A DNA stretch of 64,000 nt from Anaerolineales bacterium. GTDB lineage: Bacteria; Chloroflexota; Anaerolineae; Anaerolineales; Villigracilaceae. The stretch lies in contig JABFSL010000030.1 of assembly GCA_013140605.1 (NCBI GenBank), forward strand, positions 1 to 64,000. The letters are read 5' to 3'. Both the position numbers and the translations under genes were made by a program. Shown here one piece after another: positions 1-64,000 of the stretch. How positions within the stretch are numbered: position 1 is the first letter of the stretch; each line of letters starts with the position of its first letter. The notes under the pieces are model-generated. The model made no database searches, was not told the DNA's origin, and saw nothing but the letters and a program-made list of their open reading frames with translations.

Positions 1-16
1 TGCGGAGCAACTGAAC

Positions 17-952
17 ATGATAAACTCTATCCAGAATTATACGCTAATGCAATCCATTAATTCTCTTTCCTTTGCTCCTGCTGTAAATGATTGGCTGGCA
101 AATTCCCGCCATCCGCGCATTTTGCATGTCTTTGACCATGCCTGCAACTTGATCAACGAGCGCAGAGAAGTTTTGTCCATCGTCACTCCACAAATTGGCA
201 ATGGACCTTTCAACCTAGTTATTGAAAGCGATGTTTTGTTTTCCGAATACATCAATGTTGAAACTTCAATTTCTATTTCCGACAACCAATTGACTCTGGG
301 GGATTTGACGCTGCTTACAACAGATGCAAAACTTTGGAATCCATGCCCCGATTGGGAAGTGTTACACGCAAAGAGAGATGATATTCTCAATCAATTGATA
401 TCATTACCAATTAGTAATTACCTCAAACGTGGTTTCGATACGCCCTTCGACGATCACTCAGGGCTGCTCAACCACCAACATTTTCTAATTGCCCAGTCTC
501 AAATCCCTAATCTCCGATTCTCCAATTCTCTCATCTCCGCCCTCACAATCGCAGACCTTCCATCCGCCTTAACCGCTGCTCAAAAACTCGCCGGGCTCGG
601 ACAAGGTCTCACCCCCGCAGGCGATGACTTCATTCTTGGTGCAATCCTTGCAACTTGGATCATTCATCCCATTGAAGTTGCCAGAGTCCTTGCCAAAGAA
701 ATCACAAACACCGCCGCGCCGTTGACCACTTCCCTTTCGGCGGCGTATCTAAAATCTGCGGGGAGGGGCGAGGCGGGGATTTTATGGCATAATTTTTTCA
801 ACGCGTTGAGCGCTGGAGACTCATCTGCCATTCAATTACAAATTTCCAAATTGCTTTCAATTGGTGAAACCTCTGGCGCGGATGCGCTGGCAGGTTTTAT
901 TGGCACTTTTATTTCTTATGCAGAGTCTGAGGATAAATTATGTCATTCCTAA
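17..952 (+). CDS. DUF2877 (AllH-like) domain protein
   Basis: ORF track; GLGQGLTPAGDDFILGA motif typical of the DUF2877 family. Confidence 0.8.
   Translation: MINSIQNYTLMQSINSLSFAPAVNDWLANSRHPRILHVFDHACNLINERREVLSIVTPQIGNGPFNLVIESDVLFSEYINVETSISISDNQLTLGDLTLLTTDAKLWNPCPDWEVLHAKRDDILNQLISLPISNYLKRGFDTPFDDHSGLLNHQHFLIAQSQIPNLRFSNSLISALTIADLPSALTAAQKLAGLGQGLTPAGDDFILGAILATWIIHPIEVARVLAKEITNTAAPLTTSLSAAYLKSAGRGEAGILWHNFFNALSAGDSSAIQLQISKLLSIGETSGADALAGFIGTFISYAESEDKLCHS
429..475. repeat. 47-bp palindromic element inside the DUF2877 CDS
   Basis: GTGGTTTCGATACGCCCTTCGACGATCACTCAGGGCTGCTCAACCAC; stems GTGGTT/AACCAC and GCCCT/AGGGC. Confidence 0.8.
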
Positions 953-2499
953 ATACTTTTAACGAAAACGTTCGCAAGTATCCAGATAAAGTCGCTCTGG
1001 AGTTTATTGATCCGCCGCTTCAACGTGTTACATATGCTGAGTTGGATGAGTTGGTCAATCATACGGAGGGATATTTACAAGGTTTGGGACTTCAACCCGC
1101 TGACCGCGTTGCGTTGCAACTTTCCAAATGCCTCGAATTTATTCTGCTGCATCTTGCAGCCATTCGATTGGGATGCATCATTCTGCCGCTCAATCTTGCG
1201 TATCCACCCGATGAGTTGAAATATTTTCTCGAAGACTCAGGCGCAAAATTATTCTTCGCGCTCGAGTCGTCCAAGGAAAAAATCCAATCCATTCTTCCTA
1301 AATTACCTGATCTACAAAAGTGTGTTTTCATCAATCCAGCCGAACCAGATGAGTTTCAATTACTAATTACCGATTACCAATTACATAGCGGTTTCGACAC
1401 GTCCCTCAAAGAACACTCGGGACTACTCAACCACCAATCTCCAATCTCCAATCCCTCAGACACCGCCATCATCATTTACACCAGCGGCACAACGGGGCGA
1501 CCCAAAGGCGCCGAGATCACGCATGGGAATCTCAAGTCAAATCTTGATGCGCTTCATACTGCCTGGGGTTGGCGGCCTGATGATATTCTTCTGCACGTCC
1601 TGCCCATCTTTCACGTGCATGGATTATTTGTTGCGTTGCATGGCGCGCTGAATGCTGGCGCAACAACTCTCCTAATGCGCGAGTTCGATGCGCGCAAGAC
1701 TCTGCAAACTCTTGTTGATCGGCGCTGTACGGTCTTCATGGCTGTGCCCACCATTCACAATCGTTTGCTGGATGTGCCTGACGCAAAAAATTTCGATCTC
1801 TCGCATCTGCGCCTCATCACCTCTGGCTCAGACCGTTTGCCTGACGAAGTCTTCACTGGCTTTCAACAAACTTTTGGTCACACTCTGCTTGAACGGTATG
1901 GCATGACCGAAACAGGAATGAACTGCTCCAATCCCCTGCATGGAGAACGGCGCATCGGCTCGGTTGGGATGCCTTTACCCGGGGTCGAGGTGCGCATTGT
2001 CAATTCAGAAACCGAAGAGATTCTTCTTGATGGAGAAATCGGGGATGTACAGCTTCGCGGACCGAATGTCTTCAAAGGCTATTGGCGTCAGCCAGATAAA
2101 ACATCCGCTTCTTTCTCAGCCGACGGTTGGTTCAAGACTGGTGATTTGGGATTCCGCGAAAAGGATGGCTACATCACATTATGCGGCCGTTCCAAGGATT
2201 TGATCATCAGCGGCGGACTCAACATCTATCCGCCCGAAGTGGAACGCGTGTTGATGGAACATCCAGCCGTCAATGCCTGCGCAGTGATCGGCTGTCTCGA
2301 TAAGGAGTGGGGAGAAAAAGTCACAGCTGTGGTAGTGCTCAATCAGGACGAATCAGTTAGCGGCGAGGAATTGATCCGCTTTTGTCGCGAACGACTCGCG
2401 GCTTATAAATCTCCCAAATCCATTGTCTTTAGAAATGACCTGCCGAGGAATGCAATGGGAAAAATCCAAAAGGCTGAACTTAGGAAAGAGGTGTGTTGA
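940..2499 (+). CDS. AMP-dependent acyl-CoA synthetase, malonyl-CoA synthetase-like
   Basis: IIIYTSGTTGRPKGAEITHGNL AMP-binding motif, GWFKTGDLG, PRNAMGKIQK C-terminus; overlaps upstream CDS. Confidence 0.85.
   Translation: MSFLNTFNENVRKYPDKVALEFIDPPLQRVTYAELDELVNHTEGYLQGLGLQPADRVALQLSKCLEFILLHLAAIRLGCIILPLNLAYPPDELKYFLEDSGAKLFFALESSKEKIQSILPKLPDLQKCVFINPAEPDEFQLLITDYQLHSGFDTSLKEHSGLLNHQSPISNPSDTAIIIYTSGTTGRPKGAEITHGNLKSNLDALHTAWGWRPDDILLHVLPIFHVHGLFVALHGALNAGATTLLMREFDARKTLQTLVDRRCTVFMAVPTIHNRLLDVPDAKNFDLSHLRLITSGSDRLPDEVFTGFQQTFGHTLLERYGMTETGMNCSNPLHGERRIGSVGMPLPGVEVRIVNSETEEILLDGEIGDVQLRGPNVFKGYWRQPDKTSASFSADGWFKTGDLGFREKDGYITLCGRSKDLIISGGLNIYPPEVERVLMEHPAVNACAVIGCLDKEWGEKVTAVVVLNQDESVSGEELIRFCRERLAAYKSPKSIVFRNDLPRNAMGKIQKAELRKEVC
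1388..1434. repeat. 47-bp palindromic element inside the acyl-CoA synthetase CDS
   Basis: GCGGTTTCGACACGTCCCTCAAAGAACACTCGGGACTACTCAACCAC; same length and structure as 429-475. Confidence 0.8.
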
Positions 2500-2681
2500 C
2501 ATCCATCTGATAATTCACGACGAATGACATAAATCTATAAAACCAAAAGTTCAAAAATAAGCATGGGGTTAAATAATTTAAAAACCTTAATTCATTGCTA
2601 ATGAAAAACTTTATAAACTTATATGGTGTATTTCGTCTTTTGAAACTAAAGTAGAAACATTCATTTTCAAAAGCGGCCATC

Positions 2682-4004
2682 ATGCATATTCAATGTCTCG
2701 GACTTAACCACACCACCACCCCCATCAAACTTCGCGAGCAATTGTCGCTTAATGAAGATGCGATCCGTTCTGCGCTGGCCCGTCTTGCCTGCGGACATCT
2801 TTCCACAGCCATTGCTGAACTGATCATTATTTCCACCTGTAATCGCATTGAACTCTACACCGCCTCCAGTCAATCGAATTTTTCGGAACTGGAGGCTTTT
2901 TTATCGGATGTGTGCGGCGTACCCGCAAATCAGTTTCGACCTCATTCCTATCAATATAAAAATCTGGATGCGGCTCGTCATCTCTTTGAAGTTGCGGCAG
3001 GATTGGATTCCCTCGTTATCGGCGAACCGCAAATTTTGGGGCAGATCGTCCGCGCCCTCGAACTCTCACGCGGACAAAATATCGCGGGTCCCGTGCTCAA
3101 CCGTCTTTTTCAATCTGCCATCCATGCGGGCAAACGCGCCCGCACCGATACAGCCATTAGCCGTAACCCTGCCTCGGTTTCGTCGCTTGCCGCGTCATTG
3201 GCGGAACATGTAGTTCATCCCATCGTCGAGGCGCAGGTTGTCATTCTTGGCGCGGGCGAAATGGCGGAACTGGCTGTAGAGGCTCTGCGGAAGCGCGGCG
3301 CGAATCGCATTCTGGTGGTCAACCGCACTCTGGAACGCGCTCATATCATCGCAGACCGCTGGGATGCGCAAATTACCACATTTGAAAATCTCGATGATGC
3401 GTTGATTTCCGCCGACATTTTGATCTCATCCACGGGCGCGCCGCATACCATCCTTTCCGCTGAAATGGTCAGACGGGCAATGCAGTCACGCGCACAGCGT
3501 CCATTATTTTTAATTGACATCGCCGTGCCGCGCGACATTGATCCCGACGCAGCGAATATCCCGCATGTCAAACTTTATGACATTGATAACCTGAACGCAA
3601 AACTCGAAGGCGCTCTTGCCGAACGCATGGCGGAAGTGCCGCAGGTCAAATCCATTCTCGAAGAGGAAATTTCAGAGTTTGCGGAGTATATGAAATCATT
3701 GGAGATGATTCCGATCATCTCCAATATTCGCCAGCAAGCTGAAACCATCCGCCTGGAGACGCTCGAAAAAACCATGCGCCGCCTGCCCGACCTGACCGAA
3801 GCCGAACGCGCCCACATCGAAGCCATGACTCAGGCGCTGGTCAAAAAAATATTGCACGCACCAACTCACCGACTGCGCGCCGAAGCGTCCTGTCCGCATG
3901 CCCCCGAATATGCCGCCGTTGCCCGCACGTTGTTTGGTCTGCCAAGTGAAGGCTTGTGCAATTTCTCGGGGCAAGCCTGCCCCATCTCCATCGCCGCTGA
4001 TTAG
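2682..4004 (+). CDS. hemA: glutamyl-tRNA reductase
   Basis: GLNHTTTPIKLREQLSL, STCNRIELY, VIGEPQILGQ motifs. Confidence 0.96.
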   Translation: MHIQCLGLNHTTTPIKLREQLSLNEDAIRSALARLACGHLSTAIAELIIISTCNRIELYTASSQSNFSELEAFLSDVCGVPANQFRPHSYQYKNLDAARHLFEVAAGLDSLVIGEPQILGQIVRALELSRGQNIAGPVLNRLFQSAIHAGKRARTDTAISRNPASVSSLAASLAEHVVHPIVEAQVVILGAGEMAELAVEALRKRGANRILVVNRTLERAHIIADRWDAQITTFENLDDALISADILISSTGAPHTILSAEMVRRAMQSRAQRPLFLIDIAVPRDIDPDAANIPHVKLYDIDNLNAKLEGALAERMAEVPQVKSILEEEISEFAEYMKSLEMIPIISNIRQQAETIRLETLEKTMRRLPDLTEAERAHIEAMTQALVKKILHAPTHRLRAEASCPHAPEYAAVARTLFGLPSEGLCNFSGQACPISIAAD

Positions 4005-4010
4005 GTAAAA

Positions 4011-4931
4011 ATGAAACTAACTTTCGCCACCCGCCCCTCCGCCCTCGCCCGCTGGCAAACCCAATGGGTCATCAACGCATTACAAAAAATCCACCCAAAC
4101 CTTGAATGTGAAGAAAAGGTCATCACCACGCAGGGTGACAAAATTTTAGATAAGCCATTGCCCGAAATCGGCGGCAAGGGACTCTTCACGCAGGAACTCG
4201 AATCTGAATTGTTGAGTGGGTCAGTCCATTGCGCGGTTCACTCGCTCAAGGATTTGCCAGTTGAAAATCCCGCGGGATTAACTGTCGGATGTATCCCTGC
4301 GCGAGCCGAAGTACGAGACGCTTTGATCTCTGCCAATGGATATACCATCGCCACACTCCCTGAAGGCGCTTCAGTTGGGACCTCAAGCCTGCGCCGCGCT
4401 TCCCAGATCCTTTCCCTCCGCCCAGACATTAAAACCGAATCCTTGCGCGGCAATGTGGATACGCGTTTGCGAAAAGCGTTGGACGGTCAATACGACGCGA
4501 TCATCCTCGCGGGCGCGGGATTGACTCGTTTGGGATTGGATCAACATGTGACAGAATGGCTGTCATTGGATGTAATGCTGCCCGCTCCCGGACAAGGCGC
4601 GCTTGCCATCCAATGCCGCGCAGACGATCAGACTACCCTCAGCCTGCTCGCCAAACTGGAAGATGAATCCACGCGAAAATGTGTCACTGCCGAACGAGCC
4701 TTCCTGAGCGGTCTCGGCGGCGGGTGCGCGGTTCCAGTAGCGGCTTACGCAGTTATCAGTGATCAGTCATCAGTGATCAGTCTTACAGGCTTGGTGATTT
4801 CAGAAGATGGAAAGAGAGCCGTCAAAGTTATAGGTCAAGGCACAGATGCGCTTGCACTTGGGAAACATCTTGCCGATAAAGCCATCGCTCAAGGTGCAAG
4901 CGAAATCCTAAAACTGATCACTGTTCACTGA
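4011..4931 (+). CDS. hemC: hydroxymethylbilane synthase (porphobilinogen deaminase)
   Basis: TRPSALARWQTQWV, HSLKDLP, GTSSLRR, RGNVDTRL motifs. Confidence 0.96.
   Translation: MKLTFATRPSALARWQTQWVINALQKIHPNLECEEKVITTQGDKILDKPLPEIGGKGLFTQELESELLSGSVHCAVHSLKDLPVENPAGLTVGCIPARAEVRDALISANGYTIATLPEGASVGTSSLRRASQILSLRPDIKTESLRGNVDTRLRKALDGQYDAIILAGAGLTRLGLDQHVTEWLSLDVMLPAPGQGALAIQCRADDQTTLSLLAKLEDESTRKCVTAERAFLSGLGGGCAVPVAAYAVISDQSSVISLTGLVISEDGKRAVKVIGQGTDALALGKHLADKAIAQGASEILKLITVH
4750..4784. repeat. heptanucleotide (CAGTNNT)x5 tract inside hemC
   Basis: cagttat cagtgat cagtcat cagtgat cagtctt. Confidence 0.85.
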
Positions 4932-4948
4932 TAACTGGATACTGGTCA
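4914..4948. repeat. inverted heptanucleotide tract at the hemC 3' end
   Basis: ctgatca ctgttca ctgataa ctggata ctggtca; reverse complement reads as CAGTNNN-type units. Confidence 0.8.
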
Positions 4949-4950
4949 CT

Positions 4951-5688
4951 ATGAAAATCATCATCACCCGCCCCCGCGCTCAAGCCGAATCCTTTGGCGA
5001 AGCCTTGCAGTCCGCTGGCTATGAGCCGATTTATTTTCCTGTGATCGAAATACGGCCAACAGAATGTAATGCTGAACTTGATCTTGCATTGAAAAATTTA
5101 GCGAAATACGACTGGGTTGTATTTACATCGGTCAATGCGGTGGATGTGTTTTTTGAAAAAGGGCGACCACAAGAGTCGCCCCTACCTTGCATTGCCGCCA
5201 TCGGACCAAAAACAGCAGACGCTTTACGCAAGCACAATATCGAACCTGATTTTATCCCCGCAGAATATGTTGCCGAAGCAATCCTGCCTGGGCTGGGTGG
5301 TTTGAATAACAAATGGGTCTTGCTTCCGCGTGCAGAGATCGCGCGCAAAGTATTGCCCGAGGCAATTGTCAAAGCGGGCGGAATTGCGCATGAGATCGTG
5401 GTCTATCAGACTCTCCCCGCAGAAGTTGACATGGATGGACTCAACGCCTTGAAATCTGGCGTGGATGTAATTACCTTCACCAGCGCCTCGACAGTTCAAA
5501 ACTTTGTTGCACTTGTCCGTCAAAATAAACTTGACCCATTGAGCCTGCCGAACAATCCATTGCTTGCTTGCATTGGCCCCATTACAGAGCAAGCCGCGCG
5601 GAAAGAAGGATTGTCAAATATTGTCGTTGCAAAAGAATATACGACTGAAGGTTTGATTCAAACTATAAATAATTTGGAGAAACTATGA
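4951..5688 (+). CDS. hemD: uroporphyrinogen-III synthase
   Basis: [32 protein letters not shown]; position between hemC and hemB. Confidence 0.92.
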
Positions 5689-6743
5689 CACTGCTCGAAC
5701 TTGAAAATCGGCAATCATTAATCGTAAATACCCTACGGGCACGACGTCACAAATCAGTTCGTCCGCGCAGACTCCGCACAACCGCCGCCCTCCGCGCGAT
5801 GGTACGTGAGACAGAACTCAACGCGCGCGATTTTATTTATCCGCTGTTCGTGCGGCATGGGACTGGGCGCAGCGAGATCCGCTCGATGCCGGGCGTGTAT
5901 CAACTGTCAGTGGCGGAAAGTGTTCAAGAAGCAGAATCAGCCGCAAGGTCGGGTGTGAACGCCGTCATCCTATTTGGAATCCCCAAAGAGAAGGATCCGA
6001 TCGGGCTTGAAAACTTTTCAGAAGATGGAATTGTCCAACAGGCAATCCGCGCAATCAAAAAGGAAATCCCTGAGATGGTGGTGGTGACGGATGTGTGTTT
6101 GTGCGAATATACCGATCATGGGCATTGCGGGATTTTGAACACGAGCGAACATTATCATACGGGCTTGCCCGAAGGATATGTGTTGAACGACCCAACGCTG
6201 GATGTGTTGGCGAAGGTGGCGATCTCGCACGCCGAGTGCGGCGCGGACATTGTCGCGCCAAGCGGCATGATGGATGGAATGGTTTCTGCGATCCGCGATG
6301 GGTTGGATTTTGCGGGATATGAGAATCTTCCGATTTTAAGTTACGCGGTGAAATATGCATCATCGTTTTACGGACCGTTCCGTGATGCGGCGGAAGGCGC
6401 GCCAAAATTTGGCGACAGAAAATCTCATCAGATGGACCCTGCCAATGTGCGCGAAGCATTGCGTGAAGCCGCGCTGGATGTGGAGGAAGGCGCGGATATG
6501 TTGATGGTGAAGCCCGCGCTGGCGTATCTGGATGTGATCCGCGTGGTGAAGGATGCTTTCCCAGAAATGCCGATGGCAGCGTACAACGTCAGCGGCGAGT
6601 ATTCGATGATCAAAGCCGCCGCCGCGAATGGCTGGGTGGATGAAGAAAAAGTTACTTTGGAAACATTGACCGCCATCAAACGCGCAGGCGCTGATTTGAT
6701 TATCACCTATCATGCCGTGGATGCGGCGAAGTGGTTGAAATAA
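5685..6743 (+). CDS. hemB: delta-aminolevulinic acid dehydratase (porphobilinogen synthase)
   Basis: [42 protein letters not shown]; 4-bp overlap with hemD. Confidence 0.96.
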
Positions 6744-6757
6744 TCCGCTAATCTACG

Positions 6758-6799
6758 CTAATCCGCGCGAAAAAAATAGTGAAAATTCGCGCGGATTAG
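6758..6799. repeat. intergenic palindrome between hemB and the radical SAM gene
   Basis: ctaatccgcgcgaa ... ttcgcgcggattag 14-bp perfect stem. Confidence 0.75.
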
Positions 6800-6819
6800 T
6801 GGACAAAAGGAAAACAAAC

Positions 6820-7962
6820 ATGACATTAGAAAACCTCGCCCCCCGCGCCGCAGCGGAACGAAGCGCAAATAATGCACGCATGATTCATGCGGACTTTGAC
6901 ATGGCACCTTTTACGATTGCATGGGAAGTGACACGCGCCTGTGCATATGCCTGTGTCCATTGCCGCGCGGATGCATTGCACCAGCGCGATCCACGTGAAC
7001 TTTCAACAGACGAAGCCAAAGCGTTGATTGAAAGACTTGCGGCGTTTGACAATCACCCCATTTTGATCTTCACAGGCGGCGACCCGATGATGCGCCCCGA
7101 TCTTTTCGAGTTGATCCAATACGCCGCCGAGCGCGGATTGCGCTGTTCGCTCACACCAACAGCGACGGCTTTGCCGACAAAAGAGAGACTCGAAAAAGCG
7201 CGTGAGGCGGGAATTCTGCGTGTGGCATTATCGCTGGATGCGCCGCGCCCTGAAATCCACGATGATTTTCGTCAGGTCAAAGGTTCATGGCAGCGGACAA
7301 TGGACACGCTCCATCGCGCGCATGATGTTGGGTTAAGCGTACAAGTCAACACGACCGTTGCAAAACATAACGTGGACATTCTGCACGAGATGGTTCCGTT
7401 CATTCAGGAAGTTGGCGCGGTGCAATGGTCTGTGTTTTTCCTTGTGCCCACGGGGCGGGCGATGGCAGAGCAAATGATCTCTGCTCAACAACACGAGAAA
7501 GTTTTTAATTGGTTGTACGATCTATCGCAGAGTGCGCCGTTCGATATCAAGAGCACAGCCGCACCGATGTATCGCCGTGTGGCAATTGAACGCAAGCGCG
7601 CGCAAAATGATGGCAAACCTGTTACCTTCCAAAGTGCAGGATTTCAATATACCGATGGATTAAACCGCCCGACCAAAGGCGTGAATGATGGCAATGGATT
7701 TTTATTCATCTCACATATCGGCGAAATTCAGCCGAGCGGATTTTTGCCCGTCACTGCTGGCATGGTACGCGAGAATGACATCGTAGATGTTTATCGCAAT
7801 TCGCAAATTTTCAAAAACCTGCGCAATCCCGATAAATACAAAGGCGTGTGCGGCACCTGTGAATACCGCGACGTGTGCGGCGGTCAACGCGGACGTGCGT
7901 ATGGACTCACTGGCGATTATTTGGAAAGCGATCCTGCGTGTGTGCTAGTGAGTAGAGAATAG
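6820..7962 (+). CDS. radical SAM/SPASM domain protein (TIGR04053-like / AhbD-NirJ-like)
   Basis: CAYACVHC (CX3CX2C) radical SAM motif, FTGGDPMMRPDL, C-terminal GVCGTCEYRDVCGG SPASM cysteines; ORF track starts at GTG 6799, ATG 6820 preferred. Confidence 0.85.
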   Translation: MTLENLAPRAAAERSANNARMIHADFDMAPFTIAWEVTRACAYACVHCRADALHQRDPRELSTDEAKALIERLAAFDNHPILIFTGGDPMMRPDLFELIQYAAERGLRCSLTPTATALPTKERLEKAREAGILRVALSLDAPRPEIHDDFRQVKGSWQRTMDTLHRAHDVGLSVQVNTTVAKHNVDILHEMVPFIQEVGAVQWSVFFLVPTGRAMAEQMISAQQHEKVFNWLYDLSQSAPFDIKSTAAPMYRRVAIERKRAQNDGKPVTFQSAGFQYTDGLNRPTKGVNDGNGFLFISHIGEIQPSGFLPVTAGMVRENDIVDVYRNSQIFKNLRNPDKYKGVCGTCEYRDVCGGQRGRAYGLTGDYLESDPACVLVSRE

Positions 7963-7965
7963 AGA

Positions 7966-9030
7966 ATGGAGAATAGTAAAGTGCCTAATCATCCAGTCTC
8001 TACTCTCCAGTCATCTTTTTTACAAGCCTGCCACCGTCTCCCCACTGACTCCACTCCTGTTTGGTTCATGCGTCAGGCGGGACGGTATATGCCAGAGTAC
8101 CGCGCCATCCGCGAGAAATATTCGCTGATCGAAATTTGTCATCATCCAGAGATCGCCGCCGAAGTGACACTTCAACCCGTGCGCGCACTTGGCGTGGATG
8201 CGGCGATTCTTTTCGCAGATATTCTTCTGCCAGCCATTCCACTCGGTGTGGGATTGGAATTTGCGAAAGGCGAAGGCCCCGTTTTGCAGAACCCCGTCCG
8301 CACGATGGAGGATGTGATGAATCTGCGACCTGTAAATCCCGAATCCGATTTGGGATATGTGATGGACGCGATCCGAATCCTGCGCGGTGAATTGACAGAT
8401 GTCCCGCTGATCGGCTTTTGCGGCGCGCCGTTCACTGTCGCTTCCTACATTATCGAAGGCGGATCATCACGCGAGTTTCTCAAAACCAAAGCCATGATGT
8501 ATTCCGCACCTGAAGTCTGGCATGCGCTGATGGAAAAGCTCTCCGTTGTGCTGAGTGATTATCTTGTGGCGCAGATCCGCGCGGGAGCGCAAACTGTGCA
8601 AGTCTTCGATTCGTGGGTCGGCGCGCTCAACCCGCAGGACTATGAAGAATTCGTTTTGCCGTATTCACAGAAGATTTTGCAGGACGCCAAAAAAGAGAAT
8701 GTGCCTGTCATTCATTTCGGCACAAATACCACAACCCTGCTCCCGTTGATGAAACGCGCAGGCGGCGATGTGATCGGACTCGATTGGCGCATCCCGCTTG
8801 ATGACGGCTGGAAACTGCTTGGCGACGATGTCGCTGTACAAGGAAATCTCGACCCGACAATTCTCTTCGCGCCTTTGCCTGAGATCAAGAAACGCGTTCA
8901 CGATATTTTGGATCGCGCCAACGGCAAGCCTGGTCATATCTTTAATCTCGGACACGGCATTTTGCAAAACACACCCGTTGACAACGTGAAAGCAGTTGTG
9001 GATATAGTTCACGAATACGGAATCAAATAG
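7966..9030 (+). CDS. hemE: uroporphyrinogen decarboxylase
   Basis: PVWFMRQAGRYMPEYRAIR, GFCGAPFTVASYIIEGG, FNLGHGILQNTP motifs. Confidence 0.96.
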   Translation: MENSKVPNHPVSTLQSSFLQACHRLPTDSTPVWFMRQAGRYMPEYRAIREKYSLIEICHHPEIAAEVTLQPVRALGVDAAILFADILLPAIPLGVGLEFAKGEGPVLQNPVRTMEDVMNLRPVNPESDLGYVMDAIRILRGELTDVPLIGFCGAPFTVASYIIEGGSSREFLKTKAMMYSAPEVWHALMEKLSVVLSDYLVAQIRAGAQTVQVFDSWVGALNPQDYEEFVLPYSQKILQDAKKENVPVIHFGTNTTTLLPLMKRAGGDVIGLDWRIPLDDGWKLLGDDVAVQGNLDPTILFAPLPEIKKRVHDILDRANGKPGHIFNLGHGILQNTPVDNVKAVVDIVHEYGIK

Positions 9031-9033
9031 GTT

Positions 9034-10464
9034 ATGAAATTAATCATCATCGGCGGCGGCATCGCGGGATTATCAGCCGCATACCATGCCGCAAAAAATA
9101 TTCCTGACGCGCAGATCACTTTGATCGAATCATCGAATCAATGGGGCGGAAAAATTTCAACAGACCGTGTCACCTTTGACGAAGTCCCGCCGACCTCGCG
9201 GGGCGATGGACAATTCATCATCGAAGGCGGTCCCGATACTTTTCTCGCAAGCAAACCTTGGGGAGTTGCGCTTTGCAAGGAACTCGGACTTGGCGAAAGA
9301 TTACATGGCACAAATCCGAATCGTAAAAGCACTTATGTCTTAAATCGCAATCGCCTTCTTCCATTGCCTGAAGGGCTTGCGATGATGATCCCTTCCGACA
9401 TCCCATCCATTCTGCGCTCGCATCTTATCTCATGGGCTGGCAAGGCGCGCATGGGATTTGATTTTCTCCAGCCCGCAAAAAATCTCAATGGCGACGAATC
9501 TCTCGGCGCATTTGTCAGCCGTCGGCTGGGACGTGAAGCGTACGAGAATCTCATCGAGCCGCTTATGTCGGGCATCTATGCGGGCGATGGCGATCAACTT
9601 TCGCTTGCGTCCACGTTCCCGTATTTGCGCGACCTTGAAATTAAATATGGCAGCCTTGCGCGCGGCGCTCTCACATTGAGAAAGCAAACCAATGGCAAAG
9701 CGCTTCAAGGCTCGCGCTCCGCGTTTCTCACGCCCACAACAGGTCTCGCCGAAATTGTAGAAAAACTGGTCGAAAGTCTAAAGTCAAAAGTTGATCTGCG
9801 TCTCAACACAACTGTTTCCCAAATATCAAATATCAATTCCCGTTATCTTGTGGAATTGGAAAATGGTTCACGCCTCGAGTCTGATTCTGTCATCCTGGCT
9901 ACACCTGCGTTTATCAGCGGGGCACTGCTCGCCTCTTTCGACCCCGCGCTTGCTTCTGTTTTAAAAAGCATTCCCTACGCTTCGACAGCCACCGTCTCCC
10001 TCGCGTATCGCCAACCCGACATGCCTCGTCCGCTCGATGGATATGGCTACGTCATCCCGCGCCGTGAGGGACGTAAAGCCCTAGCCTGCACATGGACATC
10101 CACCAAATTCCCGCACCGCGCACCCGATGGGTATGCGTTGATCCGTGTGTTCGTGGGCAGGGCGGGTCAGGATATTCCGTGGAATGAAAATGATCTGCTT
10201 GAACTCGCCAAAGAGGAATTGAATCTAACTTTGGGAATCACTGCTGAACCAATTCTTTCACGCGTCTTCATGTGGGACAAAGCCATGCCACAATACAACC
10301 TCGGTCATCCCGAAAAATTAAAGCAAATAGACGCCGCGCTCGAAAAACATCCAGGGCTTGCACTGGCTGGCAACGGCTATCGCGGAATCGGAATCCCCGA
10401 TTGTATTCATTCAGGGGAAGTAGCGATAGAAAAATTAGAGCGGGAATTATCCCGCTCTGCTTAA
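9034..10464 (+). CDS. hemY: protoporphyrinogen/coproporphyrinogen III oxidase (FAD)
   Basis: IIIGGGIAGLSAAY FAD motif, EGGPDTFLASKPW, AGNGYRGIGIPDCIHSG C-terminus. Confidence 0.9.
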   Translation: MKLIIIGGGIAGLSAAYHAAKNIPDAQITLIESSNQWGGKISTDRVTFDEVPPTSRGDGQFIIEGGPDTFLASKPWGVALCKELGLGERLHGTNPNRKSTYVLNRNRLLPLPEGLAMMIPSDIPSILRSHLISWAGKARMGFDFLQPAKNLNGDESLGAFVSRRLGREAYENLIEPLMSGIYAGDGDQLSLASTFPYLRDLEIKYGSLARGALTLRKQTNGKALQGSRSAFLTPTTGLAEIVEKLVESLKSKVDLRLNTTVSQISNINSRYLVELENGSRLESDSVILATPAFISGALLASFDPALASVLKSIPYASTATVSLAYRQPDMPRPLDGYGYVIPRREGRKALACTWTSTKFPHRAPDGYALIRVFVGRAGQDIPWNENDLLELAKEELNLTLGITAEPILSRVFMWDKAMPQYNLGHPEKLKQIDAALEKHPGLALAGNGYRGIGIPDCIHSGEVAIEKLERELSRSA

Positions 10465-10842
10465 GGAGTTTATCCTTTTTTTGTACATTCTGATGGGAAC
10501 TGCATCCCTGGTGATGTTTTGATATAACCCCGCTTTGATATCAGCATAATACTGCCAGCGTTCCGCGCTGATGACACGCACGTCAAGCAAAACATCATAG
10601 TTTAGTTCGATCTCTGAAAGCAGGTGAATCATCTCGCGACGAATCTGGTGGTCGTCACCAGCCACGACCAACACAATATCAATATCCGAATCTTGCGTCC
10701 AGTCACCGCGCGCCTTTGAGCCAAACAAAGAAGCAGACTGAATTACCCCGCCATAGGCAAGGTTCATCGCCGCTAAAAACTCGCGTACCGCCTTCTTTTC
10801 GTTCGGCAAAAGTTTTACAACAAATTTCGTTTTTGCAGCCAT
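10447..10842 (-). CDS. MNT-type nucleotidyltransferase domain protein
   Basis: GSKARGDWTQDSDIDIVLVV minimal nucleotidyltransferase motif; 3' end overlaps hemY by 18 bp convergently. Confidence 0.85.
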   Translation of the reverse strand: MAAKTKFVVKLLPNEKKAVREFLAAMNLAYGGVIQSASLFGSKARGDWTQDSDIDIVLVVAGDDHQIRREMIHLLSEIELNYDVLLDVRVISAERWQYYADIKAGLYQNITRDAVPIRMYKKRINSLSRAG

Positions 10843-11213
10843 TGTCTTACTTCCTGAACAAATGCTTTAGCCTGTTCAACTGCATTGAGCGCGTCTTCTT
10901 TTTCCAATTCGTCGCTCAACTCATAATCAGCAACTTGGCGATTATCCATAACCATTTTATACACATCGCTCCACTTTGCGTCAAACTCACCTGTCTTGAT
11001 AAAGTATTGACGAAACGACGCAATCACCGCGCTATGCTTACCATAAGACTTGCCTTTGGAATACAGCAGAGCGCTGGCGGCGTAAAAAATACCATAATAG
11101 GCGCGATTGCAAGCCGAACGGTAGAAACCTTTGTCGAAATTTACTTGCGCGACATCAAGCATTTCTTCTGCGTTTTCAATATAAAGACGATAATTTTCTT
11201 TTTCTTCGGACAT
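10815..11213 (-). CDS. HEPN domain protein (partner of MNT)
   Basis: ENAEEMLDVAQVNFDKGFYRSACNRAYYGIFYAASALL pattern; overlaps MNT gene by 28 bp; ATG at 11213 preferred over 11240. Confidence 0.8.
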   Translation of the reverse strand: MSEEKENYRLYIENAEEMLDVAQVNFDKGFYRSACNRAYYGIFYAASALLYSKGKSYGKHSAVIASFRQYFIKTGEFDAKWSDVYKMVMDNRQVADYELSDELEKEDALNAVEQAKAFVQEVRQWLQKRNLL

Positions 11214-11242
11214 AACGAAAGTATAACCCAAACGGAGCATCT

Positions 11243-12526
11243 ATGAACATCAACAAATCCATTGCTTTCTTTCAAGAAGCACAAAAACTATTTCCCGGTG
11301 GTGTCAACTCACCTGTGCGCGCCTTCCGTGCTGTGGGCGGACAACCGCTCTTCATCGAACGCGGTGAGGGAGCATATCTTTTCGATGTGGATGGCAATCG
11401 TTTTATAGATTATGTTTTGTCGTGGGGATCGCTCATTACAGGACATGCCCATCCGACAGTTATTGAAGCTATTCAACAGGCGGCGACGAAAGGCACATCC
11501 TATGGCGCGCCAAGTCCGCTGGAGATCGATCTTGCCAAAAGCATCATGGACTTTTTACCCAACATCGAAATGATTCGCTTTGTCAACTCAGGGACAGAGG
11601 CGACCATGTCCGCTTTGCGGCTGGCTCGCGCATACACCAAGCGAGACAAGATCATCAAATTCGACGGCTGTTATCACGGCCACGCGGACATGCTGCTCGT
11701 GCAAGCAGGCTCAGGCGTGGCGACATTGGGCCTGCCTGATTCACCTGGTGTGCCTGCTACGGTCGCCGCGGATACATTGGTTGCGAATTTCAATGATCTT
11801 GATTCAGTGGAGGCGTTGTTCAAAAAATATCCAGGCCAGATTGCGGGCATCATCGTGGAACCTGTGGCGGGAAATATGGGAGTCGTTCCGCCCCAGACTG
11901 GATTCCTTGAAGGTTTGCGCAAGTTGACAACCGAGTACGGCGCAGTGTTGATCTTCGATGAAGTAATGACAGGTTTCCGAGTCCATCGCGGCGGGGCGCA
12001 AACACTATACAATATCAAACCAGACCTAACAACGCTGGGCAAAGTCATCGGCGGTGGACTTCCTGTCGGCGCGTATGGCGGCAAGAAGGAAATTATGCAA
12101 ATGGTTGCGCCTCTTGGCCCGATGTATCAGGCTGGGACCTTGTCGGGGAATCCGCTGGCGATGAGCGCGGGTATCGCGGCGCTGAGTCTGATTCGGGAAG
12201 AGGAATGCTGGAGAAAACTGGAGCAGGCTGCGGCTAAGTTGGAAGCGGGAGTTTTATCCGCAGCGCAACACGCTGGGGTTCCCATCCAGCAAACGCGGGT
12301 CGGCACGATGTTCACAACCTTCTTTAGCGAAACCAAACCCACAGATTGGAACACGGTCAAAGTGGCGAATAAAATTCGCTTTGGGAAATTTTTCCAAAAG
12401 ATGCTGGAGAACGGCGTGTATCTCGCGCCGTCGCAATTTGAAGCGGGATTCATTTCAACGATGCACACGGATGATGTGATCGAAAAAACGATTGGGGCAG
12501 GTACGGAGGTTTTTCGAACATGGTAA
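11243..12526 (+). CDS. hemL: glutamate-1-semialdehyde 2,1-aminomutase
   Basis: [60 protein letters not shown] motifs. Confidence 0.96.
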
Positions 12527-12945
12527 CTGAAGAAAAAATTACGGATATGGTTTTGGCGCGTTATCGTTTGGGAACCGTGTTGGTCTGGCTGGGTGTGTTG
12601 ACCTGGCTGCCATTTATTGTGTTGCGAATTGCGGGAGGAAAGCCTTCGTTGTTTTTGTTTTTGCCTGTTCATCTTATGGGTGTTGTCGGCGGGTCGCGCC
12701 TGCGTTCATGGGCGCGCAAAGAGATGAGTGTACCGATTGTAAAAAAGAGTCTTTTGCAAACCCTTGGGCATGGATCGATTTTTATCGGGGTTCTGGTGTG
12801 GGTGCCGTATTTTTATTTGAAGGCTTTCGTACATCAACCAGTGGATGTGATGAATTACCTGCCATACCACTTGACGGGTGTATTGGGCGGTATTGCGTTG
12901 TTGACAATAAATTATTTTATTTCCCGAAATAATGATGTGACTTGA
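12520..12945 (+). CDS. small membrane protein with internal duplication
   Basis: Overlaps hemL by 7 bp; two similar hydrophobic halves each ending LP(V/Y)HL(M/T)GV(V/L)GG. Confidence 0.65.
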
Positions 12946-13084
12946 GTTTAGTGTTCACGAAAGGATTTACAAAAAGATCTGTGAAAATCCGCGTGAATTC
13001 GTGGCAAAAAAAGACAGCTGCAAAGTGGTTCAAAAATCAACTCTAAACTCAAGATGTGAAAGTTTGAAAGGTTTAGGATGATTT

Positions 13085-14098
13085 TTACGGAAGGCGGCGC
13101 TTTCCAGATTTACTCCAAACCACACCACCGATCAACCCAAAAAGAGCGGCCAGCCCAGCAAACCCAAATGGATTTACCCGGCCGGGCGTAACGGTTACCG
13201 CAGGTTCTGAATTCGTTGGAACTTCGACACCGGCAATGGGAATATTTTGCGATCCGGGAATGGATATTGGCGTACCGGCGCTGTGCATCTGATCAGCGTG
13301 GCAGTCATTACATGCCTCCAACTTTGGTTTGAAGTCATGGTCTGGAACTTTATGGAAATCATCTGTTCCTTTTGAAGAACCGATGTGACACTTGACACAG
13401 GTTGCGCCAGCTTTGGCATGGTTTGAATGAACTGCATTCTGCGCGATCTCTTTATGGCAATTCTCGCACAAGGAGGAGATATCCGCATCAGATTGGCTGG
13501 CCAGCTTGATGGAAGTCGAGTGCGGGTTATGACAATTCGAACAAGTCATATTGTTTTGATAGTGAACGCTCGTCTTCCAGGTTTCCCATCCAAAGCGATC
13601 ATTGGTGTGACAGGTGCTGCATAGATCTGTGCTTTTATCAACCGGCATACTCTTATTCGGGTGGTCTGATGGAATGGGATTATGGCAGGCCTCACAGGTA
13701 ATTCCTTCAGCTTTCCAGGTTTCATCAGCAGGGTTATAACCGGTGACATGGCACTGTAAACAATTATTTGGTTTGCCCTGCTCCGTCCAGAAGTCATTGA
13801 ATTCCGAGTTGGACTCGACTGGCTTCGGCAACATGACGCTGCCATCAGGGATTTCCTTATGACATGCCAAACAATTTCCCTGCTGCTCCAGAGCGTCCCT
13901 GGCGCGAATATCTCCGTGCCCGCTTTGGTGCCATATCTCATATACATCAGAATGGCAGGTGTTGCAATTATTAGCCGTGGTTGTGGCTAATGGAGGATTT
14001 GGAATATCCGTTTGCGCCTTCGCCACAATCAATGCAGCGCCCGCGATCAGCAGTGTTAATATCAATGAAATGAAAAAACGCATAGTACGGGAAATCAT
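13085..14098 (-). CDS. secreted/membrane-anchored multiheme cytochrome c (9 CXXCH)
   Basis: Nine CXXCH motifs, N-terminal signal/TM, C-terminal TM; ATG at 14098 preferred because upstream ORF extension lies in a repeat element. Confidence 0.9.
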   Translation of the reverse strand: MISRTMRFFISLILTLLIAGAALIVAKAQTDIPNPPLATTTANNCNTCHSDVYEIWHQSGHGDIRARDALEQQGNCLACHKEIPDGSVMLPKPVESNSEFNDFWTEQGKPNNCLQCHVTGYNPADETWKAEGITCEACHNPIPSDHPNKSMPVDKSTDLCSTCHTNDRFGWETWKTSVHYQNNMTCSNCHNPHSTSIKLASQSDADISSLCENCHKEIAQNAVHSNHAKAGATCVKCHIGSSKGTDDFHKVPDHDFKPKLEACNDCHADQMHSAGTPISIPGSQNIPIAGVEVPTNSEPAVTVTPGRVNPFGFAGLAALFGLIGGVVWSKSGKRRLP

Positions 14099-14134
14099 TT
14101 TATATACTCCGTAAAAAGAAATATAAATGCAATT

Positions 14135-14310
14135 GACCTCTTGCAAAAGTCTTTTGCCACACACTTGCCCTTCGCGTCGCGTCGCGAAGCGAAGCCGATG
14201 TGGCGGGCAGTGCCAGGGGAGGTCACTGAGAAAAAAACAGAGTTTTAAAGGTTTTCTCAAAAGACTCTGCGTGCTCTGTGGCTACATTACACCTACTTAT
14301 GCAAGAGGTC
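14135..14310. repeat. MITE-like element with 11-bp terminal inverted repeats
   Basis: gacctcttgca at 14135-14145 and tgcaagaggtc at 14300-14310 are perfect inverted repeats; non-coding interior with further palindromes. Confidence 0.5.
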
Positions 14311-14486
14311 TAATGTAACTTTTACTTCCATGGCTTTGTTCGTAGTTTATATGTTTCCCAAAAGGAAGTAAATTCGGCAGTCACCCAATCTTTTTATTTA
14401 TTTTCCATCGCCGCCCCATTCACGTTCCCGATTTTCATTATTTTGCGTGGGGGATTTACCCCATTTCTTCCTTTGCTCGGAATATA

Positions 14487-14525
14487 AAATATTCCCCCAC
14501 TTTATCTTTAAGCGGGGGAATATTT
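14487..14525 (-). terminator. hairpin downstream of the nuclease-like gene
   Basis: AAATATTCCCCC ... GGGGGAATATTT perfect 12-bp stem with 15-nt loop. Confidence 0.6.
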
Positions 14526-14554
14526 GGGATGGATTTTAATTTGAGAATTTCAAG

Positions 14555-15355
14555 TCATGGCGCAGCAGGCGGAGTCACACTACCCGCAGACTGCCCAGCC
14601 TGTCTGAATGTTTGGGTGCAGGCTGAATCAGGCGGAACATCCAGCGCAGTTCCGAGTCCCTGGGTGATCAATTCAAGATTGACGAAAGTGTCGCCAACCA
14701 GGACATAACGCAATAGTCGGCCGCTATTATCCTTATCGGAAACATCCGCTATTAAATTTACATCCTTCCCATAAACGAACACCGAATTGATCTGTCTGGC
14801 CGTTTCACCCTTAAATTTGTCTTCGGGAGCCGCCACGCCAATATAACGGACAACATAAACAAGACCATCCATGAGGACTCTTATGGTGCTGCCATCAATC
14901 ACCTCCACCACCCTGCCAGTTTGTGGAGGATGATTAGGAATGCAATCCTTATTGATCGAGACTATGGATGTTATCCCTAATGTGGGAGAGGCTGTGAACA
15001 ACCCTTCTGTGGGAGTTAATGCGATCAAACCCAACGTGGGGGTTGCTGTTTCCAAAACAGGGACAGGTATCAGGGTTGGCAGATTATTCGTAGGGCTGGC
15101 AGGCATGGCTGTCGGCGGAATATTGAAGGCCAAAGGAGTCGCCGTCCATTCGGGAGTATTAGCAGGCGGTAATTCAGTTTCAGAAGCTGATAATTTTGGC
15201 AGTATCTCAGAGACCGCATCACGTAATGATTTGCCATCAGGCATATTCGTCAGCATGAAAAAAAAAGCAAAAACGCCGCCGACCAATAACAGGCTGACGA
15301 TCACAATGAATTTATTGATAATGTCCTGTTTCCAAAAATCAATAAAGCGCTTCAT
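14555..15355 (-). CDS. membrane-anchored thermonuclease (SNase)-like protein
   Basis: N-terminal TM, TP-rich linker, GRVVEVIDGSTIRVLMDGLVYVVRYIGVAAPE SNase-fold motif. Confidence 0.75.
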   Translation of the reverse strand: MKRFIDFWKQDIINKFIVIVSLLLVGGVFAFFFMLTNMPDGKSLRDAVSEILPKLSASETELPPANTPEWTATPLAFNIPPTAMPASPTNNLPTLIPVPVLETATPTLGLIALTPTEGLFTASPTLGITSIVSINKDCIPNHPPQTGRVVEVIDGSTIRVLMDGLVYVVRYIGVAAPEDKFKGETARQINSVFVYGKDVNLIADVSDKDNSGRLLRYVLVGDTFVNLELITQGLGTALDVPPDSACTQTFRQAGQSAGSVTPPAAP

Positions 15356-15388
15356 AATTTCCCTTTTCTGGAGTTGAAACCAAAATCC

Positions 15389-15670
15389 TTATCCTTCGTT
15401 TTGAGTCCGCTTCAAGGGGACCAGGCCCTTGAATACACGGATAATTGTCTGCAAAAAGTTTAATCCGCCGATCAAAATTGGCACAAGGGATATCACCAGG
15501 ACTGCGGTATGCCTGCTTCCAAACAAACCTGTCAGGGCGTAGCTTAGATCGAACGGCCCCAATGGGCGGATTTCGAAGTGGTAATAAAACAGCAGCCCCA
15601 TGCCAACGAGAGCAGAATCAATCAACAGGTCAAGCAGGAGCGAGAATGGTTTAAGACGGTGCTTTCTCAT
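15389..15670 (-). CDS. small membrane protein, unknown function
   Basis: ORF track; two hydrophobic segments; same strand between neighbouring genes. Confidence 0.5.
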   Translation of the reverse strand: MRKHRLKPFSLLLDLLIDSALVGMGLLFYYHFEIRPLGPFDLSYALTGLFGSRHTAVLVISLVPILIGGLNFLQTIIRVFKGLVPLKRTQNEG

Positions 15671-15687
15671 CGCGTCAATTCCTACAA

Positions 15688-18600
15688 TTAGGGATATGTC
15701 TCATTATGATCCGTTCCGTGACAGGCAAGGGCACAAGTTCCACCAGCAGCAGATGGGGTAAAAGCCGTCTGGCTGTTTAGACCGCCGGTAAATGTGACAA
15801 CGCTGGCGTCAAAATTTATCAAGTGGGCCTGCTCGCTGCCATGCGAATTATGACAGGTATAGCAGGTTGTTGTTGTGAATCCGCCTGACATATGTTCGCT
15901 ATGCAGGTTGTTTCCATCCTGGAAGCGCGTATTGGCTGTGGAATTACTGGTCACATAAGTGGCGTAATCATGACATTTGAAACAGATCTCAGTATTTGGA
16001 ACCGTTGGATCATTGCCGCCCGCGTTGACCGTTGAATAGTTCGCATCGCCAACTGCGGAACCGTCAAGAATGTGTAAAAGCGGCGAACCATGCGGGCCAT
16101 CCGCGCCTATGGCGGGCGTGGCGTTGGTATGGCAATCTGTACAATAAACGCGGCTGTTAACATCCCAACCAGCCACAAAGCCTCCAGCGGGCATGGTGGT
16201 ATTTTTGCCCGTTGTCATAAGCGGATGGAAACTTGCATTGGCAGGGTTGAAGGCGGCCGCAAGATCACGCGGGTCTTTAATTTGATCTGGATTTATGCTG
16301 GTAAGTTTCCGCAAGCCATCGGCCACGAAGGTTCTTGTACAGCCGTCCGTTACACAGCCCCAGCCTTCAGGCAGGTAGGATGGCAAAGTGGTGTAACTGG
16401 AATGGCATTTTAGGCAAACCTGATATTCATTTTCAGGCTGGCTTATGAAATTAAATCTGGTGGGCGCGCCGATGCCGTTGAATACAGGCTCCACGCCGAG
16501 TGCACCGGTATTCTGAAGTTTGGTGGCGGGGGCTGTATTGATGCCAGCGGAATCTTCATGCGGGCCGTGACAATCTCCGCATTCAGTATGGCGATTCGCG
16601 CCGCCAAACTGTGAGCCAAACACTTCATCGGCAACATGCGGACCGTTGGTCTGGTCAACGTTATGCCCGAAGAAACGGGTGCCCGTGTTGGTGTAGCTGC
16701 TGAAAGCTGTTTGAACGTTCGTGCCTGCGCCGCCAGTTGTGTGGCAATAATAGCAGAATCTTTCCTCCTGCCGCATCGGGTCAATGGGATTGGCGTCATT
16801 GACAAAATTCCATGGCGAGAGCAGTTTTACTTTATTCGATCCATGACCGCTGTCATGACAGTCCAAACAGGAGCCGCGGAAAGTGCTAACTACTGAATTA
16901 TGCATGGCAGACGACCATAATGTTTCATCGAGAGATGGTACAAGTTTTTCATCACTGAACGGAGTCTGGTTTCCCGCGCGGCCGTCACCATCATGACAGG
17001 AAACACAGAAGTTCTCATAATCTGACGGGTCATCAACTGCGTTTGCAACATAATCAAGAGTGTAGACGGTGGACGGAGTATCCACATTGAACAGGCGTAC
17101 CTTGCCTGCCGTATGCTGGGTCATCTCATGGCAGGTCTGGCAATCGCCGTCGGTAACGGAATCATTGCCGCTGACATGATGAGAAGCGCGCATGAAATCT
17201 CCAGCCGCACCAACGATCTGGCGACGGGGTGTGCCCTGCCCAAGATCCTGAGGTGTCGAATGGCAGGCACGGCAGCTTGCCATGAAACCGTCACTTGTAG
17301 CGGCGGATGAATCGGCGCTGTGTTGATGACAACTTACGCAATCCAATCCGCTGTAATCCATGCCACCATTATGATTGGCGCCGCCCGCATGATTCAACAT
17401 GGGTCCGCCGGGGTTGGCAGGATCGACATGGCAGGAGACACATAAGCGATTGGCTGTTGCGCTGACGCCATCATCGTAGGAATTCAAACCCGTTGTGGCC
17501 GTGAAATTAATTGGACCGGTTGTAACAATTGGATCCGTATTGGTTGTAACACGCACATCCGAACGAATGGAGAATAAATTATTACTTCCATGCGGGTCAT
17601 GACATTGTGTGCATAATAACTCAAAGGAGGCCTCAACACGCAGTCCTGCCCAGTCTTTATTTGAATGCGTGGATACAGTCACATTGCCATTCTCGTGGCA
17701 ACTTAAACAATACGCGTTTCCAGTCAATGAGGATAGCCCCAAATTGGGTCCCCGCGCCGCACTGTGATCGCGATGACAGGCAGAGCATTTATCGGTAATT
17801 GCATTAAACCCACCGTGCGGATCCGCATTTGCAGCAGTGACCGTGATCGTGATCGTATCCACACCGGTACGGCTGGATGCATCGGTTGCGCTGGCGGTGA
17901 TGGTGTGTGTTCCAACGGTTAGATTTCTTCTGCCAAAGCTGGAGCCGCTTTCGATGAGTCCGTCGCGGCTGGAATTCCATTGAATGGTGTCGCTAATATC
18001 GCCATTTACAGGGATAAGAGCCTGACCGGTAAAGAGGATATTTGCTCCCTGCGCAAAAGTGGTGCCGTTGATCGGGGAAATAATGGTAACAATGGGCGGT
18101 GTGTTACCTGCGGCATCTGTAACCGTAACGCGGATGGTAAATGAGCTATCCAACCCGCCAGAGTCAATGACGCTAGCTGTGATTCGATGAGTACCCAGGC
18201 TGAGCGTGCTGGTCGAAATACCAGCGCCAGAACCGAGGGCGCCATCTACATTGGAACTCCACTGAATATTGGCGCTGATATCTCCATCCAGGGTGTCAGT
18301 AGCTGTGCCGCCAAAACTGACGAGCGTTCCCTGTACATAGGTTGAATTATTGGCAGGGGTATCTATTGTAATAAGCGCCGGCGTATTTCCACTGGCATCT
18401 GTTATTGTGACTGTTATTGTGATTGAGGCAGTTCCATTAAAGGAATCCCTGGCTGTGGCAGTAACGGTATGAACGCCCAGGCTCAGATCACTCTTCGAAA
18501 AAGTTGCGCCGCTCCCAATGATGCCGTCAATACTGGAAGTCCATTGCAGGCCGGCGGTAATATCACCATCTTCCGTATCTGTGCCTGTGCCGGCAAATGT

Positions 18601-21600
18601 GATGGCCGTTCCCTGCACAAAAGATAAATTAGTTGCAGGTGTACTGATGGCAGCGGATGGAAGTGTATTCGGCTGGGTAATTTGCGATCCGCTTGCCGCC
18701 GCGCTGACGACATTCTCCGCAGTTGCATCAGCCACAGCCTGTACACGCCAATAATAAGTTGTATTGGGCATTAATCCAGTGGCGGGATATGAAGCGGCAT
18801 GAGCAATGGTCTTTGTGACCGAGGAGAAGTTTATATTATCTGTTGAACGGAAAATGTAAAAGCCTGTATCGTTGGCTGAATTGTCAGTCCAGTTCAAGGT
18901 CATGGAAGTTACCGCAACACTGGTGAAATTCAAGGCAGTTGGCGCATCCACCGAAGCGGATGTACTGGCATTGCCTTCGGCCGCCGCGTATACCTTCCAA
19001 TAATTGTTGGCGCTATTTGCCAGACCTGTTGCATTAAAGATCGTGGTGTTCGCCGCTGTCTGTCCAAAATAAGTGTAATTGATTCCATCAGTGGATGTAT
19101 AAATGCTGAAGCCATCTTCACCTGTGGAATTGTCAGTCCAATTCAAGGTAACAGATGAATTGGTCACATTTGTCAAATTCAAATTGCCGGGCGGATTAAG
19201 CGTGATGAGACCGGGAGTAAAAGTATAGACAGTGTCGAACGGCGGTTTTACATTCAAACTCGTTGTCTCGGTCACCGTACTCCATGTTGGGCAGGCACTG
19301 ATATTTTCCGCGGATATAAAACTATTGTTTGCGGTTCCCGTGATGCCGATGGATGCGGTCGCGCCCGCATTCGCATTGTTGGGGTAATACATAAAATCAA
19401 CAATACCTGTCCCCTCGTGCAGGACAACCCGCATACTGATACGGCTTCCAGCGCCATCGTTCCACTGATAATTCCACCACTCAAAAGTAAAAGTGCGGTT
19501 TGGAGCAGTGCCATTCGTTGTATAAGAAGCGGCGCTTCCCGCCCCTGCCCCTCCCAGGTTATCCCACAATGGCGCAAGGATCGGACGGGCAGCAACGTTG
19601 GAGGCATTATTGGCGCTATTATCAAGATCATTTAGAGTCAGAGAGTCTGCACCTGAATCATTGAAAGACAACCATCCATTTGAACTGACATAAACTTGAG
19701 TATAGCGGGTGCCCATATACCAAAATTCAAATCCCAAGGGAACGGGAGCAGACACCGCATTATTAACCAGAAGAGATGGAACACTGGTACCGCCAAGCGC
19801 CGCATTATACGTTGCTGTGCCGCAACTCCGTCCATAAGAATTGATCGTGGAACCGGCCATGTCGGTCAACATGCCAACATCGCCGCCGGGGATGGGAGCT
19901 GGATCATCGCCCGGCACAGGAGTCGGCAAGATCGGCCCGCCATAATTGAGCGCATCGAAAGCCTGAACAACGCCATAACCAAAATACGGATCGCGTCCCG
20001 CCGCGCCAAGGTCAAGCGCCTTGTTGAACAAGGCGGAAGTCAGGAAATTCCCATCGCTAAATTGAGATTGCCCGGCCAACAAAACAGCAACACCTGAAAC
20101 ATGCGCGGAAGACATGGATGTACCGGAAGCCAGTGAATAAGTTCCGCCGGGGAATGTGGATTTGATATCAACACCGGGCGCAGAAATACTGATGTGATCG
20201 CCGTAGGATGAGAAGGGCGCCGGCACAAAACTATTATCCACCGCGCTGACTGCGATTACGCCTGAATATCCAGCCGGGTAATAAATTGTATTATCGCCCT
20301 TATTGCCGCCTGCCGCCACAACGATCACGTTATGGGCAAGGGCATAATCTATGGCGTTCTGCAAAATATCGCTGGAACCAGTTCCGCCAAAGCCAAGGTT
20401 GATAACGCGCGCGCCCATATCAACGGCGTATACGATTCCTTCCGCCACCATTGCATGTGTGCCATAACCGTTATTATCCAAAACTTTGATCGGCAGGATG
20501 CGCGCGTTGGGGGCAATGCCCGCAATGCCAATGCCGTTATTCGCCTGTGCGCCAATGATGCCCGCCAAATGCGTGCCATGTCCCTGGTCATCACCGATAT
20601 TATTATTGCCGGCCACCATATTCCAGCCCTGCCAGTCATCCACGTAACCATTGTTGTCATCATCAATATTGTTGGTGTGTTTATCCGCGCCGTTTGCATC
20701 CAATCCGCTTTCGGCAGGATTCTGCCAAATGGAGTTGGATAGATCAGGATGGGTTACTTCCACGCCGCTATCGATCACAGCTACCAAAACCTGTGACATC
20801 ATCGGCAGGGCATCCCATGCTTGAGGTACTTGAATGGAGGTCAAATTGGATTGAGTGGAAAATTCCGGGTCATCCGGTGCGCCAGCCAACGCAACCAAAT
20901 AATTGGGGTCGGCAAATTCAAGGCTGCTGTTATTTTGCAACGCCGTCAGAACCGTATTAAGTTTTGACGCTTCAACATTTACAACCAGGCTGTCAAGCGA
21001 TTCGATGGAAGTGCTGTCAGTCGTTAAATTAATGCCAAGGTCCTTGATGACTTGAACAGCCTCGGCACGATTTTGCGGATCGATCTTAAGCACAAGCTGA
21101 TTCTGAACATGAGCAGATTCCAACTGTTGGGAGACGCTCAGGTCGGATGTGCCCGGGGTGGCGGTCGCCGTCGAAGCCGGATCAGACGTCGGGGTGGTTG
21201 ATGCGGTTCCAATCGCAGTGGCGGCCGCTGTGGGAGTCAGAGCAGGCAGTCCGTAGATCACGCGGCGCGCTGATTCGATCTCGCTTGCGGATGGAAGATC
21301 AGGGTTGTCTTCAGTGGTGATGATATGTTCGACATAATCAACAGCGCTTTCACAGCCTGCCTGGAAATTCTTTGAGATATATTTCCAACGCAGCGGCTTT
21401 TTATCCTTCAGAGTGGCGCGCATGGCGCTGCTGGTACAACCGGGCCCGGCGTGATAGTTGGCCGTTGAAAGTTTCCAAACTTCCTGCCACTCCATCTGGC
21501 TGACTGCGGCTTTGCCGGTCAGGTTTTTTGCGATCTGGTCGATCTGATGGAAATTTGCCTTGAGCGCCGCCGCAAAAACAGGGATGCTTTTTTCAGTACT

Positions 21601-22488
21601 ATCAAGATCGATCCTGTTGGAACAATTGGCGCAGTCGGCGCGCACTTGGATCAAAGTGGAACCGCGTAAAAACGCCCGTTCAGATGCAGAGATGCTGAGA
21701 TAATCTTTTTTACAATTTTCGACATCCAAAACATCCTTGCACATTTTTTTGAAGAAGGGGGTATTCCACATCAGGAGTGTGTCTGTTCCGTTTTCGGTCA
21801 ACTGGCCGATGCCATATTCAGGCGGAACATGTCTGGATGCCTGCGGCCACATCTGGCTTTCCTGAATCAGGAGATTCTTAAACATGTACGCGGGAATATT
21901 TTCCGTTACCGCGGCATTTAAGATGATTTCATCAAAACGGTTCTGCCAGATGAATACAAAAGGCCGCGCCGCAGTCATACCACAGGGATTGGCATAACCA
22001 TTGGGAAGCAGGGCGCTTCCATTACAGGCGCTTACATCCACATAACCAGCGGCGATCAATTTGCCGGCCAGATATGTCAGTTGACGATTCATCTGCAAGC
22101 CCGAAGCGGTATCTGGAGTTTCCAGCCAGGAATGGGTTATAGCTGTGGGCGTTGCCGTTGGAATTATTTTGGAAAGATTGTATTCACCGTTCTGCCAGCC
22201 TGTAAACAAATCATCCCCACAGGTTTGTTTGATCTCATCAGAAGTCGGTTCGCCTTCATGTGTGATATTGATGATACATGCGATCTGTCCACTATCCTTG
22301 CGGATTAAATTCCATGCGAAACCAGTCTCACCACTAGCTGCGTTTACCACCTGACTGCTGAACAGCAAACTAAAGCCAAGCACGATCAACAGGAATGCTT
22401 GTGGAATGGCTTTGATTTTTGCCAGCAAGGCAGGCAGGAACTTTCTGTGGTGAGTATTTTTGTTGGACATGGAGCGGACATTTTTCAT
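15688..22488 (-). CDS. giant secreted protein: lytic-transglycosylase-like + subtilisin-like S8 protease + FN3 + Ig/PKD-like repeats + multiheme cytochrome c (15 CXXCH, 1 CX3CH)
   Basis: Single 2266-aa ORF; signal peptide; IQESQMWP...EYGIGQLTENG; S8 triad motifs AVIDSGVEVTHP / GHGTHLAG / GTSMSSAHVSG; two FN3-like NLTNVTNSSVTLNWTDNS repeats; three PKD-like repeats; C-terminal CXXCH series. Confidence 0.92.
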   Translation of the reverse strand: MKNVRSMSNKNTHHRKFLPALLAKIKAIPQAFLLIVLGFSLLFSSQVVNAASGETGFAWNLIRKDSGQIACIINITHEGEPTSDEIKQTCGDDLFTGWQNGEYNLSKIIPTATPTAITHSWLETPDTASGLQMNRQLTYLAGKLIAAGYVDVSACNGSALLPNGYANPCGMTAARPFVFIWQNRFDEIILNAAVTENIPAYMFKNLLIQESQMWPQASRHVPPEYGIGQLTENGTDTLLMWNTPFFKKMCKDVLDVENCKKDYLSISASERAFLRGSTLIQVRADCANCSNRIDLDSTEKSIPVFAAALKANFHQIDQIAKNLTGKAAVSQMEWQEVWKLSTANYHAGPGCTSSAMRATLKDKKPLRWKYISKNFQAGCESAVDYVEHIITTEDNPDLPSASEIESARRVIYGLPALTPTAAATAIGTASTTPTSDPASTATATPGTSDLSVSQQLESAHVQNQLVLKIDPQNRAEAVQVIKDLGINLTTDSTSIESLDSLVVNVEASKLNTVLTALQNNSSLEFADPNYLVALAGAPDDPEFSTQSNLTSIQVPQAWDALPMMSQVLVAVIDSGVEVTHPDLSNSIWQNPAESGLDANGADKHTNNIDDDNNGYVDDWQGWNMVAGNNNIGDDQGHGTHLAGIIGAQANNGIGIAGIAPNARILPIKVLDNNGYGTHAMVAEGIVYAVDMGARVINLGFGGTGSSDILQNAIDYALAHNVIVVAAGGNKGDNTIYYPAGYSGVIAVSAVDNSFVPAPFSSYGDHISISAPGVDIKSTFPGGTYSLASGTSMSSAHVSGVAVLLAGQSQFSDGNFLTSALFNKALDLGAAGRDPYFGYGVVQAFDALNYGGPILPTPVPGDDPAPIPGGDVGMLTDMAGSTINSYGRSCGTATYNAALGGTSVPSLLVNNAVSAPVPLGFEFWYMGTRYTQVYVSSNGWLSFNDSGADSLTLNDLDNSANNASNVAARPILAPLWDNLGGAGAGSAASYTTNGTAPNRTFTFEWWNYQWNDGAGSRISMRVVLHEGTGIVDFMYYPNNANAGATASIGITGTANNSFISAENISACPTWSTVTETTSLNVKPPFDTVYTFTPGLITLNPPGNLNLTNVTNSSVTLNWTDNSTGEDGFSIYTSTDGINYTYFGQTAANTTIFNATGLANSANNYWKVYAAAEGNASTSASVDAPTALNFTSVAVTSMTLNWTDNSANDTGFYIFRSTDNINFSSVTKTIAHAASYPATGLMPNTTYYWRVQAVADATAENVVSAAASGSQITQPNTLPSAAISTPATNLSFVQGTAITFAGTGTDTEDGDITAGLQWTSSIDGIIGSGATFSKSDLSLGVHTVTATARDSFNGTASITITVTITDASGNTPALITIDTPANNSTYVQGTLVSFGGTATDTLDGDISANIQWSSNVDGALGSGAGISTSTLSLGTHRITASVIDSGGLDSSFTIRVTVTDAAGNTPPIVTIISPINGTTFAQGANILFTGQALIPVNGDISDTIQWNSSRDGLIESGSSFGRRNLTVGTHTITASATDASSRTGVDTITITVTAANADPHGGFNAITDKCSACHRDHSAARGPNLGLSSLTGNAYCLSCHENGNVTVSTHSNKDWAGLRVEASFELLCTQCHDPHGSNNLFSIRSDVRVTTNTDPIVTTGPINFTATTGLNSYDDGVSATANRLCVSCHVDPANPGGPMLNHAGGANHNGGMDYSGLDCVSCHQHSADSSAATSDGFMASCRACHSTPQDLGQGTPRRQIVGAAGDFMRASHHVSGNDSVTDGDCQTCHEMTQHTAGKVRLFNVDTPSTVYTLDYVANAVDDPSDYENFCVSCHDGDGRAGNQTPFSDEKLVPSLDETLWSSAMHNSVVSTFRGSCLDCHDSGHGSNKVKLLSPWNFVNDANPIDPMRQEERFCYYCHTTGGAGTNVQTAFSSYTNTGTRFFGHNVDQTNGPHVADEVFGSQFGGANRHTECGDCHGPHEDSAGINTAPATKLQNTGALGVEPVFNGIGAPTRFNFISQPENEYQVCLKCHSSYTTLPSYLPEGWGCVTDGCTRTFVADGLRKLTSINPDQIKDPRDLAAAFNPANASFHPLMTTGKNTTMPAGGFVAGWDVNSRVYCTDCHTNATPAIGADGPHGSPLLHILDGSAVGDANYSTVNAGGNDPTVPNTEICFKCHDYATYVTSNSTANTRFQDGNNLHSEHMSGGFTTTTCYTCHNSHGSEQAHLINFDASVVTFTGGLNSQTAFTPSAAGGTCALACHGTDHNETYP
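17830..18670 (-). repeat. three tandem about 280-bp repeats encoding Ig/PKD-like domains
   Basis: NTLPSAAISTPATNLSFVQGT / NTPALITIDTPANNSTYVQGT / NTPPIVTIISPINGTTFAQGA unit starts at about 18670, 18387 and 18105. Confidence 0.75.
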
Positions 22489-22577
22489 GGTTTATTTCAC
22501 TCAAAAAGATATGCCAATGGCGGTATTATAAAAATAAGGATATAAAATAATTGCTTTGAAAAAATCCTAAATACGTT

Positions 22578-22649
22578 CAAGTTTTCAAACAAGAATATGG
22601 AGGAGGTTGCTGTGAAGTGGACAATGGTGACTCGCTCCATATTCTTGTT
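22578..22649. repeat. 15-bp perfect inverted repeat in the intergenic region upstream of the giant gene
   Basis: AACAAGAATATGGAG (22578-22592) and CTCCATATTCTTGTT (22635-22649). Confidence 0.7.
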
Positions 22650-22806
22650 GTCTTGTTGGACCGTAAAGCTTCGCATCATTCTGTTTAGGACCCATGAACA
22701 GGAGATCTGCGAGTTCATTCAAAATTGAAAATGAGAGTCTTCACGGCCTGTTTAGCTTTTGAGGAGGGCTGGGCAAGCCCTCCCCATCAGAAAATTCATT
22801 TCAAAC

Positions 22807-24243
22807 TTACGGGGTAACCGTAAAGTTTACCGTGCTGGCATGACAGCGCAGACAGAGTGAGCGGTTGTCCATGCGGAGGAGGGTACTACCACCCGCCAAG
22901 GAAGCACCATCGGGCGGAGTTACAGCCGGGGTATCAGCGGTACCAGCAAGTGCGGTCATTGCGGCAGTCGTGCCGTGGGAGACGTGGCAAGCCACACAAG
23001 AACGGCTGACTGAAGTACCGCCGCCAGCGGTACTCGTGCCATCCATGGAGAGGCGGATATCACCGGAGGCGTGGCGGAACATATAGGTGGTGTCGCCGCT
23101 GGAGCGAACATCAGCCCATAGCCAGCGTGGGGTCGGAGCAGTTGTGCCGGTATAGTAATACGGCAAACAACCCGTCGCATCCACGGCGCTTACGGAATTA
23201 ATGTCGACAGGAGGCACGTAACCAACATCGCCAATGCGAGTGCAATAGGCGCTTTCATCTGTGTTGTTGCGCAGACGGCTATTGTTGAAATAGCGGTCAT
23301 GGCACTGAGCACAGAAGTATGCCGTATTGACAGCCGCCGGGATGTAGGTCTGCGTAGCAGGGGCAGCGTTCAACGGCTGATAGGTGTTGTTGGCATTACC
23401 GTTGTTATAGTCACCAGCGGCAAAGGGACCGCAGGCATAGGTATTGGGGGCAGTGCCACAAGTTAACGTTTGAGCCCCAATCGTGTACCATTCACTGCCA
23501 TTGGCAGCGTAGTTATCAGGAACCGTCCAACCTGCGGTCAAGCCGCTCACAGGGAAGTTACCGCCGCTCCAATTAACCGAAGTGGCAGGTGCCGTGAAGC
23601 CGCCAGAACCCTGGGGCTGCCAGCGTAGTAAACGGTAGGAGGAAACCTTAACCGTACAGGACTCTGTAAGCGGTGTGGAAGCGGCAAGAGTCACATTACA
23701 ACCTGTGGTCTGCGTGGTGGCATTGGTAAAGCCGGCTTTACCGTGCGGGTCGTGACAGGTGGTGCACTCAAGAACCATCCCCGCATTAGTGCTGTTATTA
23801 GCGCCAGAACCCCAAACTGTACCAGCAGCACCCACTCCATGTGTAGAAGTAGTGGCCTTTGAGGTAGCATCAGAACCAGCCTTAAATGTATGTGAGCCAT
23901 TCCAGGCTGTAGCCATGAGCGCATTGGTGAAACCACCTCCAAACAAGGATGCACCGTCAGTTCCTTCAACGCTGCCGTAGGGAGAACCAGCCGCCATGTA
24001 TACACCGTCCACAACATTCGTGGCAGCGCCACTGCCGTTGTGGCAGGTAAGGCAAAGAGCTTCGGGATCCATGATCAGCAGTGAATTACTACCGACCTTG
24101 GCAGAGTGGGCACGGTGACAGCCGGCACACGCATCTGTGGTGGCCGTAAAGCCTCCATGAGGGCCGTTATCGGCCATGGCAACTGTAGCAAGGGCTAAAA
24201 CCAGCAATAAGCCCAAAGCTAAAGCAAACAAAAATTTCTTCAT
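22807..24243 (-). CDS. secreted hexaheme cytochrome c (6 CXXCH)
   Basis: Signal peptide MKKFLFALALGLLLVLALATVAMA; CAGCH, CLTCH, CTTCH, CAQCH, CVACH, CLRCH. Confidence 0.9.
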   Translation of the reverse strand: MKKFLFALALGLLLVLALATVAMADNGPHGGFTATTDACAGCHRAHSAKVGSNSLLIMDPEALCLTCHNGSGAATNVVDGVYMAAGSPYGSVEGTDGASLFGGGFTNALMATAWNGSHTFKAGSDATSKATTSTHGVGAAGTVWGSGANNSTNAGMVLECTTCHDPHGKAGFTNATTQTTGCNVTLAASTPLTESCTVKVSSYRLLRWQPQGSGGFTAPATSVNWSGGNFPVSGLTAGWTVPDNYAANGSEWYTIGAQTLTCGTAPNTYACGPFAAGDYNNGNANNTYQPLNAAPATQTYIPAAVNTAYFCAQCHDRYFNNSRLRNNTDESAYCTRIGDVGYVPPVDINSVSAVDATGCLPYYYTGTTAPTPRWLWADVRSSGDTTYMFRHASGDIRLSMDGTSTAGGGTSVSRSCVACHVSHGTTAAMTALAGTADTPAVTPPDGASLAGGSTLLRMDNRSLCLRCHASTVNFTVTP

Positions 24244-24394
24244 ACGATCATTCTCCTAGAAAAAATGTATAACGAATCTTGAACAGGGTCCTTTGTGTCT
24301 CCATTCTTGTTTTGCGCGGCTCACCTCCATAAGTTGAGATCGGGATATTGAGATCCCATCTTGCACAGCGCCATGTGGTTTTGCTCCACTGGCG

Positions 24395-25609
24395 TTAGTA
24401 AGACCAGATTTGAATACGATTGTTGTCCCTGTCGGCAATATACAATCGTCCGCCCGCATCAATGCAGATATCGATCGGGAAATTGAATTCGCCTTCCAAA
24501 GTTCCAAATTCACCGAAATTAAAGAGGAACTTTGGTTCGCTTCCAGAAACATCATAAACACGAATATATTGTCCAACCGAATCGGCTACATGCAGGCGGT
24601 CCTTATCACTCATCCAAATACCGCGCGGCAAATTAAGTGAATCTTCGTTGGAACCAAATGCAAAGAAGGTTTTATATTGCATATCAATTGTCCAGACCGA
24701 AACACGGCCGTTATTGCCATCTGAAACATAGAAATTTCCGAGGCTGTCAACAACGACACTATTGGGGAAGGACAACTGTCCATTTTCCTTTCCTTCAACA
24801 CCAAATTCTTTGATCTGCGGGTTGAAACCAAGTAAACTCCCGTTGATGTCTGCCGCCGAATAGATCAACACCCCATGTTTTCCACTGATGATATTCGTAA
24901 CCAGCAGGTTACCGTCCGGGTCAAAGCGCAAACCAAGCGGTGACCATTCTGTTTGCTGTGGACCAGGCACACTCTTTGCTTCCTGATCGGGCAGTTTGTA
25001 ATCAACGGTCTTGGTTATATTGTTAAAGTAGTACAGTGTGCCCTGGGGCAAAGCGCTGCCAACTTGAGCGGTGACAAATTCACTCAAGGTCAGATCCTTG
25101 TCGATCATGCCGTCCAGGAAATTGCCGTCCGCGTCGAAGATCGCGACAACGTTGTTGTAAGTATCGTTGACAAAAACGCGCCCAGCCGCATCAACAGCAA
25201 TATAGGCTGGCTTGCGATTTGAATTCGATGTACCGGGAGGCGCAAAACTCTTAATGAAATTACCGTTGCGGTCAAACATCTTGATCAAACGTTCGCCTGT
25301 CGACTCGACCGCATATATTCGCTGGCCATCCGGTGAAACGGCAACACCCACAGGCCCATCCAGCCCAATGATGGAGGATACATAGGCAGGCGGGTAGCTA
25401 ATGGCCCCGGTAAGGGGAACCAACATTTCAGGCAAAGGCTCGGGCTTGAGTAAATAACGCACGAAAAAATAACCGACACAGCACAAAAGTGATAAAAGCA
25501 AAATCAGCAGGAGTAAAAGCTTGCGGCGTTTACGCTCATCCTGTTTATCCTCGGGAGAAATATTCTGCGGGAAATCTTTCGATTCAAGTTCAATATCAGG
25601 GGTTGTCAT
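24395..25609 (-). CDS. NHL-repeat beta-propeller protein, membrane-anchored
   Basis: N-terminal TM; repeated G(V/F)D..GN(F/L).V.D..N.R(V/I) NHL signatures. Confidence 0.85.
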   Translation of the reverse strand: MTTPDIELESKDFPQNISPEDKQDERKRRKLLLLLILLLSLLCCVGYFFVRYLLKPEPLPEMLVPLTGAISYPPAYVSSIIGLDGPVGVAVSPDGQRIYAVESTGERLIKMFDRNGNFIKSFAPPGTSNSNRKPAYIAVDAAGRVFVNDTYNNVVAIFDADGNFLDGMIDKDLTLSEFVTAQVGSALPQGTLYYFNNITKTVDYKLPDQEAKSVPGPQQTEWSPLGLRFDPDGNLLVTNIISGKHGVLIYSAADINGSLLGFNPQIKEFGVEGKENGQLSFPNSVVVDSLGNFYVSDGNNGRVSVWTIDMQYKTFFAFGSNEDSLNLPRGIWMSDKDRLHVADSVGQYIRVYDVSGSEPKFLFNFGEFGTLEGEFNFPIDICIDAGGRLYIADRDNNRIQIWSY

Positions 25610-25621
25610 ATCTCAATTACC

Positions 25622-26575
25622 TTATTTTTTTAATCCAGCTTCCACGCGTTGAATACCAATGGAAGCGGTAAAGTTATTTACATCGATCTTCAGCGCGGCC
25701 TCATATGCCAATTTTGCATTCGGCAGATCGTTCATGGCCTCATAGGTTCTTCCTAAACCGGCAAATGTTGGGGCGAAATCGGGTTTGGCTTCAGCAGATT
25801 TTTGCAACAGGTTAAGGGATTTTTGATAATCCTTGTCTGAGTACGCCATCATGCCGCGCGCATAATCAACAAGTTCGGGCATCGCGAGGGCGTCATAGCT
25901 TTCAGACATGGCTTTATAGGCTTCAAGATAATCCGGCACAAAAGTTGTAGCCGCATGGAACATATTGACAGCTTTGGCATAATCCTTGTTTCCAGCATAA
26001 GCAAGTCCCAGCTTGTACATCGAGTCCGCATCCGTCTCACTCCAATTGACCGCATTTTCCAAAGGTAGAATTGCCTGATCGGGCTGGTCAAGTTGAAGAT
26101 AACTATCACCCAAATAATAGGAAGCAGCCTGCAGTTGTTTATCCAGACCGGGCATTTCTTCATCCTTGCGGCTGTCAATAAATTTCTGTAATGGCACGAG
26201 CGCAAGCTCTGGGTTTCCATTATTTGCGTAGGAAATCCCCAATACAAAATCCACTCTTGCGTTGTCTGGGTATTCCTTTTGTACCTGCAATGCCTGTTCA
26301 ATGGCATCATCAAAACGGCCGTAGAGCAGGTACGTTTCAGTCAACGCCAGGCGGACATCTGGATTTCCTGGGTCATCACGTACTGCCTGCTCGGCCCCGG
26401 CAATTGACTGTTCCACAATGGGTGCCTGGGTTTTAGCATAGCGGTCAAAGTAGTAATAGGTTCCAAAACTCACCAGTCCAGCTACTAGTACGATCGTCAG
26501 TAAAATGACTATTCGCTGTATCTGATAAGTGCTCGAAAACAAGCGCTCATTAAGAAGTGTGAGGTTTTTTTTCAT
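25622..26575 (-). CDS. membrane-anchored TPR protein
   Basis: N-terminal TM; successive TPR-like helices. Confidence 0.8.
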   Translation of the reverse strand: MKKNLTLLNERLFSSTYQIQRIVILLTIVLVAGLVSFGTYYYFDRYAKTQAPIVEQSIAGAEQAVRDDPGNPDVRLALTETYLLYGRFDDAIEQALQVQKEYPDNARVDFVLGISYANNGNPELALVPLQKFIDSRKDEEMPGLDKQLQAASYYLGDSYLQLDQPDQAILPLENAVNWSETDADSMYKLGLAYAGNKDYAKAVNMFHAATTFVPDYLEAYKAMSESYDALAMPELVDYARGMMAYSDKDYQKSLNLLQKSAEAKPDFAPTFAGLGRTYEAMNDLPNAKLAYEAALKIDVNNFTASIGIQRVEAGLKK

Positions 26576-26656
26576 ATTTCTTTTCCTTGATCATTATTAG
26601 GTACCGTGTGCAGAGTTGTTTTTGCACGCGGACATTCCTGCCAATATCCATTACCT

Positions 26657-28168
26657 TTATGGATTCTTAAGTACTCCAGCGGGGTGACAACGCGTGCAGG
26701 ATATATTCTGATGACAGGTATAGCAAACCTGATCTCCACGCGCGCGATATTCCTCGGCGTGTGTGTAAAGCATATCTTCGGGATGGGAAAGGTTATGGCA
26801 GGCGCCATTGTTACAGAAGGATTGTCCGTGGCAGTTGTAGCATTCCTGCTTCTGTTCTTCTGTTACAGAGCGATGATCAACCGTCCAGCGGAAATCTGTA
26901 TGAGATGATGGCAATCCCCCAACGATCACAGGCGCTTCGATCAGCAGGTCACTGCCTCTGCCGACAATTGGTACTGTGTGACAAAGGTTACACTCGCCGC
27001 TGATAGTGATGGTTTCCCCGTTTCCCTGACCATCAATTACAACATGCTTGTCATCATGGCAGCGGAAACAGCCTAAAGAAGGGGTGTGGCGTTCATTGTT
27101 TGGATTCGTATCCCAGGTCAAATTCATATAGGGAAAATTGGTGTCTGAATATATATCTTTAAGTTCCGCAATCGCATCAGCGGCTAATTTTTCCTTTTGG
27201 CTTTTTGATATTGACGCAATTGTTTGGGAGGCATAATATTCAACCAAACCATCCATGGCAGCGAAAGCCTCGGTCTCTGAAGCATAAGATCCCTGCAACA
27301 ACTCAACAGCCTTCGCGCGAATAAAAGGCAGATCGCGCGAGATCAACTCATCAGAAATGGCCTTATCCACAGATTGTTCAGGGTAGGGAATGTAATGAGC
27401 CGCGCGGTTATGACAGTCAATACAATCCAGCTTGCGGATGTTCCCTTCGGCGCGGGCTTTCTCAACAAAAGCAGTTTGTCCCATACCGACCAGATCGCGC
27501 GCAAAATATTCCTTAAGCGACCCGTCAGGCTGACGGACACCCACCCACGCGATTACCTGTCTCTGTTCATCCAATGCAATGTAATAAACTTCGCTGCTGA
27601 CATGCCAGTGAATGCCATCGCCGATCATGCCTGTACTGGTCTGCTTGCCGCCCATCTTTAAGATTAGAGTCGTTTGAACCAAGGTATTGGCTTCATCATT
27701 ATCGTAATGACGAATGGTCTTAACGATATTATCCTTGAATGTGGTCGGGGAATGACAGCCTTCACAAGTTTCACGGGCCGGGCGTAAATTCTTTACCGGG
27801 CTCTTAATAGGTCGGGAATAATCGCCTGTGATCTCGCCCACTAATTGTCGCGTGCCATCGATCTTTGATTGGATGAACGAAGCCGCTCCGGGTCCCACGT
27901 GACATTGAGCACATTCAACCTTCGCATGGGGAGATGCCTGATAGCGCACCCACTGCGGATCCATGGAATGGCAAACTGTTCCGCAAAACTCGGAGCTTTC
28001 ACTATAAACGAATGCCTGAACCCCTCCGACCAGCATTCCCAAAGCGACGACGAGTACTGCCAAAATACCAAATGCCAGCTTCATTCTATGAGAACGCTGG
28101 CGCAGATCAATCGTAATGGTTGGCCAGCCTTTTTTAATTCTTTCGCGCACAGATTTTATGATGCCCAT
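26657..28168 (-). CDS. NapC/NirT-like membrane multiheme cytochrome c (8 CXXCH plus CX3CH and CX4CH)
   Basis: N-terminal TM followed by EFCGTVCHSMDPQW; further CXXCH motifs; ATG at 28168 preferred over 28207. Confidence 0.85.
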   Translation of the reverse strand: MGIIKSVRERIKKGWPTITIDLRQRSHRMKLAFGILAVLVVALGMLVGGVQAFVYSESSEFCGTVCHSMDPQWVRYQASPHAKVECAQCHVGPGAASFIQSKIDGTRQLVGEITGDYSRPIKSPVKNLRPARETCEGCHSPTTFKDNIVKTIRHYDNDEANTLVQTTLILKMGGKQTSTGMIGDGIHWHVSSEVYYIALDEQRQVIAWVGVRQPDGSLKEYFARDLVGMGQTAFVEKARAEGNIRKLDCIDCHNRAAHYIPYPEQSVDKAISDELISRDLPFIRAKAVELLQGSYASETEAFAAMDGLVEYYASQTIASISKSQKEKLAADAIAELKDIYSDTNFPYMNLTWDTNPNNERHTPSLGCFRCHDDKHVVIDGQGNGETITISGECNLCHTVPIVGRGSDLLIEAPVIVGGLPSSHTDFRWTVDHRSVTEEQKQECYNCHGQSFCNNGACHNLSHPEDMLYTHAEEYRARGDQVCYTCHQNISCTRCHPAGVLKNP

Positions 28169-28169
28169 T

Positions 28170-29087
28170 TTATTGCATGCTTCCTTCGGCGTTTTTTTCC
28201 AACACAAGTTCCGTAACTTCCTCTACAACTTCTTCAATCTGAACAGGCTCTTCCAAATCTTCAGCATCCTCAAGCGGGATCTCGATCTCCACTGGCCAAA
28301 GCCTGTTTTGTATCGCGGCAGAAGCCTGCTCGAGGTAGGCCAGTTCGAGAGGGTGTTCCTCCTCCATCTCTTCAATGGTCATGTTCCCATTGAAAATACT
28401 TAAGTTCAATTTTTTGATCACTGAGTGATAGAAGTGCCAGGTCAGAATGGCAAGTACCGCCAGTATGGCTTCCCAGCGATGGAGCACGCGACTGACAGGG
28501 ATGACCCAGCCGGCAGGCAGGATCATTGTCAACTGGGCGGGGAACCATTGGATAATTCCTGTGACCACCATGACGACAGTCCCCCATACCAATGCCCAAT
28601 ATTCAGCTTTTTCTTCAAAGTTATAACGATCAAAACGAGGTCGGCGAACGGCAAGACCAAGATTGAATTTGATCATTTGAATCGCGTCAGTCAAATCGCT
28701 CCAGACGGGGAGCATCTTTCCGAGGCGGTGATGAACAAAAGCCTCATCAACAAACTTGATAACGTGATAAAGCGACTGAATGCCAAAAACAAAGGCCGCG
28801 ACATGATGTACCTGCCGCGACGCTTCAATACCTCCAAATATGGAGAGGATGAAGCTGCCCAAGAGAGTGTTGTAGTAAGTTTGGGCCAGACCCGTAAGTG
28901 CCAATGTGGTAAAAGAAAAGATCAGGACAAAGTGCTCAACACGCTGTCCAAGAGAGAATCGAATCACATAACGGCTTCCATCTGAAGCAATGCGCAAACG
29001 CTTAACTGCCTCCAACGCATCACGATAATAGATGTAACGCTTCATTGTGGCTGGAATCTTGGGTAATTTAACTTTTGACTCTTCCAT
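28170..29087 (-). CDS. cytochrome b family membrane subunit (formate dehydrogenase gamma / b561-like)
   Basis: Multi-TM with conserved histidines (RVEHFVLIFSFTTLALTGLAQ, RQVHHVAAFVFG, LHRWEAILAVLAILTWHFYHSV); ATG at 29087. Confidence 0.8.
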   Translation of the reverse strand: MEESKVKLPKIPATMKRYIYYRDALEAVKRLRIASDGSRYVIRFSLGQRVEHFVLIFSFTTLALTGLAQTYYNTLLGSFILSIFGGIEASRQVHHVAAFVFGIQSLYHVIKFVDEAFVHHRLGKMLPVWSDLTDAIQMIKFNLGLAVRRPRFDRYNFEEKAEYWALVWGTVVMVVTGIIQWFPAQLTMILPAGWVIPVSRVLHRWEAILAVLAILTWHFYHSVIKKLNLSIFNGNMTIEEMEEEHPLELAYLEQASAAIQNRLWPVEIEIPLEDAEDLEEPVQIEEVVEEVTELVLEKNAEGSMQ

Positions 29088-29088
29088 C

Positions 29089-30333
29089 TTACTTTCCTGT
29101 TTTTTGTGCTTCGGATGTTTCCACAGATGCACTGGATTTTTTCCTGAGCTTATCTGCCACACGACGGCGGGCATCAATTGCAATGTACACAACAAACCCA
29201 CCTATGAGAGTAGGGATGAAAAATTTATAAAAGGCTGTGATCGCAAACAATAGGGGAGTATCTTCCCAGGTGGGCGAATAATGACTTAACCATGCCTGCG
29301 GAAAAGTAATACCCGCATCCGGGTGACACTGCTGACAGGTCTCTTGCAGGTTGGCCGGATACACGGAAGACATCTCATTTTCAGGGGCTTGAATGTTATG
29401 AACACCGTGACAGTCATAACAAGTGGCCTTTGTAATTTTCACATCACCTGCTTTACGTGAGAAATCAACTGTACGCCCATGAAAATCATCAAGATAAGTT
29501 TGGAAGACATTGGTTGAAATGTCATACTTGCTCATCAGTTCATTATCCGCATGACAATTTCCGCACAATGTGATCGAGTCTGCCCTAAAATTTACATTAT
29601 CCGGGCCATCCACTTTATGGCTGCCATGACAGTTATTACAGGTCGGCACATCAGGATTGGAATCCGCTTCAAGCGCCGCTCCGTGAACGCTGCTTTCATA
29701 AGTCGTATAAACTGAGGTGTGACATTTACTGCATATTTGAGCGATCTTTGTACGCGGCTCACTTGGGGATGTAATATTGTGACTGCCATGGCAATCCACG
29801 CATATCGGCGCATAACGATTCCCCCGCTCCAATACGCGAGTATGTTCGCTGTCTGTTATTTCCTGAAATTTTTCTTCATGACATTTTTGGCAGGAGGAAT
29901 TAATTTCCATGCTGACAGCGCGCGCATCCTGATAGGGTGTAACCTCAAAAACAGGCGCACCCTGGCTGTCTCCGCCTAAAATCTGTGAATGACATACATT
30001 ACAAGATTGTTTCTGTGAATTTTTGTGGGGATATTCCTGTTGAGCATCGTGACATGACCGGCAACCTTCAATATGATTGGAGCCTTCATGTTCCCTGGGA
30101 TCGTAATATAAAGACATTGTTTTGCCGTCAGCAAAGCGCCCGAGCATATCTGGATTGGAATGACAGCCAAGGCAATCTCCTGTTTGATGCGGGCTTGGCA
30201 CTTTCAAGGCTGCGGTAGGGGTTGGGCTGGCTTCCTGAGCCAAAACAGAAGGGGAATCTGTGCTGTCAAAAAGCGCCCAACCCAGGGTGAAAAAAATAAC
30301 GGACAACAACACAAAAAATCTATATCGCATCAT
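29089..30333 (-). CDS. decaheme cytochrome c with C-terminal TM anchor
   Basis: Ten CXXCH motifs, signal peptide, C-terminal FKFFIPTLIGGFVVYIAI TM. Confidence 0.9.
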   Translation of the reverse strand: MMRYRFFVLLSVIFFTLGWALFDSTDSPSVLAQEASPTPTAALKVPSPHQTGDCLGCHSNPDMLGRFADGKTMSLYYDPREHEGSNHIEGCRSCHDAQQEYPHKNSQKQSCNVCHSQILGGDSQGAPVFEVTPYQDARAVSMEINSSCQKCHEEKFQEITDSEHTRVLERGNRYAPICVDCHGSHNITSPSEPRTKIAQICSKCHTSVYTTYESSVHGAALEADSNPDVPTCNNCHGSHKVDGPDNVNFRADSITLCGNCHADNELMSKYDISTNVFQTYLDDFHGRTVDFSRKAGDVKITKATCYDCHGVHNIQAPENEMSSVYPANLQETCQQCHPDAGITFPQAWLSHYSPTWEDTPLLFAITAFYKFFIPTLIGGFVVYIAIDARRRVADKLRKKSSASVETSEAQKTGK

Positions 30334-30740
30334 ATATTCAACTCTGTATTTGAAAGTGATTGGATCAAACCCACCAGATCCACCGCATGAGTGACCTGTA
30401 ATTCAATACTTGAGAATATCCGTATTCTGTCACTGGAAAGATCAAGCCGAATGATCTTCGCATTCGGTGCCCATTCCAGTAATTGTGTAACGGGTGTCTT
30501 TTGAAAAATATCAGAATCACCGGCATCAAGAATAATAATGGCCGGTGATTCTGTTTGGATGGTTTCGGGGGAATTTATAGTTTCGCTATCGATCAAACGT
30601 ACGTTGAACACATTCTGGTATTCTCTTAGGGTGCTTGCAATTCCGCCTGATAAAAGTGAATGATGTGCCAATATAAGTACGGTGGGAAGTGGTTGGATGA
30701 AATCCATTTTGATCAAGTCACTTTGTGAATATTGGCTCAA
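30330..30740 (-). CDS. degenerate stand-alone receiver-like protein
   Basis: TVLILAHHSLLSGGIASTL...IIILDAGDSDIF resembles a receiver but lacks the acidic pair; ATGA overlap with the decaheme gene. Confidence 0.55.
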   Translation of the reverse strand: MSQYSQSDLIKMDFIQPLPTVLILAHHSLLSGGIASTLREYQNVFNVRLIDSETINSPETIQTESPAIIILDAGDSDIFQKTPVTQLLEWAPNAKIIRLDLSSDRIRIFSSIELQVTHAVDLVGLIQSLSNTELNI

Positions 30741-30807
30741 ATAACTCGTGAATATTAATACAAGATAAGTAAAACCATCACACCCATTTAGTTAATCATG
30801 CATATAA

Positions 30808-30844
30808 AAACGGGTAGTTTTTCTTGACGAAAAACTACCCGTTT
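30808..30844 (-). terminator. strong hairpin between response regulator and receiver-like gene
   Basis: aaacgggtagttttt - cttgacg - aaaaactacccgttt, 15-bp perfect stem with T-run. Confidence 0.8.
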
Positions 30845-30873
30845 GAGCAGTGACAAAATTTAAAGAAATTGTC

Positions 30874-31518
30874 TTACAACTTGGGTTTTAAATTATGCCG
30901 AACTGCATAAGCTGCGGCCTCAGATCTGTTATTGAAATTCAATTTTTGCAATATATTTTTGATGTGATATTTAACTGTATTCTCACTGACGCCCAATTGC
31001 TCCGCAATGGCTTTATTGGGAAGCCCCTGCCCAAGAAAACCAAGCAATTCAACTTCGCGCGCAGTCAGGTTCCCGTCAGGCGCGCCACTATAACTGCCTT
31101 GTTGGGCAATATAATTTATCAGCCTCGCTGTAATGGAACTGGGCATGGGCGGCTCGCCTTTTTCCAAACCATGCAGTAACTTTATAAATTCATCCGAGTT
31201 CAGGCTTTTTAGCAAATATCCCCTGGCACCTGCGCGCAATGCTTCAATAAGTTTTTCATCTTCCTGGGAAATGGTGAGCATGATAACTCGTATCTCAGGG
31301 AGGGCATCTGTAATTTGACGTGTGGCATCTATCCCGTTCATGACCGGCATATCGATATCCATAAGCACCACATCCGGCCTTAATCTTCTGGCTTCGTTGA
31401 CAGCCTCCTGTCCATTGCCCGCTTCACCCGCCACCTGCATCCCGGCGGCTTTCAGCAAACTAACCATTCCATCACGAAATAATGCGTGATCATCTACTAC
31501 CAGGAAACGCAATGACAT
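30874..31518 (-). CDS. NarL/LuxR-family response regulator
   Basis: FLVVDDHALFRDGM receiver; LTAREVELLGFLGQGLPNKAIAEQLGVSENTVKYHIKNILQKL HTH. Confidence 0.95.
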   Translation of the reverse strand: MSLRFLVVDDHALFRDGMVSLLKAAGMQVAGEAGNGQEAVNEARRLRPDVVLMDIDMPVMNGIDATRQITDALPEIRVIMLTISQEDEKLIEALRAGARGYLLKSLNSDEFIKLLHGLEKGEPPMPSSITARLINYIAQQGSYSGAPDGNLTAREVELLGFLGQGLPNKAIAEQLGVSENTVKYHIKNILQKLNFNNRSEAAAYAVRHNLKPKL

Positions 31519-32969
31519 CAGGATTCTCCTTGAAACGCCAGAGGCAATCTAACAATCACTTTCGTCCCCTGCCCTTTTTCCGAAATGATCTCGAATGACG
31601 CTCCGATTGCACTGGCGCGTTCGCTCATTGTTTCCAGACCAAAATGAGGCTTGCGGTCTGACAAATTTTCAGCGGGATCAAACCCGACCCCGTTATCGCG
31701 AATCGTTACTGTAAGGGTCTTCTGTTGATTCACTTGAAGCATCACAGTGGCACGCGTCGCTCCGGCATGTTTGCGGACATTAGCCAGCGCCTCCTGAACG
31801 ATGCGCAGAAGCTGCAGATCACTGCCGTCAGGAACTTGAATTCGATCAATACTTTCATTTATTACTTCCGTTGGAATATCACTGTAGCGTTCAAAATTAA
31901 TGACATACTCGGTCAGGATCAAACCAATATCCTGCCCTTCCCCAATATCTGTTTTTAAGTCGAGAATGGCCTGACGAAGGTCGGCAAAAACTTTTCCAGC
32001 GGCCTCATCCAATTGACGAAGTTCAGTGATCGCATCAGGTAATTTCGTCTGCTCAATGAGCATACGCACTGCCGTGGCTTTATTTCTGACATACCCCAAT
32101 ATCTGGGCAGTGCTGTCATGCAATTCACGGGCCAGGCGATGGCGCTCCTCCATGACAGCCCTATAACGGGCATCATTCATCAATTCCTTTAATCTTAATT
32201 CCTCCTCCAAACTTTCAGCTGTTTTATTAAAGGCATTGATCAGATCATCAATCTCGTCATTTCTGGCTTCCAGGGGAATACGAGCAGACAAATCGCCAAG
32301 CGCGTATCGTTCCAATGGAAGCCGCAAAATTTCCACCCGTTTCACGATCAAAAAATGAGCGATACCATAAAAAATAATCGTAAATACCATGGTAAGGATA
32401 AAAGAGAAAACAAGGTCGGTCCACAGAGCGCCATATACTTGATCGGTCAACTCCACCAGTGAATAGTCTGTAATGATCACTCCCAATTCCTTTTGTAAAG
32501 GATCATGGCATTGGTAACAAGCCGGTTCATTGGGAACAAGGATACTGCTGCGAAGCATGGGTTCTTTGAAATCAGACGTATTAAGGATGATGCTGTGTCG
32601 CTGCACGATCCCTGTTGGTTGATGACATTCCACACACCCGGGCGAACTCAATGTTGGGGCGGGATTAAAATCAGCAGGCTGATCTGTCATCTTCAACTGA
32701 GCGCTCGCGTCAAATATGGCAACGTGTAAAATATTTTGTTGATTTCCAATATCCACCAATGCACTTTGGAGCATATCCCGGTCATTATTTAACATGCCAT
32801 GCCGCAGCCCGCCGCGCGCCAATTCCCCCAACTGGACAGCCGATAGTTCAATATTTTTCAGCAAGATCGCTTTTTCACGGTAATAATGCAGAATCGAATA
32901 ACCCCAAAAGGATATCAAAATAGGCAAGGCCAATCCCAATGCTACTTTCCAGCGAATACTTCGAAACAT
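31518..32969 (-). CDS. NarX/DegS-like sensor histidine kinase with two CXXCH motifs in the extracytoplasmic domain
   Basis: Two TMs, CVECHQ and CYQCHD between them, HAMP, RHRLARELHDSTAQ H-box, HATPase DNGVGFD. Confidence 0.92.
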   Translation of the reverse strand: MFRSIRWKVALGLALPILISFWGYSILHYYREKAILLKNIELSAVQLGELARGGLRHGMLNNDRDMLQSALVDIGNQQNILHVAIFDASAQLKMTDQPADFNPAPTLSSPGCVECHQPTGIVQRHSIILNTSDFKEPMLRSSILVPNEPACYQCHDPLQKELGVIITDYSLVELTDQVYGALWTDLVFSFILTMVFTIIFYGIAHFLIVKRVEILRLPLERYALGDLSARIPLEARNDEIDDLINAFNKTAESLEEELRLKELMNDARYRAVMEERHRLARELHDSTAQILGYVRNKATAVRMLIEQTKLPDAITELRQLDEAAGKVFADLRQAILDLKTDIGEGQDIGLILTEYVINFERYSDIPTEVINESIDRIQVPDGSDLQLLRIVQEALANVRKHAGATRATVMLQVNQQKTLTVTIRDNGVGFDPAENLSDRKPHFGLETMSERASAIGASFEIISEKGQGTKVIVRLPLAFQGES

Positions 32970-33181
32970 GTTACCTCGAGAAGAACCATGAAATTGCGAT
33001 GCCTGAACTTGAACGGTAGACAGGCATTATAAATGATGTAGATAATATCCTGCCATATGGCGATGTAATTGGGGATTTTATTTCTTGAATATATTCCAAT
33101 GACAAGAATCTATTATGCTAAAATAAGAGCAGTCTTATCGGTTTTTCGTAACTTTATGTTTTGGCTTGAGGTTGTGACCGA

Positions 33182-36100
33182 ATGAAATGCCCTAATTGCC
33201 AGACGAGCAATCCAGACGAAGCAAAGTTTTGTATGAATTGCGGGGCGTCTCTCGTGCTGGCTATTCATACAACAGATGTGGGGATTCATGATGCTCAGAT
33301 AAAAAACCAATCATTGGATAAATTTATTCCGCGCGAGTTGATGACCAAGTTTGAAGCGGCCCGCGCACAGGATGCGATGGCGGGAGAACGGCGCGTCATC
33401 ACCATGTTGTTCTGCGATGTCAAAGGTTCAACAGCCGCCGCTGAAAAAGTGGACCCTGAAACCTGGACGGATATCATGAACGGCATTTTTGAATTCATGA
33501 TCCGTCCCGTTTATAAATATGAAGGGACTGTGCCGCGACTGATGGGCGATGCAATCCTGGCTTTCTTCGGCGCACCGATTGCGCATGAGGATGATCCGCA
33601 GCGCGCGGTGTTGGCGGGTTTGGAAATTCTGGAGGGGATCAAAGAGTACGTGGAAGAAATCCGCCTCAAACATGGACTTGAATTTGGTCTGCGGGTCGGA
33701 ATCAATACTGGCCTCGTCGTTGTCGGCGCAATCGGCTCGGATTTACGTATGGAATATACAGCCATCGGGGATGCGATCAATCTCGCGGCACGCATGGAAC
33801 AGACCGCTGTTCCTGGGACAGTTCAAATCTCGGATGAGACTTATAAATTGGTCGCACCATTCTTCGACTTCGAAGCGTTGGGAGAAGTTGAAGTCAAAGG
33901 CAAAGCCGCGCCGATCAAGACGTATCGTCCGCTTGGAGTGAAGAAGAGTCCAGGTCATTTGCGCGGACTGCAAGGATTATCATCTCCATTGGTTGGGCGC
34001 GAGGCGCAGTTGGGTTTGCTCAACCAGCAGTTGCAGCAATTGAAAATCGGAGCAGGATCAATTGTCAGTGTGATTGGCGAAGCGGGGCTTGGGAAGTCCA
34101 CTTTGATCGCCAAGCTAATAAAATCAAATAATGGATATACCTGGCTGAGAGGCGATGCTGTCTCCTACGCGCGGTCGGTCAGTTATTTTCCGTGGCGTCA
34201 GATCATCCGCCAATCCATTGGCGCACATGACGATGATTCTGCCAGCGAAGTGCGCGGCAAACTTCGACATGTGCCATCACAGGATATTCCATTTTTGGAA
34301 GCGATGCTTGCAGTGGAAAGCGAAGAAAGTTTGCAGTTCGTAATGGGCTATCAGGGGGAGGCGTTTGTTCAAAAAATGGTGGACGCTGTGCGTGGGTATT
34401 TATCCGCGCTGGCAAGGGAAAATCCGCTCGTAATTGTGTTCGATGACCTGCATTGGGCGGACGAAGCCTCATTAAATTTATTGCTCAATCTTGTAGTGTT
34501 GAGCAATGCGCAACCACTGTTGTTCATTTGCATGTTACGGCCCGATAAAACCGCCGCCAGTTGGGATGCGATCAACAAGATCCAGCAAAAAGTAAAGGCG
34601 CGATATCATACCATTCTGCTTGAACCTTTGCATGTCGAACAAACAGAAATGCTGCTCATTAATTTATTGGGCGTGAAAGACCTGCCAAAAAATGTGCGCG
34701 ACATGATCGTTGAAAGAGCGGACGGCAATCCATTTTTCATCGAGGAATTAATCCGCTCGCTAATCGAAACAAAACAGATCATTCGTGAGAACAGCCATTG
34801 GCGGGCGATGAATGAAGATGCAAAAGTTTCTCTCCCCGACACATTGCGCGGTGTGCTCGGCGCCCGCATTGACCGTTTGCCTGAAATGACAAAACACGTT
34901 TTGCAAAACGCATCAGTGATCGGCCGTTCGTTTGATCTGCGTGTTTTAAAACAACTGACCAGTTTGAATGGCAGTTTTGATTCCCAAATTCAGTATTTAA
35001 AAGAAGCGAGTCTGGTTGAGCCGTTCCGCGAGGAATATGCGTTCAGGCATGTATTGATCCAGGAAGCGGCGTATGACTCGATTCTGATCAAGAAACGCGT
35101 GGAACTCCATAGGCGCATCGGAGAAACATTGGAAGAACTTCACGCGAATCGCGTTGAAGAATTTACGCCGCTGATCGCGCATCATTTTTTTAATGGGCAG
35201 GATCCGCGTTCGTTGAAATATGACATCCTCGCAGGCGAGAAAGCCGCGCGGCTGTATGCCAATGTTGAAGCCGCGACTCATTTCAGCCGCGCGCTTGAAG
35301 TGGCGAAACGTACGAAGGCGGGGTCTGAACAAATCATCAATCTCTACACTCAATTAGGTTCGGTGTTTGAATTGAGCGGACGTTTTGAAGAAGCCCTGGC
35401 CGCCTATGAAGAAATGCTCGCTTTTGCTCATGAGCATGGAGACCGTCCCACTGAGATGAAAGCGCTCATGGCGAAAGCCACCATCTATTCCATTTTTTCA
35501 CAGTTACATAATTCAGCGTTGAGTGAACAGATGTTGGTCGCGGCGCTTGAGATCTCCCGTGAGATTGGGGATCGTATCACCCAGGCAAAACTTAATTGGA
35601 ACCTGATGATTACCTATCTGTTCTCAAAACGGCTGGAACAGTCGCTTCAACACGGTCAGGCCGCCCTCGCTTTGGCGCGTGATTCAAGTGACCGCGAGCA
35701 ACTGGCTTTTGTCTTGAACGACCTATGCCGCCTCTATACATGCAGAGGCGAGTTTGAAAAGGCTCATGCTTCCATTCGAGAAGCGCGCGAACTTTGGAAA
35801 TCACTGGATCATCAGGTGATGCTGGCTGACAGTTTTGGCTCCGAGGCTGAGACTTACTTCAACGCGGGGGAATACGAACCATCTCTGGAATGCAGTCAGC
35901 AGGCATTGGAAATTTGTGAAAAGATAAATAACCAGTGGGGACAATCCTATGATCGCATGCTCATGGCTTTTTGCTGTTTTGAAAACGGTCAACTCGGACG
36001 TGGAATTCAACTGGCCGAACGAAGCTGCCAGCTTGCAGATGAAGCGGGGTTGATCGCCAGCAGTATCAGCCTGCGCTCGGAACTGGCCTGGGTATATGCC

Positions 36101-36715
36101 TATTGCGACGCGATTGAAAAAGGTTATCCGTTAATTGAGCAGGCTTCACAGATCGCGGATGCCAAACAACCTGCCTGGAGATCGTTTCCGCAAGCGGCAA
36201 AAGCGCGAATGCATCTGCTCGCGGATGATGTCCAATCGGCTGAACAAATTGTTGGAAACACATTGCTTCAACCCACTTCAATTCCGTATGCGCGTTACAC
36301 TATTTTTGTCTGCCTCGCAAATATCGAACTCGCAATGGCAAAGAATGACTTTGACAAGGCGCTATCGCTCGCAGATGAATTATTGGATGAAGTTACGCCT
36401 CTGACGCGCGTGGATGTCCCCGAAGTGTTGCACTGGAAGGGAAATGCTTTACTTGGATTGGGACGATTTGGAGAAGCGCTTCAAGCCTTAACCCAGGCTT
36501 GCTCGCTGGCAAAGCAAACTGATTCGAACCTTCATCTTTGGGTGATCCTAACGGATTTGGCACAAGTCCAATTGGAACTGGGGAATCAAAAAGAAGCTGA
36601 AGACAGTCTTGCAGAGGGTCGCAAAATTGCGCGGCAGGTGGCAGAATCCCTGCTTGAGGTTGGACTCACTGAATCGTTTTTGAACCAGCCTCGGGTTAAG
36701 AAGTTGATGCGATAA
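33182..36715 (+). CDS. zinc-ribbon / class III adenylate-guanylate cyclase / AAA ATPase / TPR protein
   Basis: CPNCQTSNPDEAKFCMNCG; MLFCDVKGSTAAAE and GDAILAFFGAP cyclase motifs; GEAGLGKST P-loop; C-terminal TPRs. Confidence 0.92.
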   Translation: MKCPNCQTSNPDEAKFCMNCGASLVLAIHTTDVGIHDAQIKNQSLDKFIPRELMTKFEAARAQDAMAGERRVITMLFCDVKGSTAAAEKVDPETWTDIMNGIFEFMIRPVYKYEGTVPRLMGDAILAFFGAPIAHEDDPQRAVLAGLEILEGIKEYVEEIRLKHGLEFGLRVGINTGLVVVGAIGSDLRMEYTAIGDAINLAARMEQTAVPGTVQISDETYKLVAPFFDFEALGEVEVKGKAAPIKTYRPLGVKKSPGHLRGLQGLSSPLVGREAQLGLLNQQLQQLKIGAGSIVSVIGEAGLGKSTLIAKLIKSNNGYTWLRGDAVSYARSVSYFPWRQIIRQSIGAHDDDSASEVRGKLRHVPSQDIPFLEAMLAVESEESLQFVMGYQGEAFVQKMVDAVRGYLSALARENPLVIVFDDLHWADEASLNLLLNLVVLSNAQPLLFICMLRPDKTAASWDAINKIQQKVKARYHTILLEPLHVEQTEMLLINLLGVKDLPKNVRDMIVERADGNPFFIEELIRSLIETKQIIRENSHWRAMNEDAKVSLPDTLRGVLGARIDRLPEMTKHVLQNASVIGRSFDLRVLKQLTSLNGSFDSQIQYLKEASLVEPFREEYAFRHVLIQEAAYDSILIKKRVELHRRIGETLEELHANRVEEFTPLIAHHFFNGQDPRSLKYDILAGEKAARLYANVEAATHFSRALEVAKRTKAGSEQIINLYTQLGSVFELSGRFEEALAAYEEMLAFAHEHGDRPTEMKALMAKATIYSIFSQLHNSALSEQMLVAALEISREIGDRITQAKLNWNLMITYLFSKRLEQSLQHGQAALALARDSSDREQLAFVLNDLCRLYTCRGEFEKAHASIREARELWKSLDHQVMLADSFGSEAETYFNAGEYEPSLECSQQALEICEKINNQWGQSYDRMLMAFCCFENGQLGRGIQLAERSCQLADEAGLIASSISLRSELAWVYAYCDAIEKGYPLIEQASQIADAKQPAWRSFPQAAKARMHLLADDVQSAEQIVGNTLLQPTSIPYARYTIFVCLANIELAMAKNDFDKALSLADELLDEVTPLTRVDVPEVLHWKGNALLGLGRFGEALQALTQACSLAKQTDSNLHLWVILTDLAQVQLELGNQKEAEDSLAEGRKIARQVAESLLEVGLTESFLNQPRVKKLMR

Positions 36716-36727
36716 ATGTGCTTGTTC

Positions 36728-36753
36728 GGAAAGCGGACTGAAGTCCGCTTTCC
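36728..36753. repeat. 12-bp perfect palindrome hairpin
   Basis: GGAAAGCGGACT-ga-AGTCCGCTTTCC. Confidence 0.7.
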
Positions 36754-36764
36754 ATTTCTTAATC

Positions 36765-39700
36765 ATGTTGAATCGTCTTACCTCTCTGTTAAAAATCCGC
36801 GCGGATGAAAGCCGACTAGTTATTCTGGTAGGCCTGTTATTCGCATGCATTCAGGCGGGACAAGGCATGGGCGACAATGCGGCATCGGCGTTGTTTCTCC
36901 TGCGCTATGGCGTGGACTTTCTTCCATATATGTATTTATTTTTGGGGGCGTTGACATTCATCACTACGCTCGCCTATTCCGCCGCGCTTGGGCGATTGGA
37001 CAAAGGCAAATTCTTTTCAACGCTGATCGCTATTTTTATTGGCTTGCTTGTTCTCGAACGTGCCGCGATTCTTTTTCCATTTCCACTTCTGTACCCCATG
37101 TTATGGTTGACCGTCAACGGCATCAGCATGATCCTCGGCACCTTCGTTTGGAATCTCGCGGGGGAAGTCTGCGATGCGCGGCAGGCGAAACGTTTATTCC
37201 CTTTGTTTACCAGCGCGGGGATTCTTGGCAGCGTCATTGGCAATGCGGTTACTGGTGTGACCGCCCGCCTGTTTGGCACAGATAATCTGCTTCTTTTATA
37301 TGCGGTCCTGCTTGGCGTTGCTCTTTATCTTACGCGCGTCATAGCAGGTGCATACTTCCGCAAGGAAAAAGTTTTCAAAAATAAATCGAACCTTTGGGAT
37401 GACCTGCGCGCAGGCTTCGACTTTGTGCGAGTCTCGCCGTTGATGCGTTTGATCGCCTATTCTTCAATTTTATTTTCGGTGCTGTTCTTCTCAATCGCAT
37501 TTCCCTTCAATAAAGTTGTCACCGCCTCGTTCACAGATGAAGCGGGCGTGGCGGGTTTCTTTGGTCTCTTCAACAGCATCACCACCGCCTCCACATTTCT
37601 CGTTTCCCTTTTTCTCGCCAGCCGCATTTACACGCGACTCGGCATCATCAACGGCGTGTTCCTCATGCCGCTTACCTATATTTTTTCCTTTGCAGTTTTC
37701 GCAGGCTTTTATAATTTAAACGGCGCGGCGATTGCACGCTTTGCGCAATTGGTCATTCTTTCAGGTATCGCAGGCACAGCATGGAACGCGTTGTTCAATG
37801 TTGTGCCTGCGCGAAAACGCGGACAGGTGCTGGCATTCAACAATGGCGTTCCTTCGCAAATTGGTGTCGTACTTTCGGGCGTTTTGCTCATCGTTGCGGA
37901 GCGTGCATTTACCGTCCAGCAGATTTTTTTGATGGGCACAATTCTTGCATTCGTGTGCGGTGTCTTGATCTGGCGAATGCGTAAGGCATATGCTCAAGCC
38001 TTGGTTGATGCTTTGCAAGCGGGTCGCCTCGAAGTCTTCAGCGCAAACGAAGCCTCGTTCAGTGGATTCCAAGGCGATGCTGCCGTATTGGATGTCGCCA
38101 TACGAGCCTTACAGGATGCAAAGCCAACCACGCGTCGACTCGCGGCTGATATGCTGGGACGAATGGAATCGGACTCAGCCATCTCGCATCTCACCCGCCT
38201 CCTCTCCGACCCCGAGCCTGCTGTGCGTGCCTCGGCAGTTTCCTCGCTGGGAATTTTATGCGCTGACTCCGCCATTAACGAGATCATTCTTTCGCTTGAT
38301 GACTCAGATAACCAGGTACGCGAAGAAGCATTGACAGTTCTCCCGAAACTGAAAGCGATCCCTTCCCCTGAACTCATCACAAAAATCTCTGGCATGATGA
38401 AAAACGATTCGTCTCTGTCAGTTCAAACCAAGGCGATCATCGCATTGACCAAACTTGGGGATGTTGATGAATCAATTTCGAATCTGACTTTGCGTCTCAA
38501 TTCAAATGATCCCCGCCTCCGCCTTTCTGCTTTGGAGACTGTTACCGAAGTTCCGCCATCCTTGAATCATTCTTTCGACATCAAATCAATTTTGGATTCT
38601 CTCGAAAATTCATCAGCAACTATTCGTGCGGCCGCTGTATTTGCGCTTGGAAGTTTTAAAAATGACTCCGTTTGCAAAGTGCTGATCAAATATTTAACTG
38701 ACGTTGATGAAAGTGTTCGTAAAGCTGCCGCAGAAACACTGCGTCAACGAAGTGACGAAAGCCGCGAACTCGTGCTTGAACTCTTTGCTTCAAATAACTC
38801 CGCTGTAGATTCTGCCCTCGATGCGCTCGCTCCAGGGAATCCCGAATCGCTTGCTCCGCTTCGGGAATATGCCAAACGTGAGACTGTCCGCGCGCGGACA
38901 TTGCGGAACCAGTCTGCCAGCCTTCCCTCCACGCACCACGCAACACGCTTTTTGCACGACTGCCTCCGCAGGCAAGCCTCCCTCTGCGAAGGACGCTTGA
39001 TCAAAACGGTCGGCTTGTTTGGCGATACGCACACAATGGAACTTATCCGCAAAAGCATGAGCGGCACCAACATTGAAAACCGCGCCGCCGCGCTCGAAGC
39101 GCTGGATACCATCGGAGATAAACAGCTTGCGAAAAGTGTAGTCTCCCTTCTTGAAGAAGAGCCGCAGTTATCAGACCCATCCGATGTTATTGCTGTATTG
39201 TTGAAAAGCACAGATCCCTGGGTGCGGATTCTGGCGATCCACTCTACATCTGAACTCGGCTTGCGCGAATTTATTCCTCTGTTGCATCAATTGAAATCAG
39301 GCTCAGACTCGCTTATGCGCGAAGCCGCGCTCGGAGCATTGACCCAGTTTGGCGAGGAGAAACTTATGGACACCTTAAAAACCGTTTCCATCCTGGAGCG
39401 TATTCTGTTATTGCGGGAAATCCCCATCTTTGCCGATCTCTCCCCCGAAGATTTGAAACTCGTGGCAGAGACTGCACGCGAAGAGTGGTATCCACAAAAC
39501 GCAGTGATCTTTCATCAGGGCGAAGAAGGCAATATGATGTTCGTGATCGTCGAAGGCCAATTGCAAGTTCTGCGGTCAGCGGATGGGACCGAGCAAGTGT
39601 TGGCGCAGCGCGGCTCAGGTGATTTTGTCGGCGAGATGGCGATCATCGAATCTACGCAGCGCTCGGCGACACTTCGTACCCGAACGGAGGTCCGCGTGCT

Positions 39701-39806
39701 GGCAATTGATGGCGAAACCTTCAAAGGTATTCTGCGCGAACGCCCCGATGTCTCTTTCGCCGTATTGCGCAGCATCTCACGCAGACTGCGGGAAATGGGA
39801 GTGTAA
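36765..39806 (+). CDS. MFS/Npt-like membrane domain + HEAT repeats + cyclic-nucleotide-binding domain
   Basis: About 12 TM N-terminus, HEAT region (AVRASAVSSLGILCADSAINEII), C-terminal cNMP domain (GEEGNMMFVIVEGQLQVL...GDFVGEMAIIESTQRSATLRT). Confidence 0.85.
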   Translation: MLNRLTSLLKIRADESRLVILVGLLFACIQAGQGMGDNAASALFLLRYGVDFLPYMYLFLGALTFITTLAYSAALGRLDKGKFFSTLIAIFIGLLVLERAAILFPFPLLYPMLWLTVNGISMILGTFVWNLAGEVCDARQAKRLFPLFTSAGILGSVIGNAVTGVTARLFGTDNLLLLYAVLLGVALYLTRVIAGAYFRKEKVFKNKSNLWDDLRAGFDFVRVSPLMRLIAYSSILFSVLFFSIAFPFNKVVTASFTDEAGVAGFFGLFNSITTASTFLVSLFLASRIYTRLGIINGVFLMPLTYIFSFAVFAGFYNLNGAAIARFAQLVILSGIAGTAWNALFNVVPARKRGQVLAFNNGVPSQIGVVLSGVLLIVAERAFTVQQIFLMGTILAFVCGVLIWRMRKAYAQALVDALQAGRLEVFSANEASFSGFQGDAAVLDVAIRALQDAKPTTRRLAADMLGRMESDSAISHLTRLLSDPEPAVRASAVSSLGILCADSAINEIILSLDDSDNQVREEALTVLPKLKAIPSPELITKISGMMKNDSSLSVQTKAIIALTKLGDVDESISNLTLRLNSNDPRLRLSALETVTEVPPSLNHSFDIKSILDSLENSSATIRAAAVFALGSFKNDSVCKVLIKYLTDVDESVRKAAAETLRQRSDESRELVLELFASNNSAVDSALDALAPGNPESLAPLREYAKRETVRARTLRNQSASLPSTHHATRFLHDCLRRQASLCEGRLIKTVGLFGDTHTMELIRKSMSGTNIENRAAALEALDTIGDKQLAKSVVSLLEEEPQLSDPSDVIAVLLKSTDPWVRILAIHSTSELGLREFIPLLHQLKSGSDSLMREAALGALTQFGEEKLMDTLKTVSILERILLLREIPIFADLSPEDLKLVAETAREEWYPQNAVIFHQGEEGNMMFVIVEGQLQVLRSADGTEQVLAQRGSGDFVGEMAIIESTQRSATLRTRTEVRVLAIDGETFKGILRERPDVSFAVLRSISRRLREMGV

Positions 39807-39993
39807 TCTCAGGATAATTTGGCAGAGACATTATCTGCAATGCAGACATGTGAATCGGGGAAGATCAGGCCATTTTGTCAGTGACAGGCCAAAGGTCAGA
39901 ACTTGATGCGCTTGACTTTGAGTCAACTAAATTTATTGGCGCGTACCAATAATAAACATCCTCTCCAGGATGGACAATTCAAATATGCCTCAG

Positions 39994-40022
39994 CCGTTCT
40001 TCTTTTTGAAGGGCGGTTTTTT
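39994..40022 (+). terminator. rho-independent terminator
   Basis: CCGTTCTTC-TTTTT-GAAGGGCGG followed by TTTTTT (stem includes two G-U pairs). Confidence 0.65.
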
Positions 40023-40071
40023 ATTCCCAAAAATGTTCGCAAAACGGACAGTTTATGTCATAATACCTTAT

Positions 40072-40167
40072 GCTCCAATTGGAACAGTCACTTTCCTTTT
40101 CAGCGACATCGAAGGCTCGACCAAACTTAAGGAAGCGCCGCGTTTGCAGACTGGCTTGTCTTATTGA
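40072..40167 (+). pseudogene. remnant of a class III adenylate cyclase N-terminus
   Basis: APIGTVTFLFSDIEGSTKLKE matches the cyclase start consensus, then stops after about 10 further residues. Confidence 0.6.
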
Positions 40168-40218
40168 CCCTGAAAAGATGCGTATGACAATTTTTTATCT
40201 ATTCCATCACGAGGAAAA

Positions 40219-41298
40219 ATGACATCTGAAACCGAGCACGGCTATCTTGTCCTCGCCGACATTAGCGGATACACATCCTACCTCGCGCAGGTGGAACTCG
40301 AACATGCGCAGGAAATCCTGACCGATCTGCTGGCAGCCATCGTTGACCAATTCAAACAGGCGCTGACCATTTCCAAGTTGGAGGGTGACGCGGTCTTCGC
40401 CAACATAAACGAAACCAGCCTGCCCAACGGCGAGCGGCTTTTGGAATTGGTCGAGAGCACCTATTTCGCTTTTCGCCGCCGCCGTGATATGTGCGAACGG
40501 CAAACCACCTGCACCTGCCGCGCCTGTGCATCCATCCCATCACTCGATCTCAAATTCTTCGTTCATCACGGCGATTACATTATCCAGAATATTTCAGGGA
40601 TCCGTGAACTGGTTGGCTCGGATATCAACCTGATCCACCGCTTGACTAAAAATCATATTGTCGAAAAGACAGGCTGGCGCGCATACACATTGTTCACAGA
40701 AAAAGCGCTCGAACATATCAACATTCATCCCGAAGGACTGCATAAGCAAATTGAATCCTACGAACATCTTGGCGATGTCTCGACCCTGAGCATGGACATT
40801 CACCCGCGTTACGATGAAATGGTCGCGGCAAATCGTGTGGTGATTCCGCCCGAAGAAGCGGATTTCAAACTCGAATTTGATTTCAACGCGCCACCCCACA
40901 TCACATGGGATTGGCTCATGGATATCAACCGCCGCACGCAGGCAATGGGTGAAAGTGGCCATTGGTCTGCCATTGCGCGTCCAAGCGGACGAAGCGGAGT
41001 GGGGGCAAAGAATCATTGCGCGCATGGCAAGGGAATCACGGAGGAAACGATTCAGGACTGGCGTCCATTTGAATATGGGACCAGCATGAACATCGACGGA
41101 AATGTGAAATATCAAAATATGTATCTCTTCACCCCGCTTGATGATGGCGAACGCACCCGAGTCGAAATACGCTTGAAACTCTACAAGCCCTCACCTCTCT
41201 GGCTTAGCCGCATCATGGTCAAAATGGAATTTGCCAGAGACAAGCCTTATCAGCATTGGTTCGAGAGTATTAAGCAATTGATGGAAGCAGGCACTTAA
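40219..41298 (+). CDS. DUF2652 (cyclase-like) + SRPBCC domain protein
   Basis: YLVLADISGYTSYLAQVELEHAQEILTDLL...KLEGDAVFA; C-terminal FNAPPHITWDWLMDINRR SRPBCC-like. Confidence 0.8.
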   Translation: MTSETEHGYLVLADISGYTSYLAQVELEHAQEILTDLLAAIVDQFKQALTISKLEGDAVFANINETSLPNGERLLELVESTYFAFRRRRDMCERQTTCTCRACASIPSLDLKFFVHHGDYIIQNISGIRELVGSDINLIHRLTKNHIVEKTGWRAYTLFTEKALEHINIHPEGLHKQIESYEHLGDVSTLSMDIHPRYDEMVAANRVVIPPEEADFKLEFDFNAPPHITWDWLMDINRRTQAMGESGHWSAIARPSGRSGVGAKNHCAHGKGITEETIQDWRPFEYGTSMNIDGNVKYQNMYLFTPLDDGERTRVEIRLKLYKPSPLWLSRIMVKMEFARDKPYQHWFESIKQLMEAGT

Positions 41299-41393
41299 CT
41301 CTTTGCCGCGGATTTCGCTAATTGACGCGGATTTTTTAATCAATTCGCGAAAATCCGTGAAATCAGAGGCAAGGTTTTTTTACCTTTATTTAT

Positions 41394-44300
41394 ATGCTCC
41401 TCTTTACATCCCGCGTTCGCAGCCTGCTCAATATCCACGCCGAAGAAAGCCGCATGGCTTTGCTCGTCATCGGTGTGATGCTGCTGACCTCGGCTGGATT
41501 CACACTGGGAAGCACCAGCATCGGGACATTATTCCTCACGCGCTACGGCGTGGAATATCTGCCCTACATGTATCTGCCGTTGGGAATCATTTCCCTCGTC
41601 ACATCATTGGGGATCACCGCCCTGCTTGGACGGGTCCGCCGCGAGACACTTTACATCTTCATTCCCATCGGTATTGCAATTCTCACCATCTTCGCGTGGC
41701 TGGCACTTTTCAGCGCATGGAGAATCATCTATCCGATATTGTGGCTTGGCAAGGAAGTTATCAACTCACTCGTCAGTTTGGTGGTGTGGGGTATCGCAGG
41801 CACAGTCTGCGATACGCGCCAGTCGAAGCGGCTCTTTCCGCTGTTCAACGCGGGGCGCATTCTCGGCGCGGTCATCGGCGGATTTGGCACGGGCTTTTTG
41901 GTCAACCAAATTGGCACGCAAAATCTTCTGCTGGTTTGGGCTGGAATGCTGTTTCTCGCCTTCGCATTGACTCGCGCCTTATTAAAAAATCGTGTCATTG
42001 TTGAGCAGCCTAGCAAAGCGCATCGCAAACAAAAACAACTGACGCTGATTCAGGAAATGCAGCAAGGCTATCAATTCGTGCGCGGTTCCCCATTAATGAA
42101 ATGGATTTCCATTGCCGCGATTCTATTTTCCATTTTATACCGCTGTATTGACCTGCCTTTTGCGCAAGCCGCCACATCGCAATATCTGGGAGATGAAAAA
42201 GCATTGGCGGGTTTCCTCGGTCTCTTCGAAGGCATCTGCACCGCCGCCGCGTTTCTCGCATCCACATTCATTGCCAATCGCCTGTATGTGCGCTTCGGCA
42301 TCATGAACGCCATCCTCGCCCTGCCCATTATTTACCTGATCGGCTTTGGCGGTCTCGCCATCTCCAACGCCTTCGCTGTCATCATTACATTTCGTTTCAT
42401 ACAAATGCTGTGGCTTACGAGTATCGCCGACTCAGCCTATCAAGCTATGTTCAACGCGGTCCCGTCCGCGCGGCGTGATCAAGTCCGCGCTTTCATTGGC
42501 GGCGTCCCCGAACAGGCAGGGACATTCCTCGCGGGACTCGTCACCATTGTTTTTGCATCACATCAACTCGCCCTCGTTGGGCTTGCCTCCGCCGTCATCA
42601 CAACTTTCATCATTTGGTCTGCGAGCCGCGCTTATAACTTCGCCCTCGTTGATTCTCTCCGCAAGGGACGCCCCACACTTTTCAATGCAAACAATCATCC
42701 CGACGCAACCGCGCTCCATGCCGCGCTTGACGGCATGAAAAATCCCGACCCCATCGTCCGCCGCGTCTCGACGGAAATCATTGCATCACATTCTTCCGCA
42801 ACTGACACACTCGTTCATGCTCTTTTTGACGAAGACACCGACGTCCGCATTTCCGCATTAAAAGGACTTTCGCGCCTGCAAGCATCTTCCGCCCTGCTGG
42901 ATATTGCCGCGCTTCTTTCCGCGCCTCAGCCTGCCCTCCGCGCCCAGGCAGTGGATTCCCTGCGGGATTTGACTCCCTATCCGCGCGGATTGAGCGCCCT
43001 GCTCACAAAAATGCTTGATGACGAAGACTCGCGTGTGCAAGTGCGCGCCATCGTCGCCCTGCTTTCGGTGGACTCGACTCATCCATCCCGAAGCCGACTC
43101 CGTCAATTATCCATGCTCGCAAATGTGGACGAACGCATCATGGCCTTGAACGCGCTCGCAGAAGTTGGCGACCCTGACGCGCTCGTGCTTTTCTCCACTG
43201 AACTTAGTGATGAACATGCACCCATCGCGGTACGATGCGCCGCCACGTCTGCGTTAGCCTCCTGCGGAACTTCCGCCATCCCAGAATTGATAACCGCATT
43301 AGCCGCAGAACATACCTCGCTCAAAGCGGGCGCGGCTTCCGCGTTGGGAAAGATCGGAGATGCGAGTCTGCCTGCGGTGCTGGGTTCTTTGGCAGAATTT
43401 GATTCAGAAGAGGGAGCGCTCCTTGCGCTGGATCAATTGTCGGCGTGGAAAGAAGCGGGACAAATCCGCAAGCATGTCAAACTCCGCGTTGAGTCGTCGC
43501 TTCGGTTCGAAGATTTGCGGCTTGCCATTCATCAAAATAAAAATGAAAGAATCCAATTGCTGACTGATTCATTACAAAGCCGTGCCCGCCGCGATGGGAC
43601 TCTCGCATTGAAAGCATTGAGCCTGCTCAATGACCACGAAACGATTTCAGTGGCAATCGAGAATTTGAATCATCAAGTTTCGAACGCGCTCGAAACCCTC
43701 GAGTCGATTCGCGAAGCCGCGCTGATTCGTCCGCTGTTTCGTGTTTGGGAATCTGGCGAAGCGGTCTCAAAGATGAGCGCTGATGAAGCGTTCGCGGAAT
43801 TGACAAACGAAAAAGATGACTGGCTGCGCGCCTGCGCGAATTTTGCAAAGGAAGAACCCATGGAAACTTTAACCACCCTTTCAACAATGGAACGCGTGCT
43901 GTTGCTGCGGCGCGTGCCCCTGCTTGCCGACCTTTCCCCCGCAGACCTGCAGCGTGTGGCCGCGATTGCCACCGAGCACGATTTTGTGAATGATGAAATC
44001 ATTTGCGAACAAGGCGAGACGGGAGATGAAATGTATGTGATCGTCTCCGGCCAAGTGCGGATCGTGGTGAACAATGAGAGCCAGCCTGAAAAGGAAATTG
44101 CCCGCCGCGTAACAGGCGATGTGGTCGGCGAGATGTCGCTCATCAGCGGCGATACGCGCATCGCTTCTGTGATCGCTTTCGGCGATGTGCGCGTGCTGTG
44201 CATCGACCGATTGAGTTTCGAAAGCCTGCTGCGCGAACGCCCGGAGGTGAGTCTGGCTGTGATGCGCGAGCTTTGCAAACGATTAAAAGAAAGAGGGTAG
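41394..44300 (+). CDS. MFS/Npt-like + HEAT + cyclic-nucleotide-binding protein, paralog of 36765-39806
   Basis: Same architecture; shared LLxIxAxESR start, RYGVxxLPYMY motif and GDVVGEMSLISGDTRIASVIA cNMP motif. Confidence 0.85.
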   Translation: MLLFTSRVRSLLNIHAEESRMALLVIGVMLLTSAGFTLGSTSIGTLFLTRYGVEYLPYMYLPLGIISLVTSLGITALLGRVRRETLYIFIPIGIAILTIFAWLALFSAWRIIYPILWLGKEVINSLVSLVVWGIAGTVCDTRQSKRLFPLFNAGRILGAVIGGFGTGFLVNQIGTQNLLLVWAGMLFLAFALTRALLKNRVIVEQPSKAHRKQKQLTLIQEMQQGYQFVRGSPLMKWISIAAILFSILYRCIDLPFAQAATSQYLGDEKALAGFLGLFEGICTAAAFLASTFIANRLYVRFGIMNAILALPIIYLIGFGGLAISNAFAVIITFRFIQMLWLTSIADSAYQAMFNAVPSARRDQVRAFIGGVPEQAGTFLAGLVTIVFASHQLALVGLASAVITTFIIWSASRAYNFALVDSLRKGRPTLFNANNHPDATALHAALDGMKNPDPIVRRVSTEIIASHSSATDTLVHALFDEDTDVRISALKGLSRLQASSALLDIAALLSAPQPALRAQAVDSLRDLTPYPRGLSALLTKMLDDEDSRVQVRAIVALLSVDSTHPSRSRLRQLSMLANVDERIMALNALAEVGDPDALVLFSTELSDEHAPIAVRCAATSALASCGTSAIPELITALAAEHTSLKAGAASALGKIGDASLPAVLGSLAEFDSEEGALLALDQLSAWKEAGQIRKHVKLRVESSLRFEDLRLAIHQNKNERIQLLTDSLQSRARRDGTLALKALSLLNDHETISVAIENLNHQVSNALETLESIREAALIRPLFRVWESGEAVSKMSADEAFAELTNEKDDWLRACANFAKEEPMETLTTLSTMERVLLLRRVPLLADLSPADLQRVAAIATEHDFVNDEIICEQGETGDEMYVIVSGQVRIVVNNESQPEKEIARRVTGDVVGEMSLISGDTRIASVIAFGDVRVLCIDRLSFESLLRERPEVSLAVMRELCKRLKERG

Positions 44301-44321
44301 CGCCAAACTCGTATTTAAAAA

Positions 44322-44354
44322 ACTCACCCGCAAAAGATTAATTTCGGGGTGAGT
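44322..44354. terminator. hairpin at the end of the MFS-HEAT-cNMP gene
   Basis: ACTCACCC ... GGGTGAGT 8-bp stem, 17-nt loop. Confidence 0.4.
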
Positions 44355-44439
44355 CATGTTTACTCGGGGTCAAAAAAATTGGATTACTTTCAGCGCGTCA
44401 GCCTAACATAAGCTTTGAAACAGAGATCAGATGAATGGT

Positions 44440-45345
44440 TTACTTTGCCACCTGTTCCATCTTTGGCAGCGACTGCAAGTACATAAATATCGCCTTCAAC
44501 TCATCGTCGCTGGCCAGGCCGATTTCCTTCCAGGGCATGTATTCGGTACCCATCTGTTCTCCATCAGGTTCGATACCTGTCCGCATGAAGGAAAGGAAAT
44601 CCTCTTCGGTCCATTCAACCAATTCTCCACCCGGAGTCAAGTTTGGGGCAAGGATGGTCACTGAAGGGTCAGGATGCGGCCCGCCCGCCAGTTCGTTTCC
44701 ATGACAGGAACTGCAATCTCCAACATTGACTAAATATTGACCGTATTCCACGGTTGCACCTGCGGCCGGAGCGGGCGGGTTGGGGTTGTGGCTGACTGCT
44801 TCAACCGGCAGTTTACCCAACTGACCGGCACCGACTAGGATCTTTGCCAGTGTGGTGAAATTGCGCTCTTCGGTTTCGTGATCCACTGGCGGGGCTGTTT
44901 TCAGGTATGCAATAATTGCGCCAAGGTCTTCATTACTGAGGTGAGAGTATCCCACCACGGCGGGCATAAAAATGGGTTTGCCTTCAGGGTCAACCCCGTG
45001 ACGAAGAACGCGCACCCAATCCTCGTCGGATTCGAATTCCGCCCCTTCGCCGCCCTGCCCTGAGGTTAGGTTGGGAGCATCCACCCTTCCCAGCGCTTCA
45101 TCAGTGAACCAGTTTTCCGTACCGCCCAAATCTTCACCATGACAACCTGTGCAAAACATGGCTGTCAAATGCTCACCACGGGCAATACTGTCCGCGTCAT
45201 TGGGGACAACGACATGATCCGATGGAAAGGTATAAGTCTTGTTCAAACGCGAACTACCAAGAATGTAAAACGCGGCAATAAGAACAAGAATCAACCCCAC
45301 CAGCGAACCCAACACAATACCGATCCATTTGAATACTTTTTTCAT
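44440..45345 (-). CDS. membrane-anchored diheme cytochrome c
   Basis: N-terminal TM; FCTGCHGEDLGG and DCSSCHGNELAGG. Confidence 0.9.
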   Translation of the reverse strand: MKKVFKWIGIVLGSLVGLILVLIAAFYILGSSRLNKTYTFPSDHVVVPNDADSIARGEHLTAMFCTGCHGEDLGGTENWFTDEALGRVDAPNLTSGQGGEGAEFESDEDWVRVLRHGVDPEGKPIFMPAVVGYSHLSNEDLGAIIAYLKTAPPVDHETEERNFTTLAKILVGAGQLGKLPVEAVSHNPNPPAPAAGATVEYGQYLVNVGDCSSCHGNELAGGPHPDPSVTILAPNLTPGGELVEWTEEDFLSFMRTGIEPDGEQMGTEYMPWKEIGLASDDELKAIFMYLQSLPKMEQVAK

Positions 45346-45472
45346 TTCATTTCTCCTTTGGTTTTTAATTGTTTCTCTATTTAGGCAAATCCCAAACCGA
45401 TCTGCCAGATACGAAGTTGAAAGGGGACTTGCGGTTGATTCATTGGCCTATTCCCTTTTTAGGAATACACGA

Positions 45473-45979
45473 TCACCCGATTGCCATCGTCACAGCTGTA
45501 ACCACCAGCAAGATCGTGCCCCACAGCCCGGCTTGACCAAGTCGTTTTTGCAACTCCTGTAATTTCGCGAGTTGTTCAGGCTTGGGCGTACCACTCATTG
45601 ATTGCATTTCTTTCGACAATGCTTCCATACGCGCGGCGGTTGGCGCGGTTACCATGCCTCCAAGAATCGCTGCGGCGATGCCGGTAATCGCGCCAATCGA
45701 AAAGATTGAGCCAGACAAGGTGAAAATCCAGGCAGACCGCAAGCCGCCCGAGACAATCCAATAGAACACGATTCCGGAGAGTGTTGTCAAAATAGCAGAA
45801 AGCGAAATGTAATTTGACATGCGCAGTTTGCCGAGAACAAACTGGATAAACTTGCCGCCTTCAGGCCCGATTGCGCGCGCGGCGGGCATCAGGAAGGCTG
45901 TTGTCACAACTGCCGCGCCAACCCAGAAGGTTCCGGCGAGGATGTGGATTAACCGTAGCGCGATAAAGATAATGCTCAT
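45473..45979 (-). CDS. multi-TM protein (DUF2269/CopD-like)
   Basis: LRLIHILAGTFWVGAAVVTTAFLMPAARAIG membrane motif. Confidence 0.6.
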   Translation of the reverse strand: MSIIFIALRLIHILAGTFWVGAAVVTTAFLMPAARAIGPEGGKFIQFVLGKLRMSNYISLSAILTTLSGIVFYWIVSGGLRSAWIFTLSGSIFSIGAITGIAAAILGGMVTAPTAARMEALSKEMQSMSGTPKPEQLAKLQELQKRLGQAGLWGTILLVVTAVTMAIG

Positions 45980-46596
45980 TATGTCTCTCCTTTTCTTGTC
46001 ATGAGATACACCGCCTCACCACGGACGAAACCGGAGGAGAAGGCGCGCTCGGTAATTTTCTCGATGGTAAAATACGGACTGAAGTCGGCTTCCACTTCGC
46101 CGGGCTGCATCGGTTGCATTCCGCCAATCAGCCGATGAAGCGATTTCTCCCACCAACGCAGAGACCATTGATGAACGTAGATCAGGAAGCGGCTGTGGGC
46201 GTGAGTCAACAGCAGGACGTTGCGAAGATATGCCTGTCGGTCAGGCTGGGTCAAATCGTCGTACACGCCCCAATCCACAAGGAAGTCGAATGATCCGTGG
46301 ACGCGCTTCAAATCGGTCAGGTCATCCTCGATCCAGTTGACCGTGACGCCCGCCGCCGCGCCGCGCTGTTGGCAGAGAGCGATGGAGGCAGGTGAGTAGT
46401 CCGTTCCCGTTACATCGAAGCCGTGTTGGGCGAGGAAGATCGCGTTGCTGGCTGTGCCGCAACCCAAGTCAATCGCTTTGCAGGGTTGGATACGTCCGCT
46501 TTCCACGGCTTCCACCAATTCCTTGCGCGGACCGAGATCCCAGGGTGCGCGGGAGTAGCGGTACATCCAATCGTAGAATAGTTTCATCGTCGCCAT
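45979..46596 (-). CDS. class I SAM-dependent methyltransferase
   Basis: AIDLGCGTASNAIFLAQHGFDVTGTDYSP SAM-binding motif; ATG at 46596 preferred. Confidence 0.85.
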   Translation of the reverse strand: MATMKLFYDWMYRYSRAPWDLGPRKELVEAVESGRIQPCKAIDLGCGTASNAIFLAQHGFDVTGTDYSPASIALCQQRGAAAGVTVNWIEDDLTDLKRVHGSFDFLVDWGVYDDLTQPDRQAYLRNVLLLTHAHSRFLIYVHQWSLRWWEKSLHRLIGGMQPMQPGEVEADFSPYFTIEKITERAFSSGFVRGEAVYLMTRKGET

Positions 46597-46680
46597 TTGT
46601 TTTTTCCTTTGGACAAACGTCTCGCAGGTAAAATGGGTAACTTTTTGCATGGAAGAAACCCTGCGGGACGTTTTCAACAA

Positions 46681-47091
46681 TTACTCAGCCTTCGCCTGCC
46701 GCAGGAATACGATGCCTGTCAGGATGATCACCAGATGGATTGCGATAAAAACGTAATAACTGGCGGAATAGCCCCGCGCGATCCAGATCGCATCGGCAAC
46801 CGCGCCGCGAAACAATTCTGCCCAAATGATGACCCATGCCATAATTCGGTTTTTGGCGGGGTCGCGTGACGCAACCAGGGTCATGGCGCCAAGCACGCCA
46901 AATTCAAAGACGAATACAAGCCACGAATCGGCAAATGCCTGCCCCGCAAGCGGATCTGCGTTCATGGGCGCGGGCAAGGCGTCGGTAAATATTTGATTCC
47001 CACCGGCTAAAAATAAGAAGTACACGTTCATCAAGGTCAAGAGCAGGTAAAACACTCCAACGATCCGAAACCACCATTTTAGTTTGCTCAT
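46681..47091 (-). CDS. BphX-like four-TM protein
   Basis: MSKLKWWFRIVGVFYLLLTL...FLRQAKAE; paralog of adjacent gene. Confidence 0.55.
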   Translation of the reverse strand: MSKLKWWFRIVGVFYLLLTLMNVYFLFLAGGNQIFTDALPAPMNADPLAGQAFADSWLVFVFEFGVLGAMTLVASRDPAKNRIMAWVIIWAELFRGAVADAIWIARGYSASYYVFIAIHLVIILTGIVFLRQAKAE

Positions 47092-47122
47092 TTTGTCATC
47101 TCCTTTTTGTTTGAAAATTTGT

Positions 47123-47524
47123 TTATTCCGCCTTCGTCTGCCGCAGGAACACGAATCCCGTGATGCCGAAGAGCAGGTGCAGGGTCAGAATGGGAAGTGT
47201 GTTCTCCCATCCGCGAAACATCCAAATCACGTTGACAACGGCGTAAGCGAAAAACTCCAGGCAGACCATCGCCCAGATGAAGAATCGGGCGCGGGCTGGG
47301 TCGCGCGTGGCAACAAACATCATTATGCTGAGAACGATGAAGACCAGCATGACAACGAAATTCATGTCCATGGATGCCGCCACAGCCAGCGCATCGCCCC
47401 TTTGCGCTGGCGGGAGTCCTCCCGCGTACATTTCAGGGTTAAAGACTGGAAGCAAAAAACCAGCCAGTCCAATCAGCATATACCACCCACCCACGATGCG
47501 TAACCACCATTTCAGTTTATTCAT
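47123..47524 (-). CDS. BphX-like four-TM protein
   Basis: MNKLKWWLRIVGGWYMLIGL...FLRQTKAE; paralog of adjacent gene. Confidence 0.55.
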   Translation of the reverse strand: MNKLKWWLRIVGGWYMLIGLAGFLLPVFNPEMYAGGLPPAQRGDALAVAASMDMNFVVMLVFIVLSIMMFVATRDPARARFFIWAMVCLEFFAYAVVNVIWMFRGWENTLPILTLHLLFGITGFVFLRQTKAE

Positions 47525-47751
47525 TTTGTCATCTCCTTTTTGTTTGAGTCATCTTCGGATGAAGTTTCCATCCAGCGTTCGAGAAAAACCGTCAGGTCAT
47601 TTAGATTCTTGAAACCGATACGTTCCTCCTTGTGCGAGTTCTGCAAACTGAACCGCCAGGTCACGTGCTGTCCCTCCGCATTACGCTCCTCCCAAACGAG
47701 CAAAACAAAGTGGTGATAACGGGGCGGGCGTACATCTGGCAAAACTGGCAT
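47521..47751 (-). CDS. small hypothetical protein
   Basis: 76-aa ORF overlapping the downstream gene by 4 bp; LLVWEERN...WRFSLQN. Confidence 0.5.
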   Translation of the reverse strand: MPVLPDVRPPRYHHFVLLVWEERNAEGQHVTWRFSLQNSHKEERIGFKNLNDLTVFLERWMETSSEDDSNKKEMTK

Positions 47752-47828
47752 GGCACTCCATTTCCGAATGTGATATTCTTGCGCTCATTGTATAAAGTCA
47801 TCGTTTAGAAATCATTTACTGGAGAGCG

Positions 47829-50783
47829 GTGGCAGGACTCAAAATTCATCTCCTCGGCGGGTTGCAAATCACACGCGCCGACATCCCCATCACTGATTTC
47901 ATCTCCAACAAGGTTCCCGCCTTGCTGGTTTATCTTGTTGTCACACACCGCGCCCATACCCGCGATAAATTGGCGTCTCTGCTTTGGGGCGAGATGACCG
48001 ATGCAGACGCAAAAAATAATCTGCGGCAGGCGCTCACCAACCTTCGCAAAGTTGCCGATGACTGCCTGACCATCACACGTGACTCGATTGAATGTACGGG
48101 GGATTGTTTTCTTGACTCAACAAAATTTGAATCGGAACTAAAAACCGCATCTTCTCTTAACCTCGAGCCTGCTTCTGTTATTCTGACAGATTCCCTCAGC
48201 CTGTACAGCGGCGACTTCCTCGAAGGCTACTTCGTCCGCGATGCACCAGATTTCGAAGATTGGATGCTGACCGAACGCGCCCGCCTGCGTGAACTCGCGC
48301 TCCAGACCCTGCACACTCTGACTCAATTCCACACTTCACGCGGGAACTTTGTTGAAGCAAAGACTTACGCCTCACGCCTGTTGACCTTTGACCCGTGGCG
48401 CGAAGAAGCGCACCGTCAATTGATGCTGCTGCAAGCGCGCACAGGTCAATTCAGTGCGGCACTCTCTCAATACGAAACCTGCAAAAAAATATTGGATAAG
48501 GAACTCGGTGTCCAGCCTTCGCTTGAAACGGCCGCCTTGTACGAACGCATTCGTTCCGCGCGCCAATCGGCGCGGCATAATATGCCCGCTTCTTCAACTG
48601 AATTCATTGGGCGAGAAAAGGAGGTTGAAAATCTGCGCCGCATTTTGGCTGACCCAAAATGCAGGTTGATTACGTTGGCGGGTTTGGGTGGCGTTGGCAA
48701 GACTCGTCTCGCGCAGGAAACCGCGCGCGCCTGCGCGGACATGTTCATCAACGGCGCGTGGGTTGTTCCGCTGGCGGCGGTTGACACGGATGAAATTGTC
48801 CCCGCGGTGGGAAACGTGTTCAACTTCCCATTTCAAACAGGCGACCACAAAAAGCAGTTGCTCAACTTCCTGCGCCAAAAGGAACTTTTGCTTGTGCTCG
48901 ATAACTTCGAGCATTTGCTTGATTCATCGGCATTCTTATCCGAGATATTAAAGATTGCCCCCGAGGTAAAAATTCTCGTCACCTCACGCGAACGGCTGGA
49001 TATTGACGGCGAGTGGGTTGTGGAACTGCACGGACTGGCTGTCCACTCAATGGAAGCGAACCAGCTTTTCGTTATGAGCGCGAAGCGTGCGCGGGCGGAG
49101 ATTCAACTCAACGAGCAGGAAAATTTCACAGTCACAGAAATCTGCTCTTTGGTTGGAGGTCTCCCACTGGGCATTGAAATGGCCGCGGCGTGGGTACGCT
49201 CGATGGATTGTGAATCCATCAGGAATGAAATTCAAAAGAATTTGGATTTCCTCGCTTCAACCAGAAGAGATGTGCCCGAACGCCAACGCAGTTTGCGCGC
49301 GGCGTTTGAATCGTCATGGAATAAATTATCGGAAGTGGAACAAAAGACATTTGCGGCGCTCTCTGTTTTTCGCGGAGGCTTTACGCGCGAGGCGGCGGAA
49401 CGCGTGGCGGGAGAGATCGGGTCACTGGTGGATAAGTCGCTCTTGCAGCGTAATGGCGAACGGTTTGAGCTGCACGAGGTGCTGCGACAATTCGCGCAGG
49501 AAAAATTAAGCGCGAAGAAAAAGGCGCGCGATGCGCACGCCGTGTATTTTGCGGAGTGGTCTAAAAAATTTAAAACGGTGGACGAGCGCGAGTCGTTTCC
49601 CGCGATGAACAGGGAATTGGAAAATGTGCGCGCGGCGTGGATGTGGTCGGTCGAACAAAAGCAGATCGGAGCACTTGCGGATATTGCGCCGTTCGCAAAA
49701 CGCTATATGGATTTGCAGGGACGCTATCGCGAAGGCATCGCGTTATATCAACATGCGCTGGATGGTCTTGAATCTTCCGCCAGCGCAGATGACTTGCCGC
49801 TCGATACGCGTGGACATTTGATTGCGCGCCTGTTGATGTACAAAGCCATTTTCGTCGCTGACGCAGGCGAGCCCGATGCTTCAGCGAAAATCCTTGATTC
49901 GTGCCTAACGTACTTCCGCCGAGCTGATGACCAGGAACAAGTTGCCGTCTGCCTGAACGGGCTTGGGAGCGCGCATCGTTATATTGGGCAGGAAAAGGAA
50001 GCGGCTGTTTGTTATTCGGAGGAATTGAAGATTGCCCGTTCGATCAACAACAAAAAGGAGGAAGCCACGGCGTTGAACAACCTCGCTCTTTCCCTTACTT
50101 CCATGGGGAAATTCGAGGAGGCCGAACGCCTGCACAGGGAATGCCTTGCCCTGCGCCGCGAAATGAATGAATACCCAGGTATTGCTTCCAGCCTGATCAA
50201 TTTGGGCGTTGTTTTATACAACCAGAACAGGTACGACGAAGCAAAACCCCTTTATTATGAAGCCATTGAAATTTCGCGCCAGTTGAATCAAACCCGCCAG
50301 CAGGCTGCCTCGCTTGGCAACCTGGGAGGGGTTTTGTTGGAGGAAGGGCAATACGAAGAGGCGCTCAAGTTGTTCCTGCAAGGCTTGGAAATCCACCGCA
50401 ACTCAGGCTATCGCTTTGGCACAGCCATTGCGCTCGATAACGTCGGCACAGCGCATTACCATCTCGGCAACGAACAGGATGCGCTGTATTACCTGAAACA
50501 AGCCATTCGCGAAGCGCGCGATATCCACTCGGACCTCATCGCGCTGGACGCGCTCGAGTTCATCGCGGCATTACGCGCCAGGAACGGGGACAAAGAGGGC
50601 GCGCTGGAATTATTCGGTCTCATCCGCAATCACCCCAAGGTGGATACTGAAACGGTAGAGAACATCGAAAAACTGTATCCGCAGGTCGTGGATGGATTAA
50701 GACCGGATGATATCCGTTCGGCGGAGGAAAGGGGCAGAAACCTTGACCTGGCAAATGTGATGATCGAAATCATCGGTAATTGA
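47829..50783 (+). CDS. SARP/BTAD transcriptional regulator with NB-ARC (STAND) and TPR domains
   Basis: N-terminal LHLLGG..ITR winged helix and BTAD; LAGLGGVGKTRLAQE P-loop; C-terminal TPRs; GTG start. Confidence 0.9.
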   Translation: MAGLKIHLLGGLQITRADIPITDFISNKVPALLVYLVVTHRAHTRDKLASLLWGEMTDADAKNNLRQALTNLRKVADDCLTITRDSIECTGDCFLDSTKFESELKTASSLNLEPASVILTDSLSLYSGDFLEGYFVRDAPDFEDWMLTERARLRELALQTLHTLTQFHTSRGNFVEAKTYASRLLTFDPWREEAHRQLMLLQARTGQFSAALSQYETCKKILDKELGVQPSLETAALYERIRSARQSARHNMPASSTEFIGREKEVENLRRILADPKCRLITLAGLGGVGKTRLAQETARACADMFINGAWVVPLAAVDTDEIVPAVGNVFNFPFQTGDHKKQLLNFLRQKELLLVLDNFEHLLDSSAFLSEILKIAPEVKILVTSRERLDIDGEWVVELHGLAVHSMEANQLFVMSAKRARAEIQLNEQENFTVTEICSLVGGLPLGIEMAAAWVRSMDCESIRNEIQKNLDFLASTRRDVPERQRSLRAAFESSWNKLSEVEQKTFAALSVFRGGFTREAAERVAGEIGSLVDKSLLQRNGERFELHEVLRQFAQEKLSAKKKARDAHAVYFAEWSKKFKTVDERESFPAMNRELENVRAAWMWSVEQKQIGALADIAPFAKRYMDLQGRYREGIALYQHALDGLESSASADDLPLDTRGHLIARLLMYKAIFVADAGEPDASAKILDSCLTYFRRADDQEQVAVCLNGLGSAHRYIGQEKEAAVCYSEELKIARSINNKKEEATALNNLALSLTSMGKFEEAERLHRECLALRREMNEYPGIASSLINLGVVLYNQNRYDEAKPLYYEAIEISRQLNQTRQQAASLGNLGGVLLEEGQYEEALKLFLQGLEIHRNSGYRFGTAIALDNVGTAHYHLGNEQDALYYLKQAIREARDIHSDLIALDALEFIAALRARNGDKEGALELFGLIRNHPKVDTETVENIEKLYPQVVDGLRPDDIRSAEERGRNLDLANVMIEIIGN

Positions 50784-50890
50784 GTTCCCATTCGAATTTG
50801 ATGATATGACGATTTCCAAGGGATGAGTGTGTTATGATTTCGAAAAATTTCATTATTCTTTCCGCATCATAAGGTTGAATTTATTCATAG

Positions 50891-51460
50891 ATGGTTAATT
50901 CCACAGTGCAAGAATCAGATCAGGGTTTGATCCACGCCTGCCGCAATGGCGATGCCGCTGCGTGGGAACAGGTGTTGAATAAATATGAACGTCTGGTATT
51001 TTCAATCCCTTTGCGCTATGGACTCGACCGTGATGCCGCCGCCGATATCGCCCAGATCACATTCACCATCTTGATGCAAAGTCTGGATGAGTTGAGGGAA
51101 GACAGTCACCTGGGGGGGTGGCTTGCAACAGTGGCCCGGCGTCATACCTGGCGTTATCTTAAACGATCCAACCGCGAAGCTCCCCTTGAAAATAATGACC
51201 TGCCCGAAATCGAACCGTTATTTGGCGATTCCGGCGGCAACCCAATCGATCAATTTGAGCTGACAGAATGGGTGGATCAGGGGTTATCCAAAATCGATGA
51301 ACGCTGCCGCGACCTCCTTCGCGCGCTTTATTTCGACACCCAACAAACTTCCTATGCGGAATTGGCAGAACGTTTACACCTGCCGCTCGGAAGTATTGGT
51401 CCCACCCGCGCCCGTTGTCTTGAACGGCTTAAACAGATTTTGCAGGAAAACCAAAGCTGA
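50891..51460 (+). CDS. ECF-type RNA polymerase sigma-70 factor
   Basis: LIHACRNGDAAAWEQVLNKYERLVFSIPLRYGL; C-terminal sigma-4 SYAELAERLHLPLGSIGPTRARCLERLK. Confidence 0.93.
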   Translation: MVNSTVQESDQGLIHACRNGDAAAWEQVLNKYERLVFSIPLRYGLDRDAAADIAQITFTILMQSLDELREDSHLGGWLATVARRHTWRYLKRSNREAPLENNDLPEIEPLFGDSGGNPIDQFELTEWVDQGLSKIDERCRDLLRALYFDTQQTSYAELAERLHLPLGSIGPTRARCLERLKQILQENQS

Positions 51461-51545
51461 AAAATATCATTTTTATTTGTATGTATTTTCTGGCCGGAGA
51501 AAAGGCATTTATAAGTAGATAACCACATACTCTGCTGGAGACAAT

Positions 51546-52172
51546 ATGGAAAAAAACCCCCTTAATTTCGAACGCCTGGCTGATTGGATGGATGGCCGTC
51601 TTTCTGAAGAAGAATCCGCCGCGATAACAAAACAACTGGAATCTGCTGATGAGGCCACCCGCAAGAACGCCGAATGGCTGAGCGTTTTCGCCAAAGCGAG
51701 AAAGGCCGCTGTTCAAACATCCCCGCCTGCCGAATTACACACAGAATTAATGCGCCGCTTTAAGGCGTACTCCCGCGACCATCAGCAACCGGGCTTTTTT
51801 AAGCGTTTGGCTGCCACATTGACCTTTGACAGCGGCATGCAATTAGCCACCTCTGGCTTGCGTTCAGCCGGGTCGTCATCCTCACAACGCCAGATCGTTT
51901 ATTCATCCGATGTGGCAGACATAATCCTAAACTTCCAACCCCGCCTCCACGATAAAAATGTTGACATCGTGGGTCAATTCCTTCCCACTGATGTTTCCCT
52001 CACTGGACCGTTCAGTATTCAACTGCTTCAAGGCAATACTGAGTTGAAATTGATCACGGTTGATGATATTGGTGAATTTAGCATTGAGTCTGTCCCGCCG
52101 GGTGTGTATACAATGATTCTGAATGCTGAACAAGTCGAGGTTTTGATTTTTACAGAGGAGATACACTTATAG
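51546..52172 (+). CDS. anti-sigma-like protein without recognisable zinc motif
   Basis: N-terminal FERLADWMDGRLSEEESAAI resembles anti-sigma N-termini; position directly after the sigma factor; C-terminal beta-rich region. Confidence 0.5.
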   Translation: MEKNPLNFERLADWMDGRLSEEESAAITKQLESADEATRKNAEWLSVFAKARKAAVQTSPPAELHTELMRRFKAYSRDHQQPGFFKRLAATLTFDSGMQLATSGLRSAGSSSSQRQIVYSSDVADIILNFQPRLHDKNVDIVGQFLPTDVSLTGPFSIQLLQGNTELKLITVDDIGEFSIESVPPGVYTMILNAEQVEVLIFTEEIHL

Positions 52173-52174
52173 TA

Positions 52175-55060
52175 ATGGCAGATATTGATGATTCAGAAAT
52201 AAGCCAGGAACTCCTTGATACCTTGTTAAATTTGCCGACCCATGACGAGAAGTCGGTTTTTTTGCATTCTAAAAACCTTCTTAATGAAGAAGGTTTGCTG
52301 CTATTATTGGATGAGGCATCCTATTTGGTGGGGAATGACCCCGGCATGGCAAGACGGCTGGCCATCCTTTGCGAGGATTTTTCCGGGAGCGTGTCTGCTC
52401 CAATCATTGTCCCACGCTCCATTTATATCCGCGCCCAGACTCATGCGATCAATGCCGAATATGAGACAGCCCTCTCCCTGATTGCCTCAGCCCGCGAAGG
52501 ATATGAGGCTTTAGGATGTGATCTTGATGCTTTACGCACCAATCTGGGACTCATTCATGTGCTTCAAGAATTAGGCCGCTATCAGGAAGCTTTGGATGCC
52601 GGCAGGGTGATCCTGGATGCTCTTGAAGATGCCATACAGCCAGAGATCGCTCAAGTCTCGCCCGAACGCAGTCAGATCGCTGCCACTGCCTACCAGAATA
52701 CAGGCAGATGCTACGAGCAAATGGGACGCTATGATGAAGCGCTCAGCGCCTACGCTTCTGCTGAGTCGCTCTTCCTTGCGCTGGATATGACCGATCGCAT
52801 CGGTGACATTAGTAATAATCGAGGCATTGTCCTCTTGGGACTGGGCCGCGGGCGGGATGCGCTAACAGCTTTTGAAAAGGCGGAATCCATTTTTGCCGAG
52901 GCTGGCGAGACGTTATATCAGGCCCAGGCTCAGATAAATATCGGCGATGCGAGTCTTATGCTTGGGAGCTACACGCATGGACTCGATTCTTTCGAGCACG
53001 CCCGCCGCCTGCTCACCCCCCTTGAGGCACTGGCCGATAAACACGTTCTCCTCCTTGATATGGCGGATGCATATTTAACCCTTAATTTAAATGCTGAAGC
53101 CTTGGATGCCTATCGGGAAGCCGATGATCTATTACGGACAGCCGGAATGACCCATGACCGGGCACGGGCATTGTGGGGAATGGGGTCAGCGCTTATCGCT
53201 CAATTGTATTTTGAAGAAGCAGGGCAAATTTTGGCTGAGGCCGAAGCGTTGTTTTCCCTCGCCAATAACATACCCCTGCTCTCGAATGTTATTCTGGAGC
53301 GGGCGTTTTTGCTCGCGGCCCGCGGTGACCGTGATACTGCCCTGTCTTTGGCTGGTAAAGCGCTTGCCCTGGTATCAAACGATGATTGGCCCATCCAGCA
53401 GGCGTATGCCCACCTGCGCATTGCCGATCTTTCGCTGCCCAATACAAAGGAAGCAGAAACACACCTGCTTAGCGCCCAGAATTTATCGGATCGACTGGCT
53501 CTGCCAAATTTACGCTCCCGACTTAACCAACGGCTTGGTCATCTGAATTTGCTGATGGGCAAACCTGAAAAAGCGCAAAAGATTCTACAGGATGCCGTTG
53601 ATGAAATAGAACAGTTGCGGGATGTGCTCAAACATGAAATGGCGCGAACCTCATTTCTTCGAGACAAGACTGCCGTTTATGAAGATCTGGTCCAATTGCA
53701 CCTTGAGCGCGAAGATAAAGAGGGGATGGAACGAGCGTATGCGGTGGTCGAGCGGGCCAAATCCCGCACACTGGTGGACCTCATTACTGGCATCGTAAAT
53801 GCCCGGGCGGCGATCCCTGCTGATCTGGAACTGGCGACCAGATTACAGTCGAGTCAGACCGAGTTGAATTCCATCTACAACGAATTATTGAGCAGCGATC
53901 AGAAAACCAATATCCAGGAAATTTATTCCCGCGCTGTCAAACTGGAGCGGGAAATCAATCGCCTGCGCCTGCAAGCCACGGAGACAGCCTCAACAGCATC
54001 CGATCAATTTGGCATTCCATTATCGCCTGACTCATTGAACGATCAACTTTCTCCCGATGCCATTTTACTGACTTACTATATCTGCGGCGATGAGGTGCTG
54101 GCTTTTGTCCAGGCTCATGGCAAATTGCAGGTTGCCCGCCGTATTTGCAGCGCCAGTTCAGTGCAGGGACATTTGCAAAAACTTGCCATGCAGTGGGATC
54201 GCTTCCGGGCGGGCGGCGATTTTGTTGCCAAACACATGCAGCAGCTTGAACAGTCAACGCGGCGCATATTGGCGGCGCTTTATGACGAGCTTGTCAAACC
54301 AATCGAGACATTGTGGAGCGGCGATCTTGATACGAACAAGGCTGCGAGACTTGTCATTGTGCCGCATGGCGCGCTCCACCAGGTTCCGTTCCATGCCCTG
54401 TTCGATGGCACTCACTATCTGATCGACCGATTTGAAATTTCATACGCGCCAAGCCAGACTGTTTGGGCGCTGTGTCAAAACCGGGCCGCGTCGGCCTCAA
54501 ACAGAGCGCTGCTGATCGGCGTGGCAGATGACTTGATCCCTGCGGCGGAAACCGAAGTATGGGCGATTGCTAGGCAAATTGATAACTCCATTGTTCATAC
54601 TGACAAGTCACAGGCCACATTGGCGACATTCCAAACTGAGGCGCCTGGCTGCAGCATTCTCCATCTGGCTTGTCATGGATTGTTCCGCGCAGATAACCCC
54701 ATGTTTTCATCGCTTAAATTACATGACGGCTGGTTAAGAGCGGCCGATATAATGCAGCTTGATCTTAGCGGGGCTTTGGTCACATTGAGCGCCTGTGAAT
54801 CAGGCCGCAGTCAGGTTATTCCCGGAGATGAGATCATCGGGTTGACACGGGCCTTTTTGGGAGCGGGCGCATCCACGTTGGTGGTCAGCCTTTGGCTGGT
54901 GCAGGATGAAACAACGGTCTCCTTGATGGAGAACTGGTACACGCAACTGAAAGATGGGACGGGGCGGGCCGGAGCTTTGCGCGCTGCGCAGCTTGCGGTA
55001 AAAGCGGCCCATCCCCACCCATATTACTGGGCGCCTTTTGTTTTAGTTGGCCAGGGCTGA
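52175..55060 (+). CDS. TPR-CHAT protein (caspase-like protease)
   Basis: TPR N-terminus; CHAT HLACHGLFRADNPMFSSL and LVTLSACESG His/Cys motifs. Confidence 0.93.
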   Translation: MADIDDSEISQELLDTLLNLPTHDEKSVFLHSKNLLNEEGLLLLLDEASYLVGNDPGMARRLAILCEDFSGSVSAPIIVPRSIYIRAQTHAINAEYETALSLIASAREGYEALGCDLDALRTNLGLIHVLQELGRYQEALDAGRVILDALEDAIQPEIAQVSPERSQIAATAYQNTGRCYEQMGRYDEALSAYASAESLFLALDMTDRIGDISNNRGIVLLGLGRGRDALTAFEKAESIFAEAGETLYQAQAQINIGDASLMLGSYTHGLDSFEHARRLLTPLEALADKHVLLLDMADAYLTLNLNAEALDAYREADDLLRTAGMTHDRARALWGMGSALIAQLYFEEAGQILAEAEALFSLANNIPLLSNVILERAFLLAARGDRDTALSLAGKALALVSNDDWPIQQAYAHLRIADLSLPNTKEAETHLLSAQNLSDRLALPNLRSRLNQRLGHLNLLMGKPEKAQKILQDAVDEIEQLRDVLKHEMARTSFLRDKTAVYEDLVQLHLEREDKEGMERAYAVVERAKSRTLVDLITGIVNARAAIPADLELATRLQSSQTELNSIYNELLSSDQKTNIQEIYSRAVKLEREINRLRLQATETASTASDQFGIPLSPDSLNDQLSPDAILLTYYICGDEVLAFVQAHGKLQVARRICSASSVQGHLQKLAMQWDRFRAGGDFVAKHMQQLEQSTRRILAALYDELVKPIETLWSGDLDTNKAARLVIVPHGALHQVPFHALFDGTHYLIDRFEISYAPSQTVWALCQNRAASASNRALLIGVADDLIPAAETEVWAIARQIDNSIVHTDKSQATLATFQTEAPGCSILHLACHGLFRADNPMFSSLKLHDGWLRAADIMQLDLSGALVTLSACESGRSQVIPGDEIIGLTRAFLGAGASTLVVSLWLVQDETTVSLMENWYTQLKDGTGRAGALRAAQLAVKAAHPHPYYWAPFVLVGQG

Positions 55061-55207
55061 CCAACAATTGTATTTTTCAGCGTTCCAACAGGCATTTACT
55101 GGATATAGTCACTATTAAAGATCCATGGAAAGGCCGTAACTTTTTGCCTCCTAATACGACAAATAAGAGAGTATACGACCAGTCTATCCTGCCTAAAGGT
55201 TACCGTT

Positions 55208-56521
55208 ATGCACACTAAATTCATTTTGCGTCACTCCATAAATGTTGCGTTGCGATTAACGGTCTTCGCAACCTTTTTATTAAGTTTTGTCTGGGTCTCT
55301 CCGACCCGTCATGTGCTTGCGGATGGGGGAAGTTTCAAGCCTGGTGAAGTAATTGTCAAACTGGACCCGCTGACTGGCGCCGAAATCGAAGATATTAATG
55401 CGACTTATGGTACAACAACGCTAAAATCACTTGACATGCTTCCTGATATTTATCTTCTGGAATTACCCTCTGGCCGCGATGCCCACATTGCATCAGAAGA
55501 CATGGGACTTGACACGAGATTGGAATTTGCCGAACCTAATTTTATTAGCCAGGCTCCCGAGGCCAATCCGCGCGGAACATCCCGCTGGAGTGGGCTGGAT
55601 CCCGCGCCCTACGTCAGCCAGTACGCTGACAGTTTGATCCATTTAAACCAGGTATCAGCTATCAGCCGTGGAGCAGGGTCCGTAGTTGCGGTTTTGGACA
55701 CTGGCGTTCAACTCGATCATCCCGCCTTATCATCCAATTTTACGCTCATACAATATGACTTCATTGATGGTGACGCTGTGCCGGAAGATATCTTTAGCTT
55801 TGTGGATAGCAATGGCAATGGCCTCGTTGATGAGGCCACTGGTCATGGTACGCATGTAGCTGGTGTTATTCATCTGGTGGCGCCTGAAGCGCAGATCATG
55901 CCGCTGCGCGTGCTCGATTCAAATGGCGATGGTGATATTTTCACACTCGCCGAAGCGATGGTATTTGCCATCAAGAATGGGGCAAACGTAATTAACCTAA
56001 GCCTGGGAACCCAGGATAAATCCGATATACTGAAAAATGTGGTTCGTGAAGCGACACATAATGGTGTTGTAGTGGTAGCGGCGGCAGGAAATTTAAACAG
56101 CAAGGAAGCCCAGTACCCCGCAGCCGACAATTGCGCCTTATCGGTAACGTCTGTCGGTCCGTTGGGAGTCAAATCTGATTTTGCGAATTTTGACGCGAAG
56201 GTTGATTTTGCCGCGCCCGGCGAATCGATCTATAGCGCCTTTCCAAAGGATGGTTACGCCTCCTGGAGCGGAACATCCATGGCAACACCTTTTGTGGCTG
56301 GGCAGGCCGCTCTGATCCACAGCCTATCCCCTGCTTTGAATCCTCAGGAGATTGCCAATATTATGGGTGAAACTTCGCACTCCCTGGATCCACTTAATCT
56401 GTTATATAAAGGAAAACTTGGCAAAGGGTTAATTGATATTGATGGTAGTCTTGAGCTTGCTCTCAACGCAACTTTCCCCATAGTCAATCACGGATTAATT
56501 GGAGCAAGCTGCATTAAATAA
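55208..56521 (+). CDS. secreted subtilisin-like S8 protease
   Basis: Signal peptide, fervidolysin-like propeptide FKPGEVIVKL, DTGVQLDHP / HGTHVAG / GTSMATPFVAG triad. Confidence 0.93.
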   Translation: MHTKFILRHSINVALRLTVFATFLLSFVWVSPTRHVLADGGSFKPGEVIVKLDPLTGAEIEDINATYGTTTLKSLDMLPDIYLLELPSGRDAHIASEDMGLDTRLEFAEPNFISQAPEANPRGTSRWSGLDPAPYVSQYADSLIHLNQVSAISRGAGSVVAVLDTGVQLDHPALSSNFTLIQYDFIDGDAVPEDIFSFVDSNGNGLVDEATGHGTHVAGVIHLVAPEAQIMPLRVLDSNGDGDIFTLAEAMVFAIKNGANVINLSLGTQDKSDILKNVVREATHNGVVVVAAAGNLNSKEAQYPAADNCALSVTSVGPLGVKSDFANFDAKVDFAAPGESIYSAFPKDGYASWSGTSMATPFVAGQAALIHSLSPALNPQEIANIMGETSHSLDPLNLLYKGKLGKGLIDIDGSLELALNATFPIVNHGLIGASCIK

Positions 56522-56586
56522 TTCACCCTGTCATGTCGTTGGTTTTTCGTAGGGCGAGTTAAATGATCTTTCCATTTGTTTGCAAA

Positions 56587-56617
56587 GGAGACACGCAAAA
56601 TGCGCGTCTCCTTTTTT
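56587..56617 (+). terminator. rho-independent terminator after subtilase
   Basis: GGAGACACGC-aaaat-GCGCGTCTCC followed by TTTTTT (one stem mismatch). Confidence 0.8.
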
Positions 56618-56775
56618 AATACATTTTGTTATCAAAAAACTTTCCGATACCAATATTCGAATCAATTCTACCAATTTGTATTTTTTGACATTCATCAGTG
56701 CATTTGTCTTTAAAGAAACGTTAACAAAGTAAATGATTGTTAATATTCAAACTTATTTTCTCCCGGAGCAACCTG

Positions 56776-57597
56776 ATGATTGACACATTATCCATTGGCA
56801 TGTTAGTTGAAGATCGGTACAAAGCCCAATCTCAACCTGCTGGCATGATTAGCGCCTTGCAAGCCTGCGGACACCGGGTGACCTTGCTCGATCCTCAATC
56901 ATCCTCATACGAAGCGGGAAATAATTCCTGGCTCAGCAAGTTTGACCTGATCATCGCCAGAGGCCGCAGCCTTGGATTGCTTTATCTACTCGCCTGGGCT
57001 GAAGCGCAAGGGGTACCGACCATCAACCGGCGCGCCGCCATTGCATCAGTCCACAACAAGGCCGAAATGGCGGTTGCGCTTGCTGGCAGAAATTTCCCCA
57101 CACCGCGCACATTCCTTGGCCCGGTTAACACGCTTACCTGTCAGGTTCCTGATTCATGCTACCCGGTGATCTTCAAGCCGATCTTCGGTGATAACAGCAA
57201 TGGATTGCGCGTTGTCCAAAACTCTGCTGAAATTGAAGGTTTGCATTGGCCTGAGGCAACAGCGCTTGTTCAACAATATTTACCAAGTGATGGCTGCGAT
57301 CTGAAGTTATATGGAATAGGTGATCGGATATGGGTTGTCCGCAAGCCGGCTTCATTTTCCCCGGACTTAATTTCCAATTCAAAACTTCAAATCGAATGTC
57401 TCCCCACCACTCAGGCATTGGGCGAGCTGGGATATGAATGCGGAAAACTTTTTGGTTTGGATTTCTATGGAGTGGATTGCATCCACACACCGGATGGCCT
57501 GGTTGTCATCGAAGTGAATGACTTTCCAAATTACACTGGTTTGACTGGCATCGGCAGGGAATTAGCCAACTACGCTGTTCATCGAGCCATACATTAA
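56776..57597 (+). CDS. RimK-like ATP-grasp ligase (paralog 1)
   Basis: YPVIFKPIFGDNSNGLRVVQ and GLDFYGVDCIHTPDGLVVIEVNDFPNYTG ATP-grasp motifs; ATG at 56776. Confidence 0.85.
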   Translation: MIDTLSIGMLVEDRYKAQSQPAGMISALQACGHRVTLLDPQSSSYEAGNNSWLSKFDLIIARGRSLGLLYLLAWAEAQGVPTINRRAAIASVHNKAEMAVALAGRNFPTPRTFLGPVNTLTCQVPDSCYPVIFKPIFGDNSNGLRVVQNSAEIEGLHWPEATALVQQYLPSDGCDLKLYGIGDRIWVVRKPASFSPDLISNSKLQIECLPTTQALGELGYECGKLFGLDFYGVDCIHTPDGLVVIEVNDFPNYTGLTGIGRELANYAVHRAIH

Positions 57598-57627
57598 TAC
57601 GGAACTATAAATCGAGGAGTAAATAAA

Positions 57628-58473
57628 ATGAAAATAGCCTTCATAATAACCCACCATCCGCCGACCCGGCCAAGCCCCATCATACCGGAAGCGATCCGTC
57701 TGCTGTCTGAATGGGGTGTGAATGTTGATGTGATCTGTCCCGAAGAACAAATGACAGACTTGTCGAAAGTGCGGGTGGAACACGATTTGTATGTTCTTAA
57801 ATCTGGAACGGAACTTGCCTTAAGCATGGCGGGCATTCTGCATGTTGGCGGGGCAACCATCCTTAATCCCTACCCCGTTGCAGAAATGCTGCGCGACAAG
57901 ATCATGACCAGTCACATTCTGCAGGCGGCAGGTGTACCCACACCGGACGCATTTGTAACCGCAGATCCCAAACAACTTATACCGCTTCTTGATGATGGTC
58001 CGATCGTGGTCAAGCCTTATCGCGGTTCACAGGGGCGGGGCGTTCGCGTTATCCGCACTGCCAACGAATTGAACGAGACAACATCTGAAGATGGTTTTCT
58101 CTTCGCGCAGCGCTATTACGAACCCCAAGGTCTGGACAAAAAGATCTATGTGATCGGCGATCAGGTCTACGGTGTCAAGCGAGTCTGGCCGCCACGCACC
58201 TATGAAGAAAAATTGGGCGAACCATTCACCATCAGCCCAGATCTCCATGAGATCGCGATCAAATGCGGCCGGGCATTCGGTATTGGTTTATATGGATTCG
58301 ATGTAATCGAAAATAACGGCCGTTCATATGTAGTGGATATGTCCAGCTTCCCGGGCTTCAAAGGCGTGCCCAACGCCGCCTTACGCCTGGCCGATTACAT
58401 TTATTCCGCCGGCGAGCGCGTCTTAAGCGGCACCCCGCTTTTCCCAACGCTAAGAAAGGATGCTTTGGTATGA
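57628..58473 (+). CDS. RimK-like ATP-grasp ligase (paralog 2)
   Basis: PIVVKPYRGSQGRGVRVIR; GLYGFDVIENNGRSYVVDMSSFPGFKGVPNA. Confidence 0.87.
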   Translation: MKIAFIITHHPPTRPSPIIPEAIRLLSEWGVNVDVICPEEQMTDLSKVRVEHDLYVLKSGTELALSMAGILHVGGATILNPYPVAEMLRDKIMTSHILQAAGVPTPDAFVTADPKQLIPLLDDGPIVVKPYRGSQGRGVRVIRTANELNETTSEDGFLFAQRYYEPQGLDKKIYVIGDQVYGVKRVWPPRTYEEKLGEPFTISPDLHEIAIKCGRAFGIGLYGFDVIENNGRSYVVDMSSFPGFKGVPNAALRLADYIYSAGERVLSGTPLFPTLRKDALV

Positions 58474-59666
58474 AAACCTTAATCATTGGCACAGGAAAGA
58501 TCGGTTGCGGATTTGCAGGTCAGTTAATGCGCGCGTCTGGGCATGAAGTTGTCTTCGCCAGTCGAAACCCAGCCATGGTGGATTATTTCAACCGCATTGG
58601 CAGTTATCGCGTGCGCCTGGCTGCGGGGCAAAACGCCGAGGAGCACCTTATCGATCAAACACGGGCAGTCTCCACCTCCAACAAAAAAGAAATGGCCGAT
58701 GAATTGACAAGCGCCGATCTGATCATCACCGCTGTCGGAGCGGGACAGTTGGCCAAAATCGCCCCCATGCTGGCTGATGGATTACGCGGTCGCACCACGC
58801 CGGTAAATGTTCTGGCCTTCGAGAATATGACCAACGCTGGAAGTTATCTCCGACAATTGATCGCCGATAACCTGCCGCGCGATCATTCGCTCGCAGAACA
58901 TGGTTTTTCCAGCGTGCTTGTCAGCCGCGCGGTATCACAACAATTGGGAGATCCAACCAGCGACGATCTGATCACCTTCATTGGCGATCCCATAGATACA
59001 TGGGTTGTGGATAATGCGGCCCTTTGTCAGTCGCTGCCCGCGACACAGGGAATGATCGTTACAGAAAATTTCGAGGCCTGGATTCAACGCAAATTGTACA
59101 CATACAGCGCCGGCCACGCGATCACTGCGTATCTGGGTTATCTAAAAGGGTATCACTACATCCACACCGCCATTCGCGATCATGAAATCAGAAACGCGGT
59201 ACTCTCCGCCATGAAGGAAGGTCAACGCGGTTTGGATGCGCGCTATGGTCATGAAATTGCAGGCAGTACCCGTGACTTGCTGGATATCATTTCCCGCTTT
59301 GATAATGCGTCACTCAATGACCCAATTACACGGGTGGGACGCGATCCAAAACGCAAGCTGGGATGTGATGACCGTCTTGTAGGTGCCGCGCGTCTGGCTG
59401 AAAAGGCTGGAGTTAATCCAGAGATGCTGGCTTTTGGAGTTGCCGCCGCCCTCTTCTTTGATAACCCAGACGACCCTTCAGCCGCCGATCTGCAACACGC
59501 GATCAGAATTATTGGGGCAGGCTCCGCGCTTCGTCAGGTGAGCGGTTTGGATCCAAGCCGCGGGGTGGGAAGATTGATCGCAGATTTTTGGAAACAACTG
59601 TCGGCTGGCTGGCGAAGCGGTAATCAGCTTTTGAGTCTCAACTCGATGGTATGGGCCTGGAGTTAA
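58470..59666 (+). CDS. mannitol-1-phosphate dehydrogenase-like NAD(P)-dependent dehydrogenase
   Basis: MKTLIIGTGKIGCGFAGQLM Rossmann motif; VNVLAFENMTNAGSYL; TENFEAWIQRKLYTYSAGHAITAYLG. Confidence 0.75.
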   Translation: MKTLIIGTGKIGCGFAGQLMRASGHEVVFASRNPAMVDYFNRIGSYRVRLAAGQNAEEHLIDQTRAVSTSNKKEMADELTSADLIITAVGAGQLAKIAPMLADGLRGRTTPVNVLAFENMTNAGSYLRQLIADNLPRDHSLAEHGFSSVLVSRAVSQQLGDPTSDDLITFIGDPIDTWVVDNAALCQSLPATQGMIVTENFEAWIQRKLYTYSAGHAITAYLGYLKGYHYIHTAIRDHEIRNAVLSAMKEGQRGLDARYGHEIAGSTRDLLDIISRFDNASLNDPITRVGRDPKRKLGCDDRLVGAARLAEKAGVNPEMLAFGVAAALFFDNPDDPSAADLQHAIRIIGAGSALRQVSGLDPSRGVGRLIADFWKQLSAGWRSGNQLLSLNSMVWAWS

Positions 59667-59705
59667 ATATCCGCACCGTTCATAAATTTGGAAAGGATGA
59701 TTGCC

Positions 59706-59942
59706 ATGATTATTCAAAATAATTTTGCCGTCAAAGATGAAACTGACAGCCTGGAAAATTTGATCGAAGAAATTTCTGTAAGCCTGGGCGGGGTACTATC
59801 CCACGAGCGGATCGCACAAGTTGTGACTGAAATTGCCTCTGATTACCAGAATGCCACAGTGACTTCATTTGTACCAATATTCATTCAGCGATATGCCCAT
59901 GAAAGATTAGGTAAAGAAATACAACACAACAAAGCGAGGTAA
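59706..59942 (+). CDS. small helical protein, possibly DUF3562 (three-helix bundle)-like
   Basis: LENLIEEISVSLGG...VTSFVPIFIQRYAHERLG; ORF track start 59688, ATG at 59706 also in frame. Confidence 0.55.
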   Translation: MIIQNNFAVKDETDSLENLIEEISVSLGGVLSHERIAQVVTEIASDYQNATVTSFVPIFIQRYAHERLGKEIQHNKAR

Positions 59943-59945
59943 ACC

Positions 59946-60827
59946 ATGAGACTTTATTTCCTTCTTACACAGCGCGTTCCTGCGGTGCCAAGCCCGGTTC
60001 TGCTTGAAGTTTTTGATATTCTGAAACGTATCGGTTTTCATGTTGAATCTGGCATTGCGGAAGAAATCCTTTTGCAGCCAGATCATTTGGCAGTGGCGCA
60101 CGATCTTTACCTGCTTAAATCGCACACCGAATTATCCCTTAGCCTAGCGGGTGTTCTCCATGGACAAGGGGCACGAATGTTAAACCCCTATTTGTCCTGC
60201 ATCACTACTCAGGACAAAATCATAACCTCCCAAAGACTGCGCGCCGCTGATGTTTCGGTTCCGCAATCATGGGTAACCGGCGAGCTGGATCTGCTGCGCC
60301 CCATTATTGAGAGACAACCTTTAATTATTAAACCCTACCGCGGACATAGAGGCGCCGGAATACATATTGTCCGCACTGTTTCTGAATTGGAAGCGATTCC
60401 CGAACCTGAAACGCCCGTGATCATACAGGAATATATACCCGGCACTGGCGAGGATCTGAAGGTGTATGTCGTTGGCGAAAATGTTTTCGCTGTTCGCAAA
60501 ACGTTTTCATCCTCCAGCTTCACAGAGTTTGGCCGTCCCTGTCCGGTAAGCCCTGAAGTGCGCGAAATGGCTCAACGGGTTGGAAGGGCGCTCGGTCTGG
60601 GGCTTTATGGATTGGATGTGATCGAAAGCCCCAAAGGGCCGGTGGTTGTTGATGTGAACTATTTCCCCGGTTATAAAGGCGTGCCTGATATTGCCCCGGT
60701 AATTGCAAAATATATTGAAGAATATGCCAATGGAAATGTTGGGCTTAATTGGCCCTCCCCTGCCAGCGCTATAAACGCGGATAACCTGTCTTCATTTGTA
60801 ATGTTTAACATGGACCCACCACAATAA
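59946..60827 (+). CDS. RimK-like ATP-grasp ligase (paralog 3)
   Basis: PLIIKPYRGHRGAGIHIVR; GLYGLDVIESPKGPVVVDVNYFPGYKGVPD; closely resembles paralog 2. Confidence 0.87.
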   Translation: MRLYFLLTQRVPAVPSPVLLEVFDILKRIGFHVESGIAEEILLQPDHLAVAHDLYLLKSHTELSLSLAGVLHGQGARMLNPYLSCITTQDKIITSQRLRAADVSVPQSWVTGELDLLRPIIERQPLIIKPYRGHRGAGIHIVRTVSELEAIPEPETPVIIQEYIPGTGEDLKVYVVGENVFAVRKTFSSSSFTEFGRPCPVSPEVREMAQRVGRALGLGLYGLDVIESPKGPVVVDVNYFPGYKGVPDIAPVIAKYIEEYANGNVGLNWPSPASAINADNLSSFVMFNMDPPQ

Positions 60828-60870
60828 TAATTTCTGATATGTCGTATTATTTATAAACAGGAGACCTCCA

Positions 60871-62178
60871 TTGATCCACATCAAACCCAAACTTAATGCA
60901 TCACTTATAGCCATCATCGCTGAAGGCTTTTCATCCCGATTAAGTTTTGGTTTGATAAGTTTTATTCTGCCTTTATACGCGCACCACCTTGGATTGAGCT
61001 TGACCGAAATCGGTTTGCTTGCATCGCTGAATACCATCATTGCCATTGCGTTGAAACCCCTCACAGGCTGGCTGTCTGATCGCTTTGGACTCAAGCGCAT
61101 TTTTATTATATCGGTCTGCCTGCGCAGTTTGGTCGCGCTTTTGAATGCATATGCCGTGGTGCCATGGCAGTTGTATTCCGTCCGAATGGCTCACGGGCTT
61201 GCGACCTCGCTCCGCGACCCCTCCAGCAATGCCTTGATCGCTGACAATGGCGGAGAAAAAGCAGTGGCTTCCGCATTCGCCTGGTATCAAACCGCAAAGA
61301 GTGTGGCGGGTTCATTGGGAAAAGCGCTTGCGGGCGTTTTACTGGCTTTGACAGCCGCAAATTATTCCTTTGTTTTTTTTGTTGCTTTTTTATTATCCGT
61401 GCTGCCGCTGGTGGTTGTGGCCCTTTTTGTAAAAGAGACGCATCCGGAAAAGCAATCTATTTCAACCCCTAAAGTTTCTACTCAACCTGTGCAAAAACAA
61501 GCTGTAAAGGGAATCCGCAATTCGTGGCAGTCAATCGCTCCTTATATTGGTTTCGGCTTTTTGATCAGTTGCACTGCTGAAATGATGACAGGCCTGTTCC
61601 CAATTTTGGCCATAGAATATGCGGGGTTGAGCGAAGTTCAGGTGGGTATTATTTTCTCAATTTCAACCTTCGCTGTCCTGATCCTGGGTCCATTATTCGG
61701 CTGGCTGTCTGATAATGTAAGCCGAAAATTGGTGCTCATGATCCGAGGGCTTGCGAATATGCTTTCCTCGCTCATCTTCATTTTCTTCCCCGGCTTTTTG
61801 GGAATTGCCATTGGCAAACTTGCTGATGATGCCGGAAAATCCGCTTTTCGCCCGGCGTGGGGATCCTTAATGGCACACGTATCAAGTTTTGATAAACAAC
61901 GACGGGCGCAGACAATGAGCTGGATGAGCATGGGAGAGGATGCGGGTGATATTGTGGGTCCCATCCTTTCAGGCTTCCTATGGAGCACATGGGGTATTAC
62001 TTTTGCCCTGGGAACGCGCGTTGCGCTTGCAATTGTTACTGAGATATATTCATTAACTCTGGCTAACTCCATGGAAAAAAGAATATCTTATAATGGAGAC
62101 ACAAAAGAATTCAAAGATACTGCCTACCTTCCCAAGGTACATATCTTGAATGACGATATCCGACAGGCGGAAAAATAA
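60871..62178 (+). CDS. MFS transporter
   Basis: 12-TM pattern; PLTGWLSDRFGLKRIF and PLFGWLSDNVSRKLVL MFS motifs; TTG start. Confidence 0.88.
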   Translation: MIHIKPKLNASLIAIIAEGFSSRLSFGLISFILPLYAHHLGLSLTEIGLLASLNTIIAIALKPLTGWLSDRFGLKRIFIISVCLRSLVALLNAYAVVPWQLYSVRMAHGLATSLRDPSSNALIADNGGEKAVASAFAWYQTAKSVAGSLGKALAGVLLALTAANYSFVFFVAFLLSVLPLVVVALFVKETHPEKQSISTPKVSTQPVQKQAVKGIRNSWQSIAPYIGFGFLISCTAEMMTGLFPILAIEYAGLSEVQVGIIFSISTFAVLILGPLFGWLSDNVSRKLVLMIRGLANMLSSLIFIFFPGFLGIAIGKLADDAGKSAFRPAWGSLMAHVSSFDKQRRAQTMSWMSMGEDAGDIVGPILSGFLWSTWGITFALGTRVALAIVTEIYSLTLANSMEKRISYNGDTKEFKDTAYLPKVHILNDDIRQAEK

Positions 62179-62277
62179 GAAAAGTTCAAATTGTCAATCA
62201 GGCCTGCCCGTATCATTGAGGGGTGGTAAACGTAACAAAATCTTTGATCGGCTTATAAAATTTCAGAAAATTGTCTG

Positions 62278-62306
62278 GCGGTGGAGGGTAAGCTCTGCCG
62301 CTTTTT
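62278..62306 (+). terminator. rho-independent terminator closing the ATP-grasp/MFS cluster
   Basis: GCGGTGGAG-ggtaag-CTCTGCCGC followed by TTTTT. Confidence 0.7.
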
Positions 62307-62611
62307 GATATACATTTAATCGTCACTCATTCTGCTTGCCGAAGAAAGTTTGCAGTGGTGCATGACCAATTATCAGCGGAGGAAAATTATCCGGGTTGTT
62401 GAAACAGCTTCACAGGTCAAAGCCGGTACCGATTCCTGACCATCCACAGATTACAACGGGGGTACGTCACAATTGATATTCAGATACCGCATCCAGATAA
62501 CAAGTTACGATATCACCCATTTTTGACCCGCTCATTTTCAATAAAAGGCATGGAACCAATTTAGGAATGGCACTAACTTAGATTGGCGTTTTACGACTCA
62601 ATATGTTAAAC

Positions 62612-62625
62612 TGAAAGTGCTTTCA
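62612..62625. promoter_or_regulatory. LacI-family operator upstream of the LacI gene
   Basis: TGAAAGTGCTTTCA, identical to the site at 63748. Confidence 0.8.
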
Positions 62626-62647
62626 TAAAATATCTCCGAGGCTCAAG

Positions 62648-63655
62648 ATGCCGAAAAAGAAGAAACCTACAATTTATGATGTTGCCAAATTATCCGGCGT
62701 CAGCATTTCAACGATTTCGCGCGTGTTGAATGCGCCTGACAAAGTAAACTCAAAAACACACAAGCGGGTAATGGATGCCATTGATCGACTTGGATTTATT
62801 CCAAGGGCAGAGGCTCGCGCCCGCGCGCTGCAAAACACTGCCCGTATCGGTGTATTGACGCCATTCTTCACGGCTCCATCCTTTGTGCAAAGACTTAGAG
62901 GGGTCGCATCTGCTTTATCAAAGGCGAATTATGAATTGGTGATCTACCCGGTTGATTCGATCGATCATCTGCAAGGATATATTTCCTCCATTCCGTTGAT
63001 GCAAAATATTGATGGGTTGATCATCATGTCCCTATCGCTTGAGGATCATGATGCGCAGCGGTTATCCAACAATGGAATGGAAACTGTCTTGATCGAGTAT
63101 TCGCACCCGGAGTTGAACAGCATTCTGATCAATGATCTGCATGGCGGCCGGCTGGTTGCCGAGCATCTAGTCAGCAAGGGACATAAAATTTTTGCATTCC
63201 TGGGTGACATTGAACCACCTGAAAAATTTGCGATCCACCCGGTCAAATCACGCCTGGCGGGATTTAAACAGGTACTGCAGGAGGCAGGTTTTTCTTTGCC
63301 TAAAGCATATATTCGTTCATGCCCGTATACTCAGAAAGAATCAAGACAGGCGGCGCTCGAATTACTAAACCTGCCAAAGCCGCCCACTGCCATATTTGCA
63401 GCATCAGATATTCAGGCGTTGAGTGTAATGAAAGTGGCGCGCCAATTAAACATCAAGATACCGGATGATCTGGCTATTGTTGGCTTCGATGATATTGATG
63501 TCGCAGAACACGTGGACCTGACAACCATCCGCCAGCACCTGGATGAATCAGGCAGACTGGCAGCAGAGATATTACTTGCACGGATCAGCGAACATGGCCG
63601 GCCATTGCAGCATATCAACCTTCCGCTCAATTTGATCGAGCGTTTAACAGCCTGA
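62648..63655 (+). CDS. LacI-family transcriptional regulator
   Basis: TIYDVAKLSGVSISTISRVLNAPDKVNSKTHKRVMDAI HTH; periplasmic-binding-like sensor domain. Confidence 0.95.
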   Translation: MPKKKKPTIYDVAKLSGVSISTISRVLNAPDKVNSKTHKRVMDAIDRLGFIPRAEARARALQNTARIGVLTPFFTAPSFVQRLRGVASALSKANYELVIYPVDSIDHLQGYISSIPLMQNIDGLIIMSLSLEDHDAQRLSNNGMETVLIEYSHPELNSILINDLHGGRLVAEHLVSKGHKIFAFLGDIEPPEKFAIHPVKSRLAGFKQVLQEAGFSLPKAYIRSCPYTQKESRQAALELLNLPKPPTAIFAASDIQALSVMKVARQLNIKIPDDLAIVGFDDIDVAEHVDLTTIRQHLDESGRLAAEILLARISEHGRPLQHINLPLNLIERLTA

Positions 63656-63714
63656 TTTGCAATATTACGTTTGTGCATCTTTTCCCATACTCAAAAAATA
63701 TTTTAAGAATCTTA

Positions 63715-63742
63715 TTGACTCCTAGGAAAGTTATGCTATACT
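63715..63742 (+). promoter_or_regulatory. sigma70-like promoter
   Basis: TTGACT - 16 bp - TATACT immediately upstream of the operator. Confidence 0.65.
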
Positions 63743-63747
63743 GTTTA

Positions 63748-63775
63748 TGAAAGTGCTTTCACAAAAACACTTTCA
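63748..63775. promoter_or_regulatory. LacI-family operator TGAAAGTGCTTTCA plus downstream half-site CACTTTCA
   Basis: 14-bp near-palindrome at 63748-63761; half site at 63768-63775. Confidence 0.8.
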
Positions 63776-63900
63776 AACACATCTAGTCAATCAGTGCAAA
63801 CTTCTTTTCACAGGAGGCGCCTTCCAAAAATTGACAATCCCCCCTATACACGTACAAAGCAAAGTCTATTTAATTTTAATATATTCTCAAGGAGAGAAGA

Positions 63901-64000
63901 ATGAAAAAAGCTATTTGGCAAACCATTGCCTTGTTGGTAGTTACTGCAATGTTACTCACAGCGTGCGGCTCCCCTGCCCCAGTTGCAACCGAAGCTCCCA
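63901..64000 (+). CDS. ABC transporter substrate-binding lipoprotein, N-terminal fragment
   Basis: MKKAIWQTIALLVVTAMLLTACGSPAPVATEAP with lipobox LTAC; runs off the window end. Confidence 0.7.
   Translation, partial: MKKAIWQTIALLVVTAMLLTACGSPAPVATEAP

Follow-up and report, generated by a model that had tools for sequence, protein, structure and literature searches.

Palindromes inserted in frame within protein-coding genes are already known, both for REPs (PMC3733652) and for Rickettsia palindromic elements (PMC10969869). GTAG REPs have been reported from Chloroflexi, and over half of those inserted within genes occur as dimers or groups (Di Nocera 2013, PMC3733652). Members of this superfamily resemble the element described here in several respects: they are short dispersed palindromes that carry GTAG beside the stem (in the element, when read on the reverse strand) and form inverted dimers, their subfamilies display complementary stem changes, and their intragenic copies are proposed to lie in flexible linkers (PMC3733652). 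The element further resembles REPINs and BIMEs (Bertels and Rainey 2011, PMC3116915) in that most copies between genes form inverted pairs separated by a short spacer, and Rickettsia palindromic elements (PMC10969869) in lying in frame within unrelated protein genes. Separately, template switching has been described as an origin of paired stem changes in RNA genes (PMC8794818).

The stretch of DNA analysed here (the window; 64,000 nucleotides) begins with 2 overlapping genes, each of which contains a single palindrome (Table 1). A sequence-only reading of the window had placed 47-bp elements at positions 429-475 and 1388-1434, both read in the same frame. Both are present, with slightly wider limits in our covariance model; they do share a reading frame, encoding the peptides GFDTPFDDHSGLLNHQ and GFDTSLKEHSGLLNHQ, and their inner stems are GCCCT/AGGGC and GTCCC/GGGAC, as that reading described. 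The outer stem, GGTGGTT/AACCACC, falls within the model limits of both copies. In the whole-genome search, copy 1 scored 64.5 bits (E 3.9e-13) and copy 2 scored 57.6 bits (E 2.6e-11). The 2 copies are identical at 81% of bases and have in common the 24-mer CACTCRGGRCTRCTCAACCACCAA, which the window contains exactly twice and 100 shuffles not once, even when 3 mismatches were allowed. No Rfam family exceeded its gathering score in the window. Orthologues of the DUF2877/AllH host gene start at the ATG at position 47, while the nearest solved structures for the acyl-CoA synthetase host, as found by a PDB search, are the malonyl-CoA synthetases 4FUQ and 4GXQ.

Table 1. Element copies, their host genes and adjacent heptamer arrays. 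Positions refer to the window unless a contig (C) is named.
Feature	Position	Strand	Details
Palindromic element copy 1	428..476	+	Inside DUF2877/AllH gene; single, sense; residues ~139-154
Palindromic element copy 2	1387..1435	+	Inside malonyl-CoA-synthetase-like acyl-CoA synthetase; single, sense; residues ~151-166
Host gene 1: DUF2877/AllH-like protein	17..952	+	Pfam PF11392 AllH, 6.5e-23
Host gene 2: AMP-binding acyl-CoA synthetase	940..2499	+	Pfam PF00501, 5.4e-94
Degenerate ATTACNN heptamers, left of copy 1	402..421	+	Sequence
Degenerate heptamers, right of copy 1	497..535	+	Sequence, Tandem Repeats Finder
CAATTAC x4 heptamer array, left of copy 2	1357..1384	+	Tandem Repeats Finder
CCAATCT x2.9 heptamer array, right of copy 2	1434..1453	+	Tandem Repeats Finder
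Tex copy	C83:34575-34617	sense	Absent from 6 orthologues
UvrD-like helicase copy	C55:15917-15965	sense	In open frame
Membrane protein copy	C71:5631-5676	sense	Host without Pfam match

The 47-mer also occurs elsewhere in the source genome (G000, 3.93 Mb). A strict pattern matched 28 copies and its reversed control none, while a genome-wide search with the covariance model, which was built from 26 of these 28 copies, returned 91 matches at E<=0.01. Each element consists of nearly invariant, mutually pairable arms, GGTGGTTTCGATAC and TACTCAACCACC, enclosing a variable hairpin core. GTAG (CTAC on the given strand) adjoins the core stem and is partly pairable, with the conserved paired arms lying outside it, so the reverse strand of the element reads ...TTGA-GTAG-stem.... 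An inverted partner was found for 72 of the 95 copies examined in this genome, and inverted pairs accounted for 128 of 236 placements, with a spacer mode of 32-34 bp; between genes, the usual arrangement is an inverted pair whose 2 copies are separated by ~33 bp. In a subfamily observed at L336:690-830 and L038:960-1060, the left arm (GGTGGTCTCCCCCTTCGGGGACTTCGCGATACG) contains an additional CCCCTTCGGGG-type hairpin.

We compared 20 readable orthologues of the acyl-CoA synthetase across the linker that precedes the P-loop YTSGTTG. The linker was occupied in G000, G001, G521 and G453, contained a degenerate element in G454, and was empty, with heptamer-rich or other sequence only, in G505, G014, G021, G449, G520, G515 and others. 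Consistent with this, the span from LFFA to YTS measures 79 residues in G000 and 64-65 residues in G505, G014, G021 and G449, and the covariance model matched the synthetase gene of the 4 occupied genomes, together with that of G529 at a contig edge, and of no empty orthologue. Element-free orthologues thus lack the insert residues, identifying copy 2 as a true in-frame insertion. On a tree built from the rest of the synthetase, in which G529 was labelled empty and some forks are weak, the pattern of occupancy needs 4 changes, of which at least 3 are forced by well-supported branches. AlphaFold models place both inserts in low-confidence coil: pLDDT is below 50 at residues 149-169 of the synthetase and at residues 137-164 of the DUF2877 protein, although the latter model is poor (mean pLDDT 59.8) and its loop placement correspondingly weak.

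That same reading held that both copies are flanked by ATTACNN heptamers. Arrays are indeed present at both, albeit degenerate at copy 1, but they are not flanks of the element: element-free synthetase orthologues have them too, which rules them out as part of it, and the pattern tried detected no heptamers beside other copies. As judged by sequence comparison, the tracts are linker sequence and not element. Most orthologous synthetase linkers are heptamer-rich and variable in length, and that of G029 holds a long heptamer-like array without any element, as might be anticipated if low-complexity variation, heptamer slippage and chance had generated similar inserts in the 2 genes. This origin is refuted by the ~91 structured copies across the genome, as well as by the 24-mer that the shuffles failed to reproduce and by identical arms in other phyla, and we assign it almost no weight. 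We instead suggest that the element landed in a linker whose heptamer tracts already existed and were prone to slippage. Elsewhere in the window, a CAGTGAT heptamer array at 4750-4785 and 4909-4944 forms an inverted repeat of 36 nt whose arms are separated by 123 nt.

The DUF2877 linker displayed a similar range of states among the relatives compared, most of which are draft genomes. It is occupied in G000; in G001, whose copy has an extended arm and is read in a different frame; and in G505, whose copy is nested within another palindrome, GGAGATTGCTTCGTCGC...GGCTCCTGGCAATGACA. It lacks the element in G014, G021, G120 and G519, and may hold a remnant in G018. Alignment with the G014 protein shows copy 1 to be an insertion. 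Relatives of this other palindrome, free of the element, are found in DUF2877 of G120 and G519. Viewed as a repeat in its own right (GAGATTGCTTCGTCGC...CTCCTCGCAATGACA), it is in frame within the DUF2877 linkers at L263:960-1060 (G505), L265 and L268 (G120 and G519). A DUF2877 protein scan of named genomes confirmed no relatives. Across the orthologues of both host genes, the encoded peptides differ by frame, reading GFDT...LLNHQ in G000, RGLRDMPFTQTAQGCSTT in G001 and GGLDTSLATNVRDYSTT in G521.

The proximity of the 2 window copies raises the question of whether a single ancestral insertion, followed by local duplication or gene conversion between the adjacent genes and then by losses, could account for both. 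Two of the 5 genic copies lie 959 bp apart, compared to ~0.005 such pairs expected by chance, and their 81% identity fits such an origin. However, their cores differ, G505 carries the element in DUF2877 and not in the synthetase, and the G001 DUF2877 copy belongs to the extended-arm subfamily that is also seen in the membrane protein gene of G000. We therefore consider a single insertion improbable. Rather, the element has entered the same protein linkers several times, and it may also have left them; gain, loss and recombination at these linkers are only partly separable.

In addition to the window copies, those in genes for Tex, a UvrD-like helicase and a membrane protein were accepted as genic, 5 of the 95 copies examined in the source genome. 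The Tex insert is missing in 6 orthologues, one of which is 96% identical, and, relative to P. aeruginosa Tex, the G000 protein has ~14 additional residues at the insert. In-frame insertion relative to empty orthologues was therefore observed for 3 proteins, namely the acyl-CoA synthetase, DUF2877 and Tex. In G009 Tex (L367), the loop occupied in G000 holds a different palindrome, TGTAGGGGCGAAGGGCCCTTCGCCCCTACA. Where open frames overlap further copies (e.g. L315, L319, L330 and L344), they were judged to be due to chance or to lie upstream of starts, and these copies were not counted as genic; the L318 copy immediately precedes the start of a gene read as carbamoyl-phosphate synthase.

Genic copies span ~43-51 bp of the model and all 5 lack a partner, whereas 72 of the 90 other copies in the genome are partnered (Fisher p 6e-4). 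All genic copies checked are in the sense orientation. This is likely because the sense strand is nearly stop-free while 2 of the antisense frames are closed in more than 90% of copies: 96-99% of copies are stop-free in each of the 3 sense frames, compared to 2%, 8% and 92% in the antisense frames and 62% for shuffled sequence. Inverted pairs always include one antisense copy. A single sense copy of net length divisible by 3, landing in a disordered linker, would add ~15 residues and leave the frame intact, while gene-breaking copies would be purged by selection. The shared orientation, together with good stem pairing, could alternatively reflect selection on the insert, either for its peptide or for an RNA hairpin that regulates the mRNA. 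We regard this as very unlikely, inasmuch as the frame differs between orthologues, many orthologues have no insert, G-T pairs are rare, and the orientation is explained by the stop codons.

In contrast to the arms, the core is hypervariable, with 77 distinct cores among the 81 copies extracted from the source genome. The stem sequence is not specific to the family; complementarity alone is kept. The core stem is 94% paired, with G-T pairs at 0-4% and one-sided changes rare. Two-sided changes numbered 35 compared to 7.7 in shuffles for 26 copies in an alignment that was not fitted to the model, and 192 compared to 51.8 for 95 distinct copies in an alignment that was fitted to it; for the latter, pairing was lost when the partners were slid by one to 3 columns. 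Compensatory stem changes, which the sequence-only reading had claimed for the 2 window copies, are thus borne out for the family as a whole, but not for these 2 genes: since the copies are non-orthologous and nearly every copy in the family has its own core, the difference between their stems is not proof of compensation after insertion. The G001 synthetase copy, which is orthologous to window copy 2, has the stem GCCCC/GGGAC, with one pair mismatched.

Five locus pairs could be aligned across species over long flanks, with element copies at corresponding sites, although these copies may be independent insertions at the same spot. At L076 (G014) and L069 (G021), copies at the same coordinates have the cores GTCCCGCGAAAAACATGCGGGAC and ATGACGCCAAAGAGCGGCGTCAC, respectively, while L015 and L100 have the same loop, AAGAACA, but differ in their stems (GGGCGAG/CTCGCCC versus GACGGCGG/CCGCCGTC). 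As a source of core change, gene conversion between sibling copies was not supported, since identical cores have about the same low frequency within G000 (4 of 3160 pairs) and between genomes (2 of 2080 pairs), although in G021 short cores are shared by 4 of 820 pairs. Template switching would be the most economical route to changing both sides of a stem together: during replication, one hairpin arm would be copied onto the other, so that the core stays paired by this process and not through selection on an RNA or a peptide. Counting against turnover of this kind, near-identical cores displayed 6 paired and 5 one-sided stem differences.

We next consider which enzyme might move the element. 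The source genome encodes a RAYT (L034) that scored 92.9 bits against NCBIfam NF047646 (cut-off 80), as well as IS200-type genes. If the element were an ordinary GTAG REP moved by this RAYT, one would point to its reverse-strand TTGA-GTAG-stem arrangement, its REPIN-like inverted pairs and the presence of an NF047646 gene over cut-off, along with a weak correlation between element copy number and all RAYT matches (rho 0.44, p 0.018). The correlation failed to reach significance for RAYTs over the cut-off (p 0.14), and both G198 and G292 possess the element without any RAYT match. Moreover, no element lies within 1.5 kb of any of the 30 RAYT loci examined in the family, and the 3 RAYT loci inspected have unrelated palindromes on both sides. 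Within 1.19 Mb of element-centred loci, a single RAYT-like ORF (L141) and a single IS200-type gene lie nearby, the control locus excepted; beyond Chloroflexota, linkage was judged on the fetched loci. The element is thus REP-like in appearance, yet without the linkage that defines RAYT-mobilised REPs, and we view the ordinary GTAG REP explanation as unlikely. A RAYT acting on the element in trans is possible, although the RAYTs examined are probably not the mobiliser, because their loci carry other palindromes.

RAYT genes L233, L234 and L245 are each flanked on both sides by palindromes of their own (GTCACGCTT/AAGCGTGAC; GGAGTCSAACAGC...) and represent further REPtron-like units. An IS200-type transposase (L031, C62:15546-15890) was observed beside 3 copies of the element on C62. 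It was rejected as the mobiliser, as G001 retains the copies at the orthologous locus but lacks the transposase gene there. In the loci surveyed we identified no mobilising enzyme and noticed no target-site duplication.

With respect to distribution, the strict pattern was found in 17 genomes of the element's own GTDB family among 400 Chloroflexota genomes; in 3 further genomes of this set the matches resemble chance or another repeat. In a scan of named genomes, whose phylum split is inexact in that L194-L232 were counted as Chloroflexota, the matches listed included exact arms in Anaerolineales, Treponema, one Bacteroidia bin and Actinobacteria, the last represented among those matches by Gordonia, Microbacterium, Agromyces, Aeromicrobium and Schumannella. 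Cores in the matches listed are variable and mostly self-complementary. A contig titled Pseudomonadota (L187) and an Anaerolineales contig (L173) carry the same pair of element cores, and the former is probably mis-binned.

Taken together, the ~91 copies, the empty orthologous sites, the recurrent occupation of linkers, the Tex insertion and the AlphaFold coil uphold the view, first put forward from the sequence alone, of a spreading palindromic element tolerated inside proteins. Of the 2 findings that the sequence-only reading had named as refuting it, ordinary homology of the insert residues in element-free relatives and confinement of the 47-mer to the window, neither was made. We consider it probable that the window inserts are a non-autonomous, REP-like mobile palindrome spreading in Chloroflexota family f1 by the mechanism outlined above, in which the element would move as single-stranded hairpin DNA via an arm-recognising enzyme acting in trans, probably none of the RAYTs examined. 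A broader interpretation, which we advance only tentatively and with appreciably less confidence, is that of cross-phylum mobile palindromes with fixed recognition arms, moved by a non-RAYT enzyme, whose cores are renewed as matched strands much faster than their surroundings; a hairpin-templated or dedicated process would then give each copy a new self-complementary core.

These findings matter for several reasons. Close species differ in whether these linkers are empty, occupied, nested or heptamer-only, providing a natural experiment on how small DNA parasites enter proteins. The contrast between invariant arms and copy-specific paired cores makes hairpin pairing without one-sided intermediates testable, and a REP-like element without the expected RAYT link raises the question of its mobiliser.

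Comparison with known systems sets the element apart from each. In contrast to GTAG REPs (PMC3733652), its GTAG is not terminal but has conserved arms pairing outside it, almost every copy has its own core, no linkage to a RAYT was observed and its genic copies are single; the exact arm sequences were not found in the relevant open-access papers. Unlike REPINs and BIMEs (PMC3116915), the window copies are singletons, and no linked RAYT was found. The parallel with Rickettsia palindromic elements drawn by the sequence-only reading is sound as an analogy but does not extend to membership, as sequence and length differ: Rickettsia elements are ~150 bp with a conserved peptide (PMC10969869), whereas the element is ~48 bp, is hosted by Chloroflexota and other phyla, and has no conserved peptide because its copies are read in different frames (e.g. 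G001 DUF2877 and G521). Template-switched hairpins (PMC8794818) similarly display multi-base paired changes without one-sided intermediates, albeit in RNA genes, as opposed to the mobile repeat for which we propose the process here from pattern evidence. In Nematomorpha (PMC6649704), inverted repeats are likewise tolerated inside coding genes, but those palindromes are mitochondrial and measure up to 284 bp. As far as the open-access literature shows, what is new is the missing RAYT link, the recurrence and nesting of insertions in the same protein linkers, and the family itself, with its arms, copy-specific cores and cross-phylum spread.

Follow-up and report, generated by a model that had tools for sequence, protein, structure and literature searches.

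Several described systems contain parts that resemble those of the locus analysed here. In Geobacter, OmcZ is an octaheme cytochrome with C-terminal Ig domains that are removed from its precursor by the subtilisin-like protease OzpA, and homologous operons occur in bacteria and archaea (PMC9473688). OmcS is known from filament structures (PDB 6ef8, 6nef). A BLASTP survey of bioanode genomes placed every OmcS homolog in Geobacter save one in an actinobacterium and found none in Chloroflexota, and Anaerolineales were noted as lacking porin-cytochrome conduits such as MtrCAB and Pcc (PMC7399161). ANME archaea have the MHC-B proteins, giant multiheme cytochromes that begin with a peptidase M6-like part and also carry an S-layer domain (PMC9012536). 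Within the Chloroflexota, electron exchange with electrodes and multiheme cytochromes on the cell surface have been described for a monoderm isolate, Ardenticatena maritima (PMC5808234).

The window, which is the whole 64,000-nucleotide stretch of Anaerolineales DNA that was analysed, carries a gene at 15688..22488 (-) that unites parts of this kind in one polypeptide; all features given below lie on the (-) strand. The earlier note had read it as a single uninterrupted frame, and this holds: 2266 codons are open, and the remaining five frames of the gene's stretch reach at most 158. Full-length orthologs are present in G016, G007, G022, G364 and L111. The 2266-aa product contains, in order, a hydrophobic segment read from the translation as a signal peptide or signal anchor (aa 28-51, 22336..22407), an SLT-like domain, an S8 protease with its prodomain, a beta-rich domain, two FN3 units, three Ig repeats and a cytochrome tail with 16 heme sites. 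The protein is probably exported. Pfam fn3 matches both FN3-like units (aa 1096-1275, 18664..19203), and the three Ig/PKD-like repeats (aa 1277-1554, 17827..18660), noted earlier as about 280 bp each, are 94, 94 and 90 aa long, with pairwise identities of 52/94, 37/94 and 37/94 residues. The beta-rich domain (aa 876-1095, 19204..19863) is of no recognised kind and also occurs in unfused S8 proteins of the relatives L044 and L046 (phmmer matches). Compared with the G016 copy, identity is 77% for the SLT domain, 74% for S8, 69% for the prodomain, 75% for the N-terminal (cytN) and 76% for the C-terminal (cytC) cytochrome module, and only 50-56% for the beta and FN3 parts.

The SLT-like lytic transglycosylase domain (about aa 111-390, 21319..22158; Glu in LIQESQ) scores 15.4 bits in the window copy, below the Pfam SLT cut-off of 21.3. 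Of 14 aligned family members, 12 give Pfam SLT hits with E values no higher than 1, the best being 1.2e-6. The motifs of the domain (Glu in ES, G..Q, Y.AG) are present; the catalytic-type Glu is found in 10/10 fused copies, the Tyr is invariant, and the Gln is replaced by His in five of the ten. The paralog L031 scores 25.8 bits against Pfam SLT, and the genus's SLT paralog adjoins ccmABC. An SLT profile matched nothing in the PDB, even at E 10. This part of the protein is probably a wall-cutting enzyme.

The protease that follows was described beforehand as intact, and its Asp, His and Ser triad is indeed in place. The S8 subtilisin-like domain (aa 541-850, 19939..20868) matches Pfam S8 at aa 566-839 with E 6e-54 and 183.7 bits (cut-off 21.8), and its closest solved relatives are thermitase and AK.1 protease. 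The Fervidolysin_NPro-like prodomain (aa 456-540, 20869..21123) matches at E 0.0019, below the cut-off. Every fused copy that covers the triad sites retains the triad, and the oxyanion Asn is absent from the fused S8 domains of two genomes. The domain is a predicted peptidase of the subtilase family.

Fifteen CXXCH motifs at residues 1568-2209 and one CX3CH (CALACH) at 2252 make up the tail, as counted previously; shuffled tails carry on average 0.08 CXXCH and never more than two. The tail is likely to hold a chain of 16 hemes. It divides into cytN, with nine CXXCH (16765..17826), and cytC, with six CXXCH and the invariant CX3CH (15691..16764), which is the conserved core of the family. The CX3CH is kept in 34/34 loci that reach the site, and in most family members, as in OmcS, the chain stops directly behind the final heme site. 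A cytC profile matched no cytochrome of solved structure at E up to 1, OmcZ included, and PDB searches with the single tail or hexaheme sequence returned nothing useful. AlphaFold models of the tail (16-row alignment, mean pLDDT 32) and of the neighbouring hexaheme (23-row alignment, mean pLDDT 35) were unusable.

The fusion gene resides in a conserved cluster. Immediately beyond it lies a hexaheme cytochrome gene (22807..24243), followed by genes for an NHL-repeat beta-propeller protein of conserved position (24395..25609; Pfam NHL E 8e-25), a TPR protein (25622..26575), a NapC/NrfH-type octaheme cytochrome that is the likely quinol-side entry (26657..28207), a membrane cytochrome b of the formate dehydrogenase gamma type (28170..29201), a multiheme cytochrome, the decaheme of the cluster, whose G016 ortholog has ten CXXCH (29089..30333), and a NarL/NarQ-type two-component pair of response regulator and histidine kinase (30874..32969). 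On the other side are a SNase-like protein whose place downstream is conserved (14555..15355) and a further multiheme cytochrome, with nine CXXCH in its G016 ortholog (13085..14260). A heme-synthesis cluster adjoins these genes, and cytochrome c assembly genes are present in the genome. The hexaheme carries six CXXCH and resembles OmcS beyond its heme motifs: its profile picks out OmcS 6ef8 among solved proteins at E 1e-6, a score attained by 0/1000 motif-keeping shuffles, and it is a candidate nanowire subunit. Its start resembles that of cytN, both containing PHGGF.A.TD.C..CHR.H. The hexaheme and the cytC module occur in the same 7/57 genus genomes; the chance probability of this would be 3.8e-9 under independence of the genomes, an assumption that does not hold. 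Geomonas genomes gave no hexaheme match and hence no synteny control for the OmcS cluster.

Smaller versions of the fusion occur across Anaerolineae as SLT-S8-cytochrome, S8-cytochrome, SLT-cytochrome and cytochrome-only proteins, and full-length copies of 1736-2181 aa are found in independent assemblies. Independent copies thus keep both the S8 and the heme domains, the loss of which from all close homologs had been named as a refutation. The fused S8 domains cluster together, as do the fused SLT domains, and the cytC tree requires at least seven changes for S8 and at least five for SLT. By these comparisons the constant of the family is its C-terminal cytochrome module, with S8 and SLT variably gained or absent, and the fusion is one variant. 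The earlier note had proposed a 'self-contained machine'; its architecture, S8 triad and electron-export context stand, but the term is too strong, because some cluster versions lack S8, some SLT and some both, so that the overall pathway does not depend on either enzyme. The modular family, the OmcS-like hexaheme and the conserved electron-transfer cluster are the context that it missed.

Measured against the described systems, the locus resembles OmcZ/OzpA in that one maturation unit of electron export combines Ig domains, a multiheme cytochrome and a protease of the subtilisin type. It differs in being one chain instead of two genes and in its SLT domain, of which the passages of PMC9473688 consulted make no mention; the octaheme OmcZ also escapes the cytC profile. 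In two Geomonas genomes taken for comparison with OzpA, the S8 genes in two 15-kb stretches had no cytochrome neighbours. With OmcS filaments the likeness is the collinear similarity of the neighbouring hexaheme, a candidate filament subunit, and this similarity is remote; the fusion itself is not an OmcS. Like ANME MHC-B, the fusion joins a giant multiheme cytochrome to a peptidase-like domain, in proteins thought to cross an envelope without an outer membrane, but it has S8 instead of M6, adds SLT and belongs to a bacterium, and a Pfam scan found no S-layer domain in it. With porin-cytochrome conduits it shares the proposed role of passing electrons across the outer cell layer, but includes no porin. 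The genome (96% complete) lacks Omp85 and LptD, for which control searches were positive, and a one-membrane, monoderm envelope is likely for this reason.

We favour, with moderate confidence, a reading in which the fusion serves as terminal cytochrome in an electron-export (or uptake) system of a monoderm cell and comes with enzymes of its own for opening the wall and for maturation. From the quinone pool, electrons would pass by way of the membrane cytochrome b and the NapC-like octaheme to the decaheme, a direction that we infer, and from there to two side-by-side outward carriers, the OmcS-like hexaheme and the 16-site tail. The SLT domain would make local openings in the peptidoglycan, giving the bulky heme chain room to pass through the wall or lodge in it; S8 would cut off its own prodomain together with the attached SLT part. 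Its further target would probably be the FN3/Ig region or a partner cytochrome, trimmed in much the way that OzpA, a separate protease, trims OmcZ. This reading is favoured by the recurrence of the architecture in independent assemblies, the conserved SLT, S8 and cytochrome domains with their catalytic residues, the cluster order, the 7/57 co-occurrence, the hexaheme-OmcS match, cytochrome c assembly, the heme-synthesis neighbour, the SLT paralog by ccmABC, the absence of Omp85 and LptD and the precedent of Ardenticatena maritima. Against it count the versions without S8 or SLT, the oxyanion Asn lost in two genomes, the unusable AlphaFold models and the fact that NarQ/NarL-type regulators and NapC would suit a soluble acceptor as well. 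More tentatively, the protein might be the monoderm counterpart of a porin-cytochrome conduit, a polypeptide that cuts through peptidoglycan, matures itself and anchors or starts an OmcS-like filament; through the shared start motif, its tail would then offer the interface that hexaheme subunits use among themselves.

The alternative that survives best, although we regard it as unlikely, is a self-processing polyprotein in which S8 cleaves the chain at its prodomain and at the Ig/FN3 region, so that wall enzyme, protease and extracellular cytochrome all end up as separate, free products, as if OmcZ and OzpA were in one chain, with fusion merely ensuring equal dosage. The prodomain immediately before S8, the long linkers and the fast evolution of the beta/FN3 parts that lie between conserved domains, and the removal of OmcZ Ig domains by OzpA all fit such predicted cleavage; yet the Ig repeats precede the cytochrome here and follow it in OmcZ, and copies without S8 retain the same cytC module. 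Respiration to a soluble acceptor such as a nitrogen oxide, instead of export to solids or partners, is also compatible with the NarQ/NarL-type regulators and NapC/NrfH-type cytochrome of the cluster, but the cluster yielded no gene recognisable as such a reductase, and this reading would leave the OmcS-like hexaheme, the wall enzyme and the great length of the heme chain without explanation; we consider it improbable. Similarly improbable is a protein in which only the cytochrome functions and SLT and S8 are retired or mere spacers: the repeated absence of either and the missing oxyanion Asn would suit it, but catalytic residues are kept in all copies and both domains are conserved as strongly as the cytochrome. 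That an artefact of assembly or frameshift fused two or three genes in this draft genome of 132 contigs is in practice already refuted and has next to no probability, since the same architecture, open throughout, recurs in several assemblies made separately, whose domains are about 37-77% identical to those of the window copy.

How electrons leave walled cells without an outer membrane is an open question, as porin conduits cannot serve there. On the export reading, this conserved, genetically linked set of parts provides a candidate device for wall opening and maturation, joined to a terminal cytochrome, beside an OmcS-related hexaheme in a phylum for which the bioanode survey had reported no OmcS homolog. 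Because natural versions of the protein either have or lack S8 and SLT, what each domain does can be put to the test. As a genuine gene that is found again in independently assembled relatives and lies beside a relative of OmcS, the fusion may reveal how cells that lack an outer membrane pass electrons out through the wall.

The fusion gene, at 15688-22488 on the minus strand, translates as a single unbroken frame of 2266 aa, and the longest open stretch in the other five frames of this interval is no more than 158 codons. Its product starts with a hydrophobic N-terminal segment, followed by an SLT-like domain (aa ~111-390). A linker rich in Pro and Thr leads to an S8 prodomain with its protease domain (together aa 456-850), after which come a beta-rich domain, a pair of FN3 units, three Ig/PKD-like repeats (90-94 aa each) and, at the C-terminal end, a cytochrome tail carrying 15 CXXCH motifs and one CX3CH motif. 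Shuffled tails contain a mean of 0.08 CXXCH motifs. The earlier note, which had described these domains in one open frame, was accurate.

A search of 61 relatives recovered this architecture elsewhere in the genus, in open frames of 2181 aa (G016), 1736 aa (G007) and 2157 aa (G022), and G364, identified later, adds one of 2050 aa. Copies in G019 and G036 are divided over two contig ends and truncated by a contig end, respectively. Beyond the genus set, an Anaerolineae bacterium (L111) encodes all four modules in 2133 aa. This recurrence in other genomes rules out a misjoin of separate genes as the origin of the fusion. Between the window and G016, identity is 74-77% in SLT, S8 and both modules of the tail (cytN and cytC, N- and C-terminal, respectively) and drops to 50-56% across the beta-rich and FN3 regions, the pattern expected if selection keeps the enzymes and the cytochrome.

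The constant part of the family is cytC, with six CXXCH motifs and one CX3CH. Other loci combine it with SLT and S8 (L100, 1699 aa; L106, 1600 aa; L110, 1517 aa), with S8 (L102, L104, L112 and L117), with SLT (L101), or with an N-terminal part that has neither. The CX3CH is kept in 34 of the 34 loci whose copy extends that far (L082 and L102, both counted, are identical in sequence), in records titled Chloroflexota, Bacteroidetes, Armatimonadetes, Spirochaetes, Nitrospinota and Deltaproteobacteria, and this conservation makes a genuine heme site very probable. A cytC profile matched none of the solved cytochromes. Related frames include an S8-Ig-cytN protein with 15 CXXCH, whose C-terminal half lacks a cytC match and is a different second cytochrome module (L040 in G036, 10944-15707), a 2484-aa frame of tandem cytN-like repeats with 47 CXXCH (L087 in G325, 8874-16325), and cytN-cytC proteins of 1725-1772 aa with 19 CXXCH in records titled Bacteroidetes or uncultured bacterium (L113, L115 and L116), adjoined by NHL genes in L113 and L115.

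The cytC tree requires at least seven changes for S8, at least five for SLT and at least two for cytN. A branch (88/97) separates the 15 fused S8 rows (14 different) from eight unfused ones, and another (89/86) separates the ten fused SLT domains from 15 others, although neither of these branches has strong support and both outgroups are small. In the simplest reading, S8 and SLT were each fused once, early on, with subsequent losses or exchange.

The S8 Asp is kept in every fused row covering that site, and His and Ser in 16 of 16 rows; the oxyanion Asn is changed to Asp in L104 and to Gly in L085 and L117, whose S8 rows are one identical sequence. The nearest solved structures are thermitase and AK.1 protease. 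The SLT-like domain of the window scores 15.4 bits with Pfam SLT (cut-off 21.3). Of 14 aligned members, 12 have a match to this profile at E ≤1 (best 1.2e-6), and the catalytic-type Glu is invariant; the identification as SLT rests on relatives, and the activity of both enzyme domains is predicted. The window encodes one further S8 protease (55208-56521), which is unfused, has a Fervidolysin-type prodomain and lies far from the fused S8 domains in the tree. A gene for a 1074-aa S8-sortase fusion immediately precedes an SLT-type gene at a locus that has no cytochromes (L046 in G044, 6423-11302).

In transcription order, the cluster comprises a kinase and NarL-type regulator, a multiheme cytochrome (ten CXXCH in G016), a membrane cytochrome b, a NapC-like octaheme, a TPR protein, an NHL propeller, the hexaheme, the fusion, an SNase-like protein and another multiheme cytochrome. 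This order is kept in G016, G007 and G364 over the parts read, and on the G019 contig ends; G022 lacks the NapC-like gene at this position. Among 57 genomes of the genus, hexaheme and cytC profiles match the same seven, with one additional weak cytC match. The probability of this overlap is 3.8e-9 if genomes are independent, which they are not, and we therefore take it only as strong linkage. In G019 and G366, the cytC gene is followed by a protein of 675-696 aa with 12-13 CXXCH, a hexaheme plus an extra C-terminal part (L177, 779-2866; L176, 2503-4527). The window also carries a heme synthesis cluster (2682-12526: hemA, hemC, hemD, hemB, an AhbD-like radical SAM protein, hemE, hemY, hemL) and, at 33182-39806, encodes a guanylate-cyclase-type/AAA/TPR protein and then a HEAT-repeat protein that carries a cyclic-nucleotide-binding domain.

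A profile built from 23 hexahemes hits OmcS (6ef8; E 1e-6) in one collinear stretch spanning five heme motifs; another chain, 6r2q_A, scores slightly higher, but its match is broken into several short segments, each lying on a CXXCH pair. When OmcS was shuffled outside its six CXXCH motifs, none of 1000 shuffles reached its 32.8 bits (mean 1.1, maximum 26.0), which supports homology beyond the motifs. Filament formation is not implied, and work in Geobacter indicates that OmcS-like sequence by itself is no proof of a wire, even inside the genus (PMC12977616). The hexaheme profile also scores at the start of the fusion tail, where NADPHGGFNAITDKCSACHRDH resembles the hexaheme start DNGPHGGFTATTDACAGCHRAH. 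In OmcS and OmcE filaments, a heme is coordinated by a histidine from the adjacent subunit (PMC9473688); docking of the tail to a hexaheme filament in this manner would be no more than a guess.

Anaerolineales are assumed to have a one-membrane envelope (PMC7399161). Searches for Omp85 and LptD, both positive in E. coli, found neither in the window's genome (96% complete), which fits such an envelope. Cytochrome c assembly genes are present. Almost every genome of the genus has an SLT-only paralog; the copy in the window's genome (L031, G000 contig 122, 469-4491) lies directly behind genes for a ccmA-like ABC ATPase, ccmB and ccmC, and ccmC adjoins the paralog in 13 loci of relatives. This proximity independently, if circumstantially, links the SLT family to cytochrome c export. 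The monoderm Chloroflexota isolate Ardenticatena maritima exchanges electrons with electrodes and has surface multiheme cytochromes (PMC5808234).

We found no published SLT-S8-cytochrome fusion in the literature searched, which lacked most subscription journals. The nearest functional analogue is OmcZ with OzpA, a separate subtilisin-like protease, where Ig domains are cleaved (PMC9473688); the nearest structural precedent is ANME MHC-B, a giant cytochrome that includes an M6-like peptidase part (PMC9012536). From the domains, residues, conservation, linkage and envelope genes observed, we think that the fusion is the terminal cytochrome of the cluster's electron-export system, with a predicted wall-crossing location. 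The SLT domain would make a local opening in the wall. S8 would cut off its own prodomain, the SLT part leaving with it, and might also trim a partner or the Ig/FN3 region; the 16-site tail would conduct electrons, presumably outward and possibly in contact with the hexaheme. The fusion is a real, conserved, modular and unusual protein, a variant of the known electron-export cytochromes.

What the first reader, a model, noticed from the sequence alone, without database searches (positions are those of the whole stretch)
47829..56521. Candidate protease signalling/conflict module: SARP-STAND regulator, ECF sigma, anti-sigma-like protein, CHAT-TPR protease and secreted subtilase
Seen: five co-directional genes. 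The ECF sigma is followed by a protein with an anti-sigma-like N-terminus but no zinc motif, then a TPR-CHAT protein with intact HLACHG and SACESG motifs, then an intact S8 protease, closed by a terminator at 56587. The first gene is a BTAD/NB-ARC/TPR STAND protein. Established: CHAT is a caspase-like protease family, and STAND/CHAT/ECF combinations occur in predicted bacterial conflict or programmed-death systems. Inference: CHAT cleavage of the anti-sigma-like protein could release the ECF sigma, with the subtilase as effector or upstream trigger.
Basis: partly seen in the sequence, partly recalled or inferred. Interest (0 to 1): 0.74.

Follow-up and report, generated by a model that had tools for sequence, protein, structure and literature searches.

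The report
Caspase-like protease sigma switch controlling subtilases
Four neighbouring bacterial genes look like a switch in which a caspase-like protease cuts a repressor at one invariant arginine, freeing a sigma factor that turns on a secreted protease; the wiring resembles the output of a CRISPR defence system but has no CRISPR.

Summary
ECF sigma (50891-51460), anti-sigma-like protein (51546-52172), TPR-CHAT (52175-55060) and secreted S8 protease (55208-56521) form a conserved cassette. The STAND gene (47829-50783) is not part of it.

The cassette recurs in order in other Chloroflexota and in Rubrobacteraceae. In a search by anti-sigma profile alone, 29 of 32 examined Chloroflexota hits had CHAT next door. 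CHAT His834 and Cys874 are invariant (47/47).

New evidence here:
(1) A promoter-like motif, GTATTTT-N14/15-GCATNT, precedes anti-CHAT, S8 and a third operon (56678). In this 3.9 Mb genome only those three sites have that spacing. A sister clade uses GTATTTT-N15-CTCTGT: 17 genomic sites, none in control, many before S8 or anti genes.
(2) Arg106 of the anti-sigma-like protein is invariant (71/71) in a linker modelled as disordered.
(3) The CHAT domain model resembles Csx29 and separase; separase cuts after Arg.

Best reading: activated CHAT cuts the anti-sigma after Arg106, releasing a sigma that drives secreted subtilases plus its own brake. Cleavage, activating signal and sigma binding are untested.

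The gene association is already noted for group ECF54, there described as lacking an anti-sigma. A conflict or anti-phage role has no support here.

The parts
50891..51460 (+). ECF sigma factor, 189 aa (regions 2 and 4)
   Evidence: Pfam Sigma70_r2 1.3e-9, NCBIfam sigma70-ECF 5e-20; orthologs 51-61% beside anti/CHAT
51483..51510 (+). Promoter-like motif GTATTTT-N15-GCATTT before anti-CHAT
   Evidence: 3 window hits against 0.08 expected; conserved in orthologs
51546..52172 (+). Anti-sigma-like protein, 208 aa: helical N-domain without zinc ligands, linker, C-terminal beta domain
   Evidence: N-terminal anti-sigma match; relatives carry HxxxCxxC; AF2 domains
51861..51863 (+). Codon of invariant linker Arg106, predicted P1 of CHAT cleavage (inference)
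   Evidence: Invariant 71/71; in the 79-113 segment of pLDDT below 50
52175..55060 (+). TPR-CHAT caspase-like protease, 961 aa (His834, Cys874)
   Evidence: Pfam CHAT 5e-64; His/Cys 47/47; model matches Csx29 and separase
55070..55097 (+). Promoter-like motif GTATTTT-N15-GCATTT before the S8 gene
   Evidence: same position in L024, L070, L072, L073
55208..56521 (+). S8 subtilase, 437 aa, hydrophobic signal-like N-terminus, Fervidolysin-type prodomain
   Evidence: Pfam 8e-44; adjacent in every complete ortholog locus of the window clade
56588..56616 (+). Terminator-like stem-loop and T-run after S8
   Evidence: Read directly from the sequence
56678..56705 (+). Third promoter-like motif GTATTTT-N15-GCATTT before an ATP-grasp operon
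56737..62178 (+). Putative further regulon: three RimK-like ATP-grasp genes, mannitol-dehydrogenase-like gene, 84-aa gene, MFS transporter
   Evidence: Pfam; the tested ATP-grasp gene is absent from 30 congeners

Best explanation
A protease-gated sigma switch. At rest the cytosolic anti-sigma-like protein holds the ECF sigma through its helical N-domain (inferred from its partial anti-sigma match, the zinc motif in relatives and gene order). A signal sensed by the TPR part activates the CHAT protease (signal unknown), which cuts the anti-sigma-like protein after invariant Arg106 in the linker between helical and beta domains (inferred). Freed sigma reads GTATTTT-N14/15-GCATNT promoters (inferred from motif conservation and its tracking of sigma type). 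It then makes the secreted S8 protease, an ATP-grasp/MFS operon in this genome, and more anti-sigma and CHAT (feedback). Shown: conserved cassette, intact catalytic residues, invariant Arg, shared motif. Not shown: binding, cleavage, transcription.
For: Cassette conserved at 36-71% identity in other families and in Rubrobacteraceae. CHAT adjacent in 29 of 32 examined Chloroflexota loci picked by anti profile alone (counted). CHAT His834/Cys874 47/47. Anti-sigma N-terminal match, zf-HC2 in relative L027, profile matches to solved anti-sigmas DdvA and ChrR. Arg106 71/71 with median identity to the window of 23%, next residue mostly G/S/T/A, linker pLDDT below 50. CHAT model: Csx29 Z 30, separase protease domain Z 27 at 3.3 A over 320 residues; separase, MALT-1 and gingipain-R take P1 Arg (PMC4626109). 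Motif before anti-CHAT and S8; genome scans lead to further S8 and anti genes. GTATTTT box before anti in 19 of 39 sigmaA loci, 2 of 29 sigmaB loci, 1.3% of background windows. Precedent: Csx29 cuts Csx30 and frees CASP-sigma (PMC10028731).
Against: No cleavage, binding or expression data. Arg106 stays invariant in proteins with no CHAT found nearby (L092, L094, L107, L190-L192, L196), so it may serve sigma binding or folding. The AF2 model of the 208-aa protein is weak (mean pLDDT 66, pTM 0.45, 9 sequences). Actinobacterial relatives L190-L197 retain the Arg but lack a recognisable anti-sigma domain. Asp911, a possible P1-Arg ligand, also occurs in unlinked L036, so it is not specific. The motif was not found before S8 in L025, L071 and L076, and the same box was not found in several Rubrobacterales loci. 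Craspase cut sites are not conserved (PMC11106740), so an invariant site is not required by the precedent.
Confidence: 0.6

Rival explanations
1. CHAT and S8 keep the ECF sigma inactive by degrading the sigma itself, with no anti-sigma, as proposed in a review for group ECF54.
For: The review proposes proteolytic control for ECF54 from its carboxypeptidase, subtilase and CHAT neighbours (PMC8999054).
Against: The third gene has an anti-sigma-like N-domain, with zinc ligands in relatives. The sigma region 2-4 linker has no invariant basic residue. The S8 has a secretion-type N-terminus, so it should not meet the sigma in the cytoplasm.
Confidence: 0.12
2. CHAT is only an output or a scaffold; the anti-sigma-like protein is released by ligand binding to its beta domain.
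For: Anti and CHAT share one promoter-like site, so CHAT is also a predicted target. The beta domain is conserved and carries the invariant Gly143.
Against: Invariant catalytic His/Cys argue for protease activity. An invariant Arg in a linker modelled as disordered is not expected of a purely conformational switch.
Confidence: 0.18
3. An anti-phage or programmed-death module with the STAND gene as sensor.
For: Craspase uses a related protease and sigma release in CRISPR immunity (PMC10028731); STAND gene next door.
Against: STAND not conserved with the cassette. PADLOC gives only general TPR/subtilase models. No CRISPR-like repeat found in 38000-64000 and no RAMP family gene in the genome. Predicted regulon is largely secreted hydrolases.
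Confidence: 0.08

Closest known systems
ECF54-type sigma neighbourhoods (PMC8999054, citing Casas-Pastor 2021 and Huang 2015)
   Same: ECF sigma with subtilase, CHAT and a 'carboxypeptidase' protein, plausibly the 208-aa family, whose C-terminus resembles CarboxypepD_reg weakly (E 0.048)
   Different: The review describes no anti-sigma; here the third protein has an anti-sigma-like N-domain. Membership of the sigma in ECF54 could not be tested (no ECF group models held).
Craspase output module: Csx29, Csx30, CASP-sigma (type III-E CRISPR)
   Same: TPR-CHAT protease plus ECF sigma plus a sigma inhibitor; CHAT model best matches Csx29
   Different: No gRAMP or CRISPR found; inhibitor unrelated to Csx30 by sequence search; an invariant Arg instead of a non-conserved cut site; subtilase output
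DdvA, transmembrane anti-sigma factor with a CHAT domain (PDB 8rot, 8rw5)
   Same: Anti-sigma domain joined to a CHAT-type protein; matched by the anti profile (E 0.0057) and by the CHAT model fold search
   Different: Fused in one chain and membrane-bound; here two soluble proteins
Separase (ctSPD 5fby, 5fc2)
   Same: Protease-domain fold (Z 27, 3.3 A over 320 residues); cleaves after Arg
   Different: Eukaryotic cohesin protease; no sigma link

Membership tests
CHAT / clan CD proteases | CHAT domain with catalytic His and Cys | tested here: met
   Pfam 5e-64; H834 and C874 invariant 47/47
Peptidase S8 (subtilase) | Asp-His-Ser triad in the S8 domain | tested here: met
   Pfam 7.8e-44; VLDTG, GHGTH, GTSMA
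ECF sigma factor | Only regions 2 and 4 of sigma-70 | tested here: met
   Sigma70_r2, Sigma70_r4, NCBIfam sigma70-ECF
Zinc-binding anti-sigma (zf-HC2/ZAS) | HxxxCxxC motif | tested here: not met
   Absent in the window and its close orthologs; Cys at both positions in 34 of 51 aligned relatives
Anti-sigma factor (functional) | Binds and inhibits its cognate sigma | not testable with these tools
   Weak model match only (NCBIfam 5.5e-5, below cut-off)
ECF54-type module | Subtilase, CHAT and carboxypeptidase-type protein beside the sigma | tested here: met
   description from PMC8999054; the carboxypeptidase-type match is weak
ECF54-type module | Sigma belongs to the ECF54 phylogenetic group | not testable with these tools
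   No ECF group models held; the defining papers are not held
ECF54-type module | No anti-sigma encoded (as described in PMC8999054) | tested here: not met
   208-aa protein with anti-sigma-like N-domain
Type III-E Craspase | gRAMP/Cas7-11 and CRISPR array | tested here: not met
   No CRISPR-like direct repeats in 38000-64000 and no RAMP family in the genome assembly
Type III-E Craspase | Csx30-type sigma inhibitor | tested here: inconclusive
   No Csx30 match by sequence; folds not compared with Csx30 directly
Known anti-phage systems (PADLOC) | Match to a named defence system | tested here: not met
   Only general TPR/subtilase and weak matches

The most novel reading that the evidence does not exclude
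A widespread CRISPR-free relative of the Craspase output module in which a separase-like CHAT protease cuts a soluble anti-sigma at one invariant arginine (71/71 in two phyla) to switch on secreted subtilases; group ECF54 would then have had an anti-sigma all along.
Probability: 0.5. Interest if true: 0.8.

Novelty: new variant of a known kind. Interest (0 to 1): 0.66.

Why it matters
TPR-CHAT proteases are widespread in bacteria, but the case examined in the papers read here is the CRISPR-linked Csx29. This locus names a probable substrate, a probable cut site (Arg106), a promoter motif and output genes for a CRISPR-free family, so a single cleavage assay could decide it. If right, it suggests the Craspase sigma switch is one branch of an older proteolytic sigma-release device, and it corrects the picture of ECF54-like groups as lacking an anti-sigma.

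Tried and rejected
STAND gene as part of the module: rejected on synteny. First ORF picking suggested that S8 is absent in Rubrobacteraceae loci L072, L073 and L077; tblastn showed it is present, so that was a picking error in GC-rich DNA. First genome-contig scan with a single protein found nothing. Viral scan found no relative. Sigma-70 promoter scan: no site before anti or S8, and no excess over shuffles. PDB search with the 208-aa protein alone gave nothing; fold search gave only weak Fn3/Ig-like matches for its beta domain. Asp911 as a distinguishing Arg-pocket residue: dropped as evidence, because it is also in an unlinked CHAT. Three key papers (Casas-Pastor 2021, Huang 2015, and a paper sought on a DdvS/DdvA pair) were not held.

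Full report
Observation. HLACHG and SACESG of the CHAT protein and the S8 triad are intact. The 208-aa protein matches anti-sigma models only at its N-terminus (5.5e-5, below the curated cut-off) and lacks the zinc motif.

Which genes belong together. In whole genomes of the same order, the four genes sigma, anti-sigma-like, TPR-CHAT and S8 recur in the same order without the STAND gene: L024 (62/52/71/64% identity) and L025 (52/36/48/54%). A scan of GTDB contigs added orthologs from Chloroflexota MAGs (Anaerolineales, Chloroflexales, Ardenticatenales and an unplaced one) and from Rubrobacteraceae. By tblastn, S8 is adjacent in every complete locus, downstream, or upstream in L074 and L077. 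The STAND gene has a 65% ortholog in a congener that lacks the cassette. The CHAT is found in only 1 of 57 genomes of the window's genus, so it is accessory, probably acquired.

Breadth. Searching 400 Chloroflexota genomes with the anti profile alone and fetching 32 of the stronger hits, 29 had a CHAT gene next to the anti gene, 28 a sigma gene and 13 an S8 gene (counted). Two sigma types occur: sigmaA (ECF, as here) and sigmaB (mostly 225-320 aa, without a sigma Pfam match in the four tested). In Actinomycetota, 11 strong loci carry sigma, anti and CHAT, and S8 in all but one that is cut by the contig end.

Promoter-like motif. Upstream of the anti gene and of the S8 gene lies GTATTTT-N14/15-GCATNT. 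The pattern with N13-16 occurs three times in the window against 0.08 expected, at 51483, 55070 and 56678. Across the 3.9 Mb genome it occurs six times, against two for the reversed control; only these three have the N14/15 spacing. The same pattern in other genomes leads to an S8 gene on another contig (G571), a second anti gene (G568) and two further secreted S8-like genes (G565) (these were recognised from their sequences, not by Pfam). In a sister sigmaA clade the second element is CTCTGT: GTATTTT-N15-CTCTGT gives 17 sites in seven genomes, 0 in the reversed control. The genes that follow are S8 or anti in about half the cases, otherwise other genes, among them what reads as a secreted glycoside hydrolase. 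The GTATTTT box stands before anti in 19 of 39 sigmaA loci and 2 of 29 sigmaB loci, against 1.3% of background windows. A box that follows the sigma type is what a cognate promoter should do; the sigma gene itself has no such site in the window.

Anti-sigma-like protein. Relatives have HxxxCxxC at the place where the window clade has lost it. The profile matches solved anti-sigmas DdvA and ChrR. The AF2 model shows a helical domain (8-78), a segment 79-113 with pLDDT below 50, and a beta domain (115-206) (overall confidence is low). In 71 distinct sequences, with median identity to the window of 23%, only Arg106 and Gly143 are invariant. Arg106 lies in the low-confidence segment, usually as [G/A]-[V/L]-R-[G/S/T/A]. 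An invariant basic residue followed by a small one in an otherwise variable linker is what a P1 cleavage site would look like; this is inference.

Protease. The CHAT model's best fold matches are Csx29 (Z 30) and separase; the C. thermophilum separase protease domain aligns at 3.3 A over 320 residues (Z 27). Separase, MALT-1 and gingipain-R cut after Arg (PMC4626109). DdvA, an anti-sigma factor with a CHAT domain in one chain, is also matched, so anti-sigma and CHAT are physically joined elsewhere.

Mechanism and rivals. I favour CHAT cleavage of the anti-sigma-like protein after Arg106, release of sigma, and transcription of secreted S8 plus the brake (0.6). The review literature notes ECF54 sigmas with carboxypeptidase, subtilase and CHAT neighbours and proposes proteolytic control without an anti-sigma (PMC8999054). 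The present data suggest that the 'carboxypeptidase' protein is the anti-sigma or its remnant. Actinobacterial relatives L190-L197 keep the Arg but lack a recognisable N-domain, which is a real weakness of the simple model. A defence role is not excluded but has no support here.

What is known and what is new. Known: the neighbourhood association (ECF54), and the logic of protease, sigma inhibitor and sigma (Craspase, PMC10028731). New here: anti-sigma-like identity of the third protein, the invariant Arg, the shared promoter-like motif with clade-specific second element, and the predicted subtilase regulon. Literature limits: the primary ECF classification papers are not held, so an earlier description of some of this cannot be ruled out.

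Noticed in passing
window 56737-62178: Operon of three RimK-like ATP-grasp genes, a mannitol-dehydrogenase-like gene, an 84-aa gene and an MFS transporter, preceded by the same promoter-like motif; the tested ATP-grasp gene is absent from 30 congeners. It may be a small peptide or amino-acid conjugate pathway.
   Followed up: partly
L027, L028, L029, L030 (sigmaB genes): Sigma-like proteins of 232-258 aa in the sigma position with no sigma Pfam match: a strongly diverged sigma group tied to CHAT.
   Followed up: partly
L190, L191, L192, L196 (Actinomycetota): Proteins with the beta domain and invariant Arg but no anti-sigma-like N-domain, next to a sigma gene and with no CHAT found nearby.
   Followed up: partly
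G565:C195 (L134, L139): Two neighbouring genes for secreted S8-like proteins, each behind the GTATTTT-N14-GCATTT motif, on another contig of the Ardenticatenales genome.
   Followed up: no
G405:C153 and G439:C138 (L151, L152): Motif GTATTTT-N15-CTCTGT before an orthologous 437-aa glycosyltransferase-like gene in both genomes.
   Followed up: no
window 47829-50783: BTAD/NB-ARC/TPR (AfsR-like) STAND regulator with scattered relatives in the genus, unlinked to the cassette.
   Followed up: partly

Follow-up and report, generated by a model that had tools for sequence, protein, structure and literature searches.

Six genes on the plus strand between positions 56776 and 62178 of the window (the whole 64,000-nucleotide stretch of DNA that was analyzed) form a real unit, encoding three ATP-grasp enzymes, a reductase resembling mannitol-1-phosphate 5-dehydrogenase (M1PDH), a small helical protein, and an MFS transporter. 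We tentatively propose, as a reading somewhat short of probable, that these genes constitute a horizontally transferred, self-contained operon whose products make and export a small phosphorylated sugar-alcohol-type metabolite.

Organization of the operon

All six open reading frames in this interval were confirmed. The genes and the hairpins that flank them are as follows.

56584–56614, plus strand: upstream intrinsic terminator, −18.8 kcal/mol, z −6.6, followed by TTTTTT
56776–57597, plus strand: ATP-grasp 1 (P0001), 273 amino acids
57628–58473, plus strand: ATP-grasp 2 (P0002), 281 amino acids
58470–59666, plus strand: M1PDH-like reductase (P0003), 398 amino acids
59706–59942, plus strand: helical protein (P0004), 78 amino acids from an ATG with a good ribosome site
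59946–60827, plus strand: ATP-grasp 3 (P0005), 293 amino acids
60871–62178, plus strand: MFS transporter (P0006), 435 amino acids; Pfam MFS_1, E 3.9e-52
62277–62306, plus strand: intrinsic terminator at the 3' end of the operon, −16.8 kcal/mol, z −3.5

The initial annotation described six closely packed genes, spaced at most about 45 bp apart and ending in a terminator. The spacing along the operon is indeed 30, −4, 39, 3, and 43 nt, in order, and the terminator corresponds to a real hairpin. The upstream hairpin ends a subtilase (peptidase) gene and parts it from the operon. No Rfam match to an RNA element or riboswitch was found in the operon up to E 0.1, and a scan for sigma-70 promoters gave the same counts as shuffled sequence. 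The start of P0004 is most likely the predicted ATG at 59706; an alternative TTG at 59688 would yield a protein of 84 amino acids.

Conservation and shared history

A profile search of genome contigs with the gene-3 protein alignment identified 42 loci, onto which all six window proteins were mapped to read the order of genes. The recurring order is ATP-grasp 1, ATP-grasp 2, the M1PDH-like gene, an optional gene for the 78-amino-acid helical protein, ATP-grasp 3, and the MFS gene. It is complete in L083, L084, L086, L087, L091, L093, and L099, and is found with fragments, an insertion, truncated contigs, or reordering in L082, L085, L089, L097, L103, L108, and L117. Loci L092, L094, and L095 have the order 2-3-MFS and no M1PDH gene, which indicates that the M1PDH-like enzyme is not indispensable. 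The MFS orthologue lies directly 3' of ATP-grasp 3 in most loci and is replaced by an ABC exporter in L096, L098, L102, and L107; the number of ATP-grasp genes reaches four in L089, L090, L093, and L099.

According to record titles, these loci span Chloroflexota, Acidobacteriota, Actinomycetota, Pseudomonadota, Myxococcota, and Eisenbacteria; most of the records are metagenome bins, in which taxon labels may be wrong. Neighbors outside the operon differ between loci except among close Anaerolineae relatives, and flanking genes were rejected as pathway members because they are not common to loci beyond those relatives. The conservation of gene order between unrelated flanks in unrelated phyla argues for a self-contained pathway. 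Distance matrices for ATP-grasp 3 versus 2, 3 versus 1, and 2 versus 1, and for ATP-grasps 3 and 2 each versus the M1PDH-like protein, are correlated (r = 0.70–0.90; permutation p 0.0002–0.0012). Since the proteins partly share a species history, this correlation shows co-inheritance rather than physical interaction. Synteny across phyla, together with this shared history, led us to reject a chance cluster and rules out independent occurrence of the genes with no conserved neighborhood, an alternative that the initial annotation had named. The same evidence, and the lack of a description in the open literature searched, bear out its view of an uncharacterized cluster for synthesis and export, and show this cluster to be conserved and self-contained.

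No counterpart of P0005 was detected among 36 other genomes of the same genus, which contain only general relatives of about 30% identity. Counterparts of P0002 with >45% identity occur in three genomes besides that of the window among 400 drawn from the phylum. Within the window's own genome, the P0005 family comprises its two operon neighbors, LysX-like relatives, and one decayed copy of gene 1. The shared history of the genes, set against their absence from the 36 same-genus genomes, suggests that the operon was probably transferred horizontally. Plasmid-borne copies were considered and rejected; the only such relative, 29% identical, is encoded by a Nocardia plasmid, where its surroundings differ. 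The distribution of the operon is sparse yet wide, mostly in uncultured bacteria from soil, groundwater, and reactors.

Relationships and folds of the ATP-grasp enzymes

ATP-grasps 2 and 3 are 41% identical, whereas ATP-grasp 1 shares 23–28% identity with the other two, in agreement with its earlier description as the more divergent paralog. The motifs quoted for the paralogs were also found (EHDLYVLKSGTELALSMAGILH / AHDLYLLKSHTELSLSLAGVLH and KPYRGxxGxG). The designation of all three as RimK-like ligases is accurate with respect to fold, but their scores against the model of RimK-family alpha-L-glutamate ligases (TIGR00768; 85.7, 77.9, and 91.7 bits) lie below its cut-off of 143.4 bits and two of them carry ITPK-type residues; for these two, the designation as ligases may be wrong. 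The Pfam RimK model gives 32 bits for P0001 and 52 bits for P0005. The Pfam ITPK model (PF05770, Ins134_P3_kin) matches genes 3, 2, and 1 with 63.3, 34.0, and 29.2 bits, above the gathering cut-off of 23. At E <1e-6, PF05770 matches 22/23 gene-3, 11/23 gene-2, and 10/13 gene-1 proteins, and at E <0.01 it matches none of three RimK/LysX/MptN-like control proteins. The match is restricted to the C-terminal part of the proteins, mainly the final 60 residues, and no Pfam match up to E 0.1 involves a model of the ITPK N-terminal domain, which counts against a phosphorylated metabolite.

Comparison of AlphaFold models of P0001 (pLDDT 90.8) and P0005 (pLDDT 90.3) with known structures in Foldseek ranked ArgX/LysX first, RimK second, and ITPK closely behind. 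The best matches of P0001 are ArgX/LysX (TM up to 0.82); P0005 matches LysX/ArgX with TM up to 0.74 and ITPK with about 0.68. Profile scores against the PDB likewise place RimK/LysX/ArgX nearer than ITPK, and this proximity in fold and score also speaks against a phosphorylated product. Foldseek was set aside as a means of deciding between ligase and kinase, since LysX/ArgX and ITPK both match well.

For P0001, 12 further orthologues were aligned. A maximum-likelihood tree (quick search, midpoint rooting) separates genes 1, 2, and 3, Ktedonobacteria-like pairs, an ABC-linked branch, and a Nocardia protein from RimK, LysX, and an MptN-like protein (support 93). This grouping is also separate from ITPK, and genes 1 and 3 each form one clade (99 in both cases). 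All three ATP-grasps likely belong to one new family outside the RimK, LysX, and MptN-like enzymes, a placement that midpoint rooting makes likely rather than proven.

Active-site residues and the choice between kinase and ligase

Three diagnostic positions (58, 172, and 236 in P0005 numbering) distinguish the enzymes. Among 48 more distant relatives, mostly of LysX/RimK type, these positions are occupied by Arg (47/48), Arg (45/48), and Glu (45/48); three of the outlying rows have an explanation, L006 being the remnant of gene 1 in the window's genome, L051 belonging to the new family, and L050 being poorly aligned. Lys occupies position 172 in 77/79 rows of the new family. For genes 2 and 3, position 58 is Lys in 44/46 proteins and position 236 is Asp in 46/46, and gene-1 proteins have Arg at 58 (13/13) and Glu at 236 (12/13). 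The Arg-Arg-Glu pattern of RimK/LysX is thus replaced by K-K-D in genes 2 and 3 and by R-K-E in gene 1. The window proteins carry the following residues.

P0001: Arg-62, Lys-177, and Glu-246; Arg and Glu as in ligases, but with the Lys-177 and FPNY of the new family
P0002: ITPK-type Lys-58, Lys-172, and Asp-237
P0005: ITPK-type Lys-58, Lys-172, Asp-236, and Asn-238, and DVNYFPGYKGVP

In both human and potato ITPK1, position 172 is Lys and position 236 is Asp. At position 58, potato ITPK1 has Lys, and the HKLTD segment of human ITPK1 was placed there by hand alignment. The PPIP5K motif series reads KVYTVG...RKSP...DVNGF (the human ITPK1 and PPIP5K2 query sequences were checked against PDB chains). 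What the ATP-grasps have in common with ITPK and PPIP5K is a Lys in a K-[VL]-[YF]-x-x-G strand, an RK/RPS-type motif, a D...DxNxF metal motif, and, in genes 2 and 3 only, the Lys of the N-terminal domain. They differ in that identity is about 20%, the ITPK N-terminal-domain match is absent, and the genes belong to a bacterial operon that also encodes a dehydrogenase and an exporter; ITPKs have been placed in eukaryotes and Lokiarchaeota (PMC8024741). The ITPK-type residues, the PF05770 matches, and the likeness to PPIP5K motifs favor a kinase, and from the K-K-D residues we infer kinase activity for genes 2 and 3.

It is also quite possible, if rather doubtful on balance, that the ATP-grasps are RimK/LysX-type carboxylate-amine ligases, each of which would add one amino acid to a core that the M1PDH-like enzyme has reduced, giving an exported amino-acid or peptide conjugate; the layout would then resemble that of bacilysin-type dipeptide antibiotic pathways. 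Such a role would fit the best folds (ArgX, LysX, and RimK) and the RimK-family profile scores of 78–92 bits. There is precedent for linked ATP-grasp ligases that work one after another (PMC4431377), and a branch of the family in sugar systems adjoins UDP-glucose dehydrogenase, a source of carboxylates. However, the Arg-Arg-Glu of 45–47 of the 48 more distant relatives has become Lys-Lys-Asp in genes 2 and 3, all three enzymes score under the 143-bit RimK-family cut-off, and the operon lacks an amino-acid-supplying enzyme, a carrier protein, and a precursor peptide. We slightly favor phosphorylation over amide ligation.

Gene 1 is intermediate in residue pattern between the ligase type and genes 2 and 3, and its retention of two of the three ligase-type residues weighs against a phosphorylated metabolite. 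This pattern raises a mixed pathway, which we regard as unlikely, in which gene 1 would be a true amino-acid ligase and genes 2 and 3 kinases, with gene 2 perhaps assisting gene 3 as a weakly active or regulatory protein. Gene 1 agrees with genes 2 and 3 at only one of the three diagnostic sites and resembles LysX more closely in Foldseek (TM 0.82) than gene 3 does (0.74), and the metal-site Asn (third metal ligand) is kept in only 8/23 gene-2 proteins. Yet Lys-177, RKP, and FPNY connect gene 1 with the rest of the family, as does its position in the tree.

The reductase and the small helical protein

Along its entire length, P0003 can be aligned with MtlD (3H2Z; E 1.6e-58). Together with its operon relatives, it retains the catalytic Lys and His of M1PDH as well as the motif RVGRDPxRKLxxxDRL, a sugar-phosphate motif that we presume binds the substrate phosphate in MtlD-type enzymes. 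The initial annotation described P0003 as mannitol-dehydrogenase-like; the match to MtlD and the motifs make mannitol-1-phosphate-dehydrogenase-like the more exact description. This likeness points to a phosphorylated substrate. P0003 differs from MtlD in scoring below the equivalog cut-off (275.7 versus 356 bits), and its operon is not one for mannitol uptake. Operon members have also lost the Asp that binds the NAD ribose (FADVN becomes FASRN in P0003), and in most of them an Arg adjoins the site. Replacement of this Asp with an Arg next to it typically marks enzymes that use NADP(H), which suggests that P0003 is NADP(H)-dependent. The catalytic Asn of M1PDH is Ser in P0003 and often Ser, Gly, or Cys in operon members, so the substrate of P0003 may differ from fructose 6-phosphate. 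This change, like the missing M1PDH gene in L092, L094, and L095, counts against a phosphorylated metabolite. P0003 is the sole gene of its type found in the window's genome.

P0004 matches NF046112, a three-helix bundle dimerization domain, with 40.2 bits (cut-off 25; E 3.2e-10). In L082, a P0004-like domain lies inside the dehydrogenase frame, between its two domains and with no intervening stop (E 2.5e-13, obtained with a profile of four stand-alone P0004-type proteins). The insertion is found on one metagenome contig, where an assembly fault is unlikely but still possible. It suggests that P0004 is probably a subunit of the reductase P0003. The NF046112 match and the L082 insertion speak against the carrier or scaffold role initially assigned to P0004. 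A LysW-type amino-group carrier, on which a LysX-like ligase would build the product, is a most improbable role for P0004. ArgX complexed with LysW tops the Foldseek matches, and P0004 is small and located between operon genes. Nevertheless, it ends in GKEIQHNKAR rather than the C-terminal Glu motif of LysW, it resembles a dimerization domain, and most orthologous operons lack it, while in L082 its domain forms part of the dehydrogenase; we disfavor the role on the basis of the C-terminus, the NF046112 match, and the insertion.

A model for the pathway

In our preferred model, P0003, probably assembled with P0004, would reduce a ketose or aldose phosphate with NADPH to yield a polyol phosphate. 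The ATP-grasp enzymes would then act in succession on this polyol phosphate or a related anionic acceptor. Genes 2 and 3 would probably transfer phosphate in the manner of ITPK and PPIP5K, and gene 1 may either be a third enzyme of this kind or ligate an amino acid. P0006, the MFS protein and a predicted exporter, would carry the product out of the cell. It is tempting to speculate that the ATP-grasp kinases successively phosphorylate a sugar-alcohol phosphate to generate a polyol polyphosphate for export, which might act as a phytate-like chelator, as a signal, or as an antimicrobial; we consider this specific outcome improbable. An MFS protein would be an unusual exporter for a highly phosphorylated product, which is a further argument against a phosphorylated metabolite.

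Comparison with known systems

The ATP-grasps of the operon are distinct from peptide-type ligases as well as from inositol-phosphate kinases, and their chemistry would for this reason show how ATP-grasp enzymes switch between ligation and phosphate transfer. With LysX/ArgX and RimK they share an overall fold (TM 0.65–0.83) and ATP-binding residues; they differ in forming a separate group in the tree, in the diagnostic residues of genes 2 and 3, and in scoring below the RimK subfamily cut-off. If genes 2 and 3 are kinases, inositol-phosphate-kinase-type chemistry exists in bacteria. Operons for bacilysin-type dipeptide antibiotics also bring together an ATP-grasp ligase, reductases, and an MFS exporter, but the operon described here has another ATP-grasp family, present in three copies, and an M1PDH-like enzyme. 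Our search of the open literature for gene clusters that combine ATP-grasp enzymes with mannitol-1-phosphate or mannitol dehydrogenases found no counterpart, and the novelty of the operon is provisional because subscription journals were outside the scope of that search. Other ATP-grasp operons have been described in surveys (PMC4431377, PMC2922099).

Relatives of the operon's ATP-grasp proteins

The ABC exporter-linked branch of the ATP-grasp 2 family is a second, sugar-linked system within the same ATP-grasp family. Genes of this branch are solitary and placed after an ABC exporter at matched loci in other contigs (L105, L110, L111, L113, L115, L116, and L118-L123). At some of these loci the protein is fused to an APH-type kinase domain; at several, genes for UDP-glucose dehydrogenase, an epimerase, and a family-2 glycosyltransferase lie nearby. 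In Chloroflexota with large genomes (L071-L079), pairs of family members occur together with an APH-type kinase and an FHA domain-containing ABC exporter. Mur-ligase-like genes lie nearby, as do genes for family-4 glycosyltransferases and one for queuosine salvage. An Acidobacteriota locus (L107) encodes a GHMP-type small-molecule kinase (4739-5839) upstream of an ABC exporter and ATP-grasp pair. The Nocardia plasmid NZ_CP109567.1 carries a single ATP-grasp relative (L124:7995-8861), which is located near genes for a PP2C phosphatase, a serine/threonine kinase, and an integrase, as well as DISARM genes.

The window's own genome encodes a truncated, 200-amino acid relative of ATP-grasp 1 on the minus strand of another contig region (G000:C115:6812-7000, corresponding to L006:1471-2073). 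Its motifs are altered, with VNPIFGG in place of FKPIFGD, and the gene is probably a second copy undergoing decay.

Genomic surroundings of the operon

The operon is flanked by the following genes:

50891-56518, sigma-factor-like, anti-sigma-like, TPR-CHAT-type, and subtilase genes, consecutive and immediately upstream
62648-63655, LacI-family regulator, RbsR-like, immediately 3' of the downstream terminator (62277-62306)

A terminator (56584-56614) separates the upstream row from the operon.

Elsewhere in the window, consecutive CxxCH-rich proteins of multihaem type are encoded at 13085-30333. This run contains a 2266-amino acid protein (15688-22488) that, judged by eye, seems to combine a subtilase-like domain with repeats and numerous haem motifs. 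Two long membrane proteins (36765-39806 and 41394-44300), adjoined by a cyclase-like protein, appear on visual inspection to combine an MFS-like N-terminus with a repeat region and, at the C-terminus, a cyclic-nucleotide-type domain.
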